DNA from: Bacillota bacterium | Lineage (GTDB): Bacteria > Bacillota > Clostridia > Lachnospirales > Bianqueaceae | Direction of reading: 5' to 3' | Length of the DNA stretch: 64,000 bases | Assembly (NCBI GenBank): GCA_017441925.1 | Contig: JAFRUE010000008.1 | Location: 62,001 to 126,000, forward strand | Shown here: positions 1-64,000 of the stretch, in pieces | Layout: the number at the start of each line of letters is the position of its first letter | Numbering within the stretch: the stretch's first letter is position 1 | Notes under the pieces: generated by a model | The model's input: the letters and a program-made list of their open reading frames with translations, nothing else | Told to the model about the DNA's origin: nothing | The model's database searches: none | Program-made: the position numbers and the translations under genes

Positions 1-567
1 GTACGAAACCATGCACAGTCCGGAACAGTCGAGTCCAAGAGGACTCCTGCCGCCCCAGTGATACTGCGTGCCCAGATAGGAGAGAGCAGTCTGCGTCACA
101 GAATCGCGGAACGCCGCTTCGTCGATATCGGAGATGGCGCGAGGCGCCTGATACGGCGCAAGGAAACGGAAGCGGATATAGCCCGCGCGCCCGTCAAGCA
201 GACGTACGCATACCCAGCCTTTCGCGTCCGGCAAAGACAGGCAGACCAGCCGGGAACCGCGTACAAGACTGATCAGAGGACGTGCGGTAATGTCCGGCGC
301 GGAGAGAATATCGGCATACGAATGCCCGAGTCTCCATTTGGCGGCGTCTTCCCAGGCTTGCGTCCCGGGATCCGCTGCAAGCAGCTCGTCTTCCGCGATC
401 CAGCCCTCATAATGATAATGTGTCCGGACACGGCAGCGTCCCGAAGCGGGGTCGCTCTCCAGTATCCGGACTTTATCGCCGTAGAGTACTTCGTCGGTCT
501 GTCCTGCGGAGGCCGCCGGACTTCCGTACAATACTCCGATCGGAACATTTACATAAGCGGTTTTCAT
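1..567 (-). CDS. NlpC/P60 endopeptidase with SH3 domains (partial)
   Basis: The frame opens at ATG 567 and runs off the left window edge still open (189 codons), so the C-terminal half of the catalytic domain is missing. Residues about 5-60 and 85-140 look like two bacterial SH3-type domains. Residues about 150-189 begin an NlpC/P60 papain-like domain with the typical YHWGGRSPLGLDCSGL stretch, whose Cys is the expected nucleophile. No signal peptide is visible, so it probably acts in the cytoplasm. Known proteins of this architecture (DPP VI, YkfC) cut gamma-D-glutamyl-diamino acid bonds in imported murein peptides. It starts 10 bp after the stop of the transporter ATPase gene and is surely co-transcribed, which fits breakdown of peptides that the transporter imports. 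The substrate is inferred. Confidence 0.82.
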   Translation of the reverse strand, partial: MKTAYVNVPIGVLYGSPAASAGQTDEVLYGDKVRILESDPASGRCRVRTHYHYEGWIAEDELLAADPGTQAWEDAAKWRLGHSYADILSAPDITARPLISLVRGSRLVCLSLPDAKGWVCVRLLDGRAGYIRFRFLAPYQAPRAISDIDEAAFRDSVTQTALSYLGTQYHWGGRSPLGLDCSGLCMVSY

Positions 568-577
568 AACTACAGTA

Positions 578-1519
578 TTACTCTTCTGCAAGGATTTTCT
601 TGTATTCTTCAAGTTCCGCCTTGTTGCCGTGGACAAGGTGGCCGGGAAGGATCTCGGTCACGAACGGCTTGTCCGTCTCGTAGTGGTGCATGGACGGATC
701 ATAGACCGTCAGGACTTTGCCGCGCTCGTGCTCGGGATCGGGCATCGGGATCGCGGAAAGCAGTGCACGCGTATAAGGATGCAGCGGATGTGCGAAGAGC
801 TCTTCCGTCTCGGCGAGCTCGACGATGACGCCCTTGTGGATGACGGCGATCCGGTCGCAGATGAAACGCATGACGGACAGGTCATGGGAGATGAACAGAT
901 AGGTCAGCCCGCTCTCACGCTGCAGTTTTGCCATCAGGTTGAGCACCTGGGCACGGATCGACATGTCCAGCGCGGAGATCGGCTCGTCCGCGATGATGAA
1001 TTCCGGATGCATGACCATCGCGCGCGCGATGCCGATACGCTGCCGCTGTCCGCCGGAGAATTCATGCGGGAAACGGCTTGCGAACTCGGGCAGCAGACCG
1101 ACGGAATGCAGCGCTTCAGAGACGATGCGCTCTTTTTCTGCCTGGGTATATTTCTCCGGGAGGTTCAGCAGACCTTCAGAGACGATATAATCGACTTTGG
1201 CTCGCTCGTTGAGGGACGCCATCGGATCCTGGAAGATCATCTGGATCTTGCGGGTGACCTCTATGTCGAGCTGACGGGAGATCTTGCCGTTGATCTTCTG
1301 ACCGTTGTACAGGATCTCACCGGATGACGGATAGATGCGGATGATCGCGCGTCCGATCGTTGTTTTGCCGGAGCCGGACTCGCCAACAAGGCCGAATGTC
1401 TCACCCTTATAGATCTGGAAACTGACATGGTCGACAGCTGTGAAAGGATGGCGGCGGGATCCGAACTGTACGGTCAGATCGCGAACGTCGATCAGGACTT
1501 CCTTATTCTTTTCAGGCAT
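578..1519 (-). CDS. oppF: Oligopeptide ABC transporter ATP-binding protein OppF
   Basis: This 313-residue cytoplasmic ATPase powers peptide import. Walker A GESGSGKT lies at about residues 46-53, the signature [13 protein letters not shown] is present, and Walker B is [12 protein letters not shown] followed by the switch His in FISHDLS. The C-terminal 60 residues form the oligopeptide-type extension ([12 protein letters not shown] motif) found in OppD/OppF/DppD/DppF. Its start overlaps the end of oppD by 8 bp, indicating translational coupling. It pairs with OppD as the second half of the ATPase heterodimer. Whether the cargo is general oligopeptide or murein peptide cannot be told from the ATPase; the adjoining NlpC/P60 gene favours the latter. 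Confidence 0.92.
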
Positions 1520-2576
1520 GGGAGGCCCTCCTTTCCGCCAGTTTGCGGATGTATTCCGGGGGGTCTACTTTGGGAGCCCGCGGATCCAGCAGCCAGGTCC
1601 TGGCCTTGTGTGTCGGAGAAACTTCGAAGAACGGCGGCCTTTCGATATAGTCGATTTCAAGCGCATAGGGATTGCGCGGGGCGAAAGCGTCCCCGACGAT
1701 GCCCTCGTGCAGGATCGGCGGCGTACCGGCAATCGAATACAGATCTTCGCCCTTGATGCCGAGCTGCGGCAGAGAACTCAGCAGAGCCCAGGTATACGGA
1801 TGCCGAGGATCGTAGAAAAGCTCTTCGCAGGTCGCGACTTCAATGATGTCACCGGCGTACATAACCGCGATGCGGTCCGCGATATTCGCTACGACACCCA
1901 GATCGTGCGTGATATAAATGGTCGTCAGATGGTATTTCTTCTGCAGGCCGCGGATCAGGTCCAGGATCTGTGCCTGGATCGTGACGTCGAGAGCCGTTGT
2001 CGGTTCGTCGCAGATCAGAAGGCGCGGGTTGCAGGCAAGCGCGATCGCGATAACGACACGCTGACGCATTCCGCCGGAGAATTCGTGCGGATACTGTTTG
2101 GCGCGGCGCTCGGGATCCGGGATACCGACATCCGTAAGCAGCTCGATGGCGCGCTTATGCGCTTCTTCTTTGCTGACCTGGTTGTGCAGGAGCACGGTCT
2201 CCGTGATCTGTTTGCCGATCGTATTCAGCGGATTCAGAGAGGTCATCGGGTCCTGCATGACCATCGCGATCTGGCGGCCGCGGATGCGCAGCCAGTCTTT
2301 TTCCGTCTGGAAAGACGCGAGATCGACGATATCGTCCGGATCGTCATCGTTCATACGGAACCAGATATGACCGCCGTCAAGATAGCCGTTCACATCAAGC
2401 AGTCCCAGGAAAGTCTTTGTAAAGACCGATTTGCCGGAACCGGATTCGCCTACAATTGCAAGGCTTTCACCCTTGTGGATGTCTAGACTTACGCCGCGGA
2501 TCGCGTGCAGGATCTCACCGCGCAGGTGGAACTTAACATGCAGGTCTTCTGTGGAAAGGATTACGTTAGGATCCAT
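1512..2576 (-). CDS. oppD: Oligopeptide ABC transporter ATP-binding protein OppD
   Basis: A 354-residue ATPase subunit. Walker A GESGSGKS is at residues 43-50, the ABC signature is [15 protein letters not shown], Walker B is [12 protein letters not shown], and the switch His is in YITHDLGVV. The Opp-type C-terminal region contains the [13 protein letters not shown] motif and the APRNPYALE segment where this family often has a Cys-rich FeS-like patch; here the cysteines are absent. It starts 11 bp after oppC and overlaps oppF by 8 bp, so it is an internal gene of a five-gene transporter operon. Confidence 0.92.
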
Positions 2577-2587
2577 GCCGCGCCTCC

Positions 2588-3559
2588 TTACACATGATTC
2601 TTGGGGTCAGCGGAATCCGAGAACGAATTGCCGATGACGTAGAATGAAATCGTGATGATCGAGACGATCAGCGTCGGGAAGATCAGCTGATACCGCAGGC
2701 TCGGGCTCATCATCAGAGTACGGCCGACATTGACCAGATTGCCGAGGGATGGGATCTCGATCGGCAGGCCCAGGCCGATATAGGACACGAAAACCTCACT
2801 TCCGATCGCGCCAGGGATGGCAAGGGCCATACGCAGCATGATTACGGAAACAAGATAAGGCAGCAGGTTCTTGAAGATAATGCGGTGTACCGGCGTGCCC
2901 AGACAGCGGGAGGCCAGGTTGTAATCGCGGTCCCGGATCATGAGGATCTGGTTGCGGATGAAAAGCGCCATGCCCAGCCAGTTCGTAATACTCATCGCGA
3001 AGATCATCGTGATGATGCCGCGCTTCATGATATAGGAGAGCAGGATCAGGACGATCGTCGACGGGACGTTGTCAAAGACGTTATACAGTTCTGTGAAGAA
3101 GAAATCCAGCTTGCGGACATATCCCCAGAGCACGCCGATCGCGATGCCGATGATGGCCTGTACGATCGCGACGGAGAAACCGATCAGGAGAGATGTACGG
3201 GTCCCGGCCCAGAGACGGCTCCAGAGGTCCTGTCCGGCATTATTGGTGCCGAACCAGTGCTCCGCGCTCGGGCCCTGGTTGGAAAGCGCGATGCCGCCTT
3301 CTCCGAAGAAGATCTCATTCGGATTGGCCTGTCCGGGCAGGAGCGGCTGAATAAATGTGAAGAGGAGCAGTGAGACCATCACGATCAGCAGTGCGACCGC
3401 GACTTTACGGTGCATGAAGGTCCGGAAGGTCGAGCGCCAGTAGGAATAGTCGGTGTAGCCGATCCGCTCCGCGTCTTCGAGATTCTGGTTCGCGAAGGAG
3501 AAAAGGTCTTTTTCCGACAGATTCTTCATTCTGCGGTCTGCATTGGAGAATTTAGACAT
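2588..3559 (-). CDS. oppC: Oligopeptide ABC transporter permease OppC
   Basis: A 323-residue inner-membrane permease. The N-terminal 40 residues are hydrophilic, then comes one membrane segment (VAVALLIVMVSLLLFTFI), a periplasm-side loop with the family motif HWFGTNNAGQDLWSR, and a five-helix transport domain with an EAA-like loop (LASRCLGTPVHRIIFKNLLP). This matches DppC/OppC length and layout. Start and stop are tightly linked to oppB (TGATG, 1-bp overlap) and oppD. It forms the membrane channel together with OppB. Confidence 0.92.
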   Translation of the reverse strand: MSKFSNADRRMKNLSEKDLFSFANQNLEDAERIGYTDYSYWRSTFRTFMHRKVAVALLIVMVSLLLFTFIQPLLPGQANPNEIFFGEGGIALSNQGPSAEHWFGTNNAGQDLWSRLWAGTRTSLLIGFSVAIVQAIIGIAIGVLWGYVRKLDFFFTELYNVFDNVPSTIVLILLSYIMKRGIITMIFAMSITNWLGMALFIRNQILMIRDRDYNLASRCLGTPVHRIIFKNLLPYLVSVIMLRMALAIPGAIGSEVFVSYIGLGLPIEIPSLGNLVNVGRTLMMSPSLRYQLIFPTLIVSIITISFYVIGNSFSDSADPKNHV

Positions 3560-4500
3560 CAGCGGGCACCTTCTTTCTTGACAAAGGAGATACGGGGATC
3601 GACCAGTGTCATCAGGATATCGCCGAGGATCATGCCCAGGATACTGATGGCGGCGTAGATTATGACAAGTGCCTGTACCAGTGAGTTATCCTGTGCCTGA
3701 ATTGCGGACACGAGCAGTCCGCCCATACCGGGTATTGAGTAGAGGGACTCGACGTAGATCGAGCCGACCATCGTCAGCAGCAGTCCGGACGGAATATATT
3801 GAACAAGCGGAACGAAAGCGTTCCGGAAGACATGTTTCATCATCAGGTCCTTGGAGTTAACGCCCTTGGCAACGGCAAGACGGACATAGTCTTTGTTCAT
3901 CTCGTCGACCATGTAACGGCGTAGCCACATGCCGTAATAAGCGATATCTCCGAGGGAAAGAGAAATAACGGGAAGGATCCAGGTCCTGGGATTGTCCCTG
4001 GAGAAGAGCATGCTGATCTTAAAGATATCCGTGCCGTACATCTGAATGAACAGATAATAGACAGCGGAAGGAACAGCCTCGATAAAGACGATGAAGACTG
4101 TCCCGAGATGGTCCGGCCATTTGTTCTTGCGGCGGGCCATCCACGCTCCGAGCGGGATCCCGAGGAGCAGTGAAAGTATCATCGAGGCGACACCGAAAGC
4201 CACAGACAGCGGGAACTTGGTCCGCAGGATCTCTGTGATCGGTACGCCGGCACGATAACGGTTGGAAACGCCGAGATCTCCATGAAGCAGATCACCATAG
4301 AAACGCATGAGCTGCTGGGGAAGCGGATCGCTCAGCCCCATGCGGGCAAGCTCGCGCTCGAGTTTCTCAGGCGACATTTTATCATAATTACTGAAGTATC
4401 CTTCGATCGGCATGAGGCGCAGCAGCGAAAACACGATCGTTATAACAATAAAAAGCGTAAGAAACGATCTCGCGACTCGTTTGATCAGATACTTGGCCAT
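3559..4500 (-). CDS. oppB: Oligopeptide ABC transporter permease OppB
   Basis: A 313-residue permease of the DppB/OppB family. It starts with a helix (SFLTLFIVITIVFSLLRLMP), has the long external loop with DPLPQQLMRFYGDLLHGDLG, and an EAA loop (YVRLAVAKGVNSKDLMMKHV). Its stop overlaps the start of oppC (TGATG). The start ATG at 4500 follows an AAAGGGGG ribosome binding site. It lies 131 bp downstream of the solute-binding protein gene, separated by a strong hairpin that probably reduces read-through into the membrane and ATPase genes. Confidence 0.92.
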   Translation of the reverse strand: MAKYLIKRVARSFLTLFIVITIVFSLLRLMPIEGYFSNYDKMSPEKLERELARMGLSDPLPQQLMRFYGDLLHGDLGVSNRYRAGVPITEILRTKFPLSVAFGVASMILSLLLGIPLGAWMARRKNKWPDHLGTVFIVFIEAVPSAVYYLFIQMYGTDIFKISMLFSRDNPRTWILPVISLSLGDIAYYGMWLRRYMVDEMNKDYVRLAVAKGVNSKDLMMKHVFRNAFVPLVQYIPSGLLLTMVGSIYVESLYSIPGMGGLLVSAIQAQDNSLVQALVIIYAAISILGMILGDILMTLVDPRISFVKKEGAR

Positions 4501-4554
4501 AGAGCGGCGCCCCCTTTAGGAAAAGTTACGTTACGGTACAAAACGGAACGATAA

Positions 4555-4580
4555 GGGGGCAGCACCGGAGCGCTGCCCCC
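4555..4580 (-). terminator. Intercistronic hairpin between oppA and oppB
   Basis: A perfect 9-bp inverted repeat (GGGGGCAGC at 4555-4563 with GCTGCCCCC at 4572-4580, 8-nt loop) sits between oppA and oppB. On the transcribed (minus) strand it is followed by only scattered T residues, so it is more likely a partial terminator or a 3-prime stabiliser of the oppA message than a full stop. Such elements commonly let the binding protein be made in excess of the permease. Confidence 0.7.
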
Positions 4581-4631
4581 GCAGTTAACTTTCAAAGTGA
4601 CAATTTAATGCAGTGGTTAAATTTACGAATA

Positions 4632-6557
4632 TCAGTTGCCGGCAGCCTGTGCGCGGTCCTTCTGCCACTGAGCATAAGCGGCATTGAACTGTTCCGTGTT
4701 CAGAGGCTTCTCCAGAATGTGCTGATATTTATAACGCTGAGAGGTAACACCGTACGGAGCATAGCCCGCCTCGAACGGATTCAGGAAGGAAGCGGTGTAG
4801 CCGCCGCTGACATCGAACGGGATGATGAGCGCGTGCTCGATCAGAACTGCTTCCGCCTCGGCCAGAGCCTGATAACGGGCATTCATATCATCGGTGCCAA
4901 GCGCGTTGGCAGCTTCGCATTTATCCTTGAATTCCTGAACGATCGCCATCGTATCCGGATCTTCGGACAGATAGTAGAAGGTGTAGGTGTTGTCCAGAGC
5001 AAACGGTCCGCCCATCAGATAGGTGTAAGGATCCGCGTAGTCGCAGCCCCAGTTGGTCTTAAGCAGAGCGAACTTGCCGGCGCGGCGTACGTTGGAAAGG
5101 AAGTTCTGGGTCGGTCCCTGATCAACGATAATGTCGATATAATCGGTGCCGAGCAGGCCTTCCAGCTGCTGCTGTACATACATGCACTCAGCATCCCAGT
5201 CGGAAACGTTCGGATTGTAAGGAAGGATGATCTTTACAGGAAGAGTAGCGCCCTTAGCGGTCAGTTCCTTAATCGCCTGCTCCTTGTACTCAAGAGCCTT
5301 CTCTTCATTGAAGTAGACGTCCTTGGTCTTGGCGGGATCATTGACGAAGAGCTTCTGGAAAGCTTCGAAATCAACATAGTCGCTGCCGCCGGATACGCAG
5401 AAGTCACGAGGTGTGACGGTGTTCTGGATCATGACATCGGCATTGGTCTCGTCAGAGATCTTGATGGCGCCGATACGGTTCAGGCCGTAGAAGATGGACT
5501 TACGGAAACTCTCAACGTTGACCGCGATCTTCCAGTTCTCAGGCTCATATTCTTCATCAAACTGCGGATTGAAGTTAAAGCTGAAGAAGTAGGAGTAGTC
5601 AGGCTGGATACGCTCGGGATGTACGAAATCCTTCTTCTCAGAATCCGCCATCCAGCTCTTGGCCATTGTGCTGGTAATGTCAGCAGCCTCCAGCTCTCCG
5701 CGGAGATACATCTCGGGAGCGATGGTGTCAGCTTCCTTGTTATAAGTGCTCTGTACTTCCGTGATGAAAATGTTGTCGGCATCCCAGTACTTGGGATTCT
5801 TGGTCATGACGTATTTCTCGGAAGGAGAATACTCGCTCAGATAGTAGCTGCCGCAGTACCACAGCTTGGTGTAATCAACGCCGTCAAGGACCTCGGAGAA
5901 AGCGGACCAGTCATCGGGCGTCCAGCTTGCGCGGTTCGCGAAATCCGGATAGTAAGCCGTCAGGCAGTCTGCGGAGATCGGCATGAAGCAGCCGTAAGTC
6001 GTGCAGCTCAGGAAATACGGACAAGGCTTGTTGAGCGTGAACTTAAGGGTCGTATCATTAACGGCCTCAACTCCGACGTTTTCAAAGGTAACGCCTTCTT
6101 CCTGCTCCAGAAGCTCATGAGCATTCAGAATACGGGCCTCTTCATACATATACGCGGTATCGGTATAGTAGTTCAGTGCATACTCAGCAGCAGTGACAAA
6201 ATCGGCAGCAGTCAGCTTGCCGACCTCTTTACCGGTGTAGTCAAGCCACTTGATATCATCACGCAGAGTAAAGGTCCAGGTCAGCTGGTCATCGGAAACT
6301 TCCCATTTGGTAGCGACAGCTTCCTTGATATTACCGAGAGGATCATACTCGATCAGGCAGTCCTGCGTGTTGGCCGCAAGGGACATGTCGTATGTGTTGC
6401 CGGTGTTCAGGTAGTTGAGAGTCTCAACATCCGAACCGTGCAGGGTGCGGAAAACAGTCTTGCCGCTGTCGGCAGGCTTGCTGCCGCCGCCCTGGCATCC
6501 CGCAAGTACGCCGCAGGCGAGAACCGCGGCGATCACGATTGCCAAAAACTTTTTCAT
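4632..6557 (-). CDS. oppA: Oligopeptide-binding lipoprotein OppA
   Basis: The 641-residue binding protein starts at ATG 6557, chosen over an upstream in-frame start because AAGGAGGATAACC precedes it and a lipoprotein signal follows directly: MKKFLAIVIA, a hydrophobic core, then lipobox LAGC with Cys21 as the lipidated residue. The mature part is an SBP family 5 (Opp/Dpp/MppA) protein with KWEVSDDQLTWTFTLRDDIKW near the front and a late NWGCDYADPYTY motif. It captures peptides outside the membrane and hands them to OppBC. It is slightly longer than typical OppA (about 540-600), the excess lying in loops. It has its own strong promoter at 6595-6623. Confidence 0.93.
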   Translation of the reverse strand: MKKFLAIVIAAVLACGVLAGCQGGGSKPADSGKTVFRTLHGSDVETLNYLNTGNTYDMSLAANTQDCLIEYDPLGNIKEAVATKWEVSDDQLTWTFTLRDDIKWLDYTGKEVGKLTAADFVTAAEYALNYYTDTAYMYEEARILNAHELLEQEEGVTFENVGVEAVNDTTLKFTLNKPCPYFLSCTTYGCFMPISADCLTAYYPDFANRASWTPDDWSAFSEVLDGVDYTKLWYCGSYYLSEYSPSEKYVMTKNPKYWDADNIFITEVQSTYNKEADTIAPEMYLRGELEAADITSTMAKSWMADSEKKDFVHPERIQPDYSYFFSFNFNPQFDEEYEPENWKIAVNVESFRKSIFYGLNRIGAIKISDETNADVMIQNTVTPRDFCVSGGSDYVDFEAFQKLFVNDPAKTKDVYFNEEKALEYKEQAIKELTAKGATLPVKIILPYNPNVSDWDAECMYVQQQLEGLLGTDYIDIIVDQGPTQNFLSNVRRAGKFALLKTNWGCDYADPYTYLMGGPFALDNTYTFYYLSEDPDTMAIVQEFKDKCEAANALGTDDMNARYQALAEAEAVLIEHALIIPFDVSGGYTASFLNPFEAGYAPYGVTSQRYKYQHILEKPLNTEQFNAAYAQWQKDRAQAAGN

Positions 6558-6594
6558 GGTTATCCTCCTTAATGATGGTATTTCTATGCCGTCT

Positions 6595-6623
6595 ACTATA
6601 CTCTTTTTTATCGGAAAGGTCAA
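6595..6623 (-). promoter_or_regulatory. Promoter of the opp operon
   Basis: On the minus strand TTGACC (6623-6618) and TATAGT (6600-6595) are separated by exactly 17 bp, about 40 bp upstream of the oppA start. This is a near-consensus vegetative promoter. Confidence 0.8.
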
Positions 6624-6662
6624 GACTTTTATCGGGATTTGCATTTTTTTGAACGGATTTAT

Positions 6663-7427
6663 TCAATTCGCAGAACAAGCCAGATCACGGGAAACATCCT
6701 GGATGCAGCGTTCAAAAACAGGAACGTCCGTATGCTCGGAGAGGAAGCAGACTATGAACGGTTTTTCTGTATAAATGATACCGCAGTCATGTGTGATGCC
6801 ATCGTCTTCGCCGGTCTTGTGGGCGATCGGGATCCCGTGCAGCCAGAACGGGATCTTGCCGTTCAGCCGCTGATCACGCAGGATCTGAAGCATTTTTTCT
6901 GAATAAGGAAGCTCTCCGTCCTGCATTTTATGCAGAAGCAGGGCGATGTCATAGGCTGTGACGGTATTCTCGATCCCCCGCGCGGACGCCTCACTGTCGA
7001 AAAGCAGACGGCGCAGAGTGATCCCCTGACAGCCAAGTGAGCGCATCCTGCTGTTTACACTGTCCATCCCGACCCTCTTAATGAGCAGATTGGTCGCAGT
7101 ATTGTCACTCAGGATGATCATCAGTGTTGCAAGATCGAGCGCCGAGACCTGCAGACCGGTATGCATATAATTCAAGGCACCGCAGGACGGCAGCTTGTCC
7201 TCTTCACGGATCACGAATTCCTCGTCCGGGAAAAGTGTACCTTCATTCATCTGTTCAAAAAACTCCACGAGCACAGGGATCTTGATGACGCTGGCCGCGA
7301 CGATCGGCTCATGTTCCTGAAAGCCGGCTGTACTGCCGTCCGTAAGGTCACGGTAATAGAAGCCGACATGTCCGGGCTGCAGGGAGATCTTCTCGAGTGC
7401 AGCCTGTACGGTTGCGGAAAGACTCAT
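6663..7427 (-). CDS. Class A beta-lactamase-like serine hydrolase, cytoplasmic
   Basis: A 254-residue protein starting at ATG 7427 (AGGAG just upstream; an in-frame start 22 codons earlier has no ribosome binding site). It carries the ordered class A motifs: SVIK at residues 46-49 (catalytic Ser46 and Lys49), SDN at 107-109, and KTG at 204-206. The segment corresponding to the omega loop (about residues 144-158) shows an EN pair (Glu153-Asn154) but no clear ExxLN, so the deacylation residue is uncertain. There is no signal peptide or lipobox, unlike true secreted beta-lactamases. It may therefore be a cytoplasmic amidase or esterase acting on peptides, in keeping with the flanking peptide-uptake and peptidase genes, rather than a resistance enzyme. 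That role is inference. Confidence 0.8.
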   Translation of the reverse strand: MSLSATVQAALEKISLQPGHVGFYYRDLTDGSTAGFQEHEPIVAASVIKIPVLVEFFEQMNEGTLFPDEEFVIREEDKLPSCGALNYMHTGLQVSALDLATLMIILSDNTATNLLIKRVGMDSVNSRMRSLGCQGITLRRLLFDSEASARGIENTVTAYDIALLLHKMQDGELPYSEKMLQILRDQRLNGKIPFWLHGIPIAHKTGEDDGITHDCGIIYTEKPFIVCFLSEHTDVPVFERCIQDVSRDLACSAN

Positions 7428-7472
7428 TTTTTCAACTCCTTTAAGATGGACAGAATAGGCGGAATACACAAG

Positions 7473-7503
7473 CGTCCCCGCTGCAAAGCTCACAGCAGGG
7501 ACG
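7473..7503 (-). terminator. Hairpin downstream of pepC
   Basis: CGTCCC-C-GCTG (7473-7483) pairs with CAGC-A-GGGACG (7493-7503), a 10-bp stem with one internal mismatch and a 9-nt loop, lying between pepC and the beta-lactamase-like gene. The T-tract on the minus strand is poor, so termination may be leaky. Confidence 0.5.
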
Positions 7504-7546
7504 GATAAAACAATGATAGCGTTACCGCGTCGAATGCGGGTTCGCT

Positions 7547-8881
7547 TTACGCCAGGGAACCCATCGGATCCCAGGGCTCAAGCTCTTTCGGTTCGCTTTC
7601 GTAGATGTCGAGCTCTTCTTTTGTTAAATACTTGCGGTTCACGACAACCTGATAGGTGAATTCGTCGAACCAGTTGTCGTTCATGACATAATATCCGTCG
7701 ACGCCGGCATCCTTGCCCCAGCTGTTTTCCACACGCCAGCGCTCCGGAGTGCCGTCATCCTTCAGGTTGACACCGGTCAGCACCATCGCGTGCGTCATCA
7801 GACTCTGGCCGTAATCAAGCCGTTCCGCCTTGTTCATCTTCCACGTGGTATCAAAGAGGTCATCGGTCTTGAGAACGTCCATGTCCATGATGCCGCCGTC
7901 CCGTGAAGAGAACGCGCCGACATCGCAGCCGAACCATACCGGAGCACCGTCCTGCATCTGCGCGATCGCGGCCCGTTTCAGGACGTCGACCGGCACGTTC
8001 AGATAGCGGACAGGGCGGCCGTCCCGCACGTTGCCGAGGAATCTGACCGTATAGGAGTGATAATACGGTTTGTCGGCGGTCGGAGCATTGATCAGGCTGA
8101 CATAATCACGCAGATCCATCCCTACGTATTTGCTGTAGAATTCCTTAGGAGTGATCCCTGCGTCACGGATGAACTTATCGTCCTTGTCCCGGACTTCAAA
8201 ATCAAAGGTCTCCGGAGGCTGACCGAGGCAGATGCAGAGCATCCTGTAGATCGTAGAGAGCATCGCGTTCTTCTGGGTGCGCAGGGCTTCGACCGACGCG
8301 CCGTTCCGGTAAGCGGAACGCAGCGCACAGGCATACTCACGGAGCTTCAGCGTCATCCAGCTGTTCATCTCGCGTGTCGCGGAAGAACTAACGGTCTCAG
8401 GCATCGCGTCCTTGGGCACAACACCGTATTTGTCGACCAGTGCGCACAGCATATCCCACTGTCCGCCGTCTCCGAGCGGAGCAGAGAGCAGCCAGGAAAT
8501 CAGACGGCCTTCCGTCGGCTCGTCAAGCGTCTCCAGAATGTTCTCCAGGAAGTAGTTGGATTTCTCCAGCTTGTCGTAAAAAAGCGTATAGTTCTGGGAA
8601 AGTTCGAAGGTCTTGAGGTTCAGCTTCTGCAAGATCTCGTAGCGCATCGTATTGAGCGCGGCGAACATCCAGCAGCGGCCGCTGGATTTCTGATTCGTAA
8701 TGTCGCCCTGATGGATCAGCACGGAGTATTCCTGACGGTCCGCACGGCCTGCCTGGTAATTGATCGCGGATTTGTTGACGCCGTTATTGACGACGGCCCG
8801 CATGGCTACGATATGCTCCGGCCTGGACAGGAAATCCTGCTTAAAAGCGGCGAGCTCCTGCGCGGTGATGGATTCTTTCAT
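7547..8881 (-). CDS. pepC: Aminopeptidase C (bleomycin-hydrolase family)
   Basis: A 444-residue cytoplasmic cysteine aminopeptidase of peptidase family C1B. The catalytic Cys70 lies in NQKSSGRCWMFAALNTMR, His364 in LMTHAMVLTG and Asn386 in WRVENSWG, the same order and nearly the same spacing as in lactococcal PepC and bleomycin hydrolases; length also agrees. These enzymes are hexameric barrels that remove N-terminal residues from peptides. The gene sits upstream of a peptide importer, so it plausibly finishes off imported peptides. The start ATG 8881 has AGAGG upstream. Confidence 0.93.
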   Translation of the reverse strand: MKESITAQELAAFKQDFLSRPEHIVAMRAVVNNGVNKSAINYQAGRADRQEYSVLIHQGDITNQKSSGRCWMFAALNTMRYEILQKLNLKTFELSQNYTLFYDKLEKSNYFLENILETLDEPTEGRLISWLLSAPLGDGGQWDMLCALVDKYGVVPKDAMPETVSSSATREMNSWMTLKLREYACALRSAYRNGASVEALRTQKNAMLSTIYRMLCICLGQPPETFDFEVRDKDDKFIRDAGITPKEFYSKYVGMDLRDYVSLINAPTADKPYYHSYTVRFLGNVRDGRPVRYLNVPVDVLKRAAIAQMQDGAPVWFGCDVGAFSSRDGGIMDMDVLKTDDLFDTTWKMNKAERLDYGQSLMTHAMVLTGVNLKDDGTPERWRVENSWGKDAGVDGYYVMNDNWFDEFTYQVVVNRKYLTKEELDIYESEPKELEPWDPMGSLA

Positions 8882-8907
8882 AATATAACCTCTTTTCTGT
8901 AGAAGAT

Positions 8908-8941
8908 ACGGGATGCCCCGAGTGCGCTCAGGACATCCCGT
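8908..8941 (-). terminator. Hairpin terminator after the small membrane protein gene
   Basis: Two 15-nt arms (8908-8922 and 8927-8941) pair throughout, allowing G-T wobbles, around a 4-nt loop. On the minus strand the stem is followed by ATCTTCT. It directly follows the 86-residue gene and precedes pepC, so pepC may depend on read-through or on its own weak promoter. Confidence 0.65.
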
Positions 8942-8945
8942 CCGG

Positions 8946-9206
8946 TTATTTCTTAATGACCTGCAGATATTTAAGAATGGAGTAGATAATGCCGATCGTT
9001 ACATAAGCATCGGCGAGCCACCGGATAATCCGGGCAATCACACCGATCACGCCAAAGGGGATAAAGATTCCGAGGATCAGATGGACCACGATCGCTCCGA
9101 TAATATAGATCCCAAGCGAGATCAGCAGGGACCGGAACAGAGTCGGGCGGATAAAAGCACTGGCCGGAAAGTATTCGTCAAGTTTTCCGGCATCCGGCAT
9201 TCTCAT
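8946..9206 (-). CDS. Small two-helix membrane protein, unknown function
   Basis: An 86-residue protein with a strong ribosome binding site (AGGAG 8 bp before ATG 9206). The N-terminal 26 residues are polar, then two long hydrophobic stretches (about residues 27-55 and 60-80, e.g. GIYIIGAIVVHLILGIFIPF) suggest two membrane helices, ending in a short basic tail. It resembles no family I can name. It lies between an oxidoreductase gene and pepC on the same strand and has its own hairpin downstream. Confidence 0.7.
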   Translation of the reverse strand: MRMPDAGKLDEYFPASAFIRPTLFRSLLISLGIYIIGAIVVHLILGIFIPFGVIGVIARIIRWLADAYVTIGIIYSILKYLQVIKK

Positions 9207-9277
9207 GGTTAAAGACTCCTTTCTGATTGTTGCTTATTGTTGATGCTTGCTGAAAACGGACCCGTAACTGCGGCGGA

Positions 9278-10501
9278 TCAGGAACGCTGCGGATACTTGC
9301 CCTCGGCAGCGATTCTCTTGTTCAGCTCGGACAGATACAGCTCTTCGTCAACCGGAACGTCAACAGGCTGGCCAAGCCAGGAGGAAAGCTGGATCGCGTT
9401 GGCGATCATTACGCCGTTGATACCGTCCTGTCCGCGTGCGACCATAGGCGTTCCTTCCAGAATATGTCCGGCAAAATCGCGCAGAACCTTGGCATGTCCG
9501 GTCTTTGCAAGCTCTTCTCTCGTGAACTCGATCGTCTCTTCGCTCTTGATGAAGTGATCTCTCTGTTCCGGAGCCATCATTGCGATACGGGCACCCATCG
9601 GGTTGCCTTCCTCTTTATTGATCTCCTGCTCTGTCATCTGCAGGCGGGTAATACGTGCGGTTCTGGAACCGTCGACGATGATCTTGCCGCCGTCGAGAAG
9701 GATCTCAAAACGGTCCGTTCCCAGGAAGTCATGCGTGCAGGTGATGAAAACGCCGGTCGCGCCGTCGCCGTAATCGAAGACCGCGTTCGCGTCATCTTCG
9801 GTCGCGATGGCACGCTGATAGCCGTTCGTGTCGATGGAGAAAACTCTCTTGGGCATGCCGCAGATCCACTGCATCAGGTCGATCTGGTGAGGAGCCTGGT
9901 TGACGAGGACGCCGCCGCCTTCGCCGCCCCAGGTCGCGCGCCAGTCGCTGGAGTTGTAATAAGCCTGTTTGCGGTACCAGGTCGTGATCAGCCAGTTGGC
10001 ACGGCGCAGTTTGCCCATCTCACCGGACTGCACCAGATCATGGATCTTGATATACAGCGGGTTGGTTCTCTGGTTGAACATCATGCCGAAGGTCAGCTCC
10101 GGATGCGCGTCCGCGCAGGCGTTCATCGCCTCGACCTGCTTGACGTATACGCCGGCGGGCTTATCGGAGAGCGCGTGAACCCCGTGCTCCAGCGCGAAAA
10201 TAACAACGTCCGGATGATAGTAATGCGGAAGTGTCGTTACGACAGCGTCCACATTGCCGGAGAGGATCATTTCCTTATAGTCCTCATATACCGGAACGTC
10301 CGGGAAGACCTTCTTGGCCAGCTCTCTTTTGGCAGGATCCACGTCGCAGATCGCCGCAAGAACCATATTCGGAACCTGCGGACCGGCCGGAGCTCCGGGA
10401 CGGTTGGGACGGGGACGTACGGATACGCCGGTGATGAGACCTGCGTAATTCGTTCCCTGGTTACCGAATCCTACGATACCCATTCTGACTACATTTGCCA
10501 T
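9278..10501 (-). CDS. Gfo/Idh/MocA family NAD(P)-dependent oxidoreductase
   Basis: A 407-residue cytoplasmic dehydrogenase. The N-terminus is a Rossmann fold with GIVGFGNQG (residues about 8-16), followed by an insert, then the family motif DKPAGVYVKQ where the Lys is the catalytic lysine of the EKP motif. A C-terminal alpha/beta domain follows (GGGVLVNQAPHQIDLMQWI, with the His typical of sugar-dehydrogenase members). Such enzymes oxidise or isomerise sugars and cyclitols; the substrate cannot be read from the sequence. The start ATG 10501 has AGGAGAG upstream, and the gene follows the ATP-grasp gene by 45 bp, so the two are probably co-transcribed. Confidence 0.9.
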   Translation of the reverse strand: MANVVRMGIVGFGNQGTNYAGLITGVSVRPRPNRPGAPAGPQVPNMVLAAICDVDPAKRELAKKVFPDVPVYEDYKEMILSGNVDAVVTTLPHYYHPDVVIFALEHGVHALSDKPAGVYVKQVEAMNACADAHPELTFGMMFNQRTNPLYIKIHDLVQSGEMGKLRRANWLITTWYRKQAYYNSSDWRATWGGEGGGVLVNQAPHQIDLMQWICGMPKRVFSIDTNGYQRAIATEDDANAVFDYGDGATGVFITCTHDFLGTDRFEILLDGGKIIVDGSRTARITRLQMTEQEINKEEGNPMGARIAMMAPEQRDHFIKSEETIEFTREELAKTGHAKVLRDFAGHILEGTPMVARGQDGINGVMIANAIQLSSWLGQPVDVPVDEELYLSELNKRIAAEGKYPQRS

Positions 10502-10546
10502 AGTAACTCTCCTTTATTTTTAATGTATTTTAGAAACCGAGAAGAA

Positions 10547-11578
10547 TCAGAAGTCCGGACGGATGGACTGGACAAGCGGTTTAAGTCCGCGTCCCGGATG
10601 CTCCTGCTGATGATAGATCTGGCCGTCATAAGCCGGCAGATCGTTGCCCTCTACGAGAACAGGGCCGTTCGGCGTGATCGCGACGTCCCAGCCGATATAG
10701 CCCATGCCGGGAAGCACGCGCGCCGCCTTCTTGCAGAGCTCGACCGCTTCCGCGAAATAGGGCACTTTGAAGCCGATGAAAGAAACGCCCGTGTCCGGAT
10801 GATCGTCATGATAGAGACCGGTCTTATCGGACAGCGCGGGTTTGCGGATGATGCCGTCGCCGCAGACCAGCGTGGACAGGCCGCCGCTCGTCGTATTGTC
10901 GATATGCGCGCCGCCGCGTCCGGTACGGATGAAGTGGTACAGGACGTGAGGATTGCCTTCCGGATCGAGCAGCGTCACGATACGGATCGTGTTGACGGAA
11001 TCCGGATACAGACGGCTCATCTCAGGATGCTGCGTGATCGCTTCCTCGACCAGCAGGAAAGTGTTTTTCTTCCACTCGGAATACAGCGCGGCCGCCGCTT
11101 CCTCGGTCAGATCCGCGGGAACTTCATAACGGCGCACCTGCAGGCCTCCGAAGCTGTCCGGATTCTTGATGAAGACGACCGGATGCTTCCTGAGAAAATC
11201 ATACAGAGCCTTGGCGTCGTTCTTCTCGAGGTTCAGGACCTCGCGTCCCAGATAATCGCGGAAAGCCTCTGTGAAATCCAGCTTGTTCTGGAAGTAGTGG
11301 ATCGTGTCGGGGCTGTTGACCATGCGGCAGAGACGCCAGTTGTCGTTCATTGTGAAGAACGTCCTGCGGTCGCTCGGCTTCGGGATATGGATGAAGCCGA
11401 AAATGTGATAGTCAAAGAAACCGACGTGATAAGCCGGGATGCAGTAGAGCATGTCCAGCAGAATCAGGAATTTGGGAAGCTTTGTCTCCTTCTTTACGTC
11501 GTTCAGATATGTCGTCATCCGCTTCAGGCTGAAGCCCTTCAGCCGGCGGAAAAACAGCGAAACGTCAAGTTTAGCCAT
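10547..11578 (-). CDS. ATP-grasp family protein, sugar-transfer-associated type
   Basis: A 343-residue protein resembling the ATP-grasp domain family found with capsule and sugar-transferase genes. Visible features are VFIKNPDSFGG (nucleotide-binding lysine strand), FLLVEEAITQHPEM (hinge), NTIRIVTLLD, a loop rich in Gly and Asn (HIDNTTSGG), and GYIGWDVAITPNGPVLVEGN, which supplies the metal-binding Asp, Glu and Asn. Members are thought to ligate a carboxylate to an amine or hydroxyl using ATP; the substrate is unknown. It has its own TTGACA-N17-TATCTT promoter and probably drives the downstream oxidoreductase. Confidence 0.8.
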   Translation of the reverse strand: MAKLDVSLFFRRLKGFSLKRMTTYLNDVKKETKLPKFLILLDMLYCIPAYHVGFFDYHIFGFIHIPKPSDRRTFFTMNDNWRLCRMVNSPDTIHYFQNKLDFTEAFRDYLGREVLNLEKNDAKALYDFLRKHPVVFIKNPDSFGGLQVRRYEVPADLTEEAAAALYSEWKKNTFLLVEEAITQHPEMSRLYPDSVNTIRIVTLLDPEGNPHVLYHFIRTGRGGAHIDNTTSGGLSTLVCGDGIIRKPALSDKTGLYHDDHPDTGVSFIGFKVPYFAEAVELCKKAARVLPGMGYIGWDVAITPNGPVLVEGNDLPAYDGQIYHQQEHPGRGLKPLVQSIRPDF

Positions 11579-11656
11579 TCCAGCGGGTTCTCCTTTACAT
11601 GTTTACTGCCGGACCGGATATCCGCCGGCAGACAAACGGTTTATTGCACATCTACA

Positions 11657-11685
11657 AAGATACCATTTTTCACGGGAGATGTCAA
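11657..11685 (-). promoter_or_regulatory. Promoter of the ATP-grasp/oxidoreductase pair
   Basis: On the minus strand TTGACA (11685-11680) and TATCTT (11662-11657) are 17 bp apart, about 80 bp upstream of the ATP-grasp start. Confidence 0.65.
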
Positions 11686-11751
11686 TGATTATGTGCCCGC
11701 GGGAGCATACCGCAAGTATGTCCGGCAGATTTCCGGAAAAGCCGGAACGTC

Positions 11752-13224
11752 TTATCTGCAGGCCTTTTTCACAGCATCGATCACGATCTCGAGAGCCTTG
11801 ATGCGCGCGTATTTCTTGTCGACGGATTCGAGAATATACCACGGGGCGAAATCGGTACTGGTCTTCTCGAGCATTTCGTTGACCGCGTTCTCGTACGCGT
11901 CCCATTTCTCACGGTTGCGCCAGTCCTCATCGGTGATCTTCCACTGTTTCTCCGGCGTGTTCTGCCGCTCGGTAAAGCGTTCAAGCTGCGTATCCTTGTC
12001 GATGTGGACCCAGAACTTGATCACGACCATGCCGCCGTCGGTCAGTTCTTTCTCAAATTCGTTCATCTCATTGTAGGCGCGCTGCCAGTCGTTCTCGGAG
12101 CAGAAACCTTCCAGACGCTCGACCATAACGCGGCCGTACCAGGTGCGGTCAAAGATCGCGATGTGCCCGGTCTTGGGCAGACGCGTCCAGAAACGCCACA
12201 GGAAATGCCTTGCCTTCTCGTGCGGCTCGGGGCTTGCGATCGGCAGCACTTCATAGCCGCGCGGATCCAGTGCCTCGGCGATACGCTTGATATTACCGCC
12301 TTTGCCGGCAGCATCCCAGCCTTCGTAGCAGATCACTACCGGGATCTTCTTACGGTACAGTTTGTAATGCAGCTGCAGCAGCTCGGCTTGCAGAACATCG
12401 AGCTTCTCTTTATATTCCTCATCCGACAGGACTTTGTCGGCAAATGAAACGTCCGCGAGTTTAGGCATCGGAACCAGACGGAACGGGTTCTGCAGGATCG
12501 GGACAGCCAGCGAATGGTTCTTGAGAGCAGTATCGATGCCCTGGTTCAGGAAGCGCAGGACCTGGAGCTCGACGCTGCGGGGGCTGTCGGCACCGATGAT
12601 GTACCATGGTGCGGTGGGATTGTTCGTATCCTCAAGATAGCGGTCATAGACGTCCAGATATTCGTCGTAATGCTTGTTCTGGAAAAGGTCCGCTTTGCTG
12701 ACGCGCCAGCTCGTGTCCTTATCCGCGAGCAGCTCGTCAAAACGCTTTTTCTGCTGCTTTTTGGAGATGTGCAGGAAGAATTTGAGGATCAGATAGCCGT
12801 TGTCGTGCAGGGAGCGCTCGGTCCGGTTGATACTTGCGATCCTCTTTTTATACTCATCCTCCGGCAGATCGCCCTTGACCGCGCCGTTCGTGACTTCCTC
12901 CATCCAATAGGAGTCATAGAACGTGAATTTGCCGGCCTCCGGGATCTCCATCAGATAGCGGCGGAGGAAGGGATAGCGTTTCTCTTCGTCCGTCGGATCC
13001 GCGATCGTTTTGACCTTGAAGAAACGCGGATCGATATTGTTGATGACTTTGCCGATGACGCTGCCTTTACCGGACGCGCCCCAGCCCTCGAAAATGACCA
13101 TGACGGGGAGTTTGGCTTCCTTAAGACGCATCTGATAGCCGAAAAGGCGGTCGCGCTCGGCCTTGATCTCCTGTTTGAGTTCTTCTTTGTCCGGGAGAGC
13201 CGGACTCACGTATTCCTTCAGCAT
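11752..13224 (-). CDS. Polyphosphate:AMP phosphotransferase (two-domain PPK2)
   Basis: A 490-residue cytoplasmic enzyme starting at ATG 13224 (AAAGGA upstream; an in-frame upstream start is less well placed). It holds two tandem PPK2 domains. The first (about residues 30-255) has a Walker A-like FEGWGASGKGSVIGKV and lid residues around WRVSKADLFQNKHYDEY. The second (about 280-490) has CYEGWDAAGKGGNIKRI, DRTWYGRVMVERLEGFC and the lid WKITDEDWRNREKWDAYE. Two-domain PPK2 proteins are mostly class II enzymes that make ADP from AMP with polyphosphate. Often only the second domain is catalytic; here both keep a GKG lysine. It is transcribed away from pyrB from a divergent promoter pair. Confidence 0.88.
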   Translation of the reverse strand: MLKEYVSPALPDKEELKQEIKAERDRLFGYQMRLKEAKLPVMVIFEGWGASGKGSVIGKVINNIDPRFFKVKTIADPTDEEKRYPFLRRYLMEIPEAGKFTFYDSYWMEEVTNGAVKGDLPEDEYKKRIASINRTERSLHDNGYLILKFFLHISKKQQKKRFDELLADKDTSWRVSKADLFQNKHYDEYLDVYDRYLEDTNNPTAPWYIIGADSPRSVELQVLRFLNQGIDTALKNHSLAVPILQNPFRLVPMPKLADVSFADKVLSDEEYKEKLDVLQAELLQLHYKLYRKKIPVVICYEGWDAAGKGGNIKRIAEALDPRGYEVLPIASPEPHEKARHFLWRFWTRLPKTGHIAIFDRTWYGRVMVERLEGFCSENDWQRAYNEMNEFEKELTDGGMVVIKFWVHIDKDTQLERFTERQNTPEKQWKITDEDWRNREKWDAYENAVNEMLEKTSTDFAPWYILESVDKKYARIKALEIVIDAVKKACR

Positions 13225-13302
13225 GATGATGTCCTTTCTGGCCGGCCGTAAAGCGGTGCCGGCGATCATAAAATTGTTGCGGTCAAGGTATCTGTTGTTT
13301 TG

Positions 13303-13331
13303 ATTTTATCAATAAAAAAGCGCTGTGTCAA
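13303..13331 (-). promoter_or_regulatory. Promoter of the PPK2 gene
   Basis: Minus strand TTGACA (13331-13326), 17-bp spacer, TAAAAT (13308-13303). It lies back to back with the pyrB promoter, 12 bp apart. Confidence 0.75.
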
Positions 13332-13343
13332 CTGTGTGTCCGC

Positions 13344-13372
13344 TTGTCAGAGGCCCGTATTTGTATTATAAT
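13344..13372 (+). promoter_or_regulatory. Promoter of the pyrB gene
   Basis: TTGTCA (13344-13349), 17-bp spacer, perfect TATAAT (13367-13372). The transcript would carry a leader of about 80 nt before the pyrB start. Confidence 0.8.
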
Positions 13373-13379
13373 AAAACCA

Positions 13380-13411
13380 GGAACATGCGCAGCCTGTCTG
13401 CAGTGTGTTCC
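13380..13411 (+). promoter_or_regulatory. Leader hairpin upstream of pyrB
   Basis: GGAACA (13380-13385) pairs with TGTTCC (13406-13411), with an inner GCAG/CTGC stem, right at the expected transcript start. It has no T-tract, so it is not a classical attenuator; it could stabilise the leader or take part in pyrimidine control. Function unknown. Confidence 0.5.
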
Positions 13412-13460
13412 GGTCAGGAAAGTATGTGCTAACCCCCGATTACAGCAGAGGAGGCTTTTC

Positions 13461-14567
13461 ATGAGACATTATCTGAATCCGTTGGATTTAAGCGTGGACG
13501 AGACCTACAGCGTCCTGCGGCTCGCGGAGGAGATCCGTAAAGATCCCGCAAAGTATGCGCACGCCGCGGAGGGCAAGAAGCTCGCCACGCTTTTTTATGA
13601 GCCGAGTACCAGGACGCGCCTGAGCTTTGAGGCGGCGATGCTGAATCTCGGCGGGCGCACGCTCGGATTCCCGTCCGCGAACGTCAGCTCCGCGGCAAAA
13701 GGCGAGAGCGTCGAGGATACGATCCGCGTGATCTCCTGTTATGCGGATATTGCCGCCATGCGGCATCCCAAGGAAGGCGCGGCGGCGGTCGCTGCGGAGT
13801 ACAGCGGAATCCCGCTGATCAATGCGGGCGATGGAGGCCATCAGCATCCCACACAGACGCTGACGGATCTGGTGACGATCCTTTCTCTGAAAGGCCGGCT
13901 GCATGATCTGACGATCGGTCTCTGCGGAGATCTTAAGTTCGGCCGCACTGTCCATTCACTGATCAACGCGATGTCCCGCTATACGGGAGTCCGTTTTATC
14001 ATGATCAGTCCGGAAGCCCTGAAGATCCCGACATATGTGATCCAGGACGTGCTTGAGCCAAGGAATATCCCTTACGAGGAGACGACGGATCTCGAAGCCG
14101 CGCTGCCGCAGCTGGATATCCTGTATATGACGCGCGTACAGCGGGAGCGCTTTGCAAGCGAGGAAGAGTATCAGAGACTCAAGGATAGCTATATTCTGGA
14201 CGCGGAGAAAATGAAGCTCGCGCCGGAGGACATGTATGTGCTGCATCCGCTGCCGCGTGTGAACGAGATCACGATGGAAGTCGACAAAGATCCCAGAGCG
14301 AAGTATTTCTACCAGGCGCAGTGCGGCGTATACGCGCGCATGGCATTGATCCTCACGCTGCTCGGGCTTGCCGATACGAAGCTTGAGGACCGGGAGGTCT
14401 GGAAACGGCCCGCCGCTTCACAGAGGATCGTGAACCGGTTCGCCTGCAGGAATCCACACTGCATCACAACGATAGAGCCGCAGCTGGATCAGGTCTTTGT
14501 CGTGACAGATCCGGAACGGCAGATCTGCCGATGCCTGTACTGTGAGACGAAATATGACGGCAACTGA
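13461..14567 (+). CDS. pyrB: Aspartate carbamoyltransferase fused to a PyrI-type zinc domain
   Basis: A 368-residue protein starting at ATG 13461 (GAGGAGG 6 bp upstream). Residues 1-302 are a complete catalytic chain: [13 protein letters not shown] (45-57) binds carbamoyl phosphate, GHQHPTQ (126-132) and HPLPRVNEI (262-270) line the active site. It makes carbamoyl aspartate for pyrimidine synthesis. After an 18-residue linker, residues 321-368 match the zinc domain of the regulatory chain PyrI: Cys329-x4-Cys334 and Cys358-x2-Cys361, with the same 5/24/3 spacing as E. coli PyrI Cys109/114/138/141. The nucleotide-binding allosteric domain of PyrI is absent. Full PyrB-PyrI fusions are known (for example in Thermotoga), but this shortened form is unusual. 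The enzyme is therefore probably not regulated by CTP/ATP, but the zinc domain could still bridge catalytic trimers. Confidence 0.93.
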
Positions 14568-15234
14568 TAAAAGGACGGACAGACGGCGCGGTGCACAGCA
14601 TGGGACAGAACGGTCCTCCGGCACGCGGCAGGAGCAGCGGCCAGGCGTACAGAACGGCGCAGAGCGTCTGACGTGGAAGGGCGGGACGATCGAGGCGCCG
14701 CTTCCCGCAGTGCTTGTGACGAGCGGTACGATGGATAAGGCAAACGTTATGACCGTGGCATGGACGGGGATCGTAAACACTGATCCGCCGATGACCTATA
14801 TTTCAGTCCGGCCGGAGCGCTACAGTTATGAGATCATCCGGGACAGACGCGAGTTCGTCATCAATCTGCCTACCGCACAGATGGCGCGGACCGTCGATTA
14901 CTGCGGAGTGAAGAGCGGCCGGGACACCGATAAGATCGCAGCCTGTCATCTGAATCTTCTTCCCGGTGAAATGGTGCGGGCTCCGCTGATCGCGGAGTGT
15001 CCGCTGCAACTGGAATGCAGGGTGCGCCAGGAGATGGCGCTCGGTTCCCATCACATGTTCCTCGCGGATATTCTTGCGGTCCGAGTCGATCCTTCTGTCG
15101 TGGATCCGTCCGGGAAGCTGCGGATCGATCAGTGCGGGCTGCTTGCGTACGCGCACGGACAGTATTTCGCCCTTGGCAGGATCCTCGGGAAGTTCGGCTA
15201 TTCCGTCGCGAAGAACAACAAAAAACACAGATAA
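14554..15234 (+). CDS. Flavin reductase-like FMN-binding protein
   Basis: About 226 residues if translation starts at ATG 14554, which overlaps the end of pyrB by 14 bp; a GTG at 14542 is an alternative and neither has a good ribosome binding site. From about residue 39 on it is a flavin reductase/flavoredoxin-type split barrel: [23 protein letters not shown] and [18 protein letters not shown] are typical FMN-contact strands, and [10 protein letters not shown] is the family hallmark. The first 38 residues are an odd Arg/Gln/Gly-rich, probably disordered extension seen in no usual member; translation might really begin later from a non-ATG codon. Function is likely electron transfer or FMN reduction; the partner is unknown. 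Confidence 0.8.
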
Positions 15235-15272
15235 CGGCTGCAGAAATACAGACAAAACGGAAAGGAAAAATC

Positions 15273-16562
15273 ATGAACACATTTACTGATTATCCGGGAG
15301 GCGTTACGGTAGAGCGGTCCGCAGCATCTCCGACAGGTTATGAAGCGGTATTTGTCTACGTCGAGAAGGAATCCTACATGACAAAGGACGGGATGCAGAT
15401 CTGTACGGCAGAGCATCCGGTCCAGAGCGTCGTGCTCTACAGCGACTGCATGATGCTTTTTGACGGCGAAGGCGGGACAGAAGGCACGATCTCCGGCAAA
15501 GACGCGTTGATGCCGGACCAGTACCGGCCGGGCTTGTATCCTGCGGGAGGAACGCCGGATACGACCTATTCCGCGGAGATGGAGAAGCTCGGAGAGGGGC
15601 GCTGGGGCGTACGTGTCCCGCTCAGCTCCGGCGCTTTTGTCTATAATTTCCGCCTGACTTTTGAAGGAATCGAGGAGCCGCTGGGGCGGCAGGACGATCC
15701 GTCCAATCCGACGATGGTGAACTCCGCGACGGGGATCCGTTCTCTGTCCAGCATGGTATATGTCCCGTATGATCCGGAGAAAACGGGACACGGCGCGTGG
15801 GCGGACCGCAGCGTCGAGGTCCCCTGTCCGGACACGCCGAAAGGGACGGTTGAGACCGTTTCGTATACGGGTGCGGACGGCACACAGCACGGTCTGGCGG
15901 TCTATCTGCCGGCAGGCTATGATCCCGAACGGGCGGAGCCTTATCCGGTCCTGTACATTTCCCACGGAACGTCAGGGGACGTATACGGTGACGAGCTGCG
16001 CTGGATGAACGAGGGCTGCGTGCCGGTGATCTCCGACAACCTGAACGCGGCCGGCAAAGCGGTTCCGGCGGTCGTTGTCGCGATGAATAACCAGCAGTAC
16101 AGCAGAGGCCCGGGACATCAGGGACCTTTCTGGGATTATGCGCTGGTCGAAGAGGACCAGCTGCAGTACATCATGCCTTATGTCGAAGCGCATTACCATG
16201 TGTCGCACAAGCCGGAGGATACGGCGTATGCAGGGCTTTCCATGGGCGGATATATGACGTCCGATATGCTGCTGTATCACGCGGACCGTTTCGGCTATTA
16301 CGGGATCTGGAGCTACGCGGATGCCAACGGGCTGGAGAATGCCGAATCCCGTCAGAGGATCGCGGACAATACTGCCGATATCCACGTCATGCTGGAAGCC
16401 GGTAAATGGGACTTCGGCCTTGAGCCTGTAAGGGCTTTCGGCAGAGGCCTTGATGGTCTCGGAGTGCCGCATCTGGACCTCGTCGTACCGGCGGGCCATG
16501 ACTGGGAGAACTGGCAGATGGTCTACGCTTACGCAGCGGAGAATTTTTTCTTCAAATCATAA
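15273..16562 (+). CDS. Esterase-D/feruloyl-esterase-like alpha/beta hydrolase
   Basis: A 429-residue protein starting at ATG 15273 after AAAGGA. An N-terminal part (to about residue 180) looks like an immunoglobulin-like/CBM48-like cap domain, typical of putative esterases. The hydrolase domain (about 185-429) has PYPVLYISHGTSGD for the oxyanion region, AGLSMGG with the nucleophile Ser, and VPAGHDWENW with the catalytic His. It lacks a signal peptide and so is probably cytoplasmic. Such enzymes deacylate sugar or ferulate esters. It follows the flavin reductase by 38 bp and may be in the same transcript. Confidence 0.85.
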   Translation: MNTFTDYPGGVTVERSAASPTGYEAVFVYVEKESYMTKDGMQICTAEHPVQSVVLYSDCMMLFDGEGGTEGTISGKDALMPDQYRPGLYPAGGTPDTTYSAEMEKLGEGRWGVRVPLSSGAFVYNFRLTFEGIEEPLGRQDDPSNPTMVNSATGIRSLSSMVYVPYDPEKTGHGAWADRSVEVPCPDTPKGTVETVSYTGADGTQHGLAVYLPAGYDPERAEPYPVLYISHGTSGDVYGDELRWMNEGCVPVISDNLNAAGKAVPAVVVAMNNQQYSRGPGHQGPFWDYALVEEDQLQYIMPYVEAHYHVSHKPEDTAYAGLSMGGYMTSDMLLYHADRFGYYGIWSYADANGLENAESRQRIADNTADIHVMLEAGKWDFGLEPVRAFGRGLDGLGVPHLDLVVPAGHDWENWQMVYAYAAENFFFKS

Positions 16563-16603
16563 AAAAGACGGGAAAAATAGCCCCGATACAGCCCCGGAAA
16601 GCA

Positions 16604-16632
16604 TTGACAAAAAAAGCTTTTTAGGCTATAGT
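16604..16632 (+). promoter_or_regulatory. Promoter of guaB
   Basis: TTGACA (16604-16609), 17-bp spacer, TATAGT (16627-16632), about 24 bp before a GGGAGG ribosome binding site region of guaB. Confidence 0.82.
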
Positions 16633-16661
16633 AACGGAAACACAAACAGGGAGGATATGTT

Positions 16662-18173
16662 ATGGCTTTTTATTACAGTGAACCTTGCCACACCTTCAGT
16701 GAATACCTTCTGATTCCCGGATACACTTCGGAAAACTGCGTGCCCGAGAACGTCAGTCTGAAGACACCTTTGGTGAAGTTCCGCAAGGGAGAGGAAGAGC
16801 CTGCGCTGACCATGAATATACCCATGGTTTCCGCGATCATGCAGTCGGTTTCCGGCGAGCGGATGGCGATCGCCCTGGCAATGGAGGGAGGCATCTCCTT
16901 CATCTACGGCTCTCAGTCGATCGAGTCCGAAGCGGCGATGGTCGCGCACGTTAAAGCATATAAGGCCGGATTTGTTACGAGTGATTCCAATCTGCGGCCG
17001 GATCAGACATTGGCGGATGTTCTTGAGCTGAAAGAGAAAACAGAACACAATACGATGGCCGTTACCGACAACGGCGGGCCGGACGGCAAGCTGCTCGGCA
17101 TCGTGACCGGCCGTGACTATCGCGTCAGCCGCATGGATCTGTCTACCAAGGTCGCTGAGTTCATGACACCGTTCGAGAGCCTTATCACGGCTCAGGAAGG
17201 TATCACCCTTAAGGAAGCCAACGACGTGATCTGGGAGCACAAGCTGAATTCCCTTCCGATCATCGACAAGGATCAGAAACTGAAGTATTTCGTTTTCCGC
17301 AAGGACTACGATACGCATAAAGAGAATCCGAACGAGCTGCTTGACTGCAACAAGCGCTATATCGTCGGAGCCGGCATCAATACCCGTGATTATGAGCAGC
17401 GGGTTCCGGCGCTTGTCGAAGCCGGCGCGGACGTGCTCTGCATCGACTCTTCCGAGGGCTACAGCGCATGGCAGGCCAAGACGATCGCGTTCATCCGCGA
17501 GAAATACGGCGACAGCGTTAAGGTCGGCGCGGGCAACGTGGTTGACCGCGACGGATTCCGGTTCCTGGCCGAGGCCGGAGCCGATTTCGTAAAGGTCGGT
17601 ATCGGCGGAGGTTCGATCTGCATCACCCGCGAGACCAAGGGTATCGGCCGCGGACAGGCGACCGCGATGATCGAGGTCGCGGCAGCCCGCGATGAGTATT
17701 TCAAAGAGACCGGCATTTATGTCCCTGTCTGCTCGGACGGCGGCATCGTTTATGACTATCACATCACGCTGGCACTGGCGATGGGAGCCGATTTCGTCAT
17801 GCTCGGCCGTTATTTTGCCCGCTTCGATGAGAGCCCGACCGACCGTCTGATGATCAACGGCAGCTATGTGAAAGAGTACTGGGGCGAAGGTTCCAACCGC
17901 GCGCGCAACTGGCAGCGCTACGACCTCGGCGGCAAGAAGGGACTGACTTTCGAGGAAGGCGTCGATTCTTATGTACCGTACGCCGGCAGCCTTAAGGACA
18001 ACGTCGGTCAGACCCTGTCCAAGATCAAGCACACCATGTGCAACTGCGGCGCTCTGACGATTCCGGAGCTGCAGGAAAAGGCTCGTCTTACGCTGGTTTC
18101 TTCGACCAGTATCGTCGAAGGCGGCGCCCACGACGTTATCCTGAGAGACTCCACCAAAGTAAACAACAAATAA
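16662..18173 (+). CDS. guaB: IMP dehydrogenase, Tritrichomonas-like subtype
   Basis: A 503-residue enzyme that oxidises IMP to XMP, the committed step of GMP synthesis. The TIM barrel is split by two CBS domains (about residues 105-225). The catalytic loop [19 protein letters not shown] places the nucleophile at Cys320, and the flap dyad is Arg419-Tyr420 in NWQRYDLGG. The sequence is strikingly close, as I recall it, to the 503-residue Tritrichomonas foetus enzyme (Cys319, Arg418, Tyr419), sharing EPCHTF-EYLLIPG at the start, [16 protein letters not shown] in the loop and [11 protein letters not shown] at the end, rather than to the usual bacterial form with SICTTR. It has its own promoter and a strong terminator, so it is a single-gene unit. 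Confidence 0.95.
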
Positions 18174-18180
18174 GAACGGC

Positions 18181-18244
18181 AAAGCCTGTGAAAAGCGCGG
18201 CGCATAACGATGTGGCCCGGACGCTTCTCACAGGCTTTTCTCTT
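18181..18244 (+). terminator. Terminator of guaB
   Basis: AAAGCCTGTGA-A-AAGCG (18181-18197) pairs with CGCTT-C-TCACAGGCTTT (18222-18238), 16 bp with one mismatch, followed by TTTCTCTTTTTC. Confidence 0.85.
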
Positions 18245-18671
18245 TTTCGCGGGGGCGATTCTTTGGAGACTGACAGGTCTTGAAGCAGCGGCAGCCAGGC
18301 AGAAATTCTCTTTTGGGCCCCGAGTTTCCGCTTGTGTTCGTTGCGGCGGTAAAAATTCGATTCATGCTGTTTTTTACCACCGGTTTACATGGATAGACCA
18401 CTGCTTTTGGGGCCGGAGTTCTGTTTTTTCGTTGTTTTTTCGCTGCTTCTGCGCTTGCCCGGCAGAATAATTCATTTAATTCACTGTCTTTTCAGCTTTT
18501 GGGTCGAAAAATGGCGGTAAATATAAGAATAATAGGCGCTTTTACCGCCGCTGCCGGGTACTGCGGCTGACAGGGACAGTTCCGGCACAGCACAGATGCA
18601 GCAAATATAAAAATGCGCGGCACAGACCGCGGCAGTACGGTTTTTACAATTACATATAGGGAGGGATCAGC
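18245..18671 (+). repeat. Gene-free region with repeated words and two matching hairpins
   Basis: No gene is visible. The stretch holds two hairpins with the same stem: CGGCGGTAAAAA (18344-18355) with its near-complement at 18371-18382, and GGCGGTAAA (18513-18521) with TTTACCGCC (18541-18549). It also holds three copies of a CTTTTGGG(G/C/T)C word (18310, 18404, 18496), the first two extending to 17 nt with two mismatches. The last 100 bp should contain the promoter of the next gene, but no convincing -35/-10 pair was found. Confidence 0.55.
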
Positions 18672-20111
18672 ATGCTGGTCAAATGGAACAGAGAGGAACT
18701 GAAGGACAAGATCTATGCCTGCTGGCAGGGCAAGAATATCGGCGGGACGCTGGGCACTCCGTACGAAGGCAAGACGGAGATCCAGGACATTCACGGATTT
18801 GCTTCACCCAAAGGTGAGCCGCTTCCGAATGACGATCTGGACCTGCAGCTCGTGTGGCTGCGGGCGATGCAGGAAATCGGCCCCAAGGCACTTGACGCCA
18901 ATACGCTCGGATGGTACTGGCTGAGGACGATTCCGCCGAACTGGAACGAGTACGGAATCGGCAAGAGCAATCTGCGGATGGGCATCCTGCCTCCGATGTG
19001 CGGAGAAGTGAAGAATGCCGGCTGGAAGACTTCTAACGGCGCGTGGATCCGATCGGAAATCTGGGCCTGCCTGGCGCCTGGCTTCCCGCAGATCGCGATG
19101 ACCTACGGTATCATGGACGCCTGCATCGATCACGGGATCTCGGAAGGAACGATTGCGGAGATGTTCACGGCGACGCTCGAGAGCGCAGCGTTTTTCTGCA
19201 AGGACGCGCGGAGCGCAATCGAAAAAGCGCTGACCTTTATCCCGCCGGTGAGCCGCGTAAGCCGCCTGGTCCGTCTGGTCATGGAGGAATATGATAAGGG
19301 CACTCCGTGGAAAAAGACACGGGAAAAAGTCCTCGAGGCCAATGATCTCGGATGGTTCCAGGCACCTGCCAACATTGCCTATACGGTGATCGGGCTGATG
19401 TACGGAGAAGGGGATTTCAAGAAATCCGTCTATACCGCGATCGATTGCGGAGATGATACGGACTGCACTGGAGCGACATGCGGAGCTGTCATGGGTATTC
19501 TCGACGGGACAAAAGCGATCCCTCAGGATCTTGCAGAGTATATTGGCGACAGGATCGTAACAGTCGCGATGGACCGGACTTTCGGCCGCACACCGGCGAC
19601 CTGCAAGGAGCTGACGGAGCAGGTCATCGACATGATGCCGGAGGTGCTGCACGCATACGGAGTGACCAGCGAGTGGACGGACGGCATGACGGAGATCAAT
19701 CTTGAAGCGGCGGAGAAGGTGCCCGGCAGAGAGCCTTATACGGTGGCTTTCCTGAACCGCAGTCCGTATTCCTACGATATCAGCCAGAACTGCCTGTCCG
19801 CTGTGGTCGAATATGCGACAGAACCTTTCATCCGTCCTCTGGCGGAGGCTAAAGTGGAAGTGACCTTCCGCAACGTGGACTCAGATCCGCACTGGGAATC
19901 CGTTGAAGTGGTCTTGCCGGACGGTTGGACCGCAGTATATCCGCATAATCAGTATCTGGAGCACCGCAGCGCGCAGACCAGCGTCTATTCGAAATGGAAG
20001 ATGACCGTAACTGCCGGCGAGAACGTCGGTCCGGTCAACCGCGGGATGATCGTCGTTACGTCGGAACACCGCCCGCTTCCGTTTGTTATTCCGCTTGTAT
20101 GGCTTGGATAA
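18672..20111 (+). CDS. ADP-ribosylglycohydrolase-family protein
   Basis: A 479-residue cytoplasmic protein starting at ATG 18672 (GGGAGGG upstream). Residues about 10-345 match the ADP-ribosyl-glycohydrolase (ADP-ribosyl-crotonyl-hydrolase-like, all-helical) fold: an N-terminal CWQGKNIGGTLGTPYEG, acidic NDDLDLQLVWLRAM, and the C-terminal metal motif CGDDTDCTGATCGAVMG. These acidic clusters bind the two Mg ions. The final 110 residues are a beta-rich extra domain not usual in the minimal family. The gene is 15 bp upstream of a large glycosidase gene, so this member may act on a sugar-linked substrate instead of ADP-ribosylated protein; that is inference. Confidence 0.85.
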   Translation: MLVKWNREELKDKIYACWQGKNIGGTLGTPYEGKTEIQDIHGFASPKGEPLPNDDLDLQLVWLRAMQEIGPKALDANTLGWYWLRTIPPNWNEYGIGKSNLRMGILPPMCGEVKNAGWKTSNGAWIRSEIWACLAPGFPQIAMTYGIMDACIDHGISEGTIAEMFTATLESAAFFCKDARSAIEKALTFIPPVSRVSRLVRLVMEEYDKGTPWKKTREKVLEANDLGWFQAPANIAYTVIGLMYGEGDFKKSVYTAIDCGDDTDCTGATCGAVMGILDGTKAIPQDLAEYIGDRIVTVAMDRTFGRTPATCKELTEQVIDMMPEVLHAYGVTSEWTDGMTEINLEAAEKVPGREPYTVAFLNRSPYSYDISQNCLSAVVEYATEPFIRPLAEAKVEVTFRNVDSDPHWESVEVVLPDGWTAVYPHNQYLEHRSAQTSVYSKWKMTVTAGENVGPVNRGMIVVTSEHRPLPFVIPLVWLG

Positions 20112-20126
20112 AAAGGAGAAGACATC

Positions 20127-23100
20127 ATGAACAAGAATTTTGACAAAGTTTTCCGCAATCCGGATTCTTCGTACCGCGGCGCGCCGTTCTGGGCGTGGAA
20201 CTGCAAATTGGACGCGGAGACGATGGCTCATCAGGTCGAATACTTCAAGGAGATGGGGCTCGGTGGATTCCACATGCATCCGCGGACTGGCCTGGATACA
20301 CCGTATCTGAGCAAAGAATATATGAAGGTCATCAAGGCCTGTGTTGAGAAGGCCCACAAAGAGAAGATGCTTGCCTGGCTGTACGATGAGGACCGCTGGC
20401 CGTCGGGAGCTGCCGGAGGACTGGTGACGAAAGATCCGAAGTACCGTGCAAGGTATCTGGTCTTTACGCCGGTAAAACAGACAGGACCGTTGCCGCGGAC
20501 CAAGCGGTTCGGATCGAGCATGGGTTATCTGCAGCAGCAGGGGAACGGCAAATATCTAGCGAGCTATGAGGTGGAGATCCGTGACGGGGTTCTTGCCGGA
20601 TATCGCCGCCTTGACGGAGAAGATACGCTTCCTGATAACTCCGCTGACGGAGATAAATCCGTCTGGTATCTGTACGAAGAAATCATGCCGGACAGCGGAT
20701 GGTTCAATGACCAGGCGTATCTGGATACACTCAATCCCAAAGCCGTGCAGCGCTTCATAGAAGTGACGCACGAAGCTTATTATAAAGAGGTTGGTGACGA
20801 GTTCGGCAAGACGGTGCCGGCGATTTTCACCGATGAACCGCAGTTCGCGCATAAGACTACGCTCGGCTTTGCGGAGGAGAAGAAAGACTGTCAGCTGCCG
20901 TATACGGATGATTTTGACGAGACATACAGAAAACAGTACGGAGCGGAATTCCTGGACACCGTGCCGGAGATCTTCTGGGAGCTGCCGGACGGGGCTGTCT
21001 CCGTCAGCCGCTACCGTTATCATGATCACATCGCGGAGCGTTTTGCCAGCGCATTTGCGGATACGATCGGCAAGTGGTGTGAGCAGCATGGCCTGATGCT
21101 GACCGGACATATGATGTCAGAACCGACTCTGACCTCACAGACGGCGGCACTTGGCGAAGCGATGCGCTCCTACCGTTCCTTCGGACAGCCCGGTATCGAC
21201 ATGCTTTGCGATAGGAGGGAGTATTCGACGGCGAAACAGGCTCAGAGCGCAGTGCATCAGTACGGTCGGAAGGGTATGACCAGTGAGTTGTACGGCGTTA
21301 CCGGCTGGGATTATGATTTCCGCGGACATAAGCTGCAGGGCGACTGGCAGGCGGCGCTCGGCGTGACGCTGCGCGTGCAGCATCTATCCTGGGCGAGCAT
21401 GGCCGGAGAAGCCAAGCGTGACTATCCGGCGTCGATCTTCTTCCAGTCACCGTGGTACAAGGAATATCCGTATATCGAGGACCATTTTGCCCGAGTTAAT
21501 ACGGCGCTGATGAGCGGCAAACCGGACGTGCGGATCGGTGTGATCCATCCGGTCGAGAGCATGTGGCTTGCGTGGGGGCCGCAGGAGCAGACCGCGGCAG
21601 CCAAGGCACAGCTCGAAGAGCATTTCCGGGATACGATCGACTGGCTGCTGCGCGGTCAGCTGGACTTCGACTTTGTCGCGGAATCGCTGCTGCCGGCACA
21701 GGATCCGGTGCAGAAAGGCCGCAGATTCCATGTCGGAGAAATGGCCTATGATGCGGTCGTGGTGCCTGGCAACGTAACGCTCCGCTCGACAACGCTTGAG
21801 AAACTTGAGGCATTCCGCAGAGCCGGCGGTCAGCTGATCTTTATGGGAGATCCGGCACGTTATGTGGACGCAATTCCGTCAGACCGTGCACAGAAGCTCG
21901 CGAAGAAATCCGTCCGGATCGCGTTCAGCCGGACGGAGCTGCTCGCGGCACTGGAGAATGTCCGCAACGTCTCGGTATTCCGCGCAGACGGAAGCCGTGC
22001 TGGGGAGTATTTGTATCAGATGCGTGTTGAGCGAGACGGAAAATGGCTCTTCCTGGCGCAGGCGGATCAGGAGAAGAACCGGGATGTACCGAACAGACAG
22101 AATGTTGTAATCGAGATTCCGGGAGTCTGGAATGTGGAGATATATAATACGCTTGACGGAGGACAATATCCGGCCAAGACGGAGATAAAGGACGGCAGCA
22201 CGCGGATCCGCTATACGCTTTATGATCATGACAGTCTGCTGCTCCGTCTGACTCCGGCGCCGAAAACGATCGATATACCGGCGCGCGGAGATAATAACTC
22301 CGTCAAAGATTGTATCCGGGTGCAGCGTCCCTGGGGCAAGGTTCCGGTAACGTTGTCAGAGCCGAATACACTGCTTCTCGATATGGCGGAGTATTCGCTT
22401 GACGGAGAAGAATGGGCAGAGCCGGAAGAAATCCTCCGCATAGACAATATTCTACGTGAGAGACTCAGCTGGCCGCTTAAGGTGGAAGCCTTTGCGCAGC
22501 CGTGGACACGTAAGAAAGAAAAGGCGGAGCACACGCTGGCGCTCCGTTATACGATCGACAGCGCACTGGATATCCGCAATGTGAAGCTGGCGACCGAGCA
22601 TCCGGAGGATCTGACGATTTCCTGGAATGGCGTGGAGATCGATACAAAAGCGGATGGCTGGTATGTGGATCCTGCGATCTGTACGATTCCGATCGGGGAT
22701 GTCCAAGAGGGACAGAACACACTGATCATCGAAATGCCCTATAAGGTCGAGACAAACGTCGAGTGGTCTTATCTGCTGGGTGATTTCGGTGTGGAGGTAC
22801 ACGGTGATCATTCAAGGATCACGGAACCGGTCCGCAGCCTGTATTTCGGCGATTGGACCGTGCAGGGACTGCCCTTCTACGGCGGGAATGTGACCTATCA
22901 TTTCGAAGTGGAAGGCAATGGCGGCGAATGCCTGCTGGAAGCCAGCAAATACCGGAATCCACTTCTTAAAGTCCGCGTTGACGGAGAAGAGAAGGGCGTG
23001 CTCGCTTATGCGCCGTACCGGATCTCGCTTGGCCGGCTTGACGGAGTTCACAAAGTTGAGCTGACGGCTTTCGGCAACCGTGTCAACAGCTTCGGCCCAG

Positions 23101-23240
23101 TGCACCTTTGCGACGAGAAAGAAGCCTGGTGCGGTCCGATGGCCTGGCGCAGCGAAGGAACCCGCTTCTGCTATGAATATCAGCTGAAGCGGACAGGCAT
23201 ACTGTCCGCACCGGTACTGCTGCTGGAGAAGGAAGAGTGA
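20127..23240 (+). CDS. Large GH106-like glycoside hydrolase
   Basis: A 1037-residue protein without a signal peptide, starting at ATG 20127 after AAAGGAG. The first 60 residues contain the clan hallmarks PFWAWNCKLD, GLGGFHMHPRTGLDTPYLS, and then LAWLYDEDRWPSGAAGG, which are shared with alpha-L-rhamnosidase family GH106 and related clostridial glycosidases; AIFTDEPQF is a probable acidic active-site strand. The C-terminal 300 residues are beta-sandwich domains (GNVTYHFEVEGNGGECLLE). It probably removes a terminal sugar, possibly rhamnose, from oligosaccharides inside the cell. Family is fairly sure, sugar specificity is not. It forms an operon with the ADP-ribosylglycohydrolase-like gene. Confidence 0.82.
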   Translation: MNKNFDKVFRNPDSSYRGAPFWAWNCKLDAETMAHQVEYFKEMGLGGFHMHPRTGLDTPYLSKEYMKVIKACVEKAHKEKMLAWLYDEDRWPSGAAGGLVTKDPKYRARYLVFTPVKQTGPLPRTKRFGSSMGYLQQQGNGKYLASYEVEIRDGVLAGYRRLDGEDTLPDNSADGDKSVWYLYEEIMPDSGWFNDQAYLDTLNPKAVQRFIEVTHEAYYKEVGDEFGKTVPAIFTDEPQFAHKTTLGFAEEKKDCQLPYTDDFDETYRKQYGAEFLDTVPEIFWELPDGAVSVSRYRYHDHIAERFASAFADTIGKWCEQHGLMLTGHMMSEPTLTSQTAALGEAMRSYRSFGQPGIDMLCDRREYSTAKQAQSAVHQYGRKGMTSELYGVTGWDYDFRGHKLQGDWQAALGVTLRVQHLSWASMAGEAKRDYPASIFFQSPWYKEYPYIEDHFARVNTALMSGKPDVRIGVIHPVESMWLAWGPQEQTAAAKAQLEEHFRDTIDWLLRGQLDFDFVAESLLPAQDPVQKGRRFHVGEMAYDAVVVPGNVTLRSTTLEKLEAFRRAGGQLIFMGDPARYVDAIPSDRAQKLAKKSVRIAFSRTELLAALENVRNVSVFRADGSRAGEYLYQMRVERDGKWLFLAQADQEKNRDVPNRQNVVIEIPGVWNVEIYNTLDGGQYPAKTEIKDGSTRIRYTLYDHDSLLLRLTPAPKTIDIPARGDNNSVKDCIRVQRPWGKVPVTLSEPNTLLLDMAEYSLDGEEWAEPEEILRIDNILRERLSWPLKVEAFAQPWTRKKEKAEHTLALRYTIDSALDIRNVKLATEHPEDLTISWNGVEIDTKADGWYVDPAICTIPIGDVQEGQNTLIIEMPYKVETNVEWSYLLGDFGVEVHGDHSRITEPVRSLYFGDWTVQGLPFYGGNVTYHFEVEGNGGECLLEASKYRNPLLKVRVDGEEKGVLAYAPYRISLGRLDGVHKVELTAFGNRVNSFGPVHLCDEKEAWCGPMAWRSEGTRFCYEYQLKRTGILSAPVLLLEKEE

Positions 23241-23540
23241 GCACGTTCTAGCCGATCAGATCCTATAAGATTCCTGGCAGAAAAATCGGTCAATTCAAAC
23301 CGAATTTCTGCTTTGGCAGAAAATCATGTCATTTTCGGCTGTTTTTCTGTTTTGGGTGCTGTCTCGTGCAGAATTCTCTGTCTGTTTGACCAGCTTTTCT
23401 GCTTTTCCCATTGCAGGAGAACTTTGAAAGCAGAGAAATAGGCCATTATCACATCCTTTTCTGCTTTTATGAAAAGATTATAGGGCCTCCGGCAGAAAAA
23501 CAGACTTAAAGCCATGCTTTTTCTGCCGGAGGCTCTGTTT
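23241..23540 (+). repeat. Gene-free region with a GCAGAAA/TTTCTGC hairpin array
   Basis: No gene is visible. Within 260 bp the word GCAGAAA occurs at 23277, 23316 and 23491 and its complement TTTCTGC at 23305, 23396, 23458 and 23520. They build at least two good hairpins: GCAGAAAAATCGGT (23277-23290) with 23299-23311, just after the glycosidase gene, and a perfect 16-bp stem at 23485-23500/23518-23533. The first may end the glycosidase transcript. The re-use of one word is not explained by simple termination. Confidence 0.6.
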
Positions 23541-24029
23541 GCAGACCGAAAATGAGGGAAAGCGCTCTGTGATCGCATGCTGAAACAGGCCGATGAGGAT
23601 ATATTGATAGGAAAGAGCTCCTCATTCCGTAGGCGCTGTCTTCAGTAAGGGTACTACAATTTCCAAAGCATAAACACCGTTGCATGTGTCCGTATACAAT
23701 CTTCCACGATATGAGCGGAGTGCGGAGCGAACCAGAACATGACCGTATTTATACCTTGGACGGTCGTGCTCTGGTTCGTTTTTTGTTCTGCAAGAAACAA
23801 AGCAATTCATGCCGTTCATGCCAGAATCAAAGCCTTTCGTGCCAAAAAGAAGGATTAAGCTCCAACATGCGGTATAATATAAATAATGGAGTTTTTTCTT
23901 TTTACATCCGAATGCAAAGAACCTTTGCGTGACTTTTTCGGGATGATTCCGTATAGTGAAGATGTAAGGCATCTAGCCGCGACGCGTTTTGCGGCAGGTC
24001 ATTTTACGGAAAGGGCAAGGGTGACGCGA
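23541..24029 (+). other. Gene-free stretch containing an isolated terminator
   Basis: No convincing coding region is seen on either strand. It contains a strong terminator at 23728-23784, a short run of TTCATGCC words (23808-23823), and a TATAAT box (23873-23878) without a clear -35 that may serve the following regulator gene. Confidence 0.5.
23728..23784 (+). terminator. Strong intrinsic terminator with no gene upstream
   Basis: Arms 23728-23746 and 23760-23778 pair at 18 of 19 positions around a 13-nt loop and are followed by TTTTTT. The nearest upstream plus-strand gene ends 488 bp away and has its own hairpins, so this terminator may belong to an untranslated RNA. Confidence 0.75.
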
Positions 24030-24707
24030 ATGAATGACGTAGCGAAGAATATCCGAAAAATCCGATTCGCAGCCGGCATGACGCAGGAAGAGCTGGCGGA
24101 GAAGATGTTTGTTACAAGGCAGACGATCAGCAACTGGGAGAACGGGAAGAGCCAGCCGGACGTTGAAACACTGACTAAGCTGGCGGAGCTTTTTCGTATA
24201 GAAGTGACAGAACTGATCTACGGCAAGAGAAACTCATATCGGAGTTTTCAGAAAAAATACATCATAGCAGCGGCTTCCGCTCTTTGTGTTGTTCTGGCGT
24301 GGATCATCTGGGAGCAGACCTGGTATCGGCCACTGACGCAGGGACATACAGCAGGCTTTGCGAATGTTTTCCTGCTGGGGATTTTATATTTTATCGTAAA
24401 ACCGCTCGGTTTCATGGCGCTTGGCGTGTTTTTCCTGTCCATTCTGTCCTTCGGAATCGATACCAGGCTGGAAAGGCGTACCCGGATCCTAATCCTGATC
24501 GTTGGAATCATACTGGCAGTTCTGTCACTCTGGATAGCCATCGAACTGATTCTGGTGTTCTTAGCGCCGCAGGTGCTTCCGGGGTTTATTGTTTATTCCT
24601 GGGTCTATCGCTCGGCGTTCCTAAAGCAGGTCTTCTTGTGCGGAATACCGTTTATCGCCGGATGTATGCTGTTTCTGGGCTTTAACAAGAGAGGCGGCAG
24701 ACAATGA
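24030..24707 (+). CDS. Membrane-bound XRE-family regulator
   Basis: A 225-residue protein starting at ATG 24030 (GGAAAGGGCAAGG upstream); the longer open frame lacks a binding site. Residues 7-60 are a Cro/C1-type helix-turn-helix with MTQEELAEKMFVTRQTISNWE and SQPDVETLTKLAELF. From residue 76 on there are about four to five hydrophobic segments, so the DNA-binding domain is tethered to the membrane. The following lipoprotein gene overlaps its stop (ATGA), suggesting the regulator senses or controls that lipoprotein or envelope state. Target promoters are not evident. Confidence 0.85.
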   Translation: MNDVAKNIRKIRFAAGMTQEELAEKMFVTRQTISNWENGKSQPDVETLTKLAELFRIEVTELIYGKRNSYRSFQKKYIIAAASALCVVLAWIIWEQTWYRPLTQGHTAGFANVFLLGILYFIVKPLGFMALGVFFLSILSFGIDTRLERRTRILILIVGIILAVLSLWIAIELILVFLAPQVLPGFIVYSWVYRSAFLKQVFLCGIPFIAGCMLFLGFNKRGGRQ

Positions 24708-25492
24708 GGAGACGAATTACGGCCATTCTGTATGCGGCTTTATTGGCTGTTCTGTCCTGCGTTACGGGGTGCGTACAGGGCGCGGAAACGGAGCCGGAGT
24801 GGACGGATCCGTTTTATTTGGACGATGAAGACGCGAAGTATGTTTCGGTTTCTTTTTATCTTCCCGATTCTTACGGGAAGCGAAATGTAGACTGGGAAGT
24901 TGTGCGGCTGCCGCAGTTTTATCTTGACCCGCTGAGAGAAAAGACTACGCCTAGGGAGATGAGCTCTGATCATTCTTTTACGATAAAGCTGTCCACAGAA
25001 GCCAGAGATTTGTATATTATTCCGCCCGGGATTGCGCGGATAGAGGAGATAGAAGAGCAGCTTATCAGCATGGACCAGGACGCGCCGATCGAGACGGAGC
25101 TTTTTACGGTGGAGGCTGTATATATCCCGGAGCTGATCGGCGGAGAACCCTTGAAAAACGTGAAGCTTGAGGAGAAGGGCGTGGTGGTCTGCGCCAGGCT
25201 TTTTTCCGCGGCGGAGCAGTACCCGTATGCGATGTCTTTGCAATATGACGGGAAAAGCTATCCGCGGCGGAGTGTTTACACAGAGACTTTGGATGTCGTG
25301 GAACCATCTATTCAATACCGGAGATTTGATTGGGTGCTCCCGGATCTGTATACCGCCGCGATGGCAGTCAAATACGGGACGCTGAGCTATAAGAAGCTGT
25401 GGTCGGTCGAAACAGCCGAGGATGTAGTGTTTGTATGCGATGATGAGACGGTGAAGATACATCTGCTGGGCGCGGCATACGAGTCGGACTGA
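24704..25492 (+). CDS. Lipoprotein of unknown function
   Basis: A 262-residue protein whose first 23 residues are a lipoprotein signal (MRRRITAILYAALLAVLSC then lipobox VTGC). The rest is acidic and probably extracellular, with no family I recognise. Its ATG overlaps the stop of the membrane regulator by 4 bp, so the two are translated together and probably act in one pathway. Confidence 0.72.
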   Translation: MRRRITAILYAALLAVLSCVTGCVQGAETEPEWTDPFYLDDEDAKYVSVSFYLPDSYGKRNVDWEVVRLPQFYLDPLREKTTPREMSSDHSFTIKLSTEARDLYIIPPGIARIEEIEEQLISMDQDAPIETELFTVEAVYIPELIGGEPLKNVKLEEKGVVVCARLFSAAEQYPYAMSLQYDGKSYPRRSVYTETLDVVEPSIQYRRFDWVLPDLYTAAMAVKYGTLSYKKLWSVETAEDVVFVCDDETVKIHLLGAAYESD

Positions 25493-25650
25493 GATATGCA
25501 CAGAGGTCTTGATCTGAGTTTTTTAAGATTTTCAGGAACTGCCTGAGATTTCTGGCATCTTTTTGCGAGTATAAAAGTATCAGGGTATGGAGTGTATTAT
25601 GATGATAGAAGGTGTTTTTGCTATACCTTTGTCGCAGGGAGGTGTTTTAG

Positions 25651-28137
25651 ATGCAAAAGAAATGGGCATGTCTATTCATATGCATATTCCTATTAACAGG
25701 ATGTGTTACGCCTGCTTCAGAAGATCAGTCCGACAGTAAAGGTGTTTTGCAGCAGAGCGCTGTGGCTGAAGAAATGAGCAGTTCGGAACCGGCCGAAGAG
25801 ATGAGCCATTCCGAACCGGCTGCGGAAGATGTCCGGCCTTCGGAGCCGGCGTATGTCCCTGGATATTTGGAACCGGATACGATTGGAACCGCCTGCAGGG
25901 GGGAGATGCCCGCGTTTCCGGCCGACTTTGAGATGCTGGAATATGCTGCCGGAGATATTTATATACGCAAGGATTCTCCGGAAGAGGGATACGAAGACGG
26001 TTATATTTATTATCGGCTGGTACATACAAACTGGAAAAAGGGAGAAGACGGCAGTTATCTTGGGAGACAGGAATACAATAAAGATCCGGAGATGCTCTGG
26101 GAGAAGGATCCCTATTATTCTTACAGTCAGGATTTATCGGTGGGTGAAGGCAAGGACGCCATACAGCTTCATATTGAAGGACTGGTCAATTTAATCTGGG
26201 AACCTGGCTGTCGGCAGATGATCCAATTCCGTTCTGTTGCCGATGATCTTGGCCCACGCAAAACCATGATGATAAATTATACAATATGGATGGAGGTCCC
26301 TTTTCGGACAGCTTCCGGAGAAACCCGTCATTACTGGGTATTCTGGGACCCGGAGATGCAGTGTTTCCATCCGTTTGCAGAGCAGTCACATCTGTGGGAA
26401 GCGGCGATTGAGGAGAACTATACACTCGAGGTAGAGGAGATAGAACGATCCGAAGCAGGCCTTGAAAAAGTTGCCGTGTATTTCGCAGGGGACAGTGGCC
26501 GGCGGCTGCGTCTGCTTGGTGAACCGTCTCAGGGAATTGTTGTGCCGGCGGATGATCCGATACTACTGCGGGAAGATCCTGGAGATGAACAAGGAGAAAC
26601 GGCGATCCGACCGGCAACAATATCTGAAGACGGTGTCTATAGCATTGATCTTCACGGCAATACGTTTCGGTTCCGAACGGATTTTGACGGGAATATGCCT
26701 GCAGCTGTTTCTGCGGATCCGGGCGCTCCTGTTAAAGCGGAATATACTCTGCATCATTATTTGGACAGTACCTGGCTTGAACTGAATGCTCCGATTACGG
26801 AACAAACGGTGTATCCCAGTGATGTCACGTACTATCTTTATTGGAACAAGGCATCCGGACGATTTGAGGATGCGCTGTGGAGAACCGATATCTGGTACAG
26901 AAGCCTGGAATCGCCGCTCACAATTGTTGATATCCGGACAGACGATATAGATAGTGAAAGTGCGCGCCTGCTGTTTAAAAATGAGAGGCAGCAGTATTAT
27001 TTCCTGGATCTTATGATTATGCGAGAAGCCTTCTTAATCAACCAGCAGGCCTGGGGCATAGGCAGAAACGCATCGGATGATCCGACAGGGGCAGAGTACG
27101 CGATACAATCGCAGCCTGCTTTTGTGACGCTGCAGGAGGATGGCGTAACAGCCGTATATGATGCGAAGAAGGTAGATGCGTTATCCGGTGACGAAGCTGA
27201 AGTCTATGAGCCGGCAGAGGAGCACAAACGTTCTTCTGCATGGTTTGGTTATTTACAATCGGATTATTCCATTAACAGGATCAATGCGCTGTCGCTTTTA
27301 ATCATAGGAGATCCGGGTCTATATCGATTTATTGTTGAAGATATGGGCGATCCGGATGTCCGGCACTATACAGGCATGGTATATTCGCCGAAGGAAGGCT
27401 GTTCTAAAGAGATTGTTTTTACGGATGATCTTGCCGGAGTCCATATACATGAATTCTGCCTGAATCCGGGAGATGAAGCGGCCGAAACAGAATGGATGAA
27501 GATTAATGTCGGCGGAGAGGCAGTTATGGTTCCCTATCCTCCGGAAGATAAGCAGATTCTAAGGATGCCGGGTTCCCCGCATCTTTACAGCCGGCGAAGG
27601 ATTCCGTATAAACCCGGCTATTCCGAAGGAAGCGGTTATTATGTTTTACAGGGAGATGCGTGGGTTGAGGTTCCGGAAACTGAGCTTGTGCAGACATTTA
27701 CGATACGTGGGATTGAATATGAAGCACACATGCTTCTGACTGTGGATGACGGATATCTGCTGCAGATCAGAAAACAGAAGATCTTCGCGGAAGATTCGGA
27801 ATATGATACCCACTATTTATTAACGTATAGAGACGGATTTGCTTTTCTGGAAATTAGGCCAGCTTATGCAGATCTGGGAACAATCGATCCGGTCCGGAAT
27901 GTTTATTTCCCATGGAATTCGGAAACAGGGCAGTTTGACGATATTTTCGCGGATTCCAACTACTGGGATATTGCTAAAGACGAAGTTCTGACATTACAAA
28001 GTGTTTCGGAAGACGGGACAGTATTTATCTTTGAAGGGACAAGCGGGAATGGAACAACAAACAACTACCGCGTGGAATGGCCGGAAATGCGCTTTGTACA
28101 GATGAAACAGGAGGAAGAGGATTTGGGCAGGCATTAA
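25651..28137 (+). CDS. Large lipoprotein of unknown function
   Basis: An 828-residue protein with a GGGAGGTG binding site and a clear lipoprotein signal (MQKKWACLFICIFLLTGC). Residues 24-70 are a low-complexity linker with three SSEPAEEM/HSEPAAED-like repeats, as expected for a spacer away from the membrane. The remaining 750 residues are rich in aromatic residues and beta-strand-like segments (YYRLVHTNW, HYWVFWDPEMQCFHPF, YYLYWNKASGRFEDALW), with at least three repeats of a Y-x-Y/F-W-x-P/K pattern, suggesting a repeated beta fold. I do not recognise a family. It lies between the membrane regulator pair and the BlaI/BlaR1-like pair on the same strand. Confidence 0.72.
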   Translation: MQKKWACLFICIFLLTGCVTPASEDQSDSKGVLQQSAVAEEMSSSEPAEEMSHSEPAAEDVRPSEPAYVPGYLEPDTIGTACRGEMPAFPADFEMLEYAAGDIYIRKDSPEEGYEDGYIYYRLVHTNWKKGEDGSYLGRQEYNKDPEMLWEKDPYYSYSQDLSVGEGKDAIQLHIEGLVNLIWEPGCRQMIQFRSVADDLGPRKTMMINYTIWMEVPFRTASGETRHYWVFWDPEMQCFHPFAEQSHLWEAAIEENYTLEVEEIERSEAGLEKVAVYFAGDSGRRLRLLGEPSQGIVVPADDPILLREDPGDEQGETAIRPATISEDGVYSIDLHGNTFRFRTDFDGNMPAAVSADPGAPVKAEYTLHHYLDSTWLELNAPITEQTVYPSDVTYYLYWNKASGRFEDALWRTDIWYRSLESPLTIVDIRTDDIDSESARLLFKNERQQYYFLDLMIMREAFLINQQAWGIGRNASDDPTGAEYAIQSQPAFVTLQEDGVTAVYDAKKVDALSGDEAEVYEPAEEHKRSSAWFGYLQSDYSINRINALSLLIIGDPGLYRFIVEDMGDPDVRHYTGMVYSPKEGCSKEIVFTDDLAGVHIHEFCLNPGDEAAETEWMKINVGGEAVMVPYPPEDKQILRMPGSPHLYSRRRIPYKPGYSEGSGYYVLQGDAWVEVPETELVQTFTIRGIEYEAHMLLTVDDGYLLQIRKQKIFAEDSEYDTHYLLTYRDGFAFLEIRPAYADLGTIDPVRNVYFPWNSETGQFDDIFADSNYWDIAKDEVLTLQSVSEDGTVFIFEGTSGNGTTNNYRVEWPEMRFVQMKQEEEDLGRH

Positions 28138-28167
28138 GAGAAAAAAACAGATTCAGGAAAGAAACAC

Positions 28168-28222
28168 TTGACAAACCAGGTCGATAAATGTAGACTATGG
28201 TTGGGGTCTAAAGTTATAGACC
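28168..28222 (+). promoter_or_regulatory. BlaI-type promoter with two 18-bp operators (locus 1)
   Basis: TTGACA (28168-28173), 17-bp spacer, TAGACT (28191-28196). Operator O1 is GGTCGA-N6-TAGACT (28179-28196), covering the -10 box; O2 is the perfect dyad GGTCTA-N6-TAGACC (28205-28222). The layout is repeated base for base in spacing at 58710-58764 in front of the paralogous pair, which is strong evidence that these are the repressor sites. Confidence 0.82.
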
Positions 28223-28240
28223 GCGGAAGGAGTCTACACC

Positions 28241-28600
28241 ATGAGTATCGAACTGACAATGGCACAGGAACGTTTTGCGGATATTGTCTGGGCACACGAA
28301 CCGATCGGATCCGGAGAACTGGTCAGAATCTGTGCAAAGGAACTGAACTGGAAGAAATCCACGACATACACCGTACTTGCGAAAATTTGTGAAAAAGGCC
28401 TTCTGCAGAATATTAACGGCCTTGTGACATCACGTATTTCCAAAGAGGATTTCTACTCATCCAAAAGCGAAAAGATTGTCGAGGATTCTTATGAGGGATC
28501 TCTGCCGGCATTTGTCGCAGCTTTTATTGCTCGGAAAAACCTTACGGTTAAGGAGGCAGAGGAAATCCGCCGTATGATTGACGCCTTCAAGGAGGAATAA
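28241..28600 (+). CDS. BlaI/MecI/CopY-family repressor (locus 1)
   Basis: A 119-residue winged-helix protein with AAGGAG upstream. The helix-turn-helix region (about residues 8-60) contains QERFADIVWAHEP, the turn SGELVRICAKELNWKKSTTYTVL with recognition helix KKSTTYTVL, and a wing around GLVTSRISKEDF. The C-terminal dimerisation part has GSLPAFVAAF and KEAEEIRRMI. BlaI repressors dimerise on dyads and are cleaved when the partner BlaR1 protease is activated. It is two bases upstream of the BlaR1-like gene. Its closest relative in the window is the 58785 gene, identical at roughly two thirds of positions by eye. Confidence 0.93.
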   Translation: MSIELTMAQERFADIVWAHEPIGSGELVRICAKELNWKKSTTYTVLAKICEKGLLQNINGLVTSRISKEDFYSSKSEKIVEDSYEGSLPAFVAAFIARKNLTVKEAEEIRRMIDAFKEE

Positions 28601-28602
28601 TC

Positions 28603-30906
28603 ATGAGCGGGATTTTTCTTAAAATACTCAATATGAGCATAGCGGCTGGATGGATGATCCTTGCTGTTGTGCTGATGCGTGGAATCCTACGTAAAGCACC
28701 AAAATGGACGATCTGTTTGCTCTGGGCAATCGTGGCGGTCCGGCTGATCCTTCCGTTTTCTTTTGAAAGTAGGTTCAGCCTGGTTCCAAGCGCCGAAACA
28801 ATACCGCAGAATATTACAGAACAGCAGGAACCTGCCATCAACACAGGGATTTCAATTATAAACGAAGCGATCAATCCCATAATTGCGGATAATTTTGCTC
28901 CGACAAAACCGACGGATACACAATCGAAAGATTCGGTAAAACAGGACGTTCCAGAGATGCCAGCAAGTCAGATTCATACGGAATCTCCAGCTCCGGCGGT
29001 CCCGGAAGACCCGAAGAAGGCAGATGTTCCCACGATCATCAAACCACTGCAAAGAGTTTTAAAAACAGCATCGGTGATCTGGCTGGCCGGGGTTATTGCT
29101 ATGCTCATCTATGCCCTCATCAGTTATTTGAAGATCCGCAAAACGGTTGCCATGTCCGTCCCGGCAGGGGACAGATATGAAGAAATACTACCGGCCGGGA
29201 TTCGGATCAGGGCCGGCGATGAAGTGAAATCGCCGTTTATTCTTGGCATTATCCGGCCTGTTGTCTATGTACCTTTTGCTGTGGACGGCGAATCTCTGAA
29301 CTATGTGCTTCAGCATGAAGCTGCGCATCTGAAGCGGCGTGATCATTGGTGGAAGCCTTTGGGATTCCTGTTGTTAGCGGTTTATTGGTTCAATCCGCTG
29401 TGTTGGCTTGCTTATATCCTGCTGTGCAGAGATATAGAAGTTGCCTGTGATGAAAAAGTAATCCGGGATATGGACAAATACTCGAAGGCCGCCTATTCAA
29501 ATGCATTGCTGAATTGCAATTACTCACGGCAGAAGGTTGCCGTGTGCCCGCTAGCCTTTGGAGAAGTCGGCGTAAAACAACGGATCAAGGGTATTCTGAA
29601 CTATAAAAAGCCTGCATTCTGGAGCATCCTGATCGCACTGATTGCCTGTCTTGTGGTTACGGTGTGTCTGTTGACGGATCCGGTTTCAGGTTCCGGCAGA
29701 GAAGTATCTGAAGCAGATTCAAGCGGAGAAGATTCCGATGTGATTTCTCACAAAGATGAGATTCAGTATGCCGAGACTGTCGATGAACTGGAGGAGGCGG
29801 CGGGTCATAAGATCAACAATATAGAGAGTTTTACAGTAATAGCCACATCGGTTTCTGCCGATAGCTGCGATCTGACGTATTCCAATCAGACGGAAAGGCT
29901 GTATGACGCGGGAGCTGAGTTCTGGCTGTACGCAAAAAACGTGGAATCCGGCTGGTACAGGCTGCCCTATAAGGAATCCGATATTCCGCTGGCTTTCCCG
30001 ATGTCTGCTTATCCGGTCGCTCCGGGCAAAGAGCGGACTGATCATTATAATATTGAGGCATATTATGGGACGCTTCCGGATGGCGAATACTGCATGGTTA
30101 TCGGTGTGCAGCCGGAACGGGACGATGACCGGTATCCGGAAGAAAAGAATGTAGACATCACGCAACTGGAATCATATTTCACAGTATATTTTACAATTCC
30201 GGCAGAGAGCCAGACGGCAGAAATGGCCGAATGGAACGCGTATCTTGCGTCGATGGCGGATGAGGCAGAGCTATTTACATCCGTCGATTTCGTGACGATC
30301 TATGACGAGCCGTTGAAAAGGACACTGTATCAGTACACAACGGAGGAAGGGGAAACCTTCACTTTCACGGATCAGAAAGAGCTCCGCTCATTCACTGTAG
30401 AAAACTGGTGGGAGGAGATGCCGGACGATCTGCCGATTCTCGTGAAGACGGCACAGGATGCCGTAGACGCCTTTATTGAACAGTATGGGATGGTGATTCC
30501 AAATCTGGAACAATATAAGATAGCCAGATACGACGATGCAGCAGACTTCAAGATGTGGGAGGTCATACTTGCCAGAAAACGCGGAGAATATCTGCAGGAT
30601 GAGATCAATATAAAAGTCCGGAAAGATGGGAAAGTCGTGGGTTTTATCCTTTCGATGCCCAAGATCGGCAACTATTCGGAAGAACAATACACACGGGATT
30701 ATAACGAAGCGGTGGAAGCCTTAAAGAACCTGCATCCGAAACAGAACTTAGAGCGATGTGAGCTGGCGGATTTACGATTTGATACTTATGATGACGGGAT
30801 CTGTGCGGCCACGTATACTTTCTACTGCAGTACCAGCCAATTCATGAATGGAACGAAATACGAGGCAGCCTTTGCAGAAGAATGCCGGATCATCGTCAGA
30901 CCATAG
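28603..30906 (+). CDS. BlaR1-like membrane metalloprotease with novel sensor (locus 1)
   Basis: A 767-residue M56-family protein. Two N-terminal helices (about 8-28 and 36-52), an extracytoplasmic Pro/Glu-rich loop (60-150), a third helix (about 155-175), then the cytosolic zinc site QHEAAHLKRRDHWW with His238-Glu239-His242 and the later glutamate motif EVACDE (279-284), and a fourth helix (about 341-358). In BlaR1 and MecR1 a penicillin-binding domain follows; here residues 385-767 contain no SxxK or KTG motif. Instead there is an Ig-like strand-rich part (about 400-530, GEYCMVIGVQ) and a second unknown domain (540-767). It should cleave its BlaI partner on sensing an external signal, which is probably not a beta-lactam. 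Confidence 0.88.
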   Translation: MSGIFLKILNMSIAAGWMILAVVLMRGILRKAPKWTICLLWAIVAVRLILPFSFESRFSLVPSAETIPQNITEQQEPAINTGISIINEAINPIIADNFAPTKPTDTQSKDSVKQDVPEMPASQIHTESPAPAVPEDPKKADVPTIIKPLQRVLKTASVIWLAGVIAMLIYALISYLKIRKTVAMSVPAGDRYEEILPAGIRIRAGDEVKSPFILGIIRPVVYVPFAVDGESLNYVLQHEAAHLKRRDHWWKPLGFLLLAVYWFNPLCWLAYILLCRDIEVACDEKVIRDMDKYSKAAYSNALLNCNYSRQKVAVCPLAFGEVGVKQRIKGILNYKKPAFWSILIALIACLVVTVCLLTDPVSGSGREVSEADSSGEDSDVISHKDEIQYAETVDELEEAAGHKINNIESFTVIATSVSADSCDLTYSNQTERLYDAGAEFWLYAKNVESGWYRLPYKESDIPLAFPMSAYPVAPGKERTDHYNIEAYYGTLPDGEYCMVIGVQPERDDDRYPEEKNVDITQLESYFTVYFTIPAESQTAEMAEWNAYLASMADEAELFTSVDFVTIYDEPLKRTLYQYTTEEGETFTFTDQKELRSFTVENWWEEMPDDLPILVKTAQDAVDAFIEQYGMVIPNLEQYKIARYDDAADFKMWEVILARKRGEYLQDEINIKVRKDGKVVGFILSMPKIGNYSEEQYTRDYNEAVEALKNLHPKQNLERCELADLRFDTYDDGICAATYTFYCSTSQFMNGTKYEAAFAEECRIIVRP

Positions 30907-30973
30907 TTTTGTATGGATTTCCGGTGGATTCTATGAATCTGCAAATGCGTGAAACAGATGAGGGGTGATATGT

Positions 30974-32674
30974 ATGGCTAAGTCATTTGGAAAAACGCTT
31001 AAGCGTTTCTGGTGGGCGATCGTCCTGCTGGCCGCAGGGCTGTTTTTGGCGTACACATTTATCCGATATCCGCTTAAGACCACGCTTTCCAGACTTGCGC
31101 ACATGGATCCGGACAGTTGTCGGATTGTGTTGTGGCATTGGGGCAAAGAGGCTGAGATTGCCGATGAAAACGCCAGAACGTTACTGTTGGATTCCCTTGA
31201 CGGTGAGCTGAAAAGGCGTGCTGTCGGCGACTGGATCATGAAGACGGCCGGCGGCGACTGGGTCCTGAAGCTTTCGGACGGGGAGAGAGAGGTACAGCTG
31301 ATCCTGTATCCCGGTCATTCAACGGATATCGCAACCCAGCCTTTCATCAAATACGGACACTATGAATATGCCGTGGAGCGCATGATTTCCTATGAAAAAC
31401 TGAACTGGCTGTTTGAGGACGCGGTTTCTTCGGCGGAAGCTCCGGGAACCCTCCCGGCAGTCGAGGTCGTTCATGAGCGGATCTCCATGTCCGAAGCCGC
31501 GCGAAATCAGTATCTTTCCGTTGATGGATTTGTTCTCTGTTATGATTACAGCGGCCAGGACTGGGACGGCGAAAAAGGCGAGTCGCTCGGCATGACAGAG
31601 GAAAAAGGTCCGACATGGGTGGCCGAGAGTCTGCCGGCGTACATGCCGCCTGATCGTTCGGACCGGAGCTATATTCTGGTTGAAAAAGACGGAGTGCTGC
31701 AGATTTACGCTGCCGGCAGTATTGCAGGACGTTATGGGGAGGGCAGCGGTGACAAGTATACTTTCGGCCAGGTGCTGGATCTGCTGGGGGAAGATGATGC
31801 TTCGGAAGCCAGGCGGATCACGATAGAGGAGGTTCCCGGATGGCCGGATTATTACGAATCCAGAGTCATCACGAAAGAAAAAGATATCAGAGATCTGGTT
31901 GAAGCTTTCCTTGAGATGCCCAATGTGTCACAGGGCGAGTACAATGCGCATAATGCTGTTACCGGCGAGGCGAATTATCTGGAAGGGGCAGCCGATCCGG
32001 GAATTGGACGCCTGAGGGAGAGGACGTTTACTGTTCAGTTCTCGTCAGGGAATCGATACAAACTGAAGCTGGATCCAGTTAGTGGATATATAAGTATCAC
32101 CGGATATATGAGTGTCAGTGGTGAACCGAGCAATTGGGGGACCTATAAAGTGTCCCCGGAGTTGTGCGATCAGCTGATCGAGCTTGCCGGAATCGACTTG
32201 GATATGGAGAAACTATATGCATTGGGCGAAGAGCGGACTGCTGCGGGAGAGGCTTTCCGTGCGATAGACCGTCGGTTTATTACGGTCCGGGATGGTGTCC
32301 GGGATGGTGGGTACTATGCCGGTACGTGGCTGACGGGGACGGATGTTGAGGTCTGGCTTACGGATGCCGCAACAGAGGAAGACGTTGCGGCGATCAGAAA
32401 AACCGCGAACTATGACAAGGTCATTTTTCATAAGGCGCGATACACCTATAAAGAGCTTGGCGACACCAGTGGACAGATCCGTCGGGATGCCGAGGCCGGA
32501 CTGCTGCCGTTTGTCGTATCGAATATGATGCTGATAAAAGAAAACCGGGTCGCAGTGGAGATCTCCGAGAACACGCCGGAGAATCTCCGGAAACTGATGG
32601 AGTATGTCCCTGACGGTAATCCGGCAATGCTGCATGTTCAGATATACCAACCGCTGCCGTTACTGGGGGAATAA
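30974..32674 (+). CDS. Membrane-anchored extracytoplasmic protein, unknown function
   Basis: A 566-residue protein starting at ATG 30974 (AGGGGTG upstream; an in-frame GTG three codons earlier is less likely). One N-terminal helix (WWAIVLLAAGLFLAYTFI, about residues 13-30) follows a basic stretch, so the rest is outside the cell. The exterior is acidic, with a possible tandem similarity between the parts near HWGKEAEIADENARTLLL and the C-terminal VEVWLTDAATEEDVAAIR. No family is recognised. It starts 67 bp after the BlaR1-like gene and is probably the last gene of that transcript, hence a candidate target or ligand-binding partner of the sensor. Confidence 0.72.
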   Translation: MAKSFGKTLKRFWWAIVLLAAGLFLAYTFIRYPLKTTLSRLAHMDPDSCRIVLWHWGKEAEIADENARTLLLDSLDGELKRRAVGDWIMKTAGGDWVLKLSDGEREVQLILYPGHSTDIATQPFIKYGHYEYAVERMISYEKLNWLFEDAVSSAEAPGTLPAVEVVHERISMSEAARNQYLSVDGFVLCYDYSGQDWDGEKGESLGMTEEKGPTWVAESLPAYMPPDRSDRSYILVEKDGVLQIYAAGSIAGRYGEGSGDKYTFGQVLDLLGEDDASEARRITIEEVPGWPDYYESRVITKEKDIRDLVEAFLEMPNVSQGEYNAHNAVTGEANYLEGAADPGIGRLRERTFTVQFSSGNRYKLKLDPVSGYISITGYMSVSGEPSNWGTYKVSPELCDQLIELAGIDLDMEKLYALGEERTAAGEAFRAIDRRFITVRDGVRDGGYYAGTWLTGTDVEVWLTDAATEEDVAAIRKTANYDKVIFHKARYTYKELGDTSGQIRRDAEAGLLPFVVSNMMLIKENRVAVEISENTPENLRKLMEYVPDGNPAMLHVQIYQPLPLLGE

Positions 32675-32748
32675 GCTGTTATCTTGATATCTGAAATTGC
32701 GGCCGGATCAATACACAGCTGATCGTACATGATTGCTCTTGATTGCGC

Positions 32749-32780
32749 AAAAAAAACCGCCTCTCAAATACGAGAGACGG
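32749..32780 (-). terminator. Terminator of the asnS-acetyltransferase unit
   Basis: A 9-bp stem with 6-nt loop (32757-32780), followed on the minus strand by eight T residues (32756-32749). On the plus strand it is followed by TATATTTTTG, so it may also stop the converging transcript. Confidence 0.88.
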
Positions 32781-32824
32781 TATATTTTTGTGTTTTCGCG
32801 TTTTGTGCTGCCGGGGACAGTTTT

Positions 32825-33673
32825 TTACTGATCCAAGCACAGCGACATCGTTCCCTGGAAGGGATGGAACGGATCGCGGCCGAGGGCTTTGTACATGCCG
32901 ACGGGGATCTCCGTACCGGATTCGTTCAGCAGGATCGACGTGCAGCCGGTGTCGGCGAGCAGGGATGCTCCGAGCTCGTCCGTGAAGGGCAGACTGCATT
33001 CCCGGATGTGCAGTGTGTGGTCGTGCAGCGTGTAGGCTGCGTAACCGATGCGGCCGTCCTGTTCAAAGCAGACGACGTCGCCTCCGAAATGGCGGAGCTC
33101 CTGCAGGATAAAGTCGGGACACATCAGCCGAAGCTGTGTGCGCTGTTTCTGCAGATAAGCCGCGCGCATGACGGTGAAATCGATCGCGGACGGCGTCCAC
33201 AGTTCGTAATGGGAGTAGGGAACCAGATCGTCGATGAATCGTTCGGACCGGTAGAAACGGTAAGTGAAACCGTGTTTGTCCAGAGCCGCTGCGATACGTT
33301 CGTCCGATGGTGCCGCGCAGAGGAAACGCGCGCCTTGAGACGCAGCATAATCCTGCGTCATGGAGAACAGCCGGCTCATCAGACCGCCGGACTGCAGCTG
33401 CGGTTTGGTCGCCGCGGCATACAGAAACGAGCCCGGTGTATTCTGCAGCCGGGCTGGTATTAATGTGATCATGGAAACCGGCGTCCCGGAGGGATCACGC
33501 AAAAGCAGTGTCTCGCCGGGACGGTAACTGTTCTTCAGGAAAAACTGCGCGTCCTCACGTGTCTGCCCGAAGCATTGCTGCCACATGGCGGAGAGAGTCC
33601 GGTAATCACCGGGCCGCGCGAAATCAAAGGACGTATCAAGATCCATCATAAGGCTTTCTGTCTGTAAGGACAT
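32825..33673 (-). CDS. GNAT-family N-acetyltransferase
   Basis: A 282-residue protein with an N-terminal GNAT domain (about residues 15-150): AEDAQFFLKN-like helix, strand VSMITLIPARL, the pre-acetyl-CoA strand FLYAAATKPQLQSGGLMSRLF (the Q/RxxGxG/A-like loop here being QLQSGGL) and FLCAAPSDERIAAALDKHGF. The C-terminal 130 residues form a second domain of the kind seen in Eis-like acetyltransferases (FTVMRAAYLQ). The acetyl acceptor is unknown. It is 42 bp downstream of asnS and shares its transcript. The start has no strong ribosome binding site; Met9 or Met10 are alternatives. Confidence 0.85.
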   Translation of the reverse strand: MSLQTESLMMDLDTSFDFARPGDYRTLSAMWQQCFGQTREDAQFFLKNSYRPGETLLLRDPSGTPVSMITLIPARLQNTPGSFLYAAATKPQLQSGGLMSRLFSMTQDYAASQGARFLCAAPSDERIAAALDKHGFTYRFYRSERFIDDLVPYSHYELWTPSAIDFTVMRAAYLQKQRTQLRLMCPDFILQELRHFGGDVVCFEQDGRIGYAAYTLHDHTLHIRECSLPFTDELGASLLADTGCTSILLNESGTEIPVGMYKALGRDPFHPFQGTMSLCLDQ

Positions 33674-33715
33674 CGGTCCGCGTACTGCCGCAAGCAGAGC
33701 GGATGAAACGGAATA

Positions 33716-35164
33716 TCAGTAATCCAGGTTGCCGACGGTCCGCGGGAACGGGATGACGTCACGGATGTTGCCCATGCCGGTCACATACATGATCAGGCGC
33801 TCAAATCCGAGACCGTAGCCTGCGTGCGGGTTGGTGCCGTATCTGCGCAGGTCCAGATACCACTTGTAATCCTCTTCCTTGAGGCCGAGTTCGCGGATGC
33901 GTGCGAGGAGCTTGTCATAGTTCTCCTCACGCTGGCTGCCGCCGATCAGCTCGCCGATGCCCGGTACGAGCATGTCGGCCGCGGCGACGGTCTTGCCATC
34001 CGGATTCATCTTCATGTAGAAGGCCTTGATCTCCTTCGGATAATCGGTGACGAAGACGGGCTTCCTGAAGATCTCTTCCGTCAGATAGCGCTCATGCTCG
34101 GTCTGCAGATCGCAGCCCCAGTACGGCTTGTAATCGAACTCTTTGCCGCTCTCGGAGAGCAGACGGACTGCCTCGGTGTAGGAGCAGCGGGCGAATTCAT
34201 TGCTGACGATCGAATCCAGCCGGTCAAGCAGCGTCTTGTCAACGAACTGGTTGAAGAAAGCGAGCTCCTCGGGAGCATTCTCCAGCAGGTAGTTGACGAT
34301 ATATTTGATCATGGCCTCGGCGAGGTCCATATCGTCGGACAGATCGGCAAAAGCGATCTCGGGCTCAATCATCCAGAACTCCGCGGCATGGCGGGTGGTG
34401 TTGCTCTTCTCCGCGCGGAAGGTCGGTCCGAATGTGTAAACGTTGCGGAAAGCCGCGCAGTAGGTCTCGACGTTAAGCTGTCCGGAAACTGTCAGATTGG
34501 CCGGTTTGCCGAAGAAATCCTGTGTGGTGTCGGGCTTGCCGTCCTCGGTCATCGGATACGCGCCGAGCGGCAGCGTGGTGACCTTGAACATCTCTCCGGC
34601 GCCCTCCGCGTCACTGGACGTGATGATCGGGGTGTGGACGTAGACGAATCCGCGTTCCTGGAAGAAGCGGTGGATCGCGTAAGCGCTCAGGGAACGGATG
34701 CGGAAGACTGCCTGGAATGTATTGGTACGGGGACGCAGATGCGCGATCGTACGCAGGTATTCCATGGTGTGGCGCTTCTTCTGCAGCGGGTAATCCCCGG
34801 CGGAAACGCCGACGAGCGTGACCTCACGCGCGTGCAGCTCGAAAGGCTGCTTCGCCTCGGGCGTCAGAAGCAGAGTTCCCTTGACAGCGATCGCGGACCC
34901 GACGGTCAGCCGGCTGATCTCGCGGAAAGCGTCCGCCCCGGAGAGCTCTGTCCCTTCTGTATCTTTATATGTCAGGCCGTCTGCGATCTCGTAAACGATC
35001 TGCAGCGTCGAAAAGCAAGTGCCGTCATGCAGCACGATAAAACCGAGTGATTTGGAGTCGCGGACAGAACGTGTCCAGCCGCTGACCGTGATCTCGCTCT
35101 CCGCAAGCGCGGCGGCCTTTTCCTGCCTGCCTGCGAACAAATCCTTCAAATATACAGATTCCAT
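33716..35164 (-). CDS. asnS: Asparaginyl-tRNA synthetase
   Basis: A 482-residue class IIb synthetase that charges tRNA-Asn. An N-terminal OB-fold anticodon-binding domain (about 15-115, [22 protein letters not shown]) is followed by the catalytic domain with motif 1 ([20 protein letters not shown]), motif 2 ([20 protein letters not shown]) and motif 3 ([15 protein letters not shown]). The ending [12 protein letters not shown] is typical of AsnS. The start ATG has AAAGGAG upstream. It is transcribed divergently from purE and has its own promoter. Confidence 0.96.
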
Positions 35165-35197
35165 AAGAGAGCTCCTTTCTGAAAAAAGCTGAATTTC

Positions 35198-35226
35198 ATT
35201 ATACTATGAAGGCTGTTCTGAAACAA
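35198..35226 (-). promoter_or_regulatory. Promoter of asnS
   Basis: Minus strand TTGTTT (35226-35221), 17-bp spacer, perfect TATAAT (35203-35198), about 35 bp before the asnS start. Confidence 0.72.
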
Positions 35227-35247
35227 GAGTTTTTATCAAATTTCATG

Positions 35248-35275
35248 TTGCATTTTCCGGGAAAAATGTTATACT
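35248..35275 (+). promoter_or_regulatory. Promoter of purE-lysC
   Basis: TTGCAT (35248-35253), 16-bp spacer, TATACT (35270-35275), leaving a leader of about 90 nt with a small CTCTTT-CACG-AAAGAG hairpin (about 35331-35346) before the purE ribosome binding site. Confidence 0.7.
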
Positions 35276-35373
35276 AGGGCTTGCGACGAAAACTGCAGGT
35301 TTTTGTTGTCTTTATGCGCCTGTTCGCAACTCTTTCACGAAAGAGAATCTTAACGTCTGGGGAGGAATGTACT

Positions 35374-35874
35374 ATGGCTTTAAAAGCGGCTGTAATTATG
35401 GGTTCTGACAGCGACTGGCCGGTTGTGAAGAAGACCGTGGCCCAGTTAAAAGCATTTGGAATTGAAACGGAAACACATGTGATGAGTGCACACCGAACAC
35501 CGCAGGAAGCCTGTGCATTCTCTGAGAACGCTGAGAAGAACGGCTTCGGTGTCATTATCGCGGCAGCCGGGATGGCTGCTCACCTGGGAGGCGTACTGGC
35601 TGCCCATACGACTCTTCCCGTGATCGGGCTTCCGCTTAAGTCTGCGCAGCTCGACGGGCTTGACGCGCTGCTTTCGACCGTCATGATGCCGCCCGGAGTT
35701 CCGGTCGCGACTGTAGGCGTCGACGCGGCTGTAAACGCAGGCGTACTGGCTGCTCAGATCCTTGCTCTTACGGATCCTTCCGTCAAAGCGGCGCTTGCTG
35801 CCCGCAAGCAGGAGATGGCTGCATCCGTCCGGGAAAAGGACGCCAGGATCAGCCTGGAAGCATCGGAAATTTAA
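35374..35874 (+). CDS. purE: N5-carboxyaminoimidazole ribonucleotide mutase
   Basis: A 166-residue enzyme starting at ATG 35374 (GGGGAGGA upstream; the open frame extends further without a start signal). It has the class I PurE motifs MGSDSDWPVVKK near the N-terminus, SAHRTPQ (catalytic His) and AAAGMAAHLGGVLAAHTTLPVIG. It converts N5-CAIR to CAIR in purine synthesis. No purK or other pur gene is adjacent; instead it precedes an aspartokinase gene by 24 bp. Confidence 0.95.
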   Translation: MALKAAVIMGSDSDWPVVKKTVAQLKAFGIETETHVMSAHRTPQEACAFSENAEKNGFGVIIAAAGMAAHLGGVLAAHTTLPVIGLPLKSAQLDGLDALLSTVMMPPGVPVATVGVDAAVNAGVLAAQILALTDPSVKAALAARKQEMAASVREKDARISLEASEI

Positions 35875-35898
35875 AGACAACGGAGTTAAAGTGCAGAG

Positions 35899-37209
35899 AT
35901 GAAGAAGGTCGTAAAATTCGGCGGCAGCTCTCTGGCCGATGCCGGTCAGTTCCGCAAAGTCGCCGCTATCATTATGTCAGATCCGTCCCGTGTATATGTC
36001 GTTCCGTCCGCTCCCGGCAAGCGTTTTAAGGGAGATACCAAGGTGACGGACCTTCTGATCCGCTGTCATGAGACCGCGCAGAAGGGCGGAGACTGGGAAT
36101 CTGTACTTGAGGAAGTCAAGGACCGCTATTGTGCGATCCGCGGCGAACTTGGCCTGCGCAGCCCTCTGGAAGAGGAGTTCGCGCTGATCGCCGAGCATCT
36201 GCGCCTCGGCACGACGATCGATTATGTCGCAAGCCGCGGCGAGTACCTGAACGGTATTCTGCTGGCGGAATTTCTTGAATATGAATTCATTGACGCCGCG
36301 AAGCTGATCTGGTTCGATGCCGACGGCAGATATGACGCGGATAAGACCAGACAGGAATTTGAGCGTGTCCTGAACGGACGTGAGCACGTCGTGATCCCGG
36401 GTTTCTACGGAGCACGTCCCGACGGGAGCGTAAAGACGTTCTCACGCGGCGGATCCGACATCACCGGAGCGATCGTATCGCAGGCCGTCAATGCGGATAT
36501 GTATGAGAACTGGACGGATGTGTCCGGTTTCCTGACCTGCGATCCGGGCATAGTAGCCAATCCGCATCCGATCCGTACGATCACGTACCGCGAGTTGCGG
36601 GAACTGTCCTACATGGGCGCGACCGTACTACACGCGGAGTCGATTTTCCCGGTAAAGGAAGCCGGAATCCCGATCAATATCCGGAATACCAATGATCCGG
36701 AAGCTCCGGGAACGATGATCGTCGCGCACGCCGGACAGGATCCGGACGGTGACGTTATTACGGGCATCGCGGGCCGTAAGGGCTATGTCGTCATCCGTAT
36801 CGAGAAGGACATGATGAATGAGGAAGTCGGTTTTGCCTGCCGGGTACTGGACGTCCTGCGCAGCTTTGACATCAGCTTTGAGCATCTGCCGTCCGGTATC
36901 GATACAATGTGCGCCGTTATTTCCGAGAAGGAAGTCGAAGGACGCGAGAGCGATATCCTGAACGCGGTTTCACGCGCGGTCAATCCGGATTTCATCTGCA
37001 TGGACCGCGGGCTGGCGCTGATCGCCGTTGTCGGACGCGGCATGCGTAACATGACCGGTACGGCCTCGAGAGTTTTCTCCGCGGTTGCGGATGCCGGCGT
37101 CAACATCAGTATGATCGATCAGGGCTCCAGCGAGATGAACATTATCATGGGTATCCGCGAAGAGGATTTCGACAAGACGATCCAGAATATCTACAAAGCG
37201 TTTTATTAA
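35899..37209 (+). CDS. lysC: Aspartate kinase
   Basis: A 436-residue monofunctional aspartokinase, first step of the lysine/threonine/methionine and diaminopimelate pathway. It has the N-terminal KFGGSSLAD, the long kinase insert typical of class I clostridial enzymes, TFSRGGSDITGAI (aspartate and ATP site), and two C-terminal ACT domains (about 285-360 and 365-436: LDVLRSFDISFEHLPSGIDT, VFSAVADAGVNISMIDQGSS) that usually bind lysine or threonine. It probably shares the purE transcript and ends at a clear terminator. Confidence 0.95.
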   Translation: MKKVVKFGGSSLADAGQFRKVAAIIMSDPSRVYVVPSAPGKRFKGDTKVTDLLIRCHETAQKGGDWESVLEEVKDRYCAIRGELGLRSPLEEEFALIAEHLRLGTTIDYVASRGEYLNGILLAEFLEYEFIDAAKLIWFDADGRYDADKTRQEFERVLNGREHVVIPGFYGARPDGSVKTFSRGGSDITGAIVSQAVNADMYENWTDVSGFLTCDPGIVANPHPIRTITYRELRELSYMGATVLHAESIFPVKEAGIPINIRNTNDPEAPGTMIVAHAGQDPDGDVITGIAGRKGYVVIRIEKDMMNEEVGFACRVLDVLRSFDISFEHLPSGIDTMCAVISEKEVEGRESDILNAVSRAVNPDFICMDRGLALIAVVGRGMRNMTGTASRVFSAVADAGVNISMIDQGSSEMNIIMGIREEDFDKTIQNIYKAFY

Positions 37210-37232
37210 GACCATACAGCTGAACCGGAACG

Positions 37233-37272
37233 GCTGTGCGGAAGCGGGAAGCTTCTGCACAGCTGTTTTTTT
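37233..37272 (+). terminator. Terminator of purE-lysC
   Basis: GCTGTGCGGAAGC (37233-37245) pairs with GCTTCTGCACAGC (37251-37263) with one G-T wobble; seven T residues follow at 37266-37272. Confidence 0.9.
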
Positions 37273-37339
37273 GTGTCTGCAGCAAGGGAAAAAGGTTAAC
37301 GCATGTCATAACAGTAAACACTAAAAAGTTTATATATGG

Positions 37340-37400
37340 CCGCCAAAAGTCTTGCTTTTGGCGGAACTTAGTGATATAATTCATGATATTCTGGTATAAT
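37340..37400 (+). promoter_or_regulatory. Hairpin and promoter region of the GH5/glycosyltransferase operon
   Basis: A perfect 10-bp inverted repeat (CCGCCAAAAG at 37340-37349 with CTTTTGGCGG at 37355-37364) overlaps a possible -35 (TTGCTT, 37352-37357); TATAAT boxes follow at 37375-37380 (17-bp spacing) and 37395-37400. The dyad could be an operator over the promoter or a second terminator; the sequence alone does not decide. Confidence 0.5.
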
Positions 37401-37441
37401 ACTATGCTTCTGAGGGGAGGACAGCCGGAAGGCTATTGCAA

Positions 37442-38455
37442 ATGTCCTGTTATAACGTTGATTTTCTGGGACATAAAAGTTTACATAAAATGGCGAAACC
37501 GATACAGATCCGCTGCCTCCTTGTCCTGATGACAGTCTTTTTTATCCTTGCGGGATGCAAGAGTACAGACACGAGAGATCCGGGAGCACTCACCGTCAGA
37601 GACGGCAGACTTACGGATCTTGCAGGCAATCCGGTCCAGCTGCGCGGGATGAGTACGCACGGTATCGCGTGGTTCCCGCAGTTTGCCGGGACGGAAGCAT
37701 TTTCATTTGTGAAAAAAAGCGGAGGCAACACTGTCCGGATTGCGATGTACACCGATACCGAGAACGGATATCTGGCGGATCCGGAGCGCAACAGTCAGCT
37801 TGTACGGCAGGCGGTGTCAGAGGCACTTGAACTCGGGCTGTACGTGATCATCGACTGGCACATCCTGTCGGACGGGAATCCGATGGACCATGTGACAGAG
37901 GCTGCTGATTTCTTCCGCAAGACCGCGGGTGAGTACAGGCGGGAACCTCATGTGCTGTACGAGATCGCGAATGAACCGAACGGAGTCGGCTGGGACGTCA
38001 TTACTGAATATGCGGATAAGATCATTCCTGTTATCCGTAAAGAAAATCCGGCGGCCGTCGTGATCGTCGGAACGCCGGAGTATTCCTCCGTGCTTGACAA
38101 TGCCATGCGGAAGCCGCTGCCGTATGAGAATATCCTGTACGCGTACCATTTCTATACAGGGGAGAAAATCTCTTACCGCGAACTGAACAAGGCTGTTGAA
38201 GAACATTTTCCCGTTATGGTTTCCGAGTGGGGGATCGGTCTTGACCGGGACGGAACTCCTGCGATCGAGGCAGGCCGCAGTTTTGCTTCATACCTGAACG
38301 GACAGGAGCTCAGCTGGTGCGCCTGGTCGTTCTGCAACAAAGATGAGTCTTATTCCCTCCTGCGGCCTGATTGTGATAAGACGGAAAGCTTTACGGCTGA
38401 TGACCTGTCGGAAGTCGGCCGGGTCTACGCTGAGGCCATGAGAGGAGAGCCATGA
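37442..38455 (+). CDS. GH5 cellulase-like lipoprotein
   Basis: About 337 residues if started at ATG 37442 (GGAAGG 9 bp upstream); ATG 37490 (MAKPIQIR...) gives a more classical lipoprotein signal but lacks a binding site. The signal ends in lipobox LAGC. The GH5 barrel is clear: VQLRGMSTHGIAWF, YVIIDWHILSDGNP, YEIANEPNG with the acid/base Glu, and PVMVSEWGIG with the nucleophile Glu. It should cut beta-1,4-glucans at the cell surface. Its end overlaps the glycosyltransferase gene (ATGA). Cellulose-synthesis operons commonly include such an endoglucanase (BcsZ or CcsZ role), so it probably trims the polymer made by its neighbour. Confidence 0.88.
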   Translation: MSCYNVDFLGHKSLHKMAKPIQIRCLLVLMTVFFILAGCKSTDTRDPGALTVRDGRLTDLAGNPVQLRGMSTHGIAWFPQFAGTEAFSFVKKSGGNTVRIAMYTDTENGYLADPERNSQLVRQAVSEALELGLYVIIDWHILSDGNPMDHVTEAADFFRKTAGEYRREPHVLYEIANEPNGVGWDVITEYADKIIPVIRKENPAAVVIVGTPEYSSVLDNAMRKPLPYENILYAYHFYTGEKISYRELNKAVEEHFPVMVSEWGIGLDRDGTPAIEAGRSFASYLNGQELSWCAWSFCNKDESYSLLRPDCDKTESFTADDLSEVGRVYAEAMRGEP

Positions 38456-40023
38456 ACAACACTGCTAAGAAGATCTTCGCCGCCGTGCTGACGCTCAGTA
38501 CTCTGGTCTATCTAGGATGGAGAGTGGTCTATACCATTCCCTACGATCACAACGCGGTATCTGTTGTCTTTGCCTGGATACTGCTCCTGACCGAGGTCCT
38601 CGGAGCGGTGGAGCTTATCTGTTTCTTTTGGTTCTATCTGGCAGAAGACAGACATCCGGTGCAAAATAAAGCCGGTGCGAGTCTGCCGGCGGTCGATGTC
38701 ATGGTCACGACTTACGGAGAGCCGGCCGCGCTGCTCGAGAGAACACTCCGTGCATGCCTGGACATGCGGTATGAAGGAACTTTCCGCGTCTGGCTGCTGG
38801 ATGATGCTTCACGACCCGAGATGAAGGAGCTTGCCGAGCGGCTGCAGGTCGGATATCTTTTCCGGCACAAACATGAGAATGCCAAGGCCGGCAATCTGAA
38901 TTCAGCCCTGCGGAAGACCAAAGCTCCACTGATCGCTGTCTTTGACGCGGATATGGCGCCGCGTCCGGAATTCCTTGAGAAGACTGTACCGCTCATGACG
39001 GACGGGATAGCATATGTACAGACACCGCAGAGCTTCAAGAACAGGGATCTGTTCCAGAAGGCGTACGGCGGTGCCGGCATCCCGAATGAACAGGACTTTT
39101 TCTACCGCAGTATCGAACCGGCCAGGAATGCCGTGAACGCGGTGGTGCTTGCCGGTTCCAATATGCTGCTGTCCCGGAAGGCGCTGGAGATGGTCGGAGG
39201 ATTTGTGACAGATACGTTGACAGAGGACTTTGCGACCGGCATAGCATTACAGAAAAAAGGCTACAGAGGAGTCGCTCTGACCGAGACCCTCGCTGATGGA
39301 GAAACGCCTGAGAGCCTGGGAGCACTGATCCGCCAGCGAGTCCGCTGGGCTTCCGGATGCATACAGTCCGGCAGGAAAGAGCATATCCTGTTTGGAAAAG
39401 GACTGACCTTCCGGCAGAGAATGTCGTATCTGATGGCCGTCAGCTACTGGTATTTCCCGGTAAAAAGGCTGATCTACCTGCTTGCTCCGCTCTTGTATTC
39501 TTTCTTCGGAATTGCGGTCATGCGCTGCGATCTGCGGTCGGCCGCTATGTTCTGGCTGCCCATGTATCTGCTGTCAGCGGTCGGGATCCCGCTTTTTTCC
39601 GGACGCACACGCACCGTGGGGTGGAGCATGTTCTACGAGACCTGCCTTACACCTTTCCTGCTCATTCCGGTCGTCCGGGAATCCTTAGGGATCCGGCAGA
39701 AGGAATTCAAGGTGACCGACAAGTCCGGCAGCCGGGACTGGCGCTGGTGGATGACGATCCCGCATGCACTTGCCTGTCTGATCCTTGCCGCAGCTGTTGT
39801 CTGTTCCATACAGCTGAGCGTCCGGCAGCAGACTTTCCAGTATGTCATGCTCGTGCTTTGGAATCTGTATCACCTGTACCTCGCGTTTGCCGGGGAACTG
39901 TTTGTTCTAAACTGTAAAAAAAGCAATTCAGGACCAGTGGAAGAAGAGCTGCCGCACAGGCTTTCCAGAAGAGAGCTTGCGGCACTGAAGCTCCCGCGGC
40001 TTCTGGCTTCGCTTTTAAAATAA
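38452..40023 (+). CDS. Cellulose-synthase-like family 2 glycosyltransferase
   Basis: A 523-residue membrane enzyme. Two N-terminal helices (about 7-25 and 38-62) precede a GT-A domain with VMVTTYGEPAALLERTL, DDAS, FDADMAPRPEF (the DxD), TEDF and the processive QxxRW motif as RQRVRWASG. About five or six further helices follow (residues 320-490). This is the BcsA arrangement, but the C-terminal PilZ domain that binds cyclic di-GMP is absent, as is a BcsB partner. It probably polymerises UDP-glucose or a similar sugar into a beta-glucan and extrudes it. It overlaps the GH5 gene by 4 bp and precedes the giant adhesin by 29 bp. Confidence 0.88.
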   Translation: MNNTAKKIFAAVLTLSTLVYLGWRVVYTIPYDHNAVSVVFAWILLLTEVLGAVELICFFWFYLAEDRHPVQNKAGASLPAVDVMVTTYGEPAALLERTLRACLDMRYEGTFRVWLLDDASRPEMKELAERLQVGYLFRHKHENAKAGNLNSALRKTKAPLIAVFDADMAPRPEFLEKTVPLMTDGIAYVQTPQSFKNRDLFQKAYGGAGIPNEQDFFYRSIEPARNAVNAVVLAGSNMLLSRKALEMVGGFVTDTLTEDFATGIALQKKGYRGVALTETLADGETPESLGALIRQRVRWASGCIQSGRKEHILFGKGLTFRQRMSYLMAVSYWYFPVKRLIYLLAPLLYSFFGIAVMRCDLRSAAMFWLPMYLLSAVGIPLFSGRTRTVGWSMFYETCLTPFLLIPVVRESLGIRQKEFKVTDKSGSRDWRWWMTIPHALACLILAAAVVCSIQLSVRQQTFQYVMLVLWNLYHLYLAFAGELFVLNCKKSNSGPVEEELPHRLSRRELAALKLPRLLASLLK

Positions 40024-40052
40024 GCTAAAAATACGCTAAGGAGATTTAGGCT

Positions 40053-43000
40053 ATGAAACGAAATCTGAGGAAGTTTTCAAGTCTTGTTCTCGTGTTGATC
40101 ATGCTTCTTAGCACGGTCAAGCCCGTCTACGCAGAGGGTCCCGCTGATGGACAGAGCGTCCCGCCTGCAGAGATGAGCCAGACAGAGACAGATGAAAACA
40201 ACGAAGAGGCAGCCCCTGCTGAGTCGGTTAAGGAGACCCCGGCAGAAGAGGACAACGAGACTCCTGCCGAGGAGGTCAACGAGACTCCTGCCGAGGAGGT
40301 CAACGAGACTCCTGCTGAGGAGGTCAAAGAGACTCCTGCCGAAGAGGTCCAGGAGACCCCTGTCGAGGAAGTCCAGGAGACCCCTGTCGAGGAAGTCCAG
40401 GAGACCCCTGTCGAGGAGGTCAAGGAGACCCCTGCAGAGGAGGTAAAGGGAACTCCTACTGAGGAGGTCCAGGAGGCCCCTGCTGAGGAAGTCCAGGAGA
40501 CCCCTGCTGAGGAAGTTAAAGAGACTCCGGCTGAGGAAGTCAAGGAGACTCCTGCAGAGGAAGTAAAGGAAACTCCTGTCGAGGAGGTCCAGGAGACTCC
40601 TGTAGAGGAATCTGAGGAAACTCCTGCAGAGGAGCCTGAGGAAACTCCTGCAGAGGAGCCTGAAGAGACTCCTGCGAAGGATGATCAGCCTGCGCTTACC
40701 AAGAACATGTTGATGAAAGGCGCGCCTATTCTGAAGAACGCGGATCCTTCCGAAGAGCCTGTTTTTGATGACAGCACGAATCCGTTTACCTATACCCATG
40801 GAGATATGGTGCTTAGCTGTTCCAAATTGGGTGATGGAGAACTCAGCATATCGATTACGAAAGCTTCAGGAGATGTTGTGATTCCTGAGAAGATCGGAGA
40901 CTATACCGTTACGACGGTCTACTCTGTGCCTAAAGATGTTGCGGCCGGCATTACGAGCCTGACGCTGCCGGATACCGTAAGAACGATTCCCGGCAATCTG
41001 TTCGAGTTCCGGCAGTATAAGAACGAGAATCAGACGGAAAGATGGAATATAAAATCCAACTCTACCATCAGCTATTCCGTTCTGGATACCGATGCTCTGG
41101 AAGCGGCTGTTCCCGACTTTATTAAGAACAACTACGTTGACGGTGCCTATTACGCGGGAAAATGCCTTGTCCGTGTGGATCCTTCCTACAGTGGCAATTT
41201 CACCGTTAAGGACGGCACGATCTGCGTTCTGGCAGGTGCCTTTGCCGGTTGCAAAAACCTTGGCGCGGTAACGCTTCCCGATACCGTGGAGTATCTCGGC
41301 GTCGGCGCCTTCCAGGATTCCGGCCTGACTTCCATCAACCTGCCCAAGGGGTTGGACGCGCGCAGCGCACAGGTTCGGGACAGAATTGAGAGCGGCGAGA
41401 TCACTTACATCAATGATCTCACGATTGAAACGCTTACGTTCTATGGCTGCGAGAATCTGAAGACCGTCACGATCGACGCGGACAACATCTATTCCGTCGG
41501 ATTCATGGCGTTCTTCGGTTGCACGGCCCTGGAAGAATTCGATATGAGGAAGGTCAGCTTGGTCAATTCCCTTTCCTTCGCTCTGGCGTTTGCGGAAGGG
41601 TATGAGCTGGATCTTTCCGAAACAGAGGATCTCAGCTGGTTTAACAGCCAGGGAGGCGACTGGAGCAGCTGTGCCTGGGGACCGTTCCTGCAGTCCGGCC
41701 TTTCTTCCGTCAAGTTCGGCGAAGAGCATTTCGGCATTATTCCTTACGAATGCTTCTGCAGCTGCCCGAATCTGGAGACGGTGACGTTCACTCCCCATCA
41801 GATCGAGTGCTGCACCCGTTCGTTCTACAACTGCGGCAAGCTGACCGGCGATCTGTTCGCCGAGAACAGCGGAATGGTCAAGCTGGAGTATCTGGCTTTC
41901 GGCAAAACAGGACTGACCGAGATCACGATTCCCGAAACGATGCTGTATCTGTGCGGCGGAGTATTTACCGAATGCCCGAAGCTGAAAACGCTGAACTGGA
42001 AGTCTGAACTGTTCTTCGCTCCCCAAGAGAAAAAACCCGAGTACTCGCTTTATAACGGCAATTACAGTACCGGTCAGCTGTTTGCGATTCTGGACAATTC
42101 AACCGATGCCGCATTCGGCAAAAAGGGTCATTATGAGTCGCAGTACTCCTCATATGACTATCGTTCCATGGGTAATTTTGCGGAAGCCCTGGAATACGCT
42201 TCCAACATGGATTCTTACGAGGATAAAACGACCCTGGAGACGCTGAACATCTACGTCAGCGACGATGCGTTTGTCCGTTACAACAGCACCTTCTGGGAGA
42301 TGCAGCCCAACCTTGAGACCGTCAATATCCATGCGGTATGGAAGACCGTTCCTTACTGCGCGTTCCAGGCCTGCGCCTCTCTGAAGAACTTTAATATGGA
42401 TTATCCCGAACAGCTGGAGAACGTCTATGAGAACGCGTTTGCCATCTGCGGATTTGAAGAGCTCGTGCTTCCCGGAAACGTTTCATACGATAAAGGAGCG
42501 TTCTGTTTCAACCGCAACCTGAAGAAGGTTGTGATCGAGGAGGGCGTTACCGAGCTTCCGTTCCTTGCTTTTGAGCGCTGCGAGAAGCTGACGCAGGTTT
42601 CGATTCCAGAGTCGTTGGAAGCTTTCGGCGTAGCATCTTTCAAGGGCGCCGGAGATCATCTGACAATCTATGTTCCGACGAAAGTAGAAGTGATTGAAGA
42701 TGATGCTTTCACTTATGGAAACAGTTCAGCGGAACGGATCGCGCTTATTCTGATGGATGATCCGATTATTGAGACATATCATTTAGGAGTGTCCGGAGGT
42801 GAAAACAAAGCAACATTAGACAACCGATCCGTATATCGTATCTATACAAATCAGGGTTCTAATTTCATTTCATATGCATCCAGTTCTTCTAATCTGACAA
42901 GCGATATCCGCCAGGTGCCTGCCGACAAGGTTACAATTACCAGTACGGAGAAAAAAATCTATGTCGGCGAGACACCGGATAAGAGCAAAGTAACCGTTAC

Positions 43001-46000
43001 GCTGAACGGAACCGAGCTGACGGCAGAGCAGTTTGATCTGGAATATGACGAGACGGACAAGACTGTCGGAACCCACCACGTTAAGGTCATTCTGACCGGC
43101 GAGACTGCAGAGAACTATCTGCTGGGCAACGATATTTCGGCTGTCAATTTCTACAAAACAGCGAAGAGCGGTCCGGTTTATGACGTAGTCAGTGCTGACA
43201 ATCTCGGATATGATGTTGAGGTCGTGAAGGCTGTCTATACATTCACTGAAGGCGGCGGAAGCACATATACCAAGCATCAGGATACGGGAACGCTTGACTT
43301 TAAGGTAAACCGTGAAGAGGATGATGAACTGACCTTTGCACGCTTTACCCGTCTGCTCGTCGACGGCAAAGAGCTTGCTGCAGAGAACTATACGGTATCT
43401 GAAGGCAGTCTGAACGTCAGCTTGGCGGAAGATTATCTGGAGAACGCTGTCGTCGGCACACACACCCTCAAGGCAGAATTTACCGACGGCGAGGCAGAAA
43501 CCGAGTTCACGATCGACTCGATCCCGCCGAAAACGGTCGATACGGAAGATAACGTTGAGAAGGGCATCACGCTGAATCTGTTCGATTACCACATCGCTTC
43601 CGACTGGTGGCAGTACGGCGACCGCTGGGCTAACCAGGGCGGACAGTGGTCATACGGCGGCATCAACGATGCTTCTAATCTGAAGTTCTACGGCCACGGC
43701 GGTGATGAAGTGCTCTCCGGCAACAGTAATATGTATACCGGCGCTCCGATCGCCCGTCAGGGTATCGTACAGCCGCTGCTCGGTGAGAACGGATATCCGG
43801 TGATGACCGAGTTCGGTCAGCAGAATCTGGAGCTTCTGTTTGCACCAGAGACGGTCGAAGGACAGAAGACCGTCTATAAGAACGTAAATCATTTCTTCCA
43901 GCTGGATAAGCAGGGCAACTATTATTACAACAGCGATCAGAATTACGCTTATTATGATCCTGAACAGGGCGACGAAGGGGATTATAAGGTCTATGACGGC
44001 ACTTATGTTGTCAATATGACCAACCCAGAGAATGAAGCGACGTCCGAGAAGGTCAACGTCGGTTATTTCCCGTTTGACGACTGGAACGAAGCGAAACAGA
44101 ACGTGGCTCCTTCCGATGATCTGGCAGCACAGGGCATCGAGGGTTATAACCACCAGCACGGTCTGACCATGAGCTGCAATTTCTTCATTCCGGAAGAAGG
44201 TACGCTCGATGGAGAAGATCTGGTCTTCAGTTTCAGCGGCGATGATGACGTCTGGGTATTCGTGGACGGCGTACTGGTTCTCGATATCGGCGGTCTGCAT
44301 CGTCCGCTCGGCGGATCCATCAACTTCAGCACCGGTGAAGTACTGGTTGACGACGCGGTAGTCCTTGCGCCTTACAATGGCGAAGTGCCGACACCGGAGA
44401 CCAATGGAACCTACAATACGCTGAACGACATTTTCGCAAAGGCCGGCAAGACCTTTGAGACCGGCAATGTAAAGCACACACTGAACTTCTTCTATATGGA
44501 GCGCGGCGGCTGCTATTCCAACCTGTCCCTGATGACCAATATCTGGAAGGTTACAGGCGACGAAGAGTACACGCAGATCCATGTAACCAAGAAATGGGAA
44601 GATGAAGAAGACCATTCCGGAGATACCGTTACCGTACAGCTTCTGGCTGACGGCGAAGACGTGGAAGGACGTACTGAAGAAATCTCTGCGGAAAACGACT
44701 GGACCGCGGCTTTCACCCGCCTGCCCAAGTATAAGACGGATGATGACGGCAATCAGACAGAAATCGTTTATTCCGTACGTGAAAAGCACGTCGATGATTA
44801 CTTCACCACCTATAAAGCCGGCGGAAAGCTGCTTGTTTCCAAGAACTACTGGGTACAGGTAGATCCGTCCGAACTCAAAGACGGTGAGATCTATGTAATC
44901 ACATCCAACTACTGGATCGACGATACGTATGATGATATTCTGTACCGTGCTGCCGGCAATAATCTCGGGTATATCAAGGCGAATATCCGCGAACAGGAAG
45001 TAACGGATACGGAAGGCAATAAGTATGACACCATTCTGGCCGGTTCGATTCAGTCCAGCTCACAGTGGACGGCACAGCAGGTCAAGCCTGAACAGACTGA
45101 GCCTGCAGAGGGCGGAGAAACCGGTGACGGCGGAGAAACCACAGAACCTGCAGAGGCCGAAGTCCGCTGGATCCTTTCCAATAACGGCAAGGCTTTGACA
45201 CTGGTAGGACATAATGAGTGGTGGTGGCATAATTATTCCTTCACCCTGACCGACCAGACTGGTTGGAACGGTGCTGAAAACAACAATTATAATAACGAGC
45301 TGTCCATCACTCCTGATGCGGACGACAAAACCGCGACCATTCATGCCTTTGAACTCTGGGGCGACTATTCGGGCAATCTGGTTCCGGATCCGGAGCAGTA
45401 CATGCTGCTGAACGGCGACAAGACTATCGGAGCTACCAACAATCCGGACTGGGCCGGACATTACCGCTTCTTCAAGCAGGTGACGGAAGAGACCGAGATC
45501 CCGCTTGAGAAGGACTGGACTGTCGTGAACAGCCCGGCAGGCGACCTGACCGTTAAGAAGGTCGTAACCGGTCCCAAGGTTGCGGATCACGAGTTCACTT
45601 TCACCGTTGAGCTGAGCGATAATACGCTGAACGGGACCTTCGGCGATATGGAATTCACCGCCGGCAAGGCAACGTTCAAGCTGAAGGACGGGGAGAGCAA
45701 GACGGCTCAGGATCTGCCGGCTGACATCACTTACACCGTCAGCGAGACACCTCGCATCGGTTATACAACGACATCTGAAGGCGCATCCGGAACGATCGTC
45801 GCGAAGGAAGAGCAGGAAGCTGTATTTACCAACGCTGTAGATGTGGTAGAGGTTCCTGTCGAGAAGATCTGGAACGACGCGGACGATCAGGATGGCGTAC
45901 GTCCGGACTCCATTGAACTGACGCTGTACGCCAACGATGCGGAGAAGGATATGGCGACCGTTGAGCCGGATGAAAAAGGCAGCTGGAATTATACATTTGA

Positions 46001-47834
46001 GAATCTGCCGAAGTATGACGCGGACGGACAGTGGATCCATTACAGTGTAACCGAGACGCAGGTTGACAAGTATGACGAACCTGTGATGGGAGGATCGATG
46101 ACGGATGGATACACGGTCAAGAATAACCGTACACCTTCCAGAATCAACATCATTGTTGAGAAGGTATGGGATGATGCGGATAATCAGGACGGAAAGCGTA
46201 CAGAGAGCGTAACGGTCCATCTGCTTGCCGACAGTGAAGATACCGGCCTGAGCGCTGTTCTGGAAGAAAAGAACGACTGGACCCATATCTTTGAAGGTCT
46301 GGATGAATTCAAGGATCACGGTACAGAGATCGAGTACTCTGTTACCGAGGAGTCCATCGGAAACGATTACACCGTAACAATCAGTGACCCGGTCAAGGTC
46401 GGCGAAACGACGGCTAAGCTGAAAGTCACGAATACGCATGAAGTCGCGAAGACAGAGATCACCGTGAGCAAGGTTTGGGATGATAAGGACGATCAGGACG
46501 GAGCACGTCCGGGCGAAGTCGTTATCGAGCTGCTTGCGGACGGTGAGAAGACCGGCAAGGAAGTGAAGCTTTCCGAAGAGAACGAATGGACCGACAGCTT
46601 TACCGATCTTGATGTTTACGCGAATGGTGTTGAGATCGAATATACTGTAACAGAAGTAACGGTTCCGTACTACGCGGCGGAGATCACCGGAGATGCGGAG
46701 ATTGGCTTTACCGTGACCAACTCTCATACGCCCGGCAAGACCACTGTTACCGTTGAGAAGGTCTGGGATGACAAGGACGATCAGGACGGCCTGCGCCCGG
46801 AGAGCGTCACTGTCAAGCTTCTGGCTGACGGAGAGGACACCGGCCTTACGCTGGAGCTTTCCGAAGAAAACAGCTGGAAGGATTCTTTCACCGAGCTTGA
46901 TCTCAACAAGGCCGGCAAGGCTATCGAATACACGGTGGAAGAGGAAGAGATCGCAGATTACACTGTAGCCATCAGCGGAGACGCGGAGAAGGGCTTTGTC
47001 ATCACGAATACGCACGAATCTGAGAAGACAGAGATCCCTGTAAGTAAGGTTTGGGACGATGTGGACGATCAGGACGGCGTACGCCCGGATGAAGTCGTTA
47101 TCCTGCTGCTTGCGGATGGCGAGAAGACCGGACAGTCGGTTGTCCTCTCTGAGGAGAACGGCTGGAAGGATACTTTCAAAGATCTCGATGTCAAGAAGGA
47201 TGGCACGAAGATCGCTTATACGGTGACAGAAGCAACTGTTCCGCACTATGCGGCGGAGATCACCGGAGATGCGGAGAAGGGCTTTACCGTGACCAACTCT
47301 CATACGCCCGGCAAGACCACTGTAACGGTTGAGAAAGTCTGGGATGACGAGGATGATAAGGACGGCTTGCGTACGGAGAGCGTCACTGTCAAGCTTCTGG
47401 CGGACGGAAAGGACACCGGTCTTAAAATGACCCTGTCCGAGAAGAACGGCTGGAAGGATAGCTTCACCGAGCTCGATCTCAAGAAGGATGGTGAAGAGAT
47501 CAAGTACACGGTAGCTGAGGCAAAGGTTGAGGGCTATACGATAACTATCGACGGAAACGCGGTGGATGGTTATGTCATAACGAATACACATGAGCCAAAG
47601 CCCGAGGAGTCTTCTGAACCTGAGGAGTCTTCTGAGCCTGAGGAATCTTCTAAACCTGAGGAGCCCTCTAAGCCCGAGGAATCCTCTAAACCTGAGGAGT
47701 CCTCTAAGCCGCCGGTGCCGGCGACCGGTGACAACAGCCGTCCGGGAGTTTATGCCGGTATTATGATCGCCTGTGTACTGGGTGCAGCGCTTGCGCTTCT
47801 GGTCAGCAGGAAGGAAAAACAGCAGAACAGCTAA
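40053..47834 (+). CDS. Giant cell-wall-anchored adhesin (LRR, fibro-slime, Cna-B repeats)
   Basis: A 2593-residue surface protein with AAGGAG upstream. Order: signal peptide 1-27 (ending VYA); 19 octapeptide repeats (ETPAEEVK type) 61-212; BspA-like leucine-rich repeats about 250-900 (YAFQNCxxL-like units such as FYGCENLKTVTIDADNIYSVG); Ig-like domains to about 1165; a fibro-slime domain about 1169-1497 with FSFSGDDDVWVFVDGVLVLD; eight Cna-B-type collagen-adhesin stalk repeats about 1505-2515 (VEKVWDDxDxQDG start with Lys, YTVTE Glu, VTNTH Asn, the isopeptide triad), the first interrupted by a Trp-rich 220-residue insert; a Pro/Glu/Ser wall spacer; sortase motif VPATG at 2555-2559, a helix and the positive tail. 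Probably a host- or plant-fibre-binding stalk. It is the last gene of the GH5/glycosyltransferase operon and ends at a strong terminator. Confidence 0.93.
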   Translation: MKRNLRKFSSLVLVLIMLLSTVKPVYAEGPADGQSVPPAEMSQTETDENNEEAAPAESVKETPAEEDNETPAEEVNETPAEEVNETPAEEVKETPAEEVQETPVEEVQETPVEEVQETPVEEVKETPAEEVKGTPTEEVQEAPAEEVQETPAEEVKETPAEEVKETPAEEVKETPVEEVQETPVEESEETPAEEPEETPAEEPEETPAKDDQPALTKNMLMKGAPILKNADPSEEPVFDDSTNPFTYTHGDMVLSCSKLGDGELSISITKASGDVVIPEKIGDYTVTTVYSVPKDVAAGITSLTLPDTVRTIPGNLFEFRQYKNENQTERWNIKSNSTISYSVLDTDALEAAVPDFIKNNYVDGAYYAGKCLVRVDPSYSGNFTVKDGTICVLAGAFAGCKNLGAVTLPDTVEYLGVGAFQDSGLTSINLPKGLDARSAQVRDRIESGEITYINDLTIETLTFYGCENLKTVTIDADNIYSVGFMAFFGCTALEEFDMRKVSLVNSLSFALAFAEGYELDLSETEDLSWFNSQGGDWSSCAWGPFLQSGLSSVKFGEEHFGIIPYECFCSCPNLETVTFTPHQIECCTRSFYNCGKLTGDLFAENSGMVKLEYLAFGKTGLTEITIPETMLYLCGGVFTECPKLKTLNWKSELFFAPQEKKPEYSLYNGNYSTGQLFAILDNSTDAAFGKKGHYESQYSSYDYRSMGNFAEALEYASNMDSYEDKTTLETLNIYVSDDAFVRYNSTFWEMQPNLETVNIHAVWKTVPYCAFQACASLKNFNMDYPEQLENVYENAFAICGFEELVLPGNVSYDKGAFCFNRNLKKVVIEEGVTELPFLAFERCEKLTQVSIPESLEAFGVASFKGAGDHLTIYVPTKVEVIEDDAFTYGNSSAERIALILMDDPIIETYHLGVSGGENKATLDNRSVYRIYTNQGSNFISYASSSSNLTSDIRQVPADKVTITSTEKKIYVGETPDKSKVTVTLNGTELTAEQFDLEYDETDKTVGTHHVKVILTGETAENYLLGNDISAVNFYKTAKSGPVYDVVSADNLGYDVEVVKAVYTFTEGGGSTYTKHQDTGTLDFKVNREEDDELTFARFTRLLVDGKELAAENYTVSEGSLNVSLAEDYLENAVVGTHTLKAEFTDGEAETEFTIDSIPPKTVDTEDNVEKGITLNLFDYHIASDWWQYGDRWANQGGQWSYGGINDASNLKFYGHGGDEVLSGNSNMYTGAPIARQGIVQPLLGENGYPVMTEFGQQNLELLFAPETVEGQKTVYKNVNHFFQLDKQGNYYYNSDQNYAYYDPEQGDEGDYKVYDGTYVVNMTNPENEATSEKVNVGYFPFDDWNEAKQNVAPSDDLAAQGIEGYNHQHGLTMSCNFFIPEEGTLDGEDLVFSFSGDDDVWVFVDGVLVLDIGGLHRPLGGSINFSTGEVLVDDAVVLAPYNGEVPTPETNGTYNTLNDIFAKAGKTFETGNVKHTLNFFYMERGGCYSNLSLMTNIWKVTGDEEYTQIHVTKKWEDEEDHSGDTVTVQLLADGEDVEGRTEEISAENDWTAAFTRLPKYKTDDDGNQTEIVYSVREKHVDDYFTTYKAGGKLLVSKNYWVQVDPSELKDGEIYVITSNYWIDDTYDDILYRAAGNNLGYIKANIREQEVTDTEGNKYDTILAGSIQSSSQWTAQQVKPEQTEPAEGGETGDGGETTEPAEAEVRWILSNNGKALTLVGHNEWWWHNYSFTLTDQTGWNGAENNNYNNELSITPDADDKTATIHAFELWGDYSGNLVPDPEQYMLLNGDKTIGATNNPDWAGHYRFFKQVTEETEIPLEKDWTVVNSPAGDLTVKKVVTGPKVADHEFTFTVELSDNTLNGTFGDMEFTAGKATFKLKDGESKTAQDLPADITYTVSETPRIGYTTTSEGASGTIVAKEEQEAVFTNAVDVVEVPVEKIWNDADDQDGVRPDSIELTLYANDAEKDMATVEPDEKGSWNYTFENLPKYDADGQWIHYSVTETQVDKYDEPVMGGSMTDGYTVKNNRTPSRINIIVEKVWDDADNQDGKRTESVTVHLLADSEDTGLSAVLEEKNDWTHIFEGLDEFKDHGTEIEYSVTEESIGNDYTVTISDPVKVGETTAKLKVTNTHEVAKTEITVSKVWDDKDDQDGARPGEVVIELLADGEKTGKEVKLSEENEWTDSFTDLDVYANGVEIEYTVTEVTVPYYAAEITGDAEIGFTVTNSHTPGKTTVTVEKVWDDKDDQDGLRPESVTVKLLADGEDTGLTLELSEENSWKDSFTELDLNKAGKAIEYTVEEEEIADYTVAISGDAEKGFVITNTHESEKTEIPVSKVWDDVDDQDGVRPDEVVILLLADGEKTGQSVVLSEENGWKDTFKDLDVKKDGTKIAYTVTEATVPHYAAEITGDAEKGFTVTNSHTPGKTTVTVEKVWDDEDDKDGLRTESVTVKLLADGKDTGLKMTLSEKNGWKDSFTELDLKKDGEEIKYTVAEAKVEGYTITIDGNAVDGYVITNTHEPKPEESSEPEESSEPEESSKPEEPSKPEESSKPEESSKPPVPATGDNSRPGVYAGIMIACVLGAALALLVSRKEKQQNS
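40233..40688 (+). repeat. 24-bp tandem repeat array encoding ETPAEEVx octapeptides
   Basis: Nineteen in-frame 24-bp units encode ETP(A/V)EEV(K/Q/N) variants, the last ones drifting to ETPAEEPE and ETPAKDDQ. Neighbouring copies are nearly identical in DNA, a likely site of copy-number change by slippage. Confidence 0.92.
46452..47603 (+). repeat. Tandem duplication of a 576-bp two-domain stalk unit
   Basis: Two consecutive units (46452-47027 and 47028-47603), each encoding 192 residues made of two alternating Cna-B domains (a TEI-x-VSK type and a TTVTVEK type). Long stretches match at DNA level, for example around 46674 and 47250, exactly 576 bp apart. Confidence 0.88.
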
Positions 47835-47847
47835 CGGCTGTTTTAGG

Positions 47848-47884
47848 AAACGGCCTTCAGACATGATCTGAAGGCCGTTTTTTT
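47848..47884 (+). terminator. Terminator of the adhesin gene
   Basis: AAACGGCCTTCAGA (47848-47861) pairs perfectly with TCTGAAGGCCGTTT (47867-47880), 5-nt loop, followed by more T residues to 47884. Confidence 0.93.
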
Positions 47885-47899
47885 GCTGACAAAACGGTA

Positions 47900-47954
47900 T
47901 TGTCGTAAACTGCTTTTGGAGATACAATAATAGCGGAAACAGGAAACCGTTTCC
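47900..47954 (+). promoter_or_regulatory. Promoter with LacI-type palindrome
   Basis: TTGTCG (47900-47905), 17-bp spacer, TACAAT (47923-47928). The palindrome GGAAAC-C-GTTTCC (47942-47954) lies at the expected start of transcription, where LacI-family repressors typically bind; a further GGAAAC half-site is at 47935. It would control the membrane protein, hydrolase and YetA-like genes. Confidence 0.68.
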
Positions 47955-48006
47955 AACTGTATGCAGCAGGGAAGGAGGACGGCAAAATGAACCGGATAAG
48001 GCTTTT

Positions 48007-48672
48007 TTGGAAAAATGGTTCTCTGATTATGACTTCAAGACCTTTGCCGCTGCCGGGGGATCCCTGCTTGTGACAGTGTTTTTTGCCTTCTATAACGGAT
48101 ATCTTGGCATCCATTACGAATCGATGTGGTACGGCACGATCTGCGCCTATTACATCATTCTCGCGCTGCTGAGGTTCATGGTTGTCCTGGCAGAGCGGCG
48201 GCTGAACGGCAGACCGGACGTGGAGTGCGCGCGGGCCAGAATATTCGCTGCGGCATCCGTATTGCTGCTGATCCTGAACATCAGCCTTGTTATACCGGTA
48301 TCTCTGATGGCCACACAGCAGAAACCGGTCCATATGACATTGGTCCCCGCGATCACGATGGCAGCCTATACAACGTACAAGATCACAATGGCTTCCATCA
48401 ATCTGAAGCGGCGGGAACGTTCGTCCAACTGCCTGACGAAGCTGCTGAGGACTGTAAGTTTTGTCGATGCACTTGTATCTGTACTGACGCTGCAGAATAC
48501 GCTGATCGCGGTCAATTCGGCGGACGGAGGGACGGAGCGGCCGATGCTCATACTGTCCGCCGTCACCAGCGCTGTGATTTTTCTCATGATCATGATTCTG
48601 ACAATTGCAACACTGATCCAAAGCATTCAAAGCATTAAATCAGATAAAAAACACAAGGGGGAACAACAATGA
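48007..48672 (+). CDS. Multi-pass membrane protein with unclear start
   Basis: About 221 residues with five or six hydrophobic segments (LLVTVFFAFYNGYLGIHY, YYIILALLRFMVVLA, IFAAASVLLLILNISLVI, and three more) and a basic C-terminus; family unknown. In this frame the only near start is TTG 48007, weakly served by AAGG. The well-placed GAAGGAGG at 47971-47978 instead points to ATG 47987 in another frame, which would join this frame if one T were added to the six-T run at 48003-48008. The reading frame remains open upstream to that site. A frameshift, slippage or sequence error are all possible. The stop overlaps the next gene (ATGA). Confidence 0.75.
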   Translation: MEKWFSDYDFKTFAAAGGSLLVTVFFAFYNGYLGIHYESMWYGTICAYYIILALLRFMVVLAERRLNGRPDVECARARIFAAASVLLLILNISLVIPVSLMATQQKPVHMTLVPAITMAAYTTYKITMASINLKRRERSSNCLTKLLRTVSFVDALVSVLTLQNTLIAVNSADGGTERPMLILSAVTSAVIFLMIMILTIATLIQSIQSIKSDKKHKGEQQ

Positions 48673-49496
48673 AAAAAGAAATCGAAGTTACCGTACGCCG
48701 TGAAGTGCAGAGCCTGGCCGCCGACATCGGATACAAAACGGTCGGCGACTGGTTCAACGGCACGCTGCGTACATTGACAATGGACAGCATTCTGCCCAAG
48801 CACCGCGCCGGGCATGCCCCGCAGCCGGTCATTGTCTGGCTGTGCGGAGGCGGTTTCACGCAGGTGAATGAGCATATCTGGCTGCCGGAGATGGTGCGTT
48901 ACGCGCAAGCCGGGATCACGATCGTTTCGCCCCGGTACCGCACGGCGAACGAGGCTCCATATCCGGCGCAGCTTCTGGACGTTAAGGCTGCCATCCGCTT
49001 TGTGCGGGCCAATGCGGAGATGTTCTGCGCGGATCCCGACCGGATCTTTGTGATGGGTGAGTCAGCAGGTGCTGTTCTGTCGCAGCTCGCTGCGGCAACG
49101 CCAGATGATCCGCGGTTTGTGGAAGGCGCGTACCCGGAGGTTTCGGACGCGGTAGCCGGAGCGATCCCGTTCTATGGATCCTGTGATATGACGGTACAGA
49201 ATAAAAAGTCGAACTGGCGCAGCATGGCTTTCTACGGGGGAGAATTTACCGAGGAACAGACGAAGGCGGCGAGTTCGCTGACATATCTGACTTCTGACGC
49301 GCCTCCGTTTTTGATCTTCCATGGCTCGGAAGACGAAAAAGTGCCTGTGGAGCAGAGTGAGAAGCTGTATGCGCGGCTGACGGAGCTGGGCGTGCCGGTA
49401 GAGTACTACCGCGTGAAAGGAATGAACCACGGCAACGACGGCTTTTACCAGGACGAAATCGCGGATATCATCATCCGGTTCGTGAAGGCGCACTGA
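48669..49496 (+). CDS. Alpha/beta hydrolase, hormone-sensitive-lipase-like esterase
   Basis: A 275-residue cytoplasmic hydrolase. VIVWLCGGGFTQVNEHIW supplies the oxyanion loop (a GGGF variant of HGGG), FVMGESAGAVLSQ the nucleophile Ser, LIFHGSEDEKVPVEQ the acid Asp and VKGMNHGND the His. Such BD-FAE/axe-like enzymes deacetylate or de-esterify plant sugars. Its start overlaps the membrane-protein stop by 4 bp, and a plant-polysaccharide-type lyase follows, so it probably removes ester groups from the same substrate. Confidence 0.88.
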   Translation: MKKEIEVTVRREVQSLAADIGYKTVGDWFNGTLRTLTMDSILPKHRAGHAPQPVIVWLCGGGFTQVNEHIWLPEMVRYAQAGITIVSPRYRTANEAPYPAQLLDVKAAIRFVRANAEMFCADPDRIFVMGESAGAVLSQLAAATPDDPRFVEGAYPEVSDAVAGAIPFYGSCDMTVQNKKSNWRSMAFYGGEFTEEQTKAASSLTYLTSDAPPFLIFHGSEDEKVPVEQSEKLYARLTELGVPVEYYRVKGMNHGNDGFYQDEIADIIIRFVKAH

Positions 49497-49497
49497 A

Positions 49498-49743
49498 TGC
49501 GGGCTCTTTGGACTGGGTGATCCGGAGACGCTTCGCGCTTATCATAGGCAGCTTCTGGAGAGCCGGAACGGATTGCTCGACTGCGGCGACCTGCTGCGCG
49601 TGAATGTTGAGGCTGGTGGGGAGAAAAAACCTTATTGCGATGCTATTATCCGCGAGTGCATAGCGCTTGTTGAGAAGATTTTATATGAGAAAGAGAAACT
49701 GATGGGGGGACACATCGATGATACAACTGCATTTTCCTAAACT
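49498..49743 (+). pseudogene. Probable remnant of an unknown gene
   Basis: A frame of about 80 codons without stop and without a plausible start begins just after the hydrolase stop and ends 26 bp inside the next gene. Its translation looks protein-like (LGDPETLRAYHRQLLESR, IIRECIALVEKILYEKEK) rather than random, so it seems to be the tail of a gene whose front is lost. I do not recognise the parent family. Confidence 0.4.
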
Positions 49744-52045
49744 ATCAAGCCTGGTGCGGAACGAGGTCTGTCAGATCGCGACGCCGCACCCGCAGGGGAC
49801 ACTTTGGGACGTCCGGAATATCAGCGTCTGCGGTGCGGACGGGCCGGTGCCGACGCAGAATATGGCCACAGCGCTGTGGCCGGATGGTTCTGTCAAATGG
49901 ATGCTAACAAAATTCATCGCGGATCTGCCTGCAAACCGCGGGACAGATGAGTATTCTCTTGCGGAAAGTCTGACTGTGCAGCCGGAATACCCGGCTTCCG
50001 TGGAAGTCAGGGACAATTCTGCTCCGATAGGCTCTGCCCAGACGAATACTGCCCTGGCAGGATCTGCTCGCATTGACACCGGTGTACTGTTGCTGGAGCT
50101 TGGAGCTCCGGGAGAGGCCGTGTTCAAGACCGCGGAATTTGAAGGTGGGATGTTCGGCGCAGATGAGCTGCAGGGACCGTTCGTCAGCATTAACGGAAAG
50201 CCGTATCAGGTTCTTGTCGGGCCGGATGGCTGGCAGATCCTGGAAAAAGGCCCGGTGGCCGTGACGGTCAGAACGACTGGGCGGCATACGCCTGTCAGGG
50301 ACATTTCCGCCAATACAAAAGACCTTTCTGCCGCAAGCTGCACGGAGCCTTGTCTGGACTATCAGCTGCTCATCCGTGCCTGGGCCGGTAAGCCATACAT
50401 TGAGATGGAATACCGTTTCCTGCATAAAGAGAAGACGGCGGAGCCGCTGATGCTTTCCGATATGCGTCTGGATCTGAAGCCTCATACCGAGGGCTTAAGC
50501 TGCTGCATCGGCCATTCCAACTACGACACTAAATTCATCCGGAGCGACGGCGGACCGATCGCGCACGAGATCGACAACGACTATCTTCTCTATACCGCCA
50601 ACGAACAGATGCCGCAGGTCAATTTCGGTGCGTATTTCGCGAACTGGCAGGACGGGGAGAAAGGCCTCTGCGTCAGCGTTTTTCAGGCTTTCCAGAACTA
50701 TCCGAAGGGATATAAGGCGGATCGGGACGGACTTACAGTCGGCCTGATCCCGGATGATTTCGGCGAGATCCGCGTGGAGCAGGGCATGGCCCGCTCGCAG
50801 AAAATGCTGCTGCATTTTCATCCGGCCGCGATGCCTGAGCAGGAGCTGAATTTCCGCTCGCTGCAGTACAATATGCCTGACAAACCGGTCATCGACGCGC
50901 ATGTCTACACGGATGCGGGCCTGTATCAGGAATTCATCGGCACGAAACGTCAGATGAACGTGGAGCTGTACATCAAGAATCTGGGTGAATCCACGGCCTA
51001 TGCATACGGTATGATGCACTGGGGCGACGCGCCGGACATGGGCTATACGTCGCAGGGCCGCGCGCATGGGGATTATGTCTGGACCAACAATGAATACGAT
51101 TATCCGCATCAGTGTATGATCGAGTATGCCCGCACGGGCAACCGCGCATATCTGGACCGGCTGATCGTCGCGGCAGAGCACTGGCAGGACGTCGATGTCT
51201 GCCATTACTCCGAGGATCCGCTGCTTGCGGGCGGTCAGCATATGCATTCCCGCTATCATGTGGAGCTCGGCTGCAAGCCTTCCCATGAGTGGGTGGAAGG
51301 TCTGTGGGACTATTATCATCTGACCGGGGATCCGTTCACACTGGAGACGGTCATGGGGATCGCGGAGAACGTTGAATACGTCCTGACGCATGAGATCTTC
51401 ACACTCGACAAATACACCGCCGCCCGCGAGGCCGGCTGGGCGCTGAGGACTTTCTGCGCGATGTATACGGAGACCGGCGACGAGATCTGGCTGCAGCACT
51501 GTGACCGGATCGTGGATTACTTCGTCCGCTGGCGGGAAGAATACGGCGCGTGGCTGCAGCCGTATACCAACCACACGATGGTCCGCGTTCCGTTCATGAT
51601 CTCGGTCGCGTGCATCAGTCTGATGATGTACTACCGGATCCGTCCCTCAGAGCTTATCAAAGACCTGATCGTGACGGCGATGGACGACGTGCTGGAGAAC
51701 TGCTATTCCTACGATGGCGTCCTGTATTATAAAGAGCTGCCGAGTCTGCAGCGGACAGGGCTGAACCCGATCGCGATGCAGGCGCTCACGTATTGCTATG
51801 AGCTGACCGGGGACAGGACTTATCTGGAAAAAGCGCTGGATATGTTCAAGCTCGCGGTCTTCCTGAAAGGCCGCGGCGGTTCTACCCATCATGGGAACAA
51901 GACGGCAGGCCATGGCTGTATGGTCTGCGGCGGCGATTCACCCAAGGCTTTCGCACAGAATTATCCGTGCCTGGCGACACTTTACAAAGCCCTGATGGAC
52001 AACGACATGCTGCCTGCCGGATTCTGCACCAGCGCGATGTGGTGA
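49718..52045 (+). CDS. YetA / exo-rhamnogalacturonan-lyase-like protein
   Basis: A 775-residue protein with a GGGGGG binding site 8 bp before ATG 49718 and no signal peptide. The N-terminal 200 residues resemble the first beta domain of the PcRGLX/YetA family (GTLWDVRNISVCGADGPVPTQNMATALWPDGSVKW); the middle is a beta-sandwich (DYQLLIRAWAGKPYIEMEYRF, CIGHSNYDTKFIRSDGG); the C-terminal 330 residues are an alpha/alpha barrel with HSRYHVELGCKPSHEWVEGLWDYYHLTGD. Members of this family cleave rhamnogalacturonan oligomers. The cytoplasmic location suggests action on imported fragments. Family likely; exact activity inferred. Confidence 0.75.
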   Translation: MIQLHFPKLSSLVRNEVCQIATPHPQGTLWDVRNISVCGADGPVPTQNMATALWPDGSVKWMLTKFIADLPANRGTDEYSLAESLTVQPEYPASVEVRDNSAPIGSAQTNTALAGSARIDTGVLLLELGAPGEAVFKTAEFEGGMFGADELQGPFVSINGKPYQVLVGPDGWQILEKGPVAVTVRTTGRHTPVRDISANTKDLSAASCTEPCLDYQLLIRAWAGKPYIEMEYRFLHKEKTAEPLMLSDMRLDLKPHTEGLSCCIGHSNYDTKFIRSDGGPIAHEIDNDYLLYTANEQMPQVNFGAYFANWQDGEKGLCVSVFQAFQNYPKGYKADRDGLTVGLIPDDFGEIRVEQGMARSQKMLLHFHPAAMPEQELNFRSLQYNMPDKPVIDAHVYTDAGLYQEFIGTKRQMNVELYIKNLGESTAYAYGMMHWGDAPDMGYTSQGRAHGDYVWTNNEYDYPHQCMIEYARTGNRAYLDRLIVAAEHWQDVDVCHYSEDPLLAGGQHMHSRYHVELGCKPSHEWVEGLWDYYHLTGDPFTLETVMGIAENVEYVLTHEIFTLDKYTAAREAGWALRTFCAMYTETGDEIWLQHCDRIVDYFVRWREEYGAWLQPYTNHTMVRVPFMISVACISLMMYYRIRPSELIKDLIVTAMDDVLENCYSYDGVLYYKELPSLQRTGLNPIAMQALTYCYELTGDRTYLEKALDMFKLAVFLKGRGGSTHHGNKTAGHGCMVCGGDSPKAFAQNYPCLATLYKALMDNDMLPAGFCTSAMW

Positions 52046-52363
52046 GAAACGGTTTTCCCTCATTTTGAACCCGACGGCAGATGCGCCGGCGGAACAAACC
52101 GATAAATCCGCGAATAATTCAGTACAGAGCAGGCCAAAAGTACTGAATAAAATCGAAAAATCGGCAAAAGTTCAGCCGGCGCGAGTGCTTCATGGACGCA
52201 AAAGCTGAACAATCAGCAAAAAAACAAAAAAGTTCAGTACAGAGAAGGCGCTCCGTACTGAACTTTTTTAGTTTTTTGATAAAAATTCCGCTGGCCGAGT
52301 TTCCGGATGATTTTTGCGCAGTCTGGTCGACCGGCCAGCCAGGCTATCAGCACAGGCATCCGC
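52046..52363. repeat. Gene-free region of three related hairpins ending in a terminator
   Basis: No gene is visible. Three successive hairpins re-use the word TTCAG: ATTCAGTAC (52117-52125) with GTACTGAAT (52140-52148); GTTCAGC (52170-52176) with GCTGAAC (52204-52210); and a perfect 15-bp stem AAAAAAGTTCAGTAC (52226-52240) with 52255-52269. The first and third also share the start of their loops (AGAG). The third is a bidirectional terminator between the converging YetA-like and mgtE genes. Confidence 0.82.
52226..52269. terminator. Bidirectional terminator between converging genes
   Basis: Perfect 15-bp stem with six A residues on one side and six T residues on the other and a 14-nt loop; works on either strand, with further T-rich sequence on both sides. 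Confidence 0.92.
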
Positions 52364-53719
52364 TCACAGCTTCAGCAGCGAGCTCGCAATCTCGAAATAT
52401 AGGAGCAGGGACAGCGCGTCAACGATGGTCGTGATGAACGGGCTCGCCATGACGGCCGGGTCGAGTTTCAGCTTCTTCGCGAACATCGGAAGCGAGCAGC
52501 CGACGAGCTTGGCCAGCACGACGACGATGACGAGCGTCAGGCAAATGACCAGAGCAACCGGCAGTTCGATGCGGTTAAAGAGCAGCAGCCGCAGGAAATT
52601 GGCGGCAGCCAGTACAACGCCGCAGAGGATGCCGACGCGGAACTCTTTCCAGATAACACGCGGCAGATCTTTGAACTCGATCTCGTTCAGGGACAGTCCA
52701 CGGATGATCGTAACGGAAGCCTGACTGCCGGAATTACCGCCTGTATCCATCAGCATGGGGATGAAAGCGGTCAGGACGACCTGCGCCGCGAGGGCCTTCT
52801 CAAAGGATGTAATGATCATGCCGGTGAAAGTCGCCGAGATCATCAGGATCAGCAGCCACGGGATCCTCTGCTTGAACGTCGCGAAAATACCGGTCTTCAG
52901 GTACGGACGCTCGGACGGAAGGATAGCGGCCATCTTTTCAATATCCTCTGTCGTCTCTTCCTGCATGACGTCCATAGCATCGTCGACCGTGACGATACCG
53001 ACCATACGGCCTTCGGCGTCCACAACAGGGATCGCGAGGAAATTGTACTTGTTGAACATCAAAGCGACCTGCTCCTGGTCCGTCGTCGTCTGGACCGAGA
53101 TGACGTTCTCTTCCATGATGTCGGAGATCAGGACGTCAGGCTGAGCGAGGAGAAGCGAACGGGCGGATACGATACCGATCAGTTTCCTGTCGGTCGTGAG
53201 GACGTAACAGGTGTAGATCGTCTCTTTGTCGATGCCGTTCTTGCGGATCAGATCAAGAGACTGCGCGACGGTCAGGTGGGGACGCAGATAGACGTACTCT
53301 GTCGTCATGATGCTGCCGGCCGAATCCTCCGGATACTGCAGGATCTCATTGATCGTCTTGCGCAGCTCCGGCGTTGCCTGCTTCAGGATCCTCCGGACGA
53401 CTGTTGCCGGCATCTCCTCGACCAGATCAACGGCATCATCGACGTACAGTTCATTGACGACGTCGTTCAGCTCGCGGTCGCTGAAGCCGCGGATCAGGAT
53501 CTCCTGCGCGTCCTCGTCCATTTCGACAAAAGTCTCGGCGGCCAGTTCTTTCGGCAGCAGTCTGAAGAGAAGCGGAAGCGACTGTTCAGGCAGATCCAGG
53601 AATACCGCCGCGATATCCGACGGGTTCAGCGTAGTCAGTAAATCCCTTAAGGACGCGTATTTTTTCGCGTTCAGCAGGTTTTCGATCATTTCATAAACAG
53701 GTGTTTTTACTTCTGCCAT
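52364..53719 (-). CDS. mgtE: Magnesium transporter MgtE
   Basis: A 451-residue magnesium channel. The cytosolic N domain (about 10-130, LLRLLPKELAAETFVEMDEDAQ), two CBS domains (about 135-265, TTEYVYLRPHLTVAQSLDLI and VVDAEGRMVGIVTVDDAMDVM) gate the pore, and five helices (about 285-450) form it; the family signature GGNSGSQASVTIIRGL is intact, as is the Asp-containing pore end. The start ATG has AAGGAGGTGG upstream. It lies 37 bp after the acyltransferase-like gene on the same strand. Confidence 0.95.
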   Translation of the reverse strand: MAEVKTPVYEMIENLLNAKKYASLRDLLTTLNPSDIAAVFLDLPEQSLPLLFRLLPKELAAETFVEMDEDAQEILIRGFSDRELNDVVNELYVDDAVDLVEEMPATVVRRILKQATPELRKTINEILQYPEDSAGSIMTTEYVYLRPHLTVAQSLDLIRKNGIDKETIYTCYVLTTDRKLIGIVSARSLLLAQPDVLISDIMEENVISVQTTTDQEQVALMFNKYNFLAIPVVDAEGRMVGIVTVDDAMDVMQEETTEDIEKMAAILPSERPYLKTGIFATFKQRIPWLLILMISATFTGMIITSFEKALAAQVVLTAFIPMLMDTGGNSGSQASVTIIRGLSLNEIEFKDLPRVIWKEFRVGILCGVVLAAANFLRLLLFNRIELPVALVICLTLVIVVVLAKLVGCSLPMFAKKLKLDPAVMASPFITTIVDALSLLLYFEIASSLLKL

Positions 53720-53756
53720 ATGGCCACCTCCTTACGAGTATATCTGTAGGTCAGAT

Positions 53757-54614
53757 TCAGAGATTGATATCAGGAACTTTCGCTTCCAAAGCCTCCTCCA
53801 GCTGGGAAGGATCGTTCAGATACTTACGGAACAGGCGCAGGGACTTTGCAAAATACAGTCCATCGCAGAAGCGCTCGTCCGCGACAAGGCCGAATCCCAT
53901 CGACTTGACAGGGACCAGTTCGCCGTTACGATAGACGGGAACCGTCTTCTCCTTGCCCATCGCGAGGAAAAGGCCGGTCGTTCCGAAATTATAGACGTGA
54001 TGATAGATGTGGTTGATCCCGAGGGACTTCAGATTGGTCAGGAAGAACGACGTGTGGAAGGGGCTTGCCTCCATGATGAAATGCGGCAGCATATTGTGTT
54101 TATCGGTCCACATCAGGAAATTGATCACAAGTTTGACTAAAAAGCTCGGAGTCTTCATGAGAAGATCAGCGACCTTGTCGGTCTCATTGGACTCCGTGTG
54201 GGAACGCTCTTTTTCAATACTGTCATTGATCGCTTTGACAATCTCCTTAAGGGTCTCTGTCCCCTCAAAGCAGAGCTTAAGCGTCGTCTCGACGTCCTCA
54301 TCCACGAGCCGCCGATGGATCGCGAAACTGACCCAGATCTTGTCGCGGGCATACAGCCTGCCGTTCATGACAAAACGGTTCAGCTTGGGCCGGGTCGCGA
54401 GGATCCGGATCATGGCCGCGATCACGATGTGCATATAGGACATGGGAAGTCCGTTTGCGCGCGACGCGCGGATATACTCATCCATCGCGGCGCAGTCAAA
54501 AGAATCCTCAAACATGACCATCGAGTCGCTTCGTTCTTTCATGATATACGGGATGATCCGGTCAAAAGGATTCAGTTTTTTCAGTAATCTACCATCTGGC
54601 CTCTTTCCGAACAT
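53757..54614 (-). CDS. Orphan 2-oxo-acid-dehydrogenase acyltransferase-like protein
   Basis: A 285-residue protein resembling only the catalytic domain of E2 acyltransferases and chloramphenicol acetyltransferase; there is no lipoyl or peripheral-subunit-binding domain. YMHIVIAAMIRILATRPKLNRFVMNGRLYARDKIWVSFA is the typical front half (residues about 60-100). The active-site signature DHRxxDG is present as DERFCDG (about residues 247-253), so the catalytic His is replaced by Glu. Activity as an acyltransferase is therefore doubtful. It shares a transcript with mgtE and is driven by a consensus promoter. Confidence 0.82.
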   Translation of the reverse strand: MFGKRPDGRLLKKLNPFDRIIPYIMKERSDSMVMFEDSFDCAAMDEYIRASRANGLPMSYMHIVIAAMIRILATRPKLNRFVMNGRLYARDKIWVSFAIHRRLVDEDVETTLKLCFEGTETLKEIVKAINDSIEKERSHTESNETDKVADLLMKTPSFLVKLVINFLMWTDKHNMLPHFIMEASPFHTSFFLTNLKSLGINHIYHHVYNFGTTGLFLAMGKEKTVPVYRNGELVPVKSMGFGLVADERFCDGLYFAKSLRLFRKYLNDPSQLEEALEAKVPDINL

Positions 54615-54656
54615 AACGGCAGCCCTCCCGTTTCGCGTATTCGCATAAGTGTATAA

Positions 54657-54685
54657 AGTATATCACTGCACGGCCGGCTTGTCAA
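54657..54685 (-). promoter_or_regulatory. Promoter of the acyltransferase-mgtE unit
   Basis: Minus strand TTGACA (54685-54680), 17-bp spacer, TATACT (54662-54657), about 43 bp before the start codon. Confidence 0.82.
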
Positions 54686-54698
54686 CCCTGCAAACGGC

Positions 54699-54727
54699 TT
54701 GACAATTGTCTCTGAGGCCTGTATAAT
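54699..54727 (+). promoter_or_regulatory. Consensus promoter of the sialidase-like operon
   Basis: Perfect TTGACA (54699-54704), 17-bp spacer, perfect TATAAT (54722-54727). It stands back to back with the minus-strand promoter; the two -35 boxes form an inverted repeat (TTGTCAA at 54679 and TTGACAA at 54699). Confidence 0.9.
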
Positions 54728-54764
54728 CGTTATATCTTGAAAGGAAACGGAGGCTTGACGCGGG

Positions 54765-54920
54765 ATGAGAAAAGAAAAAGTCCGCAAATTTCTGATGGAG
54801 CTCGTGCTGTGCCTGGCACTTGCCGCCCTGGCCGTCGTTGTCGCGTATTTCGGTTACACGCTTCTCTTCGGAGAGACCGGTGCTCATCTGGCAGAACTGA
54901 TCAACGGTTTACTCCCATGA
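54765..54920 (+). CDS. Small single-helix membrane protein
   Basis: A 51-residue protein: basic start MRKEKVRKF, one hydrophobic stretch (LVLCLALAALAVVVAYFGYTLLF, about residues 13-35) and a short acidic tail. GGAGG lies 11 bp upstream. Its stop overlaps the start of the sialidase-like gene (ATGA), so it is translated and coupled to it. Function unknown; it may anchor or assist the enzymes encoded next to it. Confidence 0.72.
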   Translation: MRKEKVRKFLMELVLCLALAALAVVVAYFGYTLLFGETGAHLAELINGLLP

Positions 54921-55903
54921 AGTATTATATAGCAGCGCATCAGCACATTTATCCGCCGGAAGAGCTGTACCTCGAGGCTCACGCGTCCACGATCGAATCG
55001 CTTTCGGACGGGACGCTCGTGGCGGCGTGGTTCGGCGGCACCAAGGAAGGCAATGACGATGTGGCGATCTGGTGCAGCCGTTATGTGAACGGCCGCTGGG
55101 AGCCACAGCGTAAGATAGCGGACGCCGAAGGAGTCCCCTGCTGGAATCCGGTCTTATTTGATGCCGGTGACCGGCTTGTTTTGTATTATAAGGCCGGCAA
55201 ACCGATCCCGCGCTGGCAGACATTTTACGCGGAATCGAGGGACGGCGGGCTGACCTGGAGCAGGGGCAGAGAGCTCGTTCCAGACGATATCGGCGGACGG
55301 GGCCCGGTCAAGAATAAATGCATCCGCCTGTCGGACGGGGCGATCCTCGCGCCGGCATCGATCGAGACCGAGACAAGCTGGGATTGTTTCGCCGACCGGT
55401 CCGAAGACAACGGCCGTACCTGGACACGCAGTCCATTTGTTCCGCTCGATCACAGCAAACTGCAGGGGAAAGGCATCATCCAGCCGACGCTCTGGGAGAA
55501 TGACGCGCATCTCGTACACATGTATACACGGAGCACCGAGGGACGGATCTACCACGCCGTATCGGGCGATATGGGACGGACTTTCGGTCCGGCAGCGCCG
55601 ATCGCGCTCCCCAATAATAACAGCGGTATCGATCTGACGAGGCTTGACGACGGCAGGCTCCTGCTCGTGTACAATCCTGTCCCGGGCAACTGGGCCGTGC
55701 GGACACCGATCTGTTTTACCGTTTCGTCCGATAACGGCAAGACCTGGGAGAAGGATCAGTATCTGGACCATTATCCGGCCGAGGAGAAACAGCGGGATTC
55801 GACTTTTGCCTATCCGGCGGTCATCGCGAGAGACAAGAACGTTTATATTACCTATACGTGGAAAAGGCAGACGATCTCGTTCTGGCATCTGGTGATGCTA
55901 TGA
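54917..55903 (+). CDS. Sialidase-family (BNR repeat) protein, cytoplasmic
   Basis: A 328-residue six-bladed propeller protein starting at ATG 54917. Three Asp-box motifs (SRDGGLTW, SEDNGRTW, SSDNGKTW) and ASTIESLSDGTLVAAWFGGTKEG near the start identify the neuraminidase/sialidase-like BNR family. No signal peptide is present. Many clostridial relatives of this length are intracellular enzymes or proteins of unproved activity; removal of sialic acid or of a related sugar is possible. It is coupled by ATGA overlaps to the genes on both sides. Confidence 0.85.
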   Translation: MKYYIAAHQHIYPPEELYLEAHASTIESLSDGTLVAAWFGGTKEGNDDVAIWCSRYVNGRWEPQRKIADAEGVPCWNPVLFDAGDRLVLYYKAGKPIPRWQTFYAESRDGGLTWSRGRELVPDDIGGRGPVKNKCIRLSDGAILAPASIETETSWDCFADRSEDNGRTWTRSPFVPLDHSKLQGKGIIQPTLWENDAHLVHMYTRSTEGRIYHAVSGDMGRTFGPAAPIALPNNNSGIDLTRLDDGRLLLVYNPVPGNWAVRTPICFTVSSDNGKTWEKDQYLDHYPAEEKQRDSTFAYPAVIARDKNVYITYTWKRQTISFWHLVML

Positions 55904-56742
55904 TCGGGGGAATACTGCACAGAGCTCTGAGCGACGTCCTCGCGCTCTGGAATCGCACGCCGTGGGCCAGGGAACTGCGGACGAGCCGCTACAAGATCAC
56001 TTCAGCCCGCATACCGGAGGCTTTTGACGGATACAGGATCGTGCAGATCACGGACCTGCATGGGAGAATGTTCGGAGAGGGGCAGGCCGATCTTGCCGAT
56101 TGTGTCCGGGAGCTGCGCCCTGATCTGATCCTGATCACGGGCGACATGACCACCGACAGATATGACGGGGAGCAGCGGGAAGCCGTCCGTTCGCTTTACA
56201 CCGCTATGAGCGGGATCGCGCCGTCATACGCGATTCTGGGGAATCACGAGATTGTGTCGACGCGGTTCATGACCGTTCTTAAGGATATCGAGAACAGTCC
56301 GGTATGGCTCTTGCGGGGCGAATCCGTTCAGATCGAAAGGGGCGGTTCCGCGATCCGGCTGGCAGGTATGGACAGCGGGCCCGCAACCGGCATGAGACGG
56401 ACGGCAGGTGATCTTGATTATGTAGAGAAGCGCCTGCGGGACTACCTGCCGCGCACAGAGCAATATACGATCCTGATGAACCATAAGCCGGAAGCATTGC
56501 CGTACTGCGCGCGCTGCGGAGTGGATCTCGTCTTCAGCGGACATGCGCATGGAGGGCTGATCCGTCTTGGCGGCGGCAGATCGCTGATCGCACCGGATCA
56601 GGGATTTTTCCCGAAATACAGCAAAGGACTGTACCGGGAGGGACACACGGTGGAGGTCGTCGGGACAGGACTTGGAGGCCCGAGGATCGCGATCCGGCCG
56701 GAGGTCGTTCTGGTGGAGCTTCACAGCCGGTCCGGCAGATAA
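55900..56742 (+). CDS. Calcineurin-like metallophosphoesterase
   Basis: A 280-residue YkuE-like phosphoesterase starting at ATG 55900, overlapping the sialidase stop (ATGA). All metal-binding motifs are present in order: ITDLHG, ITGDMTTD, LGNHE, LMNHKPE and FSGHAHGG. There is no clear signal peptide; the first 40 residues could be peripheral to the membrane. Substrates of relatives are phospholipid- or nucleotide-type diphosphates. Its tight coupling to a sialidase-like gene and a membrane peptide suggests a shared envelope or sugar-nucleotide role, which is inference. Confidence 0.88.
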   Translation: MIGGILHRALSDVLALWNRTPWARELRTSRYKITSARIPEAFDGYRIVQITDLHGRMFGEGQADLADCVRELRPDLILITGDMTTDRYDGEQREAVRSLYTAMSGIAPSYAILGNHEIVSTRFMTVLKDIENSPVWLLRGESVQIERGGSAIRLAGMDSGPATGMRRTAGDLDYVEKRLRDYLPRTEQYTILMNHKPEALPYCARCGVDLVFSGHAHGGLIRLGGGRSLIAPDQGFFPKYSKGLYREGHTVEVVGTGLGGPRIAIRPEVVLVELHSRSGR

Positions 56743-56809
56743 CTGGTCAGCCTTCTGACCGACAGCATGGCTGCCTGCTCACAGCCTGCCCGAAAAAGTA
56801 AATTCACGC

Positions 56810-56860
56810 TTGTCAAAACACCGTTTCTATGATAAGATGAAATCAACGAAACGGTGTTTT
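56810..56860 (+). promoter_or_regulatory. Promoter of pfp inside an inverted repeat
   Basis: TTGTCA (56810-56815), 17-bp spacer, TAAGAT (56833-56838). A perfect 13-bp inverted repeat (AAAACACCGTTTC at 56815-56827 with GAAACGGTGTTTT at 56848-56860) brackets the -10 box. It could be an operator, or an intrinsic terminator for the upstream operon since more T residues follow. Confidence 0.65.
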
Positions 56861-56892
56861 TGTTATTGTAATTTAATACGGAGGGGATTTAT

Positions 56893-58152
56893 ATGATCGG
56901 TAATGTGATCGTCGGTCAGTCAGGCGGCCCTACAGCCGTTATGAATTCAAGTCTTGTCGGCGTTTATAAGACAGCGCATGATCTCGGCCACGGCAGTGAA
57001 GTCTACGGCATGATGAACGGTATCAGCGGTCTGCTGAAGGAGAATATCGTGGATCTGTCAGAGCATGTCCGGGATGACCTGGATATCGAGCTCTTCAAGC
57101 GGACGCCGTCCGCGTATCTCGGCTCCTGCCGCTACAAGCTGCCGGAGATCGGAGAGAACGACGCGATATACAATCAGATTTTCGGAATCCTATACAAATA
57201 TAATATCCGCAATTTCTTTTATATCGGCGGGAACGATTCGATGGATACCGTCTACAAGCTCTCACAGTACGCGCAGAAGATCGGAGCGCCGATCTCCTTT
57301 ATCGGCGTACCCAAGACGACGGACAACGATCTGATGGTGACGGATCACGCGCCCGGTTACGGCAGCGCGGCCAAGTATATCGGAACCATTACAAAAGAAA
57401 TCATCAAGGACGGATACGTCTATGATTCCGGCATGGTCACGGTCATGGAGGTCCGTGGCCGCGGCAGCGGATGGCTTGCCGGTGCGGCTGCTCTCGCTAA
57501 GGGCGAGGACTGTGAAGGCCCGGATCTGATCTATCTGCCGGAGATGCCGATGGATATCGATGATTTCCTGGATCGGATCGGCCAGCTCCGCAAGGAGAAG
57601 AAGGCAGTGCTTGCGGTTGTCGCGGACGGTGTTAAGCTGCCGGACGGCCGGTATGTATGCGAACTCGCGAAACCGACGCTTTTCTATGACGCGTTCGGCA
57701 ATCCGTCGCTGTCCGGTACCGCGCAGTATCTGGTCGACCGCATCATCGAGAAATACGGCTGCGAAGCGCGCGCGATCGGTTTTAACGGCATGCAGCGCTG
57801 CGCGTCCCATATTGTATCCCGCGTGGATATGACGGAAGCGTTCCAGGTCGGCGGAGCCGCTGTACGTGCGGCTTTTGATGGCGAGACCGGCAAGATGGTC
57901 ACTCTCGAGCGCCTGCTGCAGGATCCGTATCAGTGCGCGACCGGACTCTGCGATCTGCGCGATGTTGCCTGTCAGTCACGTCAGATCCCTCAGGATTGGA
58001 TCGATCCTTACAATATGTATGTGGATCCGGAGTTCCTGCGTTATGTACGCCCGCTGATCCAGGCGGACCTCCCGCCGATCATGGTCGACGGACTCCCGCG
58101 GCATGCTTTCTTCCGGGAGAAGGAGCAGGGCTGGAATCCGATGATGCTGTAA
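56893..58152 (+). CDS. pfp: Pyrophosphate-dependent 6-phosphofructokinase
   Basis: A 419-residue glycolytic enzyme with GAGGGG upstream. GQSGGPTAVMNSSL binds the phosphate donor, YIGGNDSMDT has Asn-Asp where ATP enzymes have GGDGS, and PKTTDNDL carries the Lys that marks pyrophosphate-dependent enzymes (ATP enzymes have PGTIDND). EVRGRGSGWLAGAAAL is the fructose-6-phosphate site. It is a group of the PFK family common in Clostridia and spirochaetes; it phosphorylates fructose-6-phosphate with PPi and is reversible. A strong hairpin follows. Confidence 0.93.
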   Translation: MIGNVIVGQSGGPTAVMNSSLVGVYKTAHDLGHGSEVYGMMNGISGLLKENIVDLSEHVRDDLDIELFKRTPSAYLGSCRYKLPEIGENDAIYNQIFGILYKYNIRNFFYIGGNDSMDTVYKLSQYAQKIGAPISFIGVPKTTDNDLMVTDHAPGYGSAAKYIGTITKEIIKDGYVYDSGMVTVMEVRGRGSGWLAGAAALAKGEDCEGPDLIYLPEMPMDIDDFLDRIGQLRKEKKAVLAVVADGVKLPDGRYVCELAKPTLFYDAFGNPSLSGTAQYLVDRIIEKYGCEARAIGFNGMQRCASHIVSRVDMTEAFQVGGAAVRAAFDGETGKMVTLERLLQDPYQCATGLCDLRDVACQSRQIPQDWIDPYNMYVDPEFLRYVRPLIQADLPPIMVDGLPRHAFFREKEQGWNPMML

Positions 58153-58223
58153 GGCGTACGGCAGGATTTCATAAGACTATCGTAAATCTATATAACAGGA
58201 TATTCAGTTGCGCTTTATAGCAG

Positions 58224-58253
58224 AACCTCCGCCCATCGAAACGGGCGGAGGTT
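58224..58253 (+). terminator. Terminator of pfp
   Basis: AACCTCCGCCC (58224-58234) pairs perfectly with GGGCGGAGGTT (58243-58253), 8-nt loop, followed by TTCTT. Confidence 0.9.
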
Positions 58254-58256
58254 TTC

Positions 58257-58285
58257 TTGACAGGACCAAACCACAGAACTATACT
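58257..58285 (+). promoter_or_regulatory. Promoter of the small 91-residue protein gene
   Basis: TTGACA (58257-58262), 17-bp spacer, TATACT (58280-58285), starting directly after the pfp terminator. Confidence 0.85.
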
Positions 58286-58338
58286 TAAAATACAGAATCA
58301 GATGTTTACATAGATACAATCGAAAGGAGCGCTTACGA

Positions 58339-58614
58339 ATGAGATTCATCTACAGATATGTATTACTGGCCACAGCCGACGAGACGGAATACCAGAATAT
58401 ACTGGACGCGTTAAGGTCAGCAGGTATTCCATATAAAAACGAAATCGCCCATGAACGGTACGTTGCGCCGCATTCCGTTGTTGCTCCCGGAAGGCAGATT
58501 ATGGGAAGATCAACCAGTCCCATGCAGGATAAGGTCGGCAGCACAACAATATACAAGATCTATGTTAAACCGGTTGATAAAGAAAGAGCGGTTCGAGCGC
58601 TGAATGCGAAGTAA
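58339..58614 (+). CDS. Small cytosolic protein, DUF2007-like fold possible
   Basis: A 91-residue protein with AAAGGAG upstream and its own strong promoter. The pattern of a strand, a helix DETEYQNILDALRSAGIPY, a middle loop and a final strand and helix (IYKIYVKPVDKERAVRALN) resembles small ferredoxin-fold putative signalling proteins of the DUF2007 type; the match is by eye only. It is monocistronic. Function unknown. Confidence 0.72.
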   Translation: MRFIYRYVLLATADETEYQNILDALRSAGIPYKNEIAHERYVAPHSVVAPGRQIMGRSTSPMQDKVGSTTIYKIYVKPVDKERAVRALNAK

Positions 58615-58667
58615 AGCGCAGGGTCCGGGTTCCGTATTGGCATGGCAGATCGGCATAGTCATAGAAT

Positions 58668-58688
58668 AGCGGGAGATCCTCCGCTTTT
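58668..58688 (+). terminator. Short hairpin terminator after the small protein gene
   Basis: AGCGG-G-AG pairs with CTCCGCT with a one-base bulge and a 3-nt loop, followed by TTTTAT. Confidence 0.55.
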
Positions 58689-58709
58689 ATAAAAAAATGA
58701 AAATAACTA

Positions 58710-58764
58710 TTGACAACGAAAGTCTATTGGAGTAGACTACAGTTAAAGTCTATCAGAATAGTCC
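58710..58764 (+). promoter_or_regulatory. BlaI-type promoter with two 18-bp operators (locus 2)
   Basis: TTGACA (58710-58715), 17-bp spacer, TAGACT (58733-58738). Operator O1 is the perfect dyad AGTCTA-N6-TAGACT (58721-58738) and O2 is AGTCTA-N6-TAGTCC (58747-58764). O1 begins 11 bp after the start of the -35 box and O2 begins 26 bp after O1, exactly as at 28168-28222. Confidence 0.85.
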
Positions 58765-58784
58765 GATGAAAGGATAAGTTGAAA

Positions 58785-59147
58785 ATGAATGTAGAACTTG
58801 GCGCAGTACAGGAACGTTTTGCGGATATCGTTTGGGCCCATGAGCCGATCGAATCCGGAGAACTTGTTAAGATTTGTGAAAAGGAACTGAACTGGAAGAA
58901 ATCGACGACCTATACCGTCCTTCACAAGCTTTGCGATAAGAAATTGCTCCAGAATCAGAAAGGGACAGTAACCTCGCTGATTTCACGTGAGGATTTCTAT
59001 GCATCCAAGAGTGCACAGATCATTGCGGAATCGTATCAGGGTTCGCTGCCATCCTTTATAGCAGCCTTTGTCTCTCAGCAAAAACTATCTGCAAAGGAGG
59101 CAGAGGAGATCCGGAAACTGATCGGCTCCTATGAGAAAGAGAGCTAA
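58785..59147 (+). CDS. BlaI/MecI/CopY-family repressor (locus 2)
   Basis: A 120-residue repressor starting at ATG 58785 (AAAGGA 10 bp upstream; a TTG two codons earlier is possible). Helix-turn-helix with SGELVKICEKELNWKKSTTYTVLHKL and C-terminal GSLPSFIAAF dimer region. The recognition helix KKSTTYTVL is identical to that of the 28241 paralogue, consistent with their near-identical operators, so the two repressors may bind each other's sites. The gene ends two bases before the BlaR1-like gene. Confidence 0.93.
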   Translation: MNVELGAVQERFADIVWAHEPIESGELVKICEKELNWKKSTTYTVLHKLCDKKLLQNQKGTVTSLISREDFYASKSAQIIAESYQGSLPSFIAAFVSQQKLSAKEAEEIRKLIGSYEKES

Positions 59148-59149
59148 GC

Positions 59150-61246
59150 ATGAGTACTTTGTTCTTAAAGATACTCAATATGAGTATCACAGCCGGATGG
59201 CTGATACTTGCGGTGATGATCACGAGATGGATACTCAGAAGAGCAACACGACGGATCATCTGTTTGCTGTGGGTATTTGTTGCTGTCCGGCTGGTTCTGC
59301 CGCTTTCCCTGCCGAGTCCGATCAGCCTGATTCCAAACAGGCAGCCGATTCCGGAAAGCATTATTACTGCCACAGAACAGGAAAACGAAGAACCTGTGAC
59401 GGATATGGCGACATCTGCGACCGATCAGGAAGCTCATACGAGCAATGAGGCGACAGAATTCAATACACCGGAAACATTAGTCCCTGCTGTTAATCCGGAT
59501 CCATCAATCGATCTGAATACGGCCGCCAGTGCGAACCCATGGCAGGCTGCTTTCTCCATCGCGTCTATCGTATGGGTTGTCGGGATCTGTGCCATGCTGC
59601 TGTATGCCGTCATTCACTATTTGAAGCTTAAGAAATCGCTCGCAGCCTCGATCGAGTACAGAGAAGCCGGGACAGATCATTATACAGGACAGATCAGGAT
59701 CTGCGATGAGATCAAGGCGCCTTTTATCCTGGGCATCCTGCATCCGGTTCTCTATATCCCGTCCGGCCTGAACGGACAGGCATTGGAATATGTCCTGCAG
59801 CATGAACAGGCGCATCTAAGACGAAAAGACTATCTGTGGAAGCCGCTTGGATATCTGATTCTCACGATTCACTGGTTCAATCCGCTGTGCTGGGCCGCAT
59901 ATCTTCTGTTCTGTCAGGATGTGGAAATGGCTTGTGATGAAGCTGTGATTTGGGACATGGACCGAGAACATATTGCGGATTATATGAGGACACTTCTTGC
60001 CTGCAGCCAGTCTAATAGATTGAATGCGGCTACTCTTGCATTTGGCGAGGTTGGAGTAAAACGGCGTATCCGGAATATTGCGCAGTATAAGAAACCAGCC
60101 TTTGGAGCGGTTGCAGCCATAATCGTGGTCAGCCTTGGAATGGCAGCCTGTCTGATGACGGACCCGATAGACAAAAACGTCATTACAGGGGAAACATCCT
60201 ATAAAGTATTTGTTACACAGGCAGAGAGACCGTTTTCGGACGATAAACCCTATGTAAATGATCGGACGAGACTGTATCATTTTATGACGAGGGACGGATC
60301 TGCTTTTGCACAAGGGACAGATCTGCTGCAGTATATGGAGAAAGGCTCGAACGACTGGCACGTTCTTTGCAAAGATTCGGACTGTCTGCATGCATCGGAA
60401 GATTGTCCTGCATATTATGTCGGCCGGCATGAGATCCTGGATATAGATTCGAATAACCATATCCGGGTTCTGGAGTTTGCGAATGCCGGACACCAGCTCG
60501 TGATCTGGAAAGTGAATACACGTACGTACATGAAGGATGCAGCAGCGTCTTTTGATCTGGATGAATTGAGTGGAACGCGGAAGGACGGATCAATCCGACT
60601 CTCCGACTTCTGCGAATACAACGATAAGTTGTATCTGACCTATCCGGCGGAGGAACAGAACACGGACATAACATGGCTTATTCGAATTGATCTGAAGACA
60701 TTTCAGGCTGATAATATTGTTTGTATTCAGCCATCCATGCTGCCCGTGGATTATTCCGTCATTCACCGGTTTGAGTATGTCGAGGACGATATTGTTTATC
60801 TTATGCTTGAAAACGCTGTTTCCGGGCAGATGCGACTGTACGGATTTGATATGGAGCAGTTGGAATTTGCCGACACCGGATTTGAACTGGCATATGGCAC
60901 ATCCTATTGCCTGGCGGGCCCTCAGGCTGTATACATTGAGCAGGATGATGAGCAGTGCTATTTGGTTAAAACGGACGTCCTGACCGGTGAAAGCACGCTG
61001 CTTGCGGATACTTTTATTGGTACCAAGATTAGACCTGGAACAGTGCCGTATCTGGGCTTTGTAAATGTATCCACATGGGAGCATCCAAAGAGCACCTATT
61101 ATCAGCTGAACATGAATACCGCGGAAATGACTGAGTATTACAAAGCAGGATCTCAGATCTATAAGTCCAGCGGTAACGGATATGCTGCCTATCTTGAGTA
61201 TGAAGCCGACTATAGCTATAAGCTTGCCATAAAGAAAGCTAGTTGA
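59150..61246 (+). CDS. BlaR1-like membrane metalloprotease with lipoprotein-type sensor (locus 2)
   Basis: A 698-residue M56-family protein, paralogue of the 28603 gene over its first 340 residues. Membrane segments at about 8-28, 36-52 and 135-157; zinc site QHEQAHLRRKDYLW with His218-Glu219-His222; EMACDE at about 259-264; final helix about 316-335. The external part (about 345-698) is not a penicillin-binding domain. It carries a C-x4-C-x-H-x4-C motif (Cys407, Cys412, His414, Cys419) within LCKDSDCLHASEDCPAYY and propeller-like strands. The same domain makes up the two lipoproteins encoded downstream. It should cleave its BlaI partner on an unknown extracellular cue. Confidence 0.9.
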   Translation: MSTLFLKILNMSITAGWLILAVMITRWILRRATRRIICLLWVFVAVRLVLPLSLPSPISLIPNRQPIPESIITATEQENEEPVTDMATSATDQEAHTSNEATEFNTPETLVPAVNPDPSIDLNTAASANPWQAAFSIASIVWVVGICAMLLYAVIHYLKLKKSLAASIEYREAGTDHYTGQIRICDEIKAPFILGILHPVLYIPSGLNGQALEYVLQHEQAHLRRKDYLWKPLGYLILTIHWFNPLCWAAYLLFCQDVEMACDEAVIWDMDREHIADYMRTLLACSQSNRLNAATLAFGEVGVKRRIRNIAQYKKPAFGAVAAIIVVSLGMAACLMTDPIDKNVITGETSYKVFVTQAERPFSDDKPYVNDRTRLYHFMTRDGSAFAQGTDLLQYMEKGSNDWHVLCKDSDCLHASEDCPAYYVGRHEILDIDSNNHIRVLEFANAGHQLVIWKVNTRTYMKDAAASFDLDELSGTRKDGSIRLSDFCEYNDKLYLTYPAEEQNTDITWLIRIDLKTFQADNIVCIQPSMLPVDYSVIHRFEYVEDDIVYLMLENAVSGQMRLYGFDMEQLEFADTGFELAYGTSYCLAGPQAVYIEQDDEQCYLVKTDVLTGESTLLADTFIGTKIRPGTVPYLGFVNVSTWEHPKSTYYQLNMNTAEMTEYYKAGSQIYKSSGNGYAAYLEYEADYSYKLAIKKAS

Positions 61247-61417
61247 GGATGCTGTGAGGATATTAATGCATCTGAAGATGCAGGTGTGGTTTTTGTTGCC
61301 AAAAAAACAGAAGGGGGTGATTCCGACGGGCTAATTATTTCAATATCATTGGGCAAAAAAGCAACACTTATAGGCAGTAATACAAATATAGAATACGACA
61401 GGAGGTTACACCTATGA
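61247..61417 (+). pseudogene. Possible AT-rich gene remnant
   Basis: Directly after the BlaR1-like stop there is a stop-free frame of about 56 codons without an ATG that reads like protein (DAGVVFVAKKTEGGDSDG, LIISISLGKKATLIGS) and ends at a TGA overlapping the start of the next gene. It may be the tail of a lost gene or start from an internal GTG. Family not recognised. Confidence 0.35.
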
Positions 61418-61821
61418 AGAAGAGTATTATGAGAAAGGTATTTGCGATAATGGTGGCGATGATTGTATCCATATGCTCATTTACCGCAAATGCAGGGACG
61501 ATGGTGGAAATTGACTATGGTTCAACAACGATCAGTCCTGACTGCGGTGGAGATATTTATGTGAATTATAGTGTCAGGTATGCGGGAGCCACTCATTCTG
61601 CATCAGTAACGGGATGGAGTTATTCATTGGACACTTATTCCTTAGGCGTACAACATGGATTTATTCCTTCAAGTGTGCAGGTAACGAGTGAGTATGCCAC
61701 TTATTTTCTGATTTCTGCAAGTGGTGGAACATGGTTTGTCGAGACGATTTTTCCATTTGATATATGGCCGGATGTAAATTATGAAACAACACATAGCCAT
61801 TCTAGAACGGTAACTTACTAA
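61414..61821 (+). CDS. Small secreted protein, unknown function
   Basis: A 135-residue protein with AGGAGG upstream and a classical signal peptide (MKKSIMRKVFAIMVAMIVSI, cleavage probably after FTANA). The mature part of about 108 residues is rich in Ser, Thr, Tyr and His, contains a single Cys and looks like an all-beta domain. Codon use is AT-richer than that of flanking genes. No family is recognised; a secreted toxin-like or surface role is possible but unsupported. Confidence 0.75.
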   Translation: MKKSIMRKVFAIMVAMIVSICSFTANAGTMVEIDYGSTTISPDCGGDIYVNYSVRYAGATHSASVTGWSYSLDTYSLGVQHGFIPSSVQVTSEYATYFLISASGGTWFVETIFPFDIWPDVNYETTHSHSRTVTY

Positions 61822-61835
61822 TCATTGTTATTGCC

Positions 61836-62981
61836 ATGAAACGAGTGGGCTATTACATTATCATGCTGCAGCTGACCATTCTTTTAATGGTAGGCTGCGG
61901 CACTAAAAGTATTGCGGTTGATGATGACAGGCCGTATAGAGTGGTTCAGACACTGGGTTATACTGAACGATTGGTGAATGAGGACAGAGTTTACGCTTTT
62001 TTGTTTGAACCGGGCGAACAGTTCTTTATCGGAGGGGGTATTCTGAAGTATAAAGAGAAAAACAGCGGAGGATGGCAGACCTTGTGCTGGAAACCGGGCT
62101 GTTCTCATACATCGGAAGACTGTCCTGCCTATTACGAGTATTCACACAGACTGCTGAATCTTGGCGACAAGGGAGAAGTCCGGATTCTGGAATTCACCCG
62201 GCCAGCCGGACTTGCGGTCTGGGAGATCAATCCGAATCGGTCGACAAAGACGAAACTGGCTTCGTTCGACCTGGCAGAGATGACGGACAGCACGAATGAT
62301 ATGGGTTATATGGAATACGATACCTGTGAGTATGGGCATAAGCTGTATTTATTCTATGAAACGTCCAGTGGAAGTGGAGACGAGCGGGAAATTGCGAACT
62401 GGATTCTCTGTTTTGATCTGGAAACGCTGAAGGCCGAAGAGCCGTTATGCCTGCAGGAAATCGGGTTGCCCGAAGCATTCCCGTTCGTGTATCATTTTCA
62501 ATTGATTGAAGATGGCGTGCTGTACTGTTGTCTTGCGAACCAGAACAAATATGAATACAATGGCGATGAAGGAATAAGACTGCGTATCTACCGATTTTTT
62601 TTGGCTGATCATACATGGACGGATACGGGTTATGAAACGGATTGGCTTGCCCAGAACCAGATGGGTCATGTGATAATCGAGAAAAGAAAAGACGGAGACC
62701 GGTATTATCTGACCAGTGTAGACCTTCTGACAGGAGAGACTGCTGTGATTACGGAAGTCCCGGGAAGCATTACATATACACTGACCGCTTCACAGTACAT
62801 TCACCGGATCAGCATTCTGGATACCGCGGATGTGTCCATGTACGAGTATGACATGGACACAGGAGAGAAACACTTTTTTCAGGATTCCTACTGCATCGCA
62901 TACGGAAATGGCTACTGTGCTTTTGATTCAATGACATCGGATGGCAGCGGAACACTTCGGATTGAGAGGATTACCCCATGA
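61836..62981 (+). CDS. Lipoprotein sharing the BlaR1 sensor domain (copy 1)
   Basis: A 381-residue lipoprotein (signal MKRVGYYIIMLQLTILLMVGC; no good ribosome binding site is seen). The mature part aligns along its length with the external domain of the 59150 BlaR1-like protein: LCWKPGCSHTSEDCPAYY has the same C-x4-C-x-H-x4-C motif, followed by VRILEF, LAVWEINPNRSTKTKLASFDL and later SVDLLTGET. Proteins with this motif are common uncharacterised clostridial lipoproteins (DUF5050-like propellers). Its stop overlaps the next gene (ATGA). Confidence 0.82.
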   Translation: MKRVGYYIIMLQLTILLMVGCGTKSIAVDDDRPYRVVQTLGYTERLVNEDRVYAFLFEPGEQFFIGGGILKYKEKNSGGWQTLCWKPGCSHTSEDCPAYYEYSHRLLNLGDKGEVRILEFTRPAGLAVWEINPNRSTKTKLASFDLAEMTDSTNDMGYMEYDTCEYGHKLYLFYETSSGSGDEREIANWILCFDLETLKAEEPLCLQEIGLPEAFPFVYHFQLIEDGVLYCCLANQNKYEYNGDEGIRLRIYRFFLADHTWTDTGYETDWLAQNQMGHVIIEKRKDGDRYYLTSVDLLTGETAVITEVPGSITYTLTASQYIHRISILDTADVSMYEYDMDTGEKHFFQDSYCIAYGNGYCAFDSMTSDGSGTLRIERITP

Positions 62982-64000
62982 GACATATCAAAAAGCTTTT
63001 GCTGATCAATATAATCCTGATAGTGACAACTTTTCTATCTGGCTGCTCGCGGAACAAAGGTATCGCGGCAGAATATGGGACGCCATACCGGGCTTTCAGA
63101 GAGTATGCTGTAAATGATAAGGATCATTTGTATCAATTCCGAGAGCAGGGACGGGTCAATACACCCGGAGGAGGATTGCTGAGCTATGTGAATAAGGGAT
63201 CGGGAGATTGGCAGATTCTGTGCTGGCGGCCCGGCTGCCTTCATGCTACAGAGGACTGTCCTGCTTATTATAATGCAGGACACCGTTTGTTGAACGCAAC
63301 CTTGGACGGGCGGATCCGGGTTCTGGAATTCAAGAAGAAGGGGCATCAGCTTGTGATCTGGGAGGTCAACACCCATAAATCAACCAAAAACAGAATAGCG
63401 TCTTATGATCTGGATCAGCTGAGCGACGGGAAAGGGACAGAATACATTTCTACTTTGGATTTTTGTGAGTACCAGGGCATCCTGTATCTTATCTTCCCTT
63501 CAACATATATTGGCGAGAAGGGCTCCAGAATCACAACGACATGGCTTATCCGTATTAATCTGGAGACATTAGACACAGAGGAGAGCATCTGTCTTCAGGA
63601 TATGCAGTTTCCGGAAAGCTTTCCCGTGATTCATAAGATCCTGCTTATTGAAGAGAATAAGCTTTATATTGTGCTGGCGGACAGAGAGATCGGAGAAGAA
63701 GGAGCCCCCAGTCCGGAGCTGCGGCTTTATAGCTTTGATCTGGATACACGGACTTTAGAGGATACCGGATTCGCCCCGGAAGATGATGCTTTTTATTGTC
63801 TGATAGGGCACCAGGTATTCTACAGAGAACCTTTAGGGGACGGAATGTATTCCTTGATCAGAGAAGACCTGTATACAGGAGAGAAGCAGGCTATATTGGA
63901 GATGCCTGACGGAGCCATTTTTGCAAACGAAGAACAATACCTGGGATATGTCTCGATCACTTACCGGGAAGCAGGAGAAACTATTCCCTATCCCTATATG
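62978..64000 (+). CDS. Lipoprotein sharing the BlaR1 sensor domain (copy 2, partial)
   Basis: The frame opens at ATG 62978 and is still open at the window end (341 codons). Signal MRHIKKLLLINIILIVTTF ends in lipobox LSGC. It contains LCWRPGCLHATEDCPAYY, IRVLEFKKKGHQLVIWEVNT and DLYTGEKQ, closely matching both the preceding lipoprotein and the BlaR1-like external domain; the segment after the Cys motif is even nearer to the sensor than to copy 1. Probably a tandem duplicate. Confidence 0.82.
   Translation, partial: MRHIKKLLLINIILIVTTFLSGCSRNKGIAAEYGTPYRAFREYAVNDKDHLYQFREQGRVNTPGGGLLSYVNKGSGDWQILCWRPGCLHATEDCPAYYNAGHRLLNATLDGRIRVLEFKKKGHQLVIWEVNTHKSTKNRIASYDLDQLSDGKGTEYISTLDFCEYQGILYLIFPSTYIGEKGSRITTTWLIRINLETLDTEESICLQDMQFPESFPVIHKILLIEENKLYIVLADREIGEEGAPSPELRLYSFDLDTRTLEDTGFAPEDDAFYCLIGHQVFYREPLGDGMYSLIREDLYTGEKQAILEMPDGAIFANEEQYLGYVSITYREAGETIPYPYM

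Follow-up and report, generated by a model that had tools for sequence, protein, structure and literature searches.

Six genes on one strand

The stretch of DNA analyzed here (the window, 64,000 nucleotides) comes from a bacterial relative of gut Clostridia. Between positions 24030 and 32674 it carries six ORFs, all on the + strand, as the initial annotation had it, positions included; the two different membrane-linked regulators that it described alongside exported proteins without known family are likewise present. The first gene (24030..24707, +) encodes an XRE-type helix–turn–helix (HTH) regulator (HTH_3, 1.4e-17) with four hydrophobic helices (hydropathy peaks at about residues 76–94, 104–130, 146–170, and 199–217). 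Its start is best set at the ATG at 24030; the query used in searches ran from 24033 onward. HTH and membrane helices in a single chain make this a one-component transmembrane transcription regulator, the helices being assigned by hydropathy only. BcrR, a bacitracin sensor, is of the XRE type and has four helices. It is an example of such regulators in passages of PMC10269533, and BcrR-type regulators likewise unite an HTH with membrane helices in the same polypeptide. Unlike in the BcrR-type description, the XRE gene is coupled to a lipoprotein gene through the ATGA overlap (24704–24707) already noticed in the initial annotation, and the likeness drawn here is one of architecture.

The coupled lipoprotein (24704..25492, +) has a signal peptide and lipobox, seen by eye, and matches no Pfam family at E ≤ 1. 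It was found in 1 of 58 genomes and in 1 of 392 genomes of the order, its own in each case, and would form with the XRE protein a separate regulator–lipoprotein pair. The next gene (25651..28137, +) encodes an 828-aa lipoprotein that contains weak internal repeats and, again by eye, a signal peptide with a lipobox; it too matches no Pfam family at E ≤ 1, and a plasmid search with it returned no match. It occurs in 2 of the 58 genomes, the same two among the 392, and the second match spans residues 1–65 only. Its C-terminal part is common to a lipoprotein near another BlaI–M56 pair of the same genome.

The remaining three genes run together, with intergenic gaps of 2 and 67 bp: a BlaI-type repressor (28241..28600, +), an M56 antirepressor protease (28603..30906, +), and a protein anchored by a single membrane helix (30974..32674, +). 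A hairpin (32756..32781), terminator-like on the − strand, follows 30974 and separates the block from a convergent GNAT gene. A PADLOC search for defense systems gave matches to the HTH region of the XRE protein and none for the seven other proteins submitted, and we dropped a defense-system reading on that result. Rfam gave no match in the window at gathering scores.

The BlaI operators and the M56 receptor

The repressor scores 69.9 bits against Penicillinase_R (2.9e-19), where the cut-off is 22.6, and alignment with MecI/BlaI structures places its A94–F95 on Asn101–Phe102, with Phe at P1′. Two tandem inverted repeats precede its gene: operator 1, GTCGATAAATGTAGAC, with one mismatch (28180..28195), and operator 2, GTCTAAAGTTATAGAC, an exact dyad (28206..28221). 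Operator 1 is overlapped by a promoter, TTGACA-17-TAGACT (28168..28196, +), the top-scoring promoter-like match in 23200–33000. Since that interval holds 14 such matches, compared with 12.0 ± 3.1 in shuffles, the match alone is weak, and its location over the operator is what counts. The BlaI operators of the initial annotation are real: across the 2.7 Mb of the genome covered, the exact dyad GTCTA-N6-TAGAC has two copies, just upstream of blaI in the focal operon and in a second BlaI–M56 operon (58.8 kb), and each exact dyad is paired with a one-mismatch dyad 26 bp away. Such tandem operators over the repressor's own promoter are characteristic of BlaI/MecI. Within the block, only the BlaI–M56–30974 run has a tandem pair, with none before 24030 or 25651; 25651 would thus be a further lipoprotein outside BlaI control. 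BlaI dimers on the two operators would silence the blaI, M56, and 30974 genes, which we take to be co-transcribed.

We compared the start regions of 80 blaI genes, including three of this genome. An exact GTYTA dyad is present in 46 and missing from 34, including those of contig C1 and G003; 100 simple shuffles of the 80 regions gave a mean of 0.04 and a maximum of 1. The operator letter agrees with the residue in the recognition helix: of 34 cases with GTTTA operators, 32 have P there, one has S, and one was not read, and of 12 with GTCTA operators, 11 have S or T and one was not read. Because the sequences are related, these cases are not independent events. Single one-mismatch sites lie at 14 other places in the genome; of six examined, one falls within an open frame of 648 aa and the other five within frames no longer than 131 aa, and the BlaI regulon may extend beyond the two operons with tandem operators.

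Pfam finds two domains in the receptor, Peptidase_M56 (6.6e-50) and Big_14 (residues 417–499, 2.5e-09), the latter followed by a C-terminal region without known family. Of the four exported proteins called unfamiliar in the initial annotation, 24704, 25651, and 30974 do lack a Pfam family, whereas the 28603 C terminus carries Big_14. H238-E-A-A-H242 and E279 are invariant across six aligned proteins, the arrangement of an M56 gluzincin, and their spacing matches that of His201…Glu242 in the portion of PMC9834060 consulted. A conserved AFGE segment lies in the region of the Ser283–Phe284 autocleavage loop, with F319 two residues off in the 8exs alignment. In many aligned rows the last M56 helix ends in a cysteine, mostly as AVC rather than as a lipobox.

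In its layout this pair follows the penicillin sensor of resistant staphylococci, but it has no recognizable penicillin-sensing domain. It shares with BlaR1–BlaI and MecR1–MecI of Staphylococcus aureus the M56 membrane protease with HEXXH…E, the winged-helix-type repressor with a Phe at the cleavage point, and the operators over its own promoter. The staphylococcal sensor is class-D beta-lactamase-like and the output is BlaZ or PBP2a; here, by contrast, Big_14 and the family-less region would form the outer sensor of a BlaR1-type membrane protease, and the presumed output is 30974. That makeup of the sensor argues for a ligand other than a beta-lactam. The M56 and BlaI homology would also suit a plain resistance circuit with a true BlaR1 and BlaI, which we consider very improbable: Pfam detected no penicillin-binding or class-D beta-lactamase-like sensor, and no transpeptidase domain, in 28603, the PDB match to BlaR1 is confined to the protease part (residues 157–350), and the receptor scores 94.6 bits with blaR1_generic, against an NCBI cut-off of 400. 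Penicillin-binding, beta-lactamase, and transpeptidase domains were not found in 24704, 25651, and 30974 either. Nor are they among the 20 families identified in 86 M56 tails, a sample comprising the best 80 of at least 365 relatives of the focal M56 plus four hand-added loci (FOCAL, WIN2, C1, and G003), with L099 (no complete M56) and two tails of <60 aa left out.

A close parallel comes from Clostridium thermocellum, where, in the passages drawn on (PMC8457756), BlaI_0696 recognizes GTCTAT inverted repeats, with two dyads at each target, and controls three operons, BlaR1 genes among them. GTCTAT/GACTAT half-sites and two dyads per promoter are common to BlaI_0696, BlaI_1845, and the operators here; the two regulons comprise three operons and one, and their targets, as here, are BlaR1 genes and hypothetical proteins (PMC8457756, in part). 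Parts of the same source interpret the BlaI circuits of C. thermocellum as beta-lactam responses (PMC8457756), whereas here we recognized no outer domain as such a sensor, either in the focal receptor or in the sample (best 80 of at least 365 plus four hand-added).

Distribution of the genes and protein 30974

The initial annotation had viewed the block as one accessory envelope system in which the two regulators act together with all four exported proteins. The shared strand, the close spacing, low GC3 in several genes, and a 25651-like lipoprotein ∼5 kb away from blaI in the contig C1 pair would fit that view. However, the genes are independently distributed, which the annotation had itself named as counting against it: M56 matches occur in 31 of the 58 genomes, own included, whereas 24704, 25651, and 30974 are nearly genome-restricted. 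BlaI–M56 pairs are common, present in many gut-derived Clostridia genomes among the matches listed, and occur without these three. In a same-genus genome, the conserved flank of GNAT and what we take to be AsnRS adjoins a different lipoprotein-rich gene set that includes an apparent two-component pair, so the location may be variable and hold no fixed system (the comparison covers one side). With only the BlaI–M56–30974 run carrying a tandem operator, joint action of the whole block is quite unlikely. The best reading is one of separate units: XRE–24704, 25651, and an autoregulated BlaI–M56–30974 operon. We think it probable, if well short of certain, that this operon has 30974 as its one surface output and a receptor for something other than a beta-lactam, with the other two units apart from it.

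Protein 30974, the only nonregulatory gene product of the presumed operon, has a hydrophobic N-terminal helix (residues 12–30) with no lipobox by eye and matches no Pfam family at E ≤ 1. It was found in 1 of the 58 genomes and in 2 of the 392 of the order, and a phage search with it gave no match. Its two modules occur separately elsewhere in the same genome. A match of the N-terminal domain to the M56 tail of G012 (L073) was rejected when an initial E of 0.18 became 3.6 in a profile search, and a single-sequence structure prediction for residues 31–566 was discarded (mean pLDDT 35.1). The focal M56 tail has no similarity to 30974, 24704, or 25651, and hence only gene order ties receptor to output.

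We also weighed the possibility that BlaI–M56 is an orphan chassis regulating chiefly itself, with 30974 and the other lipoproteins as passengers at a variable site. The G001 flank, which holds other lipoproteins, is in keeping with this; so are the counts in the sample (best 80 of at least 365 plus four hand-added), where a codirectional ORF (≥80 aa, starting ≤250 bp away) accompanies only 42 of 86 M56 genes and only 15 of 86 share their gene run with a predicted exported protein. Against it, 30974 lies on the same strand as the M56 gene and starts 67 bp past the stop of that gene, its ATG preceded by a GAGGGGTG stretch, and its ectodomain family recurs in G350, in a protein whose gene directly follows that of an ECF sigma factor, a position like that of an anti-sigma factor. 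We hold this alternative possible but doubtful.

In another candidate role, 30974 would act at the surface as inhibitor or partner of a serine-protease-like secreted protein, its synthesis triggered when M56 senses such proteases or the damage they cause. The best hit of its C-terminal profile after its own members is L059:4890-6128, in its N-terminal part (whole-protein E 0.0023, best-stretch E 0.02, in a set of 1,551 entries, duplicates included), a protein encoded directly upstream of, and overlapping, a 30974 paralogue on contig C16. It has a GDSG motif, which we take as a serine-protease sign. The score is weak, however (hhalign probability 19.9%), and neither Pfam nor the PDB supports a protease, which makes this role unlikely. 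On the favored reading of an autoregulated operon, an engaged receptor would lead M56 to cut BlaI and 30974 to be made, possibly in a protective or ligand-binding role.

Related BlaI–M56 systems

The second system lies within the window. Its tandem operators (exact dyad at 58722–58737, one-mismatch dyad at 58748–58763) precede a BlaI gene (58779..59147, +) whose product is 66% identical to the first and an M56 antirepressor gene (59150..61246, +) whose encoded tail, predicted to be beta-propeller-like, is paralogous to lipoproteins encoded 3′ of it. One of these (61836..62981, +) shares 29% identity with the tail over 363 columns (3e-45); the other (62978..64000, +), which extends beyond the window, shares 39% over 355 columns (1e-71, with the full-length copy in L065). 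This second lipoprotein and the tail of 59150 have a C-x4-C-x-H-x4-C motif in common. A third operon, on another contig, likewise has a sensor tail paralogous to neighboring lipoproteins (29–39% identity for the two operons). Because the second operon has the same operator as the first, each receptor probably also drives the output of the other, and cross-talk between the systems is likely; unlike in the C. thermocellum circuits (PMC8457756), two BlaI genes here use one operator type.

A rule that every M56 tail copies a neighbor was discarded: in the sample (best 80 of at least 365 plus four hand-added), BLAST finds such a relation in only 3 of 86 tails and phmmer (E < 1e-3) in 4 of 86, where 0.40 would be expected from other loci. 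Among the 15 sampled tails with a predicted exported protein in the run, 4 are related to that protein, and none of 210 mismatched pairs shows such a relation. Two of these four are the cases that prompted the test, and the count without the hand-added loci is 2 of 12 (best 80 of at least 365). In the set compared, the outer domains of M56 proteins are exchanged or diverge faster than the protease. We tentatively propose that BlaR1-type receptors of gut Clostridia may gain new specificity by fusing a duplicate of an exported lipoprotein, often from the same operon, onto the protease; with a shared ligand this would give a sense-and-sequester circuit, the two receptors here would write to one operator as combinatorial input, and classic BlaR1, whose sensor has a beta-lactamase fold, would be one case of a general rule. 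If receptor and output do bind one ligand, each operon of this kind would yield a sensor together with a binder of the same signal.

Titles and abstract openings in the open-access literature searched included none describing M56 tails paralogous to neighboring lipoproteins. In RsgI anti-sigma factors, domains are common to the sensor and the regulated enzymes. A surface sensor akin to the proteins it controls, as we propose for the second and third M56 systems, resembles the RsgI factors of C. thermocellum (PMC12203970, in part), whose chassis is an anti-sigma factor with intramembrane proteolysis, whereas here it is M56 with BlaI.

Gene block and BlaI operators

The six ORFs of the initial annotation at 24030-32674 were borne out by an ORF check, all on the + strand. 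They encode an XRE-transmembrane regulator (24030-24707), a lipoprotein (24704-25492) whose start shares an ATGA overlap with the regulator gene, and, after 158 bp, a second lipoprotein (25651-28137). A 103-bp gap holding the promoter and operators precedes the presumed focal operon, which comprises BlaI (28241-28600), the M56 protease (28603-30906), and an anchored protein (30974-32674). Beyond it lie a hairpin and a convergent GNAT gene. Pfam and NCBIfam searches recovered HTH_3 in the XRE regulator, Penicillinase_R in BlaI, and Peptidase_M56 plus Big_14 in the protease. Neither 24704 nor 30974 matched either database at E≤1; 25651 had no Pfam match at E≤1 and a single NCBIfam match (E 0.027), within its first 48 residues only. 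The gap preceding the block carries two long hairpins (23482-23536 and 23728-23778) with no Rfam match; the region around the latter has a folding energy of -40.8 kcal/mol (z -7.2).

The exact operator GTCTA-N6-TAGAC occurs twice in the 2.7-Mb, 16-contig genome (window coordinates 28206-28221 and 58722-58737), and at both places a second dyad, with one mismatch, lies at a distance of 26 bp. Elsewhere there are 14 single sites with one mismatch. A control pattern was commoner (180 occurrences vs. 18), and the motif is therefore rare in this genome generally. An exact GTYTA dyad was present in 46 of 80 blaI start regions (three of the 80 from this genome), against a mean of 0.04 and a maximum of 1 in 100 simple shuffles. 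GTTTA operators coincided with P at one recognition-helix residue in 32/34 cases and GTCTA operators with S or T in 11/12, which, since the BlaI proteins are related, is agreement and not independent proof. A Clostridium thermocellum DAP-seq study (PMC8457756) describes half-sites similar to those here, with two dyads per promoter, and assigns three operons and one operon, respectively, to two BlaI proteins.

Receptor tails and their operon partners

The M56 motif is conserved in the focal receptor, as is the cleavage-site Phe in BlaI. In contrast to BlaR1-BlaI, no beta-lactam sensor was found in this receptor, and we file the operon as a BlaR1-BlaI variant, not as a beta-lactam receptor system. 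It would operate as BlaR1-BlaI does, except that its sensor differs and its output is an anchored protein.

We surveyed 86 extracellular receptor tails from 83 of 84 loci, drawn from the best 80 of at least 365 focal-M56 relatives plus four hand-added entries. At Pfam E≤0.01, these contained Big_14 (nine tails), Peptidase_M23 (four), DUF4825 (two), TcaA (two), and 16 further families once each; no transpeptidase was found. Tails were similar in 24 of 44 receptor pairs with proteases 80-90% identical, 115 of 464 (24.8%) at 60-70%, and 311 of 2307 (13.5%) at 50-60%. Tails are therefore either swapped or more rapidly diverging than the protease. Among the 80 relatives, an AVCFLTNP-like segment recurs where the last helix leaves the membrane, and a few show a lipobox-like pattern at the end of that helix.

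For 15 of the 86 tails, the gene run downstream of and including the M56 gene encoded a protein that a hydropathy rule predicts to be exported. The tail was related to that protein (E<1e-3) in four: loci L108 and L139, the second system in the window, and a third on contig C1. None of 210 control pairs, matching tails with exported proteins of other runs, was related. The second and third systems were already known when the test was made, and the focal one was also hand-added; without all three, the count is 2/12. The L108 case (E 0.00027) involves, by eye, a Big_14-like region in tail and neighbor. The focal system belongs to the 11 without similarity, and no relationship was found between its tail and 30974; relatives of its Big_14 part are encoded elsewhere in the genome, in a 188-aa lipoprotein (31%) and a 297-aa single-helix protein (28%). 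Receptors built from copies of their own output are supported at some loci, and we set aside a general rule to that effect.

Second and third BlaI-M56 systems

The second operon (58722-64000) has an operator identical to the focal one, a small exported protein, and tail-related lipoproteins. It runs beyond the window into L065, which encodes one more exported protein and two products that, judged by eye, are a membrane protein and an ATPase of ABC type. The tail of receptor 59150 aligns with the two following lipoproteins (39% identity over 355 columns and 29% over 363), and all three share C-x4-C-x-H-x4-C. AlphaFold2 on three sequences (mean pLDDT 69) yielded an all-beta fold. Its best PDB matches were TolB-type and prolyl oligopeptidase-type proteins with beta-propellers, with E values from 6.5e-08 downward; the tail is predicted to be beta-propeller-like, a statement of fold class only, since TM was about 0.45.

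In the third system, the tail has 175 aa and matches the two flanking lipoproteins at 36% and 34% identity. Its locus (L058, 8356-17094) also encodes a CBM96 protein, as well as a lipoprotein in which the C-terminal part of 25651 recurs. A tail-domain profile built from five of these proteins matched 3 of 58 genomes: both receptors and free lipoproteins in this genome and congeneric G001, and one receptor (1.9e-5) in G016.

Distribution and chromosomal site

Across the same 58 genomes (own included), the M56 protein had matches in 31 and the XRE regulator in 54, mostly to the HTH part alone. Matches to 24704 were confined to one genome, also among 392 of the order; 25651 matched two, the second over residues 1-65 only, and the identical two among the 392. 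Protein 30974 matched one of 58 and two of 392, the second a 28% match to the ectodomain of a 437-aa membrane protein (G350) encoded directly 3′ of an ECF sigma factor with detected sigma domains, an anti-sigma-factor-like position. Protein 30974 itself fuses two modules that its own genome also encodes apart, one as a 152-aa anchored protein (L060, 49%) and the other as a 422-aa lipoprotein (L059, 46%). At L059 (4890-7396), the gene of an exported GDSG-motif protein overlaps that of the 30974-like lipoprotein, possibly a protease and its partner.

GC3 of 25651, blaI, and the M56 gene (0.47-0.53) is below that of most other window ORFs (largely 0.57-0.78) and is likewise low in the second system; 24704 (0.61) and 30974 (0.59) are intermediate. 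We take the XRE-24704 pair and 25651 as separate from the focal operon. A 2593-aa exported protein is encoded at 40053-47834.

The GNAT gene adjoins what we take to be AsnRS, and the two are also neighbors in G001; G002 contributes AsnRS residues 1-247 only. On the block-facing side, G001 carries different lipoproteins and, judged from sequence, a two-component-like pair, a comparison that is one-sided because its contig starts inside this lipoprotein-rich stretch (L162 on contig C40, 1-9857). One lipoprotein there is related to M56 tails of G001 itself.

Follow-up and report, generated by a model that had tools for sequence, protein, structure and literature searches.

Two blaI-M56 operons and their promoters

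The window (the whole stretch of 64,000 nucleotides that was analyzed) carries two blaI genes on the forward strand, blaI-1 at 28241-28600 (119 aa) and blaI-2 at 58785-59147 (120 aa), both encoding the recognition helix WKKSTTYTVL. The products are members of the BlaI/MecI/CopY (Penicillinase_R) family: Pfam PF03965 spans the whole of each protein, with 69.9 and 81.8 bits, respectively, against a cut-off of 22.6 bits. The AlphaFold2 model of BlaI-2 (pLDDT 82.3) consists of a winged helix and C-terminal dimerization helices. Its best fold match is MecI (1okr_B; Z 13.3, rmsd 3.1, 115 aligned), and the matches include DNA complexes of MecI and BlaI, such as BlaI-DNA 1xsd (Z 12.2, rmsd 3.9, 119 aligned). 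The NCBIfam BlaI/MecI models gave the window repressors 40.9 bits at best, which does not reach the cut-off of 180, and the scores fell far under the CopY_TcrY cut-off.

Directly after each blaI lies a forward-strand gene for an M56 (BlaR1-like) membrane protease, at 28603-30906 (767 aa, HEAAH) in the first operon and at 59150-61246 (698 aa, HEQAH) in the second. Both proteins contain HExxH and match PF05569 (170.4 and 166.3 bits). With NCBIfam blaR1_generic they scored 94.6 and 87.8 against a cut-off of 400, the match ending at about residue 359, and Pfam recognized no penicillin-binding domain on either of them. The neighboring ORFs at 25651-28137, 30965-32674, 61414-61821 and 61836-62981 (828, 569, 135 and 381 aa) gave no Pfam match at E 0.001; they are possible members or targets of the blaI operons. 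A 2593-aa ORF is present at 40053-47834 of the window, with long overlapping ORFs on the opposite strand.

The initial annotation had described both blaI promoters as TTGACA-N17-TAGACT, and direct reading of the two verified this. The -35 box TTGACA occupies 28168-28173 upstream of blaI-1 and 58710-58715 upstream of blaI-2, and the -10 box TAGACT occupies 28191-28196 and 58733-58738, all on the forward strand, as are the dyads that overlie them. At both loci, a first dyad (O1) starts 11 bp after the first -35 base and its right half is the -10 box itself, and a second dyad (O2) starts 26 bp further on, exactly as had been claimed. For blaI-1, O1 lies at 28179-28196 (GGTCGATAAATGTAGACT; GGTCGA-N6-TAGACT, one mismatch) and O2 at 28205-28222 (GGTCTAAAGTTATAGACC; GGTCTA-N6-TAGACC, perfect). 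For blaI-2, O1 lies at 58721-58738 (AGTCTATTGGAGTAGACT; AGTCTA-N6-TAGACT, perfect) and O2 at 58747-58764 (AGTCTATCAGAATAGTCC; AGTCTA-N6-TAGTCC, one mismatch). The consensus proposed for them, RGTCTA-N6-TAGACY, held in part: all four dyads are present but only two match it perfectly, two of the eight half-sites (GGTCGA at 28179 and TAGTCC at 58759) being imperfect. The GTCGA at 28179 is not simple decay, since 11 GTCGA half-sites occur among the 119 loci described below. Spacer bases within and between the dyads differ at the two window loci, and the half-sites are retained. Between O2 and the start codon of blaI-1, a lone forward half-site AGTCTA is found at 28231-28236, 26 bp past the start of O2; it is possibly a chance occurrence.

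Distribution of the dyad pair in the host genome and among relatives

When at most two mismatches are allowed, single dyads occur in the 64-kb window at close to the chance level (6 observed, 3.75 expected). The scan for pairs spaced 26 bp apart that the initial annotation had suggested was run over 2,716,364 bases of the host genome with up to three mismatches, and only the two blaI promoters matched; one extra match was self-overlapping and fell at the first of them. A reversed control pattern yielded no pairs in the same genome. A chance origin is thus ruled out for the pairs, if not for single dyads. As to a wider regulon in the host genome, there was no third pair at this spacing and mismatch level.

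The dyads could instead be the signature of a dispersed repeat rather than of BlaI, and four of the six strict single dyads in the genome (RGTYTA-N6-TARACY) do adjoin a hairpin repeat, GGCGGTAAAA...TTTTACCGCC. We regard this as extremely improbable: copies of the repeat accompany single dyads and never a pair, and the hairpin is absent from the blaI promoters. As an explanation of the pairs, a repeat artifact was rejected, the strict matches beside the hairpin being unpaired. The repeat is intergenic and dispersed, with about 15 copies, at 18338-18399 of the window and at more than 10 other places in the genome (L154-L168). Its form is TTGTGYT..TTGC-GGCGGTAAAA-N-TTTTACCGCC, and about five copies are immediately followed by a GGTYTA-N6-TARACY-like dyad.

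Conservation was assessed in 119 loci. Eighty relatives of BlaI-2 were taken from genome contigs, mostly of rumen and gut Clostridia; 29 loci were added by searching 371 genomes of the class with a residue-blind DNA pattern of the helix, and a few more came from the genus. The set holds a few duplicates (L015/L109, L024/L110 and L038/L039). Against a null built by dinucleotide resampling, the dyad pair exceeded the 99% level in 110 of the 119 blaI upstream regions; some of the nine that were not may reflect wrong starts or cut upstream regions. In 104 of the 110 loci, TTGAC precedes the right half of the first dyad by exactly 23 nt, and that right half, at the place of the -10 box, reads TAAACT (80 loci) or TAGACT (25 loci). 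The dyad centers are 26 bp apart in 47 loci and mostly 24-29 bp apart overall, a range that argues against strict helical phasing between dimers. Nearly all of the 80 BlaI-2 relatives have two dyads in place, usually in the form GGTTTA-N6-TAAACC. Where the gap is N7, the start of O1 is shifted 1 bp upstream, which keeps the -35/-10 spacer at 17. Pairs of GGTTTA dyads with at most one mismatch were found in none of 196 genomes of the window's own order, so the form that goes with a KKP helix looks concentrated elsewhere.

A search with the DNA pair pattern alone brought up six other genomes, of which five have the pair before a blaI-M56 operon; the sixth (L120) has a tandem repeat that mimics a pair and was set aside. 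Recurrence in 110 of 119 relatives, including loci found by the DNA motif alone, bears out the earlier view that the geometry is kept by selection. What began as a remark on a single genome becomes a family rule: in this BlaI branch, the operator is organized around the -10 box. A pattern search can locate it, so that regulons can be cataloged in many uncultured Clostridia of the gut and rumen. The rule is limited to this BlaI subfamily, as two further BlaI proteins of the host genome lie outside it. The third blaI (L013; C1:15153-15497, C1:15162; helix WARTTTHTVI) has neither such a pair nor a classical site, and the fourth (C9; helix APTTILTFL) has a classical TCTACA-N2-TGTAGA site. The promoter of the third carries a different dyad, ATTGTA-GTA-TACAAT.

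The same data bear on whether the two promoters are alike merely by inheritance, through an operon copied so recently that its promoters have lacked time to diverge. Gene order is the same in both operons, and in the M56 tree sisterhood of the window pair gains no support but is not rejected either (p-AU 0.47). However, BlaI-1 and BlaI-2 are only 66% identical, and spacers have changed where half-sites have stayed. In the protein tree, BlaI-2 groups with L015/L109 of the same genus (100/95) and not with BlaI-1, which groups weakly with L025/L029, and the layout recurs across the class. A recent copy is therefore very improbable and is largely refuted by the family-wide conservation. The loci had been called paralogous; they belong to one family, but a recent duplication is not borne out.

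A candidate double operator and its known counterparts

We favor the reading that two BlaI dimers occupy each site, which would serve as a double operator for autoregulation, and assign this a probability of about 0.9. A first dimer would bind O1 and fill the spacer between the -35 and -10 boxes, and a second would bind O2 just downstream, over the expected transcription start; together the two would shut off the blaI-M56 operon. The M56 protease would then sense a signal, BlaI would be inactivated and the operon released. By analogy with BlaR1, inactivation may proceed by cleavage near A94-F95: relative to the BlaI cleavage site Asn101-Phe102, Phe is kept as F95, which is invariant in 20 relatives, and Asn is replaced by Ala (A94).

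The closest counterpart comes from C. thermocellum. By DAP-seq and EMSA, BlaI_0696 recognizes GTCTAT inverted repeats five nt apart, GTCTAT-N5-ATAGAC, with two dyads per target; it regulates itself, its regulon comprises three operons, and the authors inferred four protomers per target (PMC8457756). The window sites resemble those of BlaI_0696 and BlaI_1845 in the TAGAC-type half-site (GACTAT for BlaI_1845) and in having two dyads per target (PMC8457756). The systems also share a tiny regulon, a BlaR1/M56 partner in the operon and self-regulation, which for the window is predicted (PMC8457756). They differ in the gap between GTCTA and TAGAC, which is N7 in C. thermocellum (PMC8457756) and in many relatives and N6 in the window. 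The window operators are a further member of this C. thermocellum-type double TAGAC operator and are not new.

The published consensus of the staphylococcal bla/mec operators is [A/G]NATTACA[A/T]NTGTA[A/G][T/G]NT (PMC5341023). Counted from the center, positions 4 to 8 of the window half-site are T-A-R-A-C, and the T, A and R of the bla/mec half-site T-G-T-A-[A/G] (PMC5341023) and of the CopY half-site T-G-T-M-R-N-Y (PMC7253601) fall in the same register. Besides this T-A-R at equal distance from the center (PMC5341023), the bla/mec and window systems have in common the BlaI/MecI family and fold and dyads that lie over the promoter. They differ in that the staphylococcal site has the inner TG/CA of TACA-N2-TGTA, whereas the window type keeps the outer AC and not the inner TG/CA; in the alignment the wing of the window repressors is 4 residues shorter than that of MecI; and, unlike the staphylococcal system, the window M56 partners have no recognized penicillin sensor. 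CopY/CopR operators, RNYKACANNTGTMRNY, likewise fit the window site in the T-A-R-N-Y register (PMC7253601). In E. hirae there are two such operators per promoter, and the outer R-N-Y bases matter (PMC7253601). CopY, however, requires a KACA/TGT core and responds to metal (PMC7253601), and the window proteins are not close to the CopY_TcrY models.

The initial annotation had set the window site apart from TACA/TGTA operators. This is right for the core: TACA-N2-TGTA is absent from all four window dyads, with a single TGTA half, in the dyad at 28179. The distinction is blurred, since the extended classical operator, aligned on its center, contains the window site as its outer half. Three relatives (L064, L071 and L076) even have GTTTACA-N2-TGTAAAC, the classical and window forms together. 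This, the shared register and the classical site of the fourth host BlaI point to a subfamily variant of the family operator and not to a new kind of site.

Recognition helix, half-site letters and cross-regulation

Among the 110 loci with a pair, residue 40 of the repressor is Ser in 39 and Pro in 71. At least one TAGAC half-site is present in 34 of the 39 Ser loci, compared to any TAGAC call in 4 of the 71 Pro loci, where two calls rest on doubtful dyads (L087 and L090) and two are sound (L026 and L072). Expressed as half-sites, the ratio of TAGAC-type to TAAAC-type was 104:41 for WKKS, 4:204 for WKKP and 0:76 for WKRP helices. The outermost base was T in 48 of 76 WKRP half-sites but in only 1 of 208 WKKP half-sites. 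When five loci were fetched via a TCTA pair alone, the helix proved to be WKKS in four and WKKA in one. In L064, L071 and L077, two neighboring blaI genes lie about 2.5 kb apart, one with KKP and GTTTA and the other with KKS and GTCTA; the two circuits form a natural pair and are apparently insulated.

The association of helix and half-site is clear in the counts, but few changes on the tree stand behind it, so the coupling is suggestive and not proven. When the helix columns were left out of the protein tree, at least 5 changes between Pro and Ser and one between Lys and Arg were required. An independent-pairs test had too few pairs for significance, 5 overall and only 2 when restricted to well-supported branches. 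The Fisher p of 1e-18 for the coupling ignores shared ancestry and is not counted as proof. In the BlaI-2 model, the recognition helix (39-51) opens with residues 39 and 40, which makes base contact from them plausible; since we found no openly readable literature on the MecI residues that touch operator bases, no contact is claimed. We put forward, tentatively and at somewhat less than even odds, a code in which Pro or Ser at residue 40 would set whether TAAAC only or also TAGAC is accepted, and Lys or Arg at residue 39 would set the outermost base. Such a code would keep circuits apart, as in L064, L071 and L077, or coupled, as in the window. The novel part of this work is the apparent link between one or two operator letters and one or two repressor residues. 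If the coupling is real, it would offer easily tested specificity variants that occur naturally in a repressor family of medical relevance, and it would predict which BlaI circuits in one cell communicate.

With one helix common to both window repressors and the same half-site letters at both promoters, cross-binding is expected, and each repressor likely regulates both operons. Precedent exists in S. aureus, where MecI and BlaI are interchangeable repressors (PMC3305447). The earlier prediction of cross-regulation from identical helices is thus a fair one and the helices are indeed identical, but the identity is weak evidence, WKKSTTYTV being the common form across the class. The two circuits might instead be insulated, each repressor acting on its own promoter, with the wing, the spacer bases or the dimer interface deciding. 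The wings do differ (NINGLVTSRIS and NQKGTVTSLIS), as do the O1 and O2 spacer bases of the two loci, and the separation of neighboring blaI genes by half-sites in L064, L071 and L077 suggests that insulation was selected elsewhere. Those pairs, however, differ in helix and half-site letters where the window loci share both, and the exchange between staphylococcal MecI and BlaI (PMC3305447) also speaks against insulation, which we consider unlikely although deserving of weight. The M56 proteases have the membrane and protease part in common and differ in their outer domains, a Big_14 Ig-like domain in the partner of BlaI-1 and a domain without assignment in the partner of BlaI-2, so the two may sense different things yet act on repressors of the same operator.
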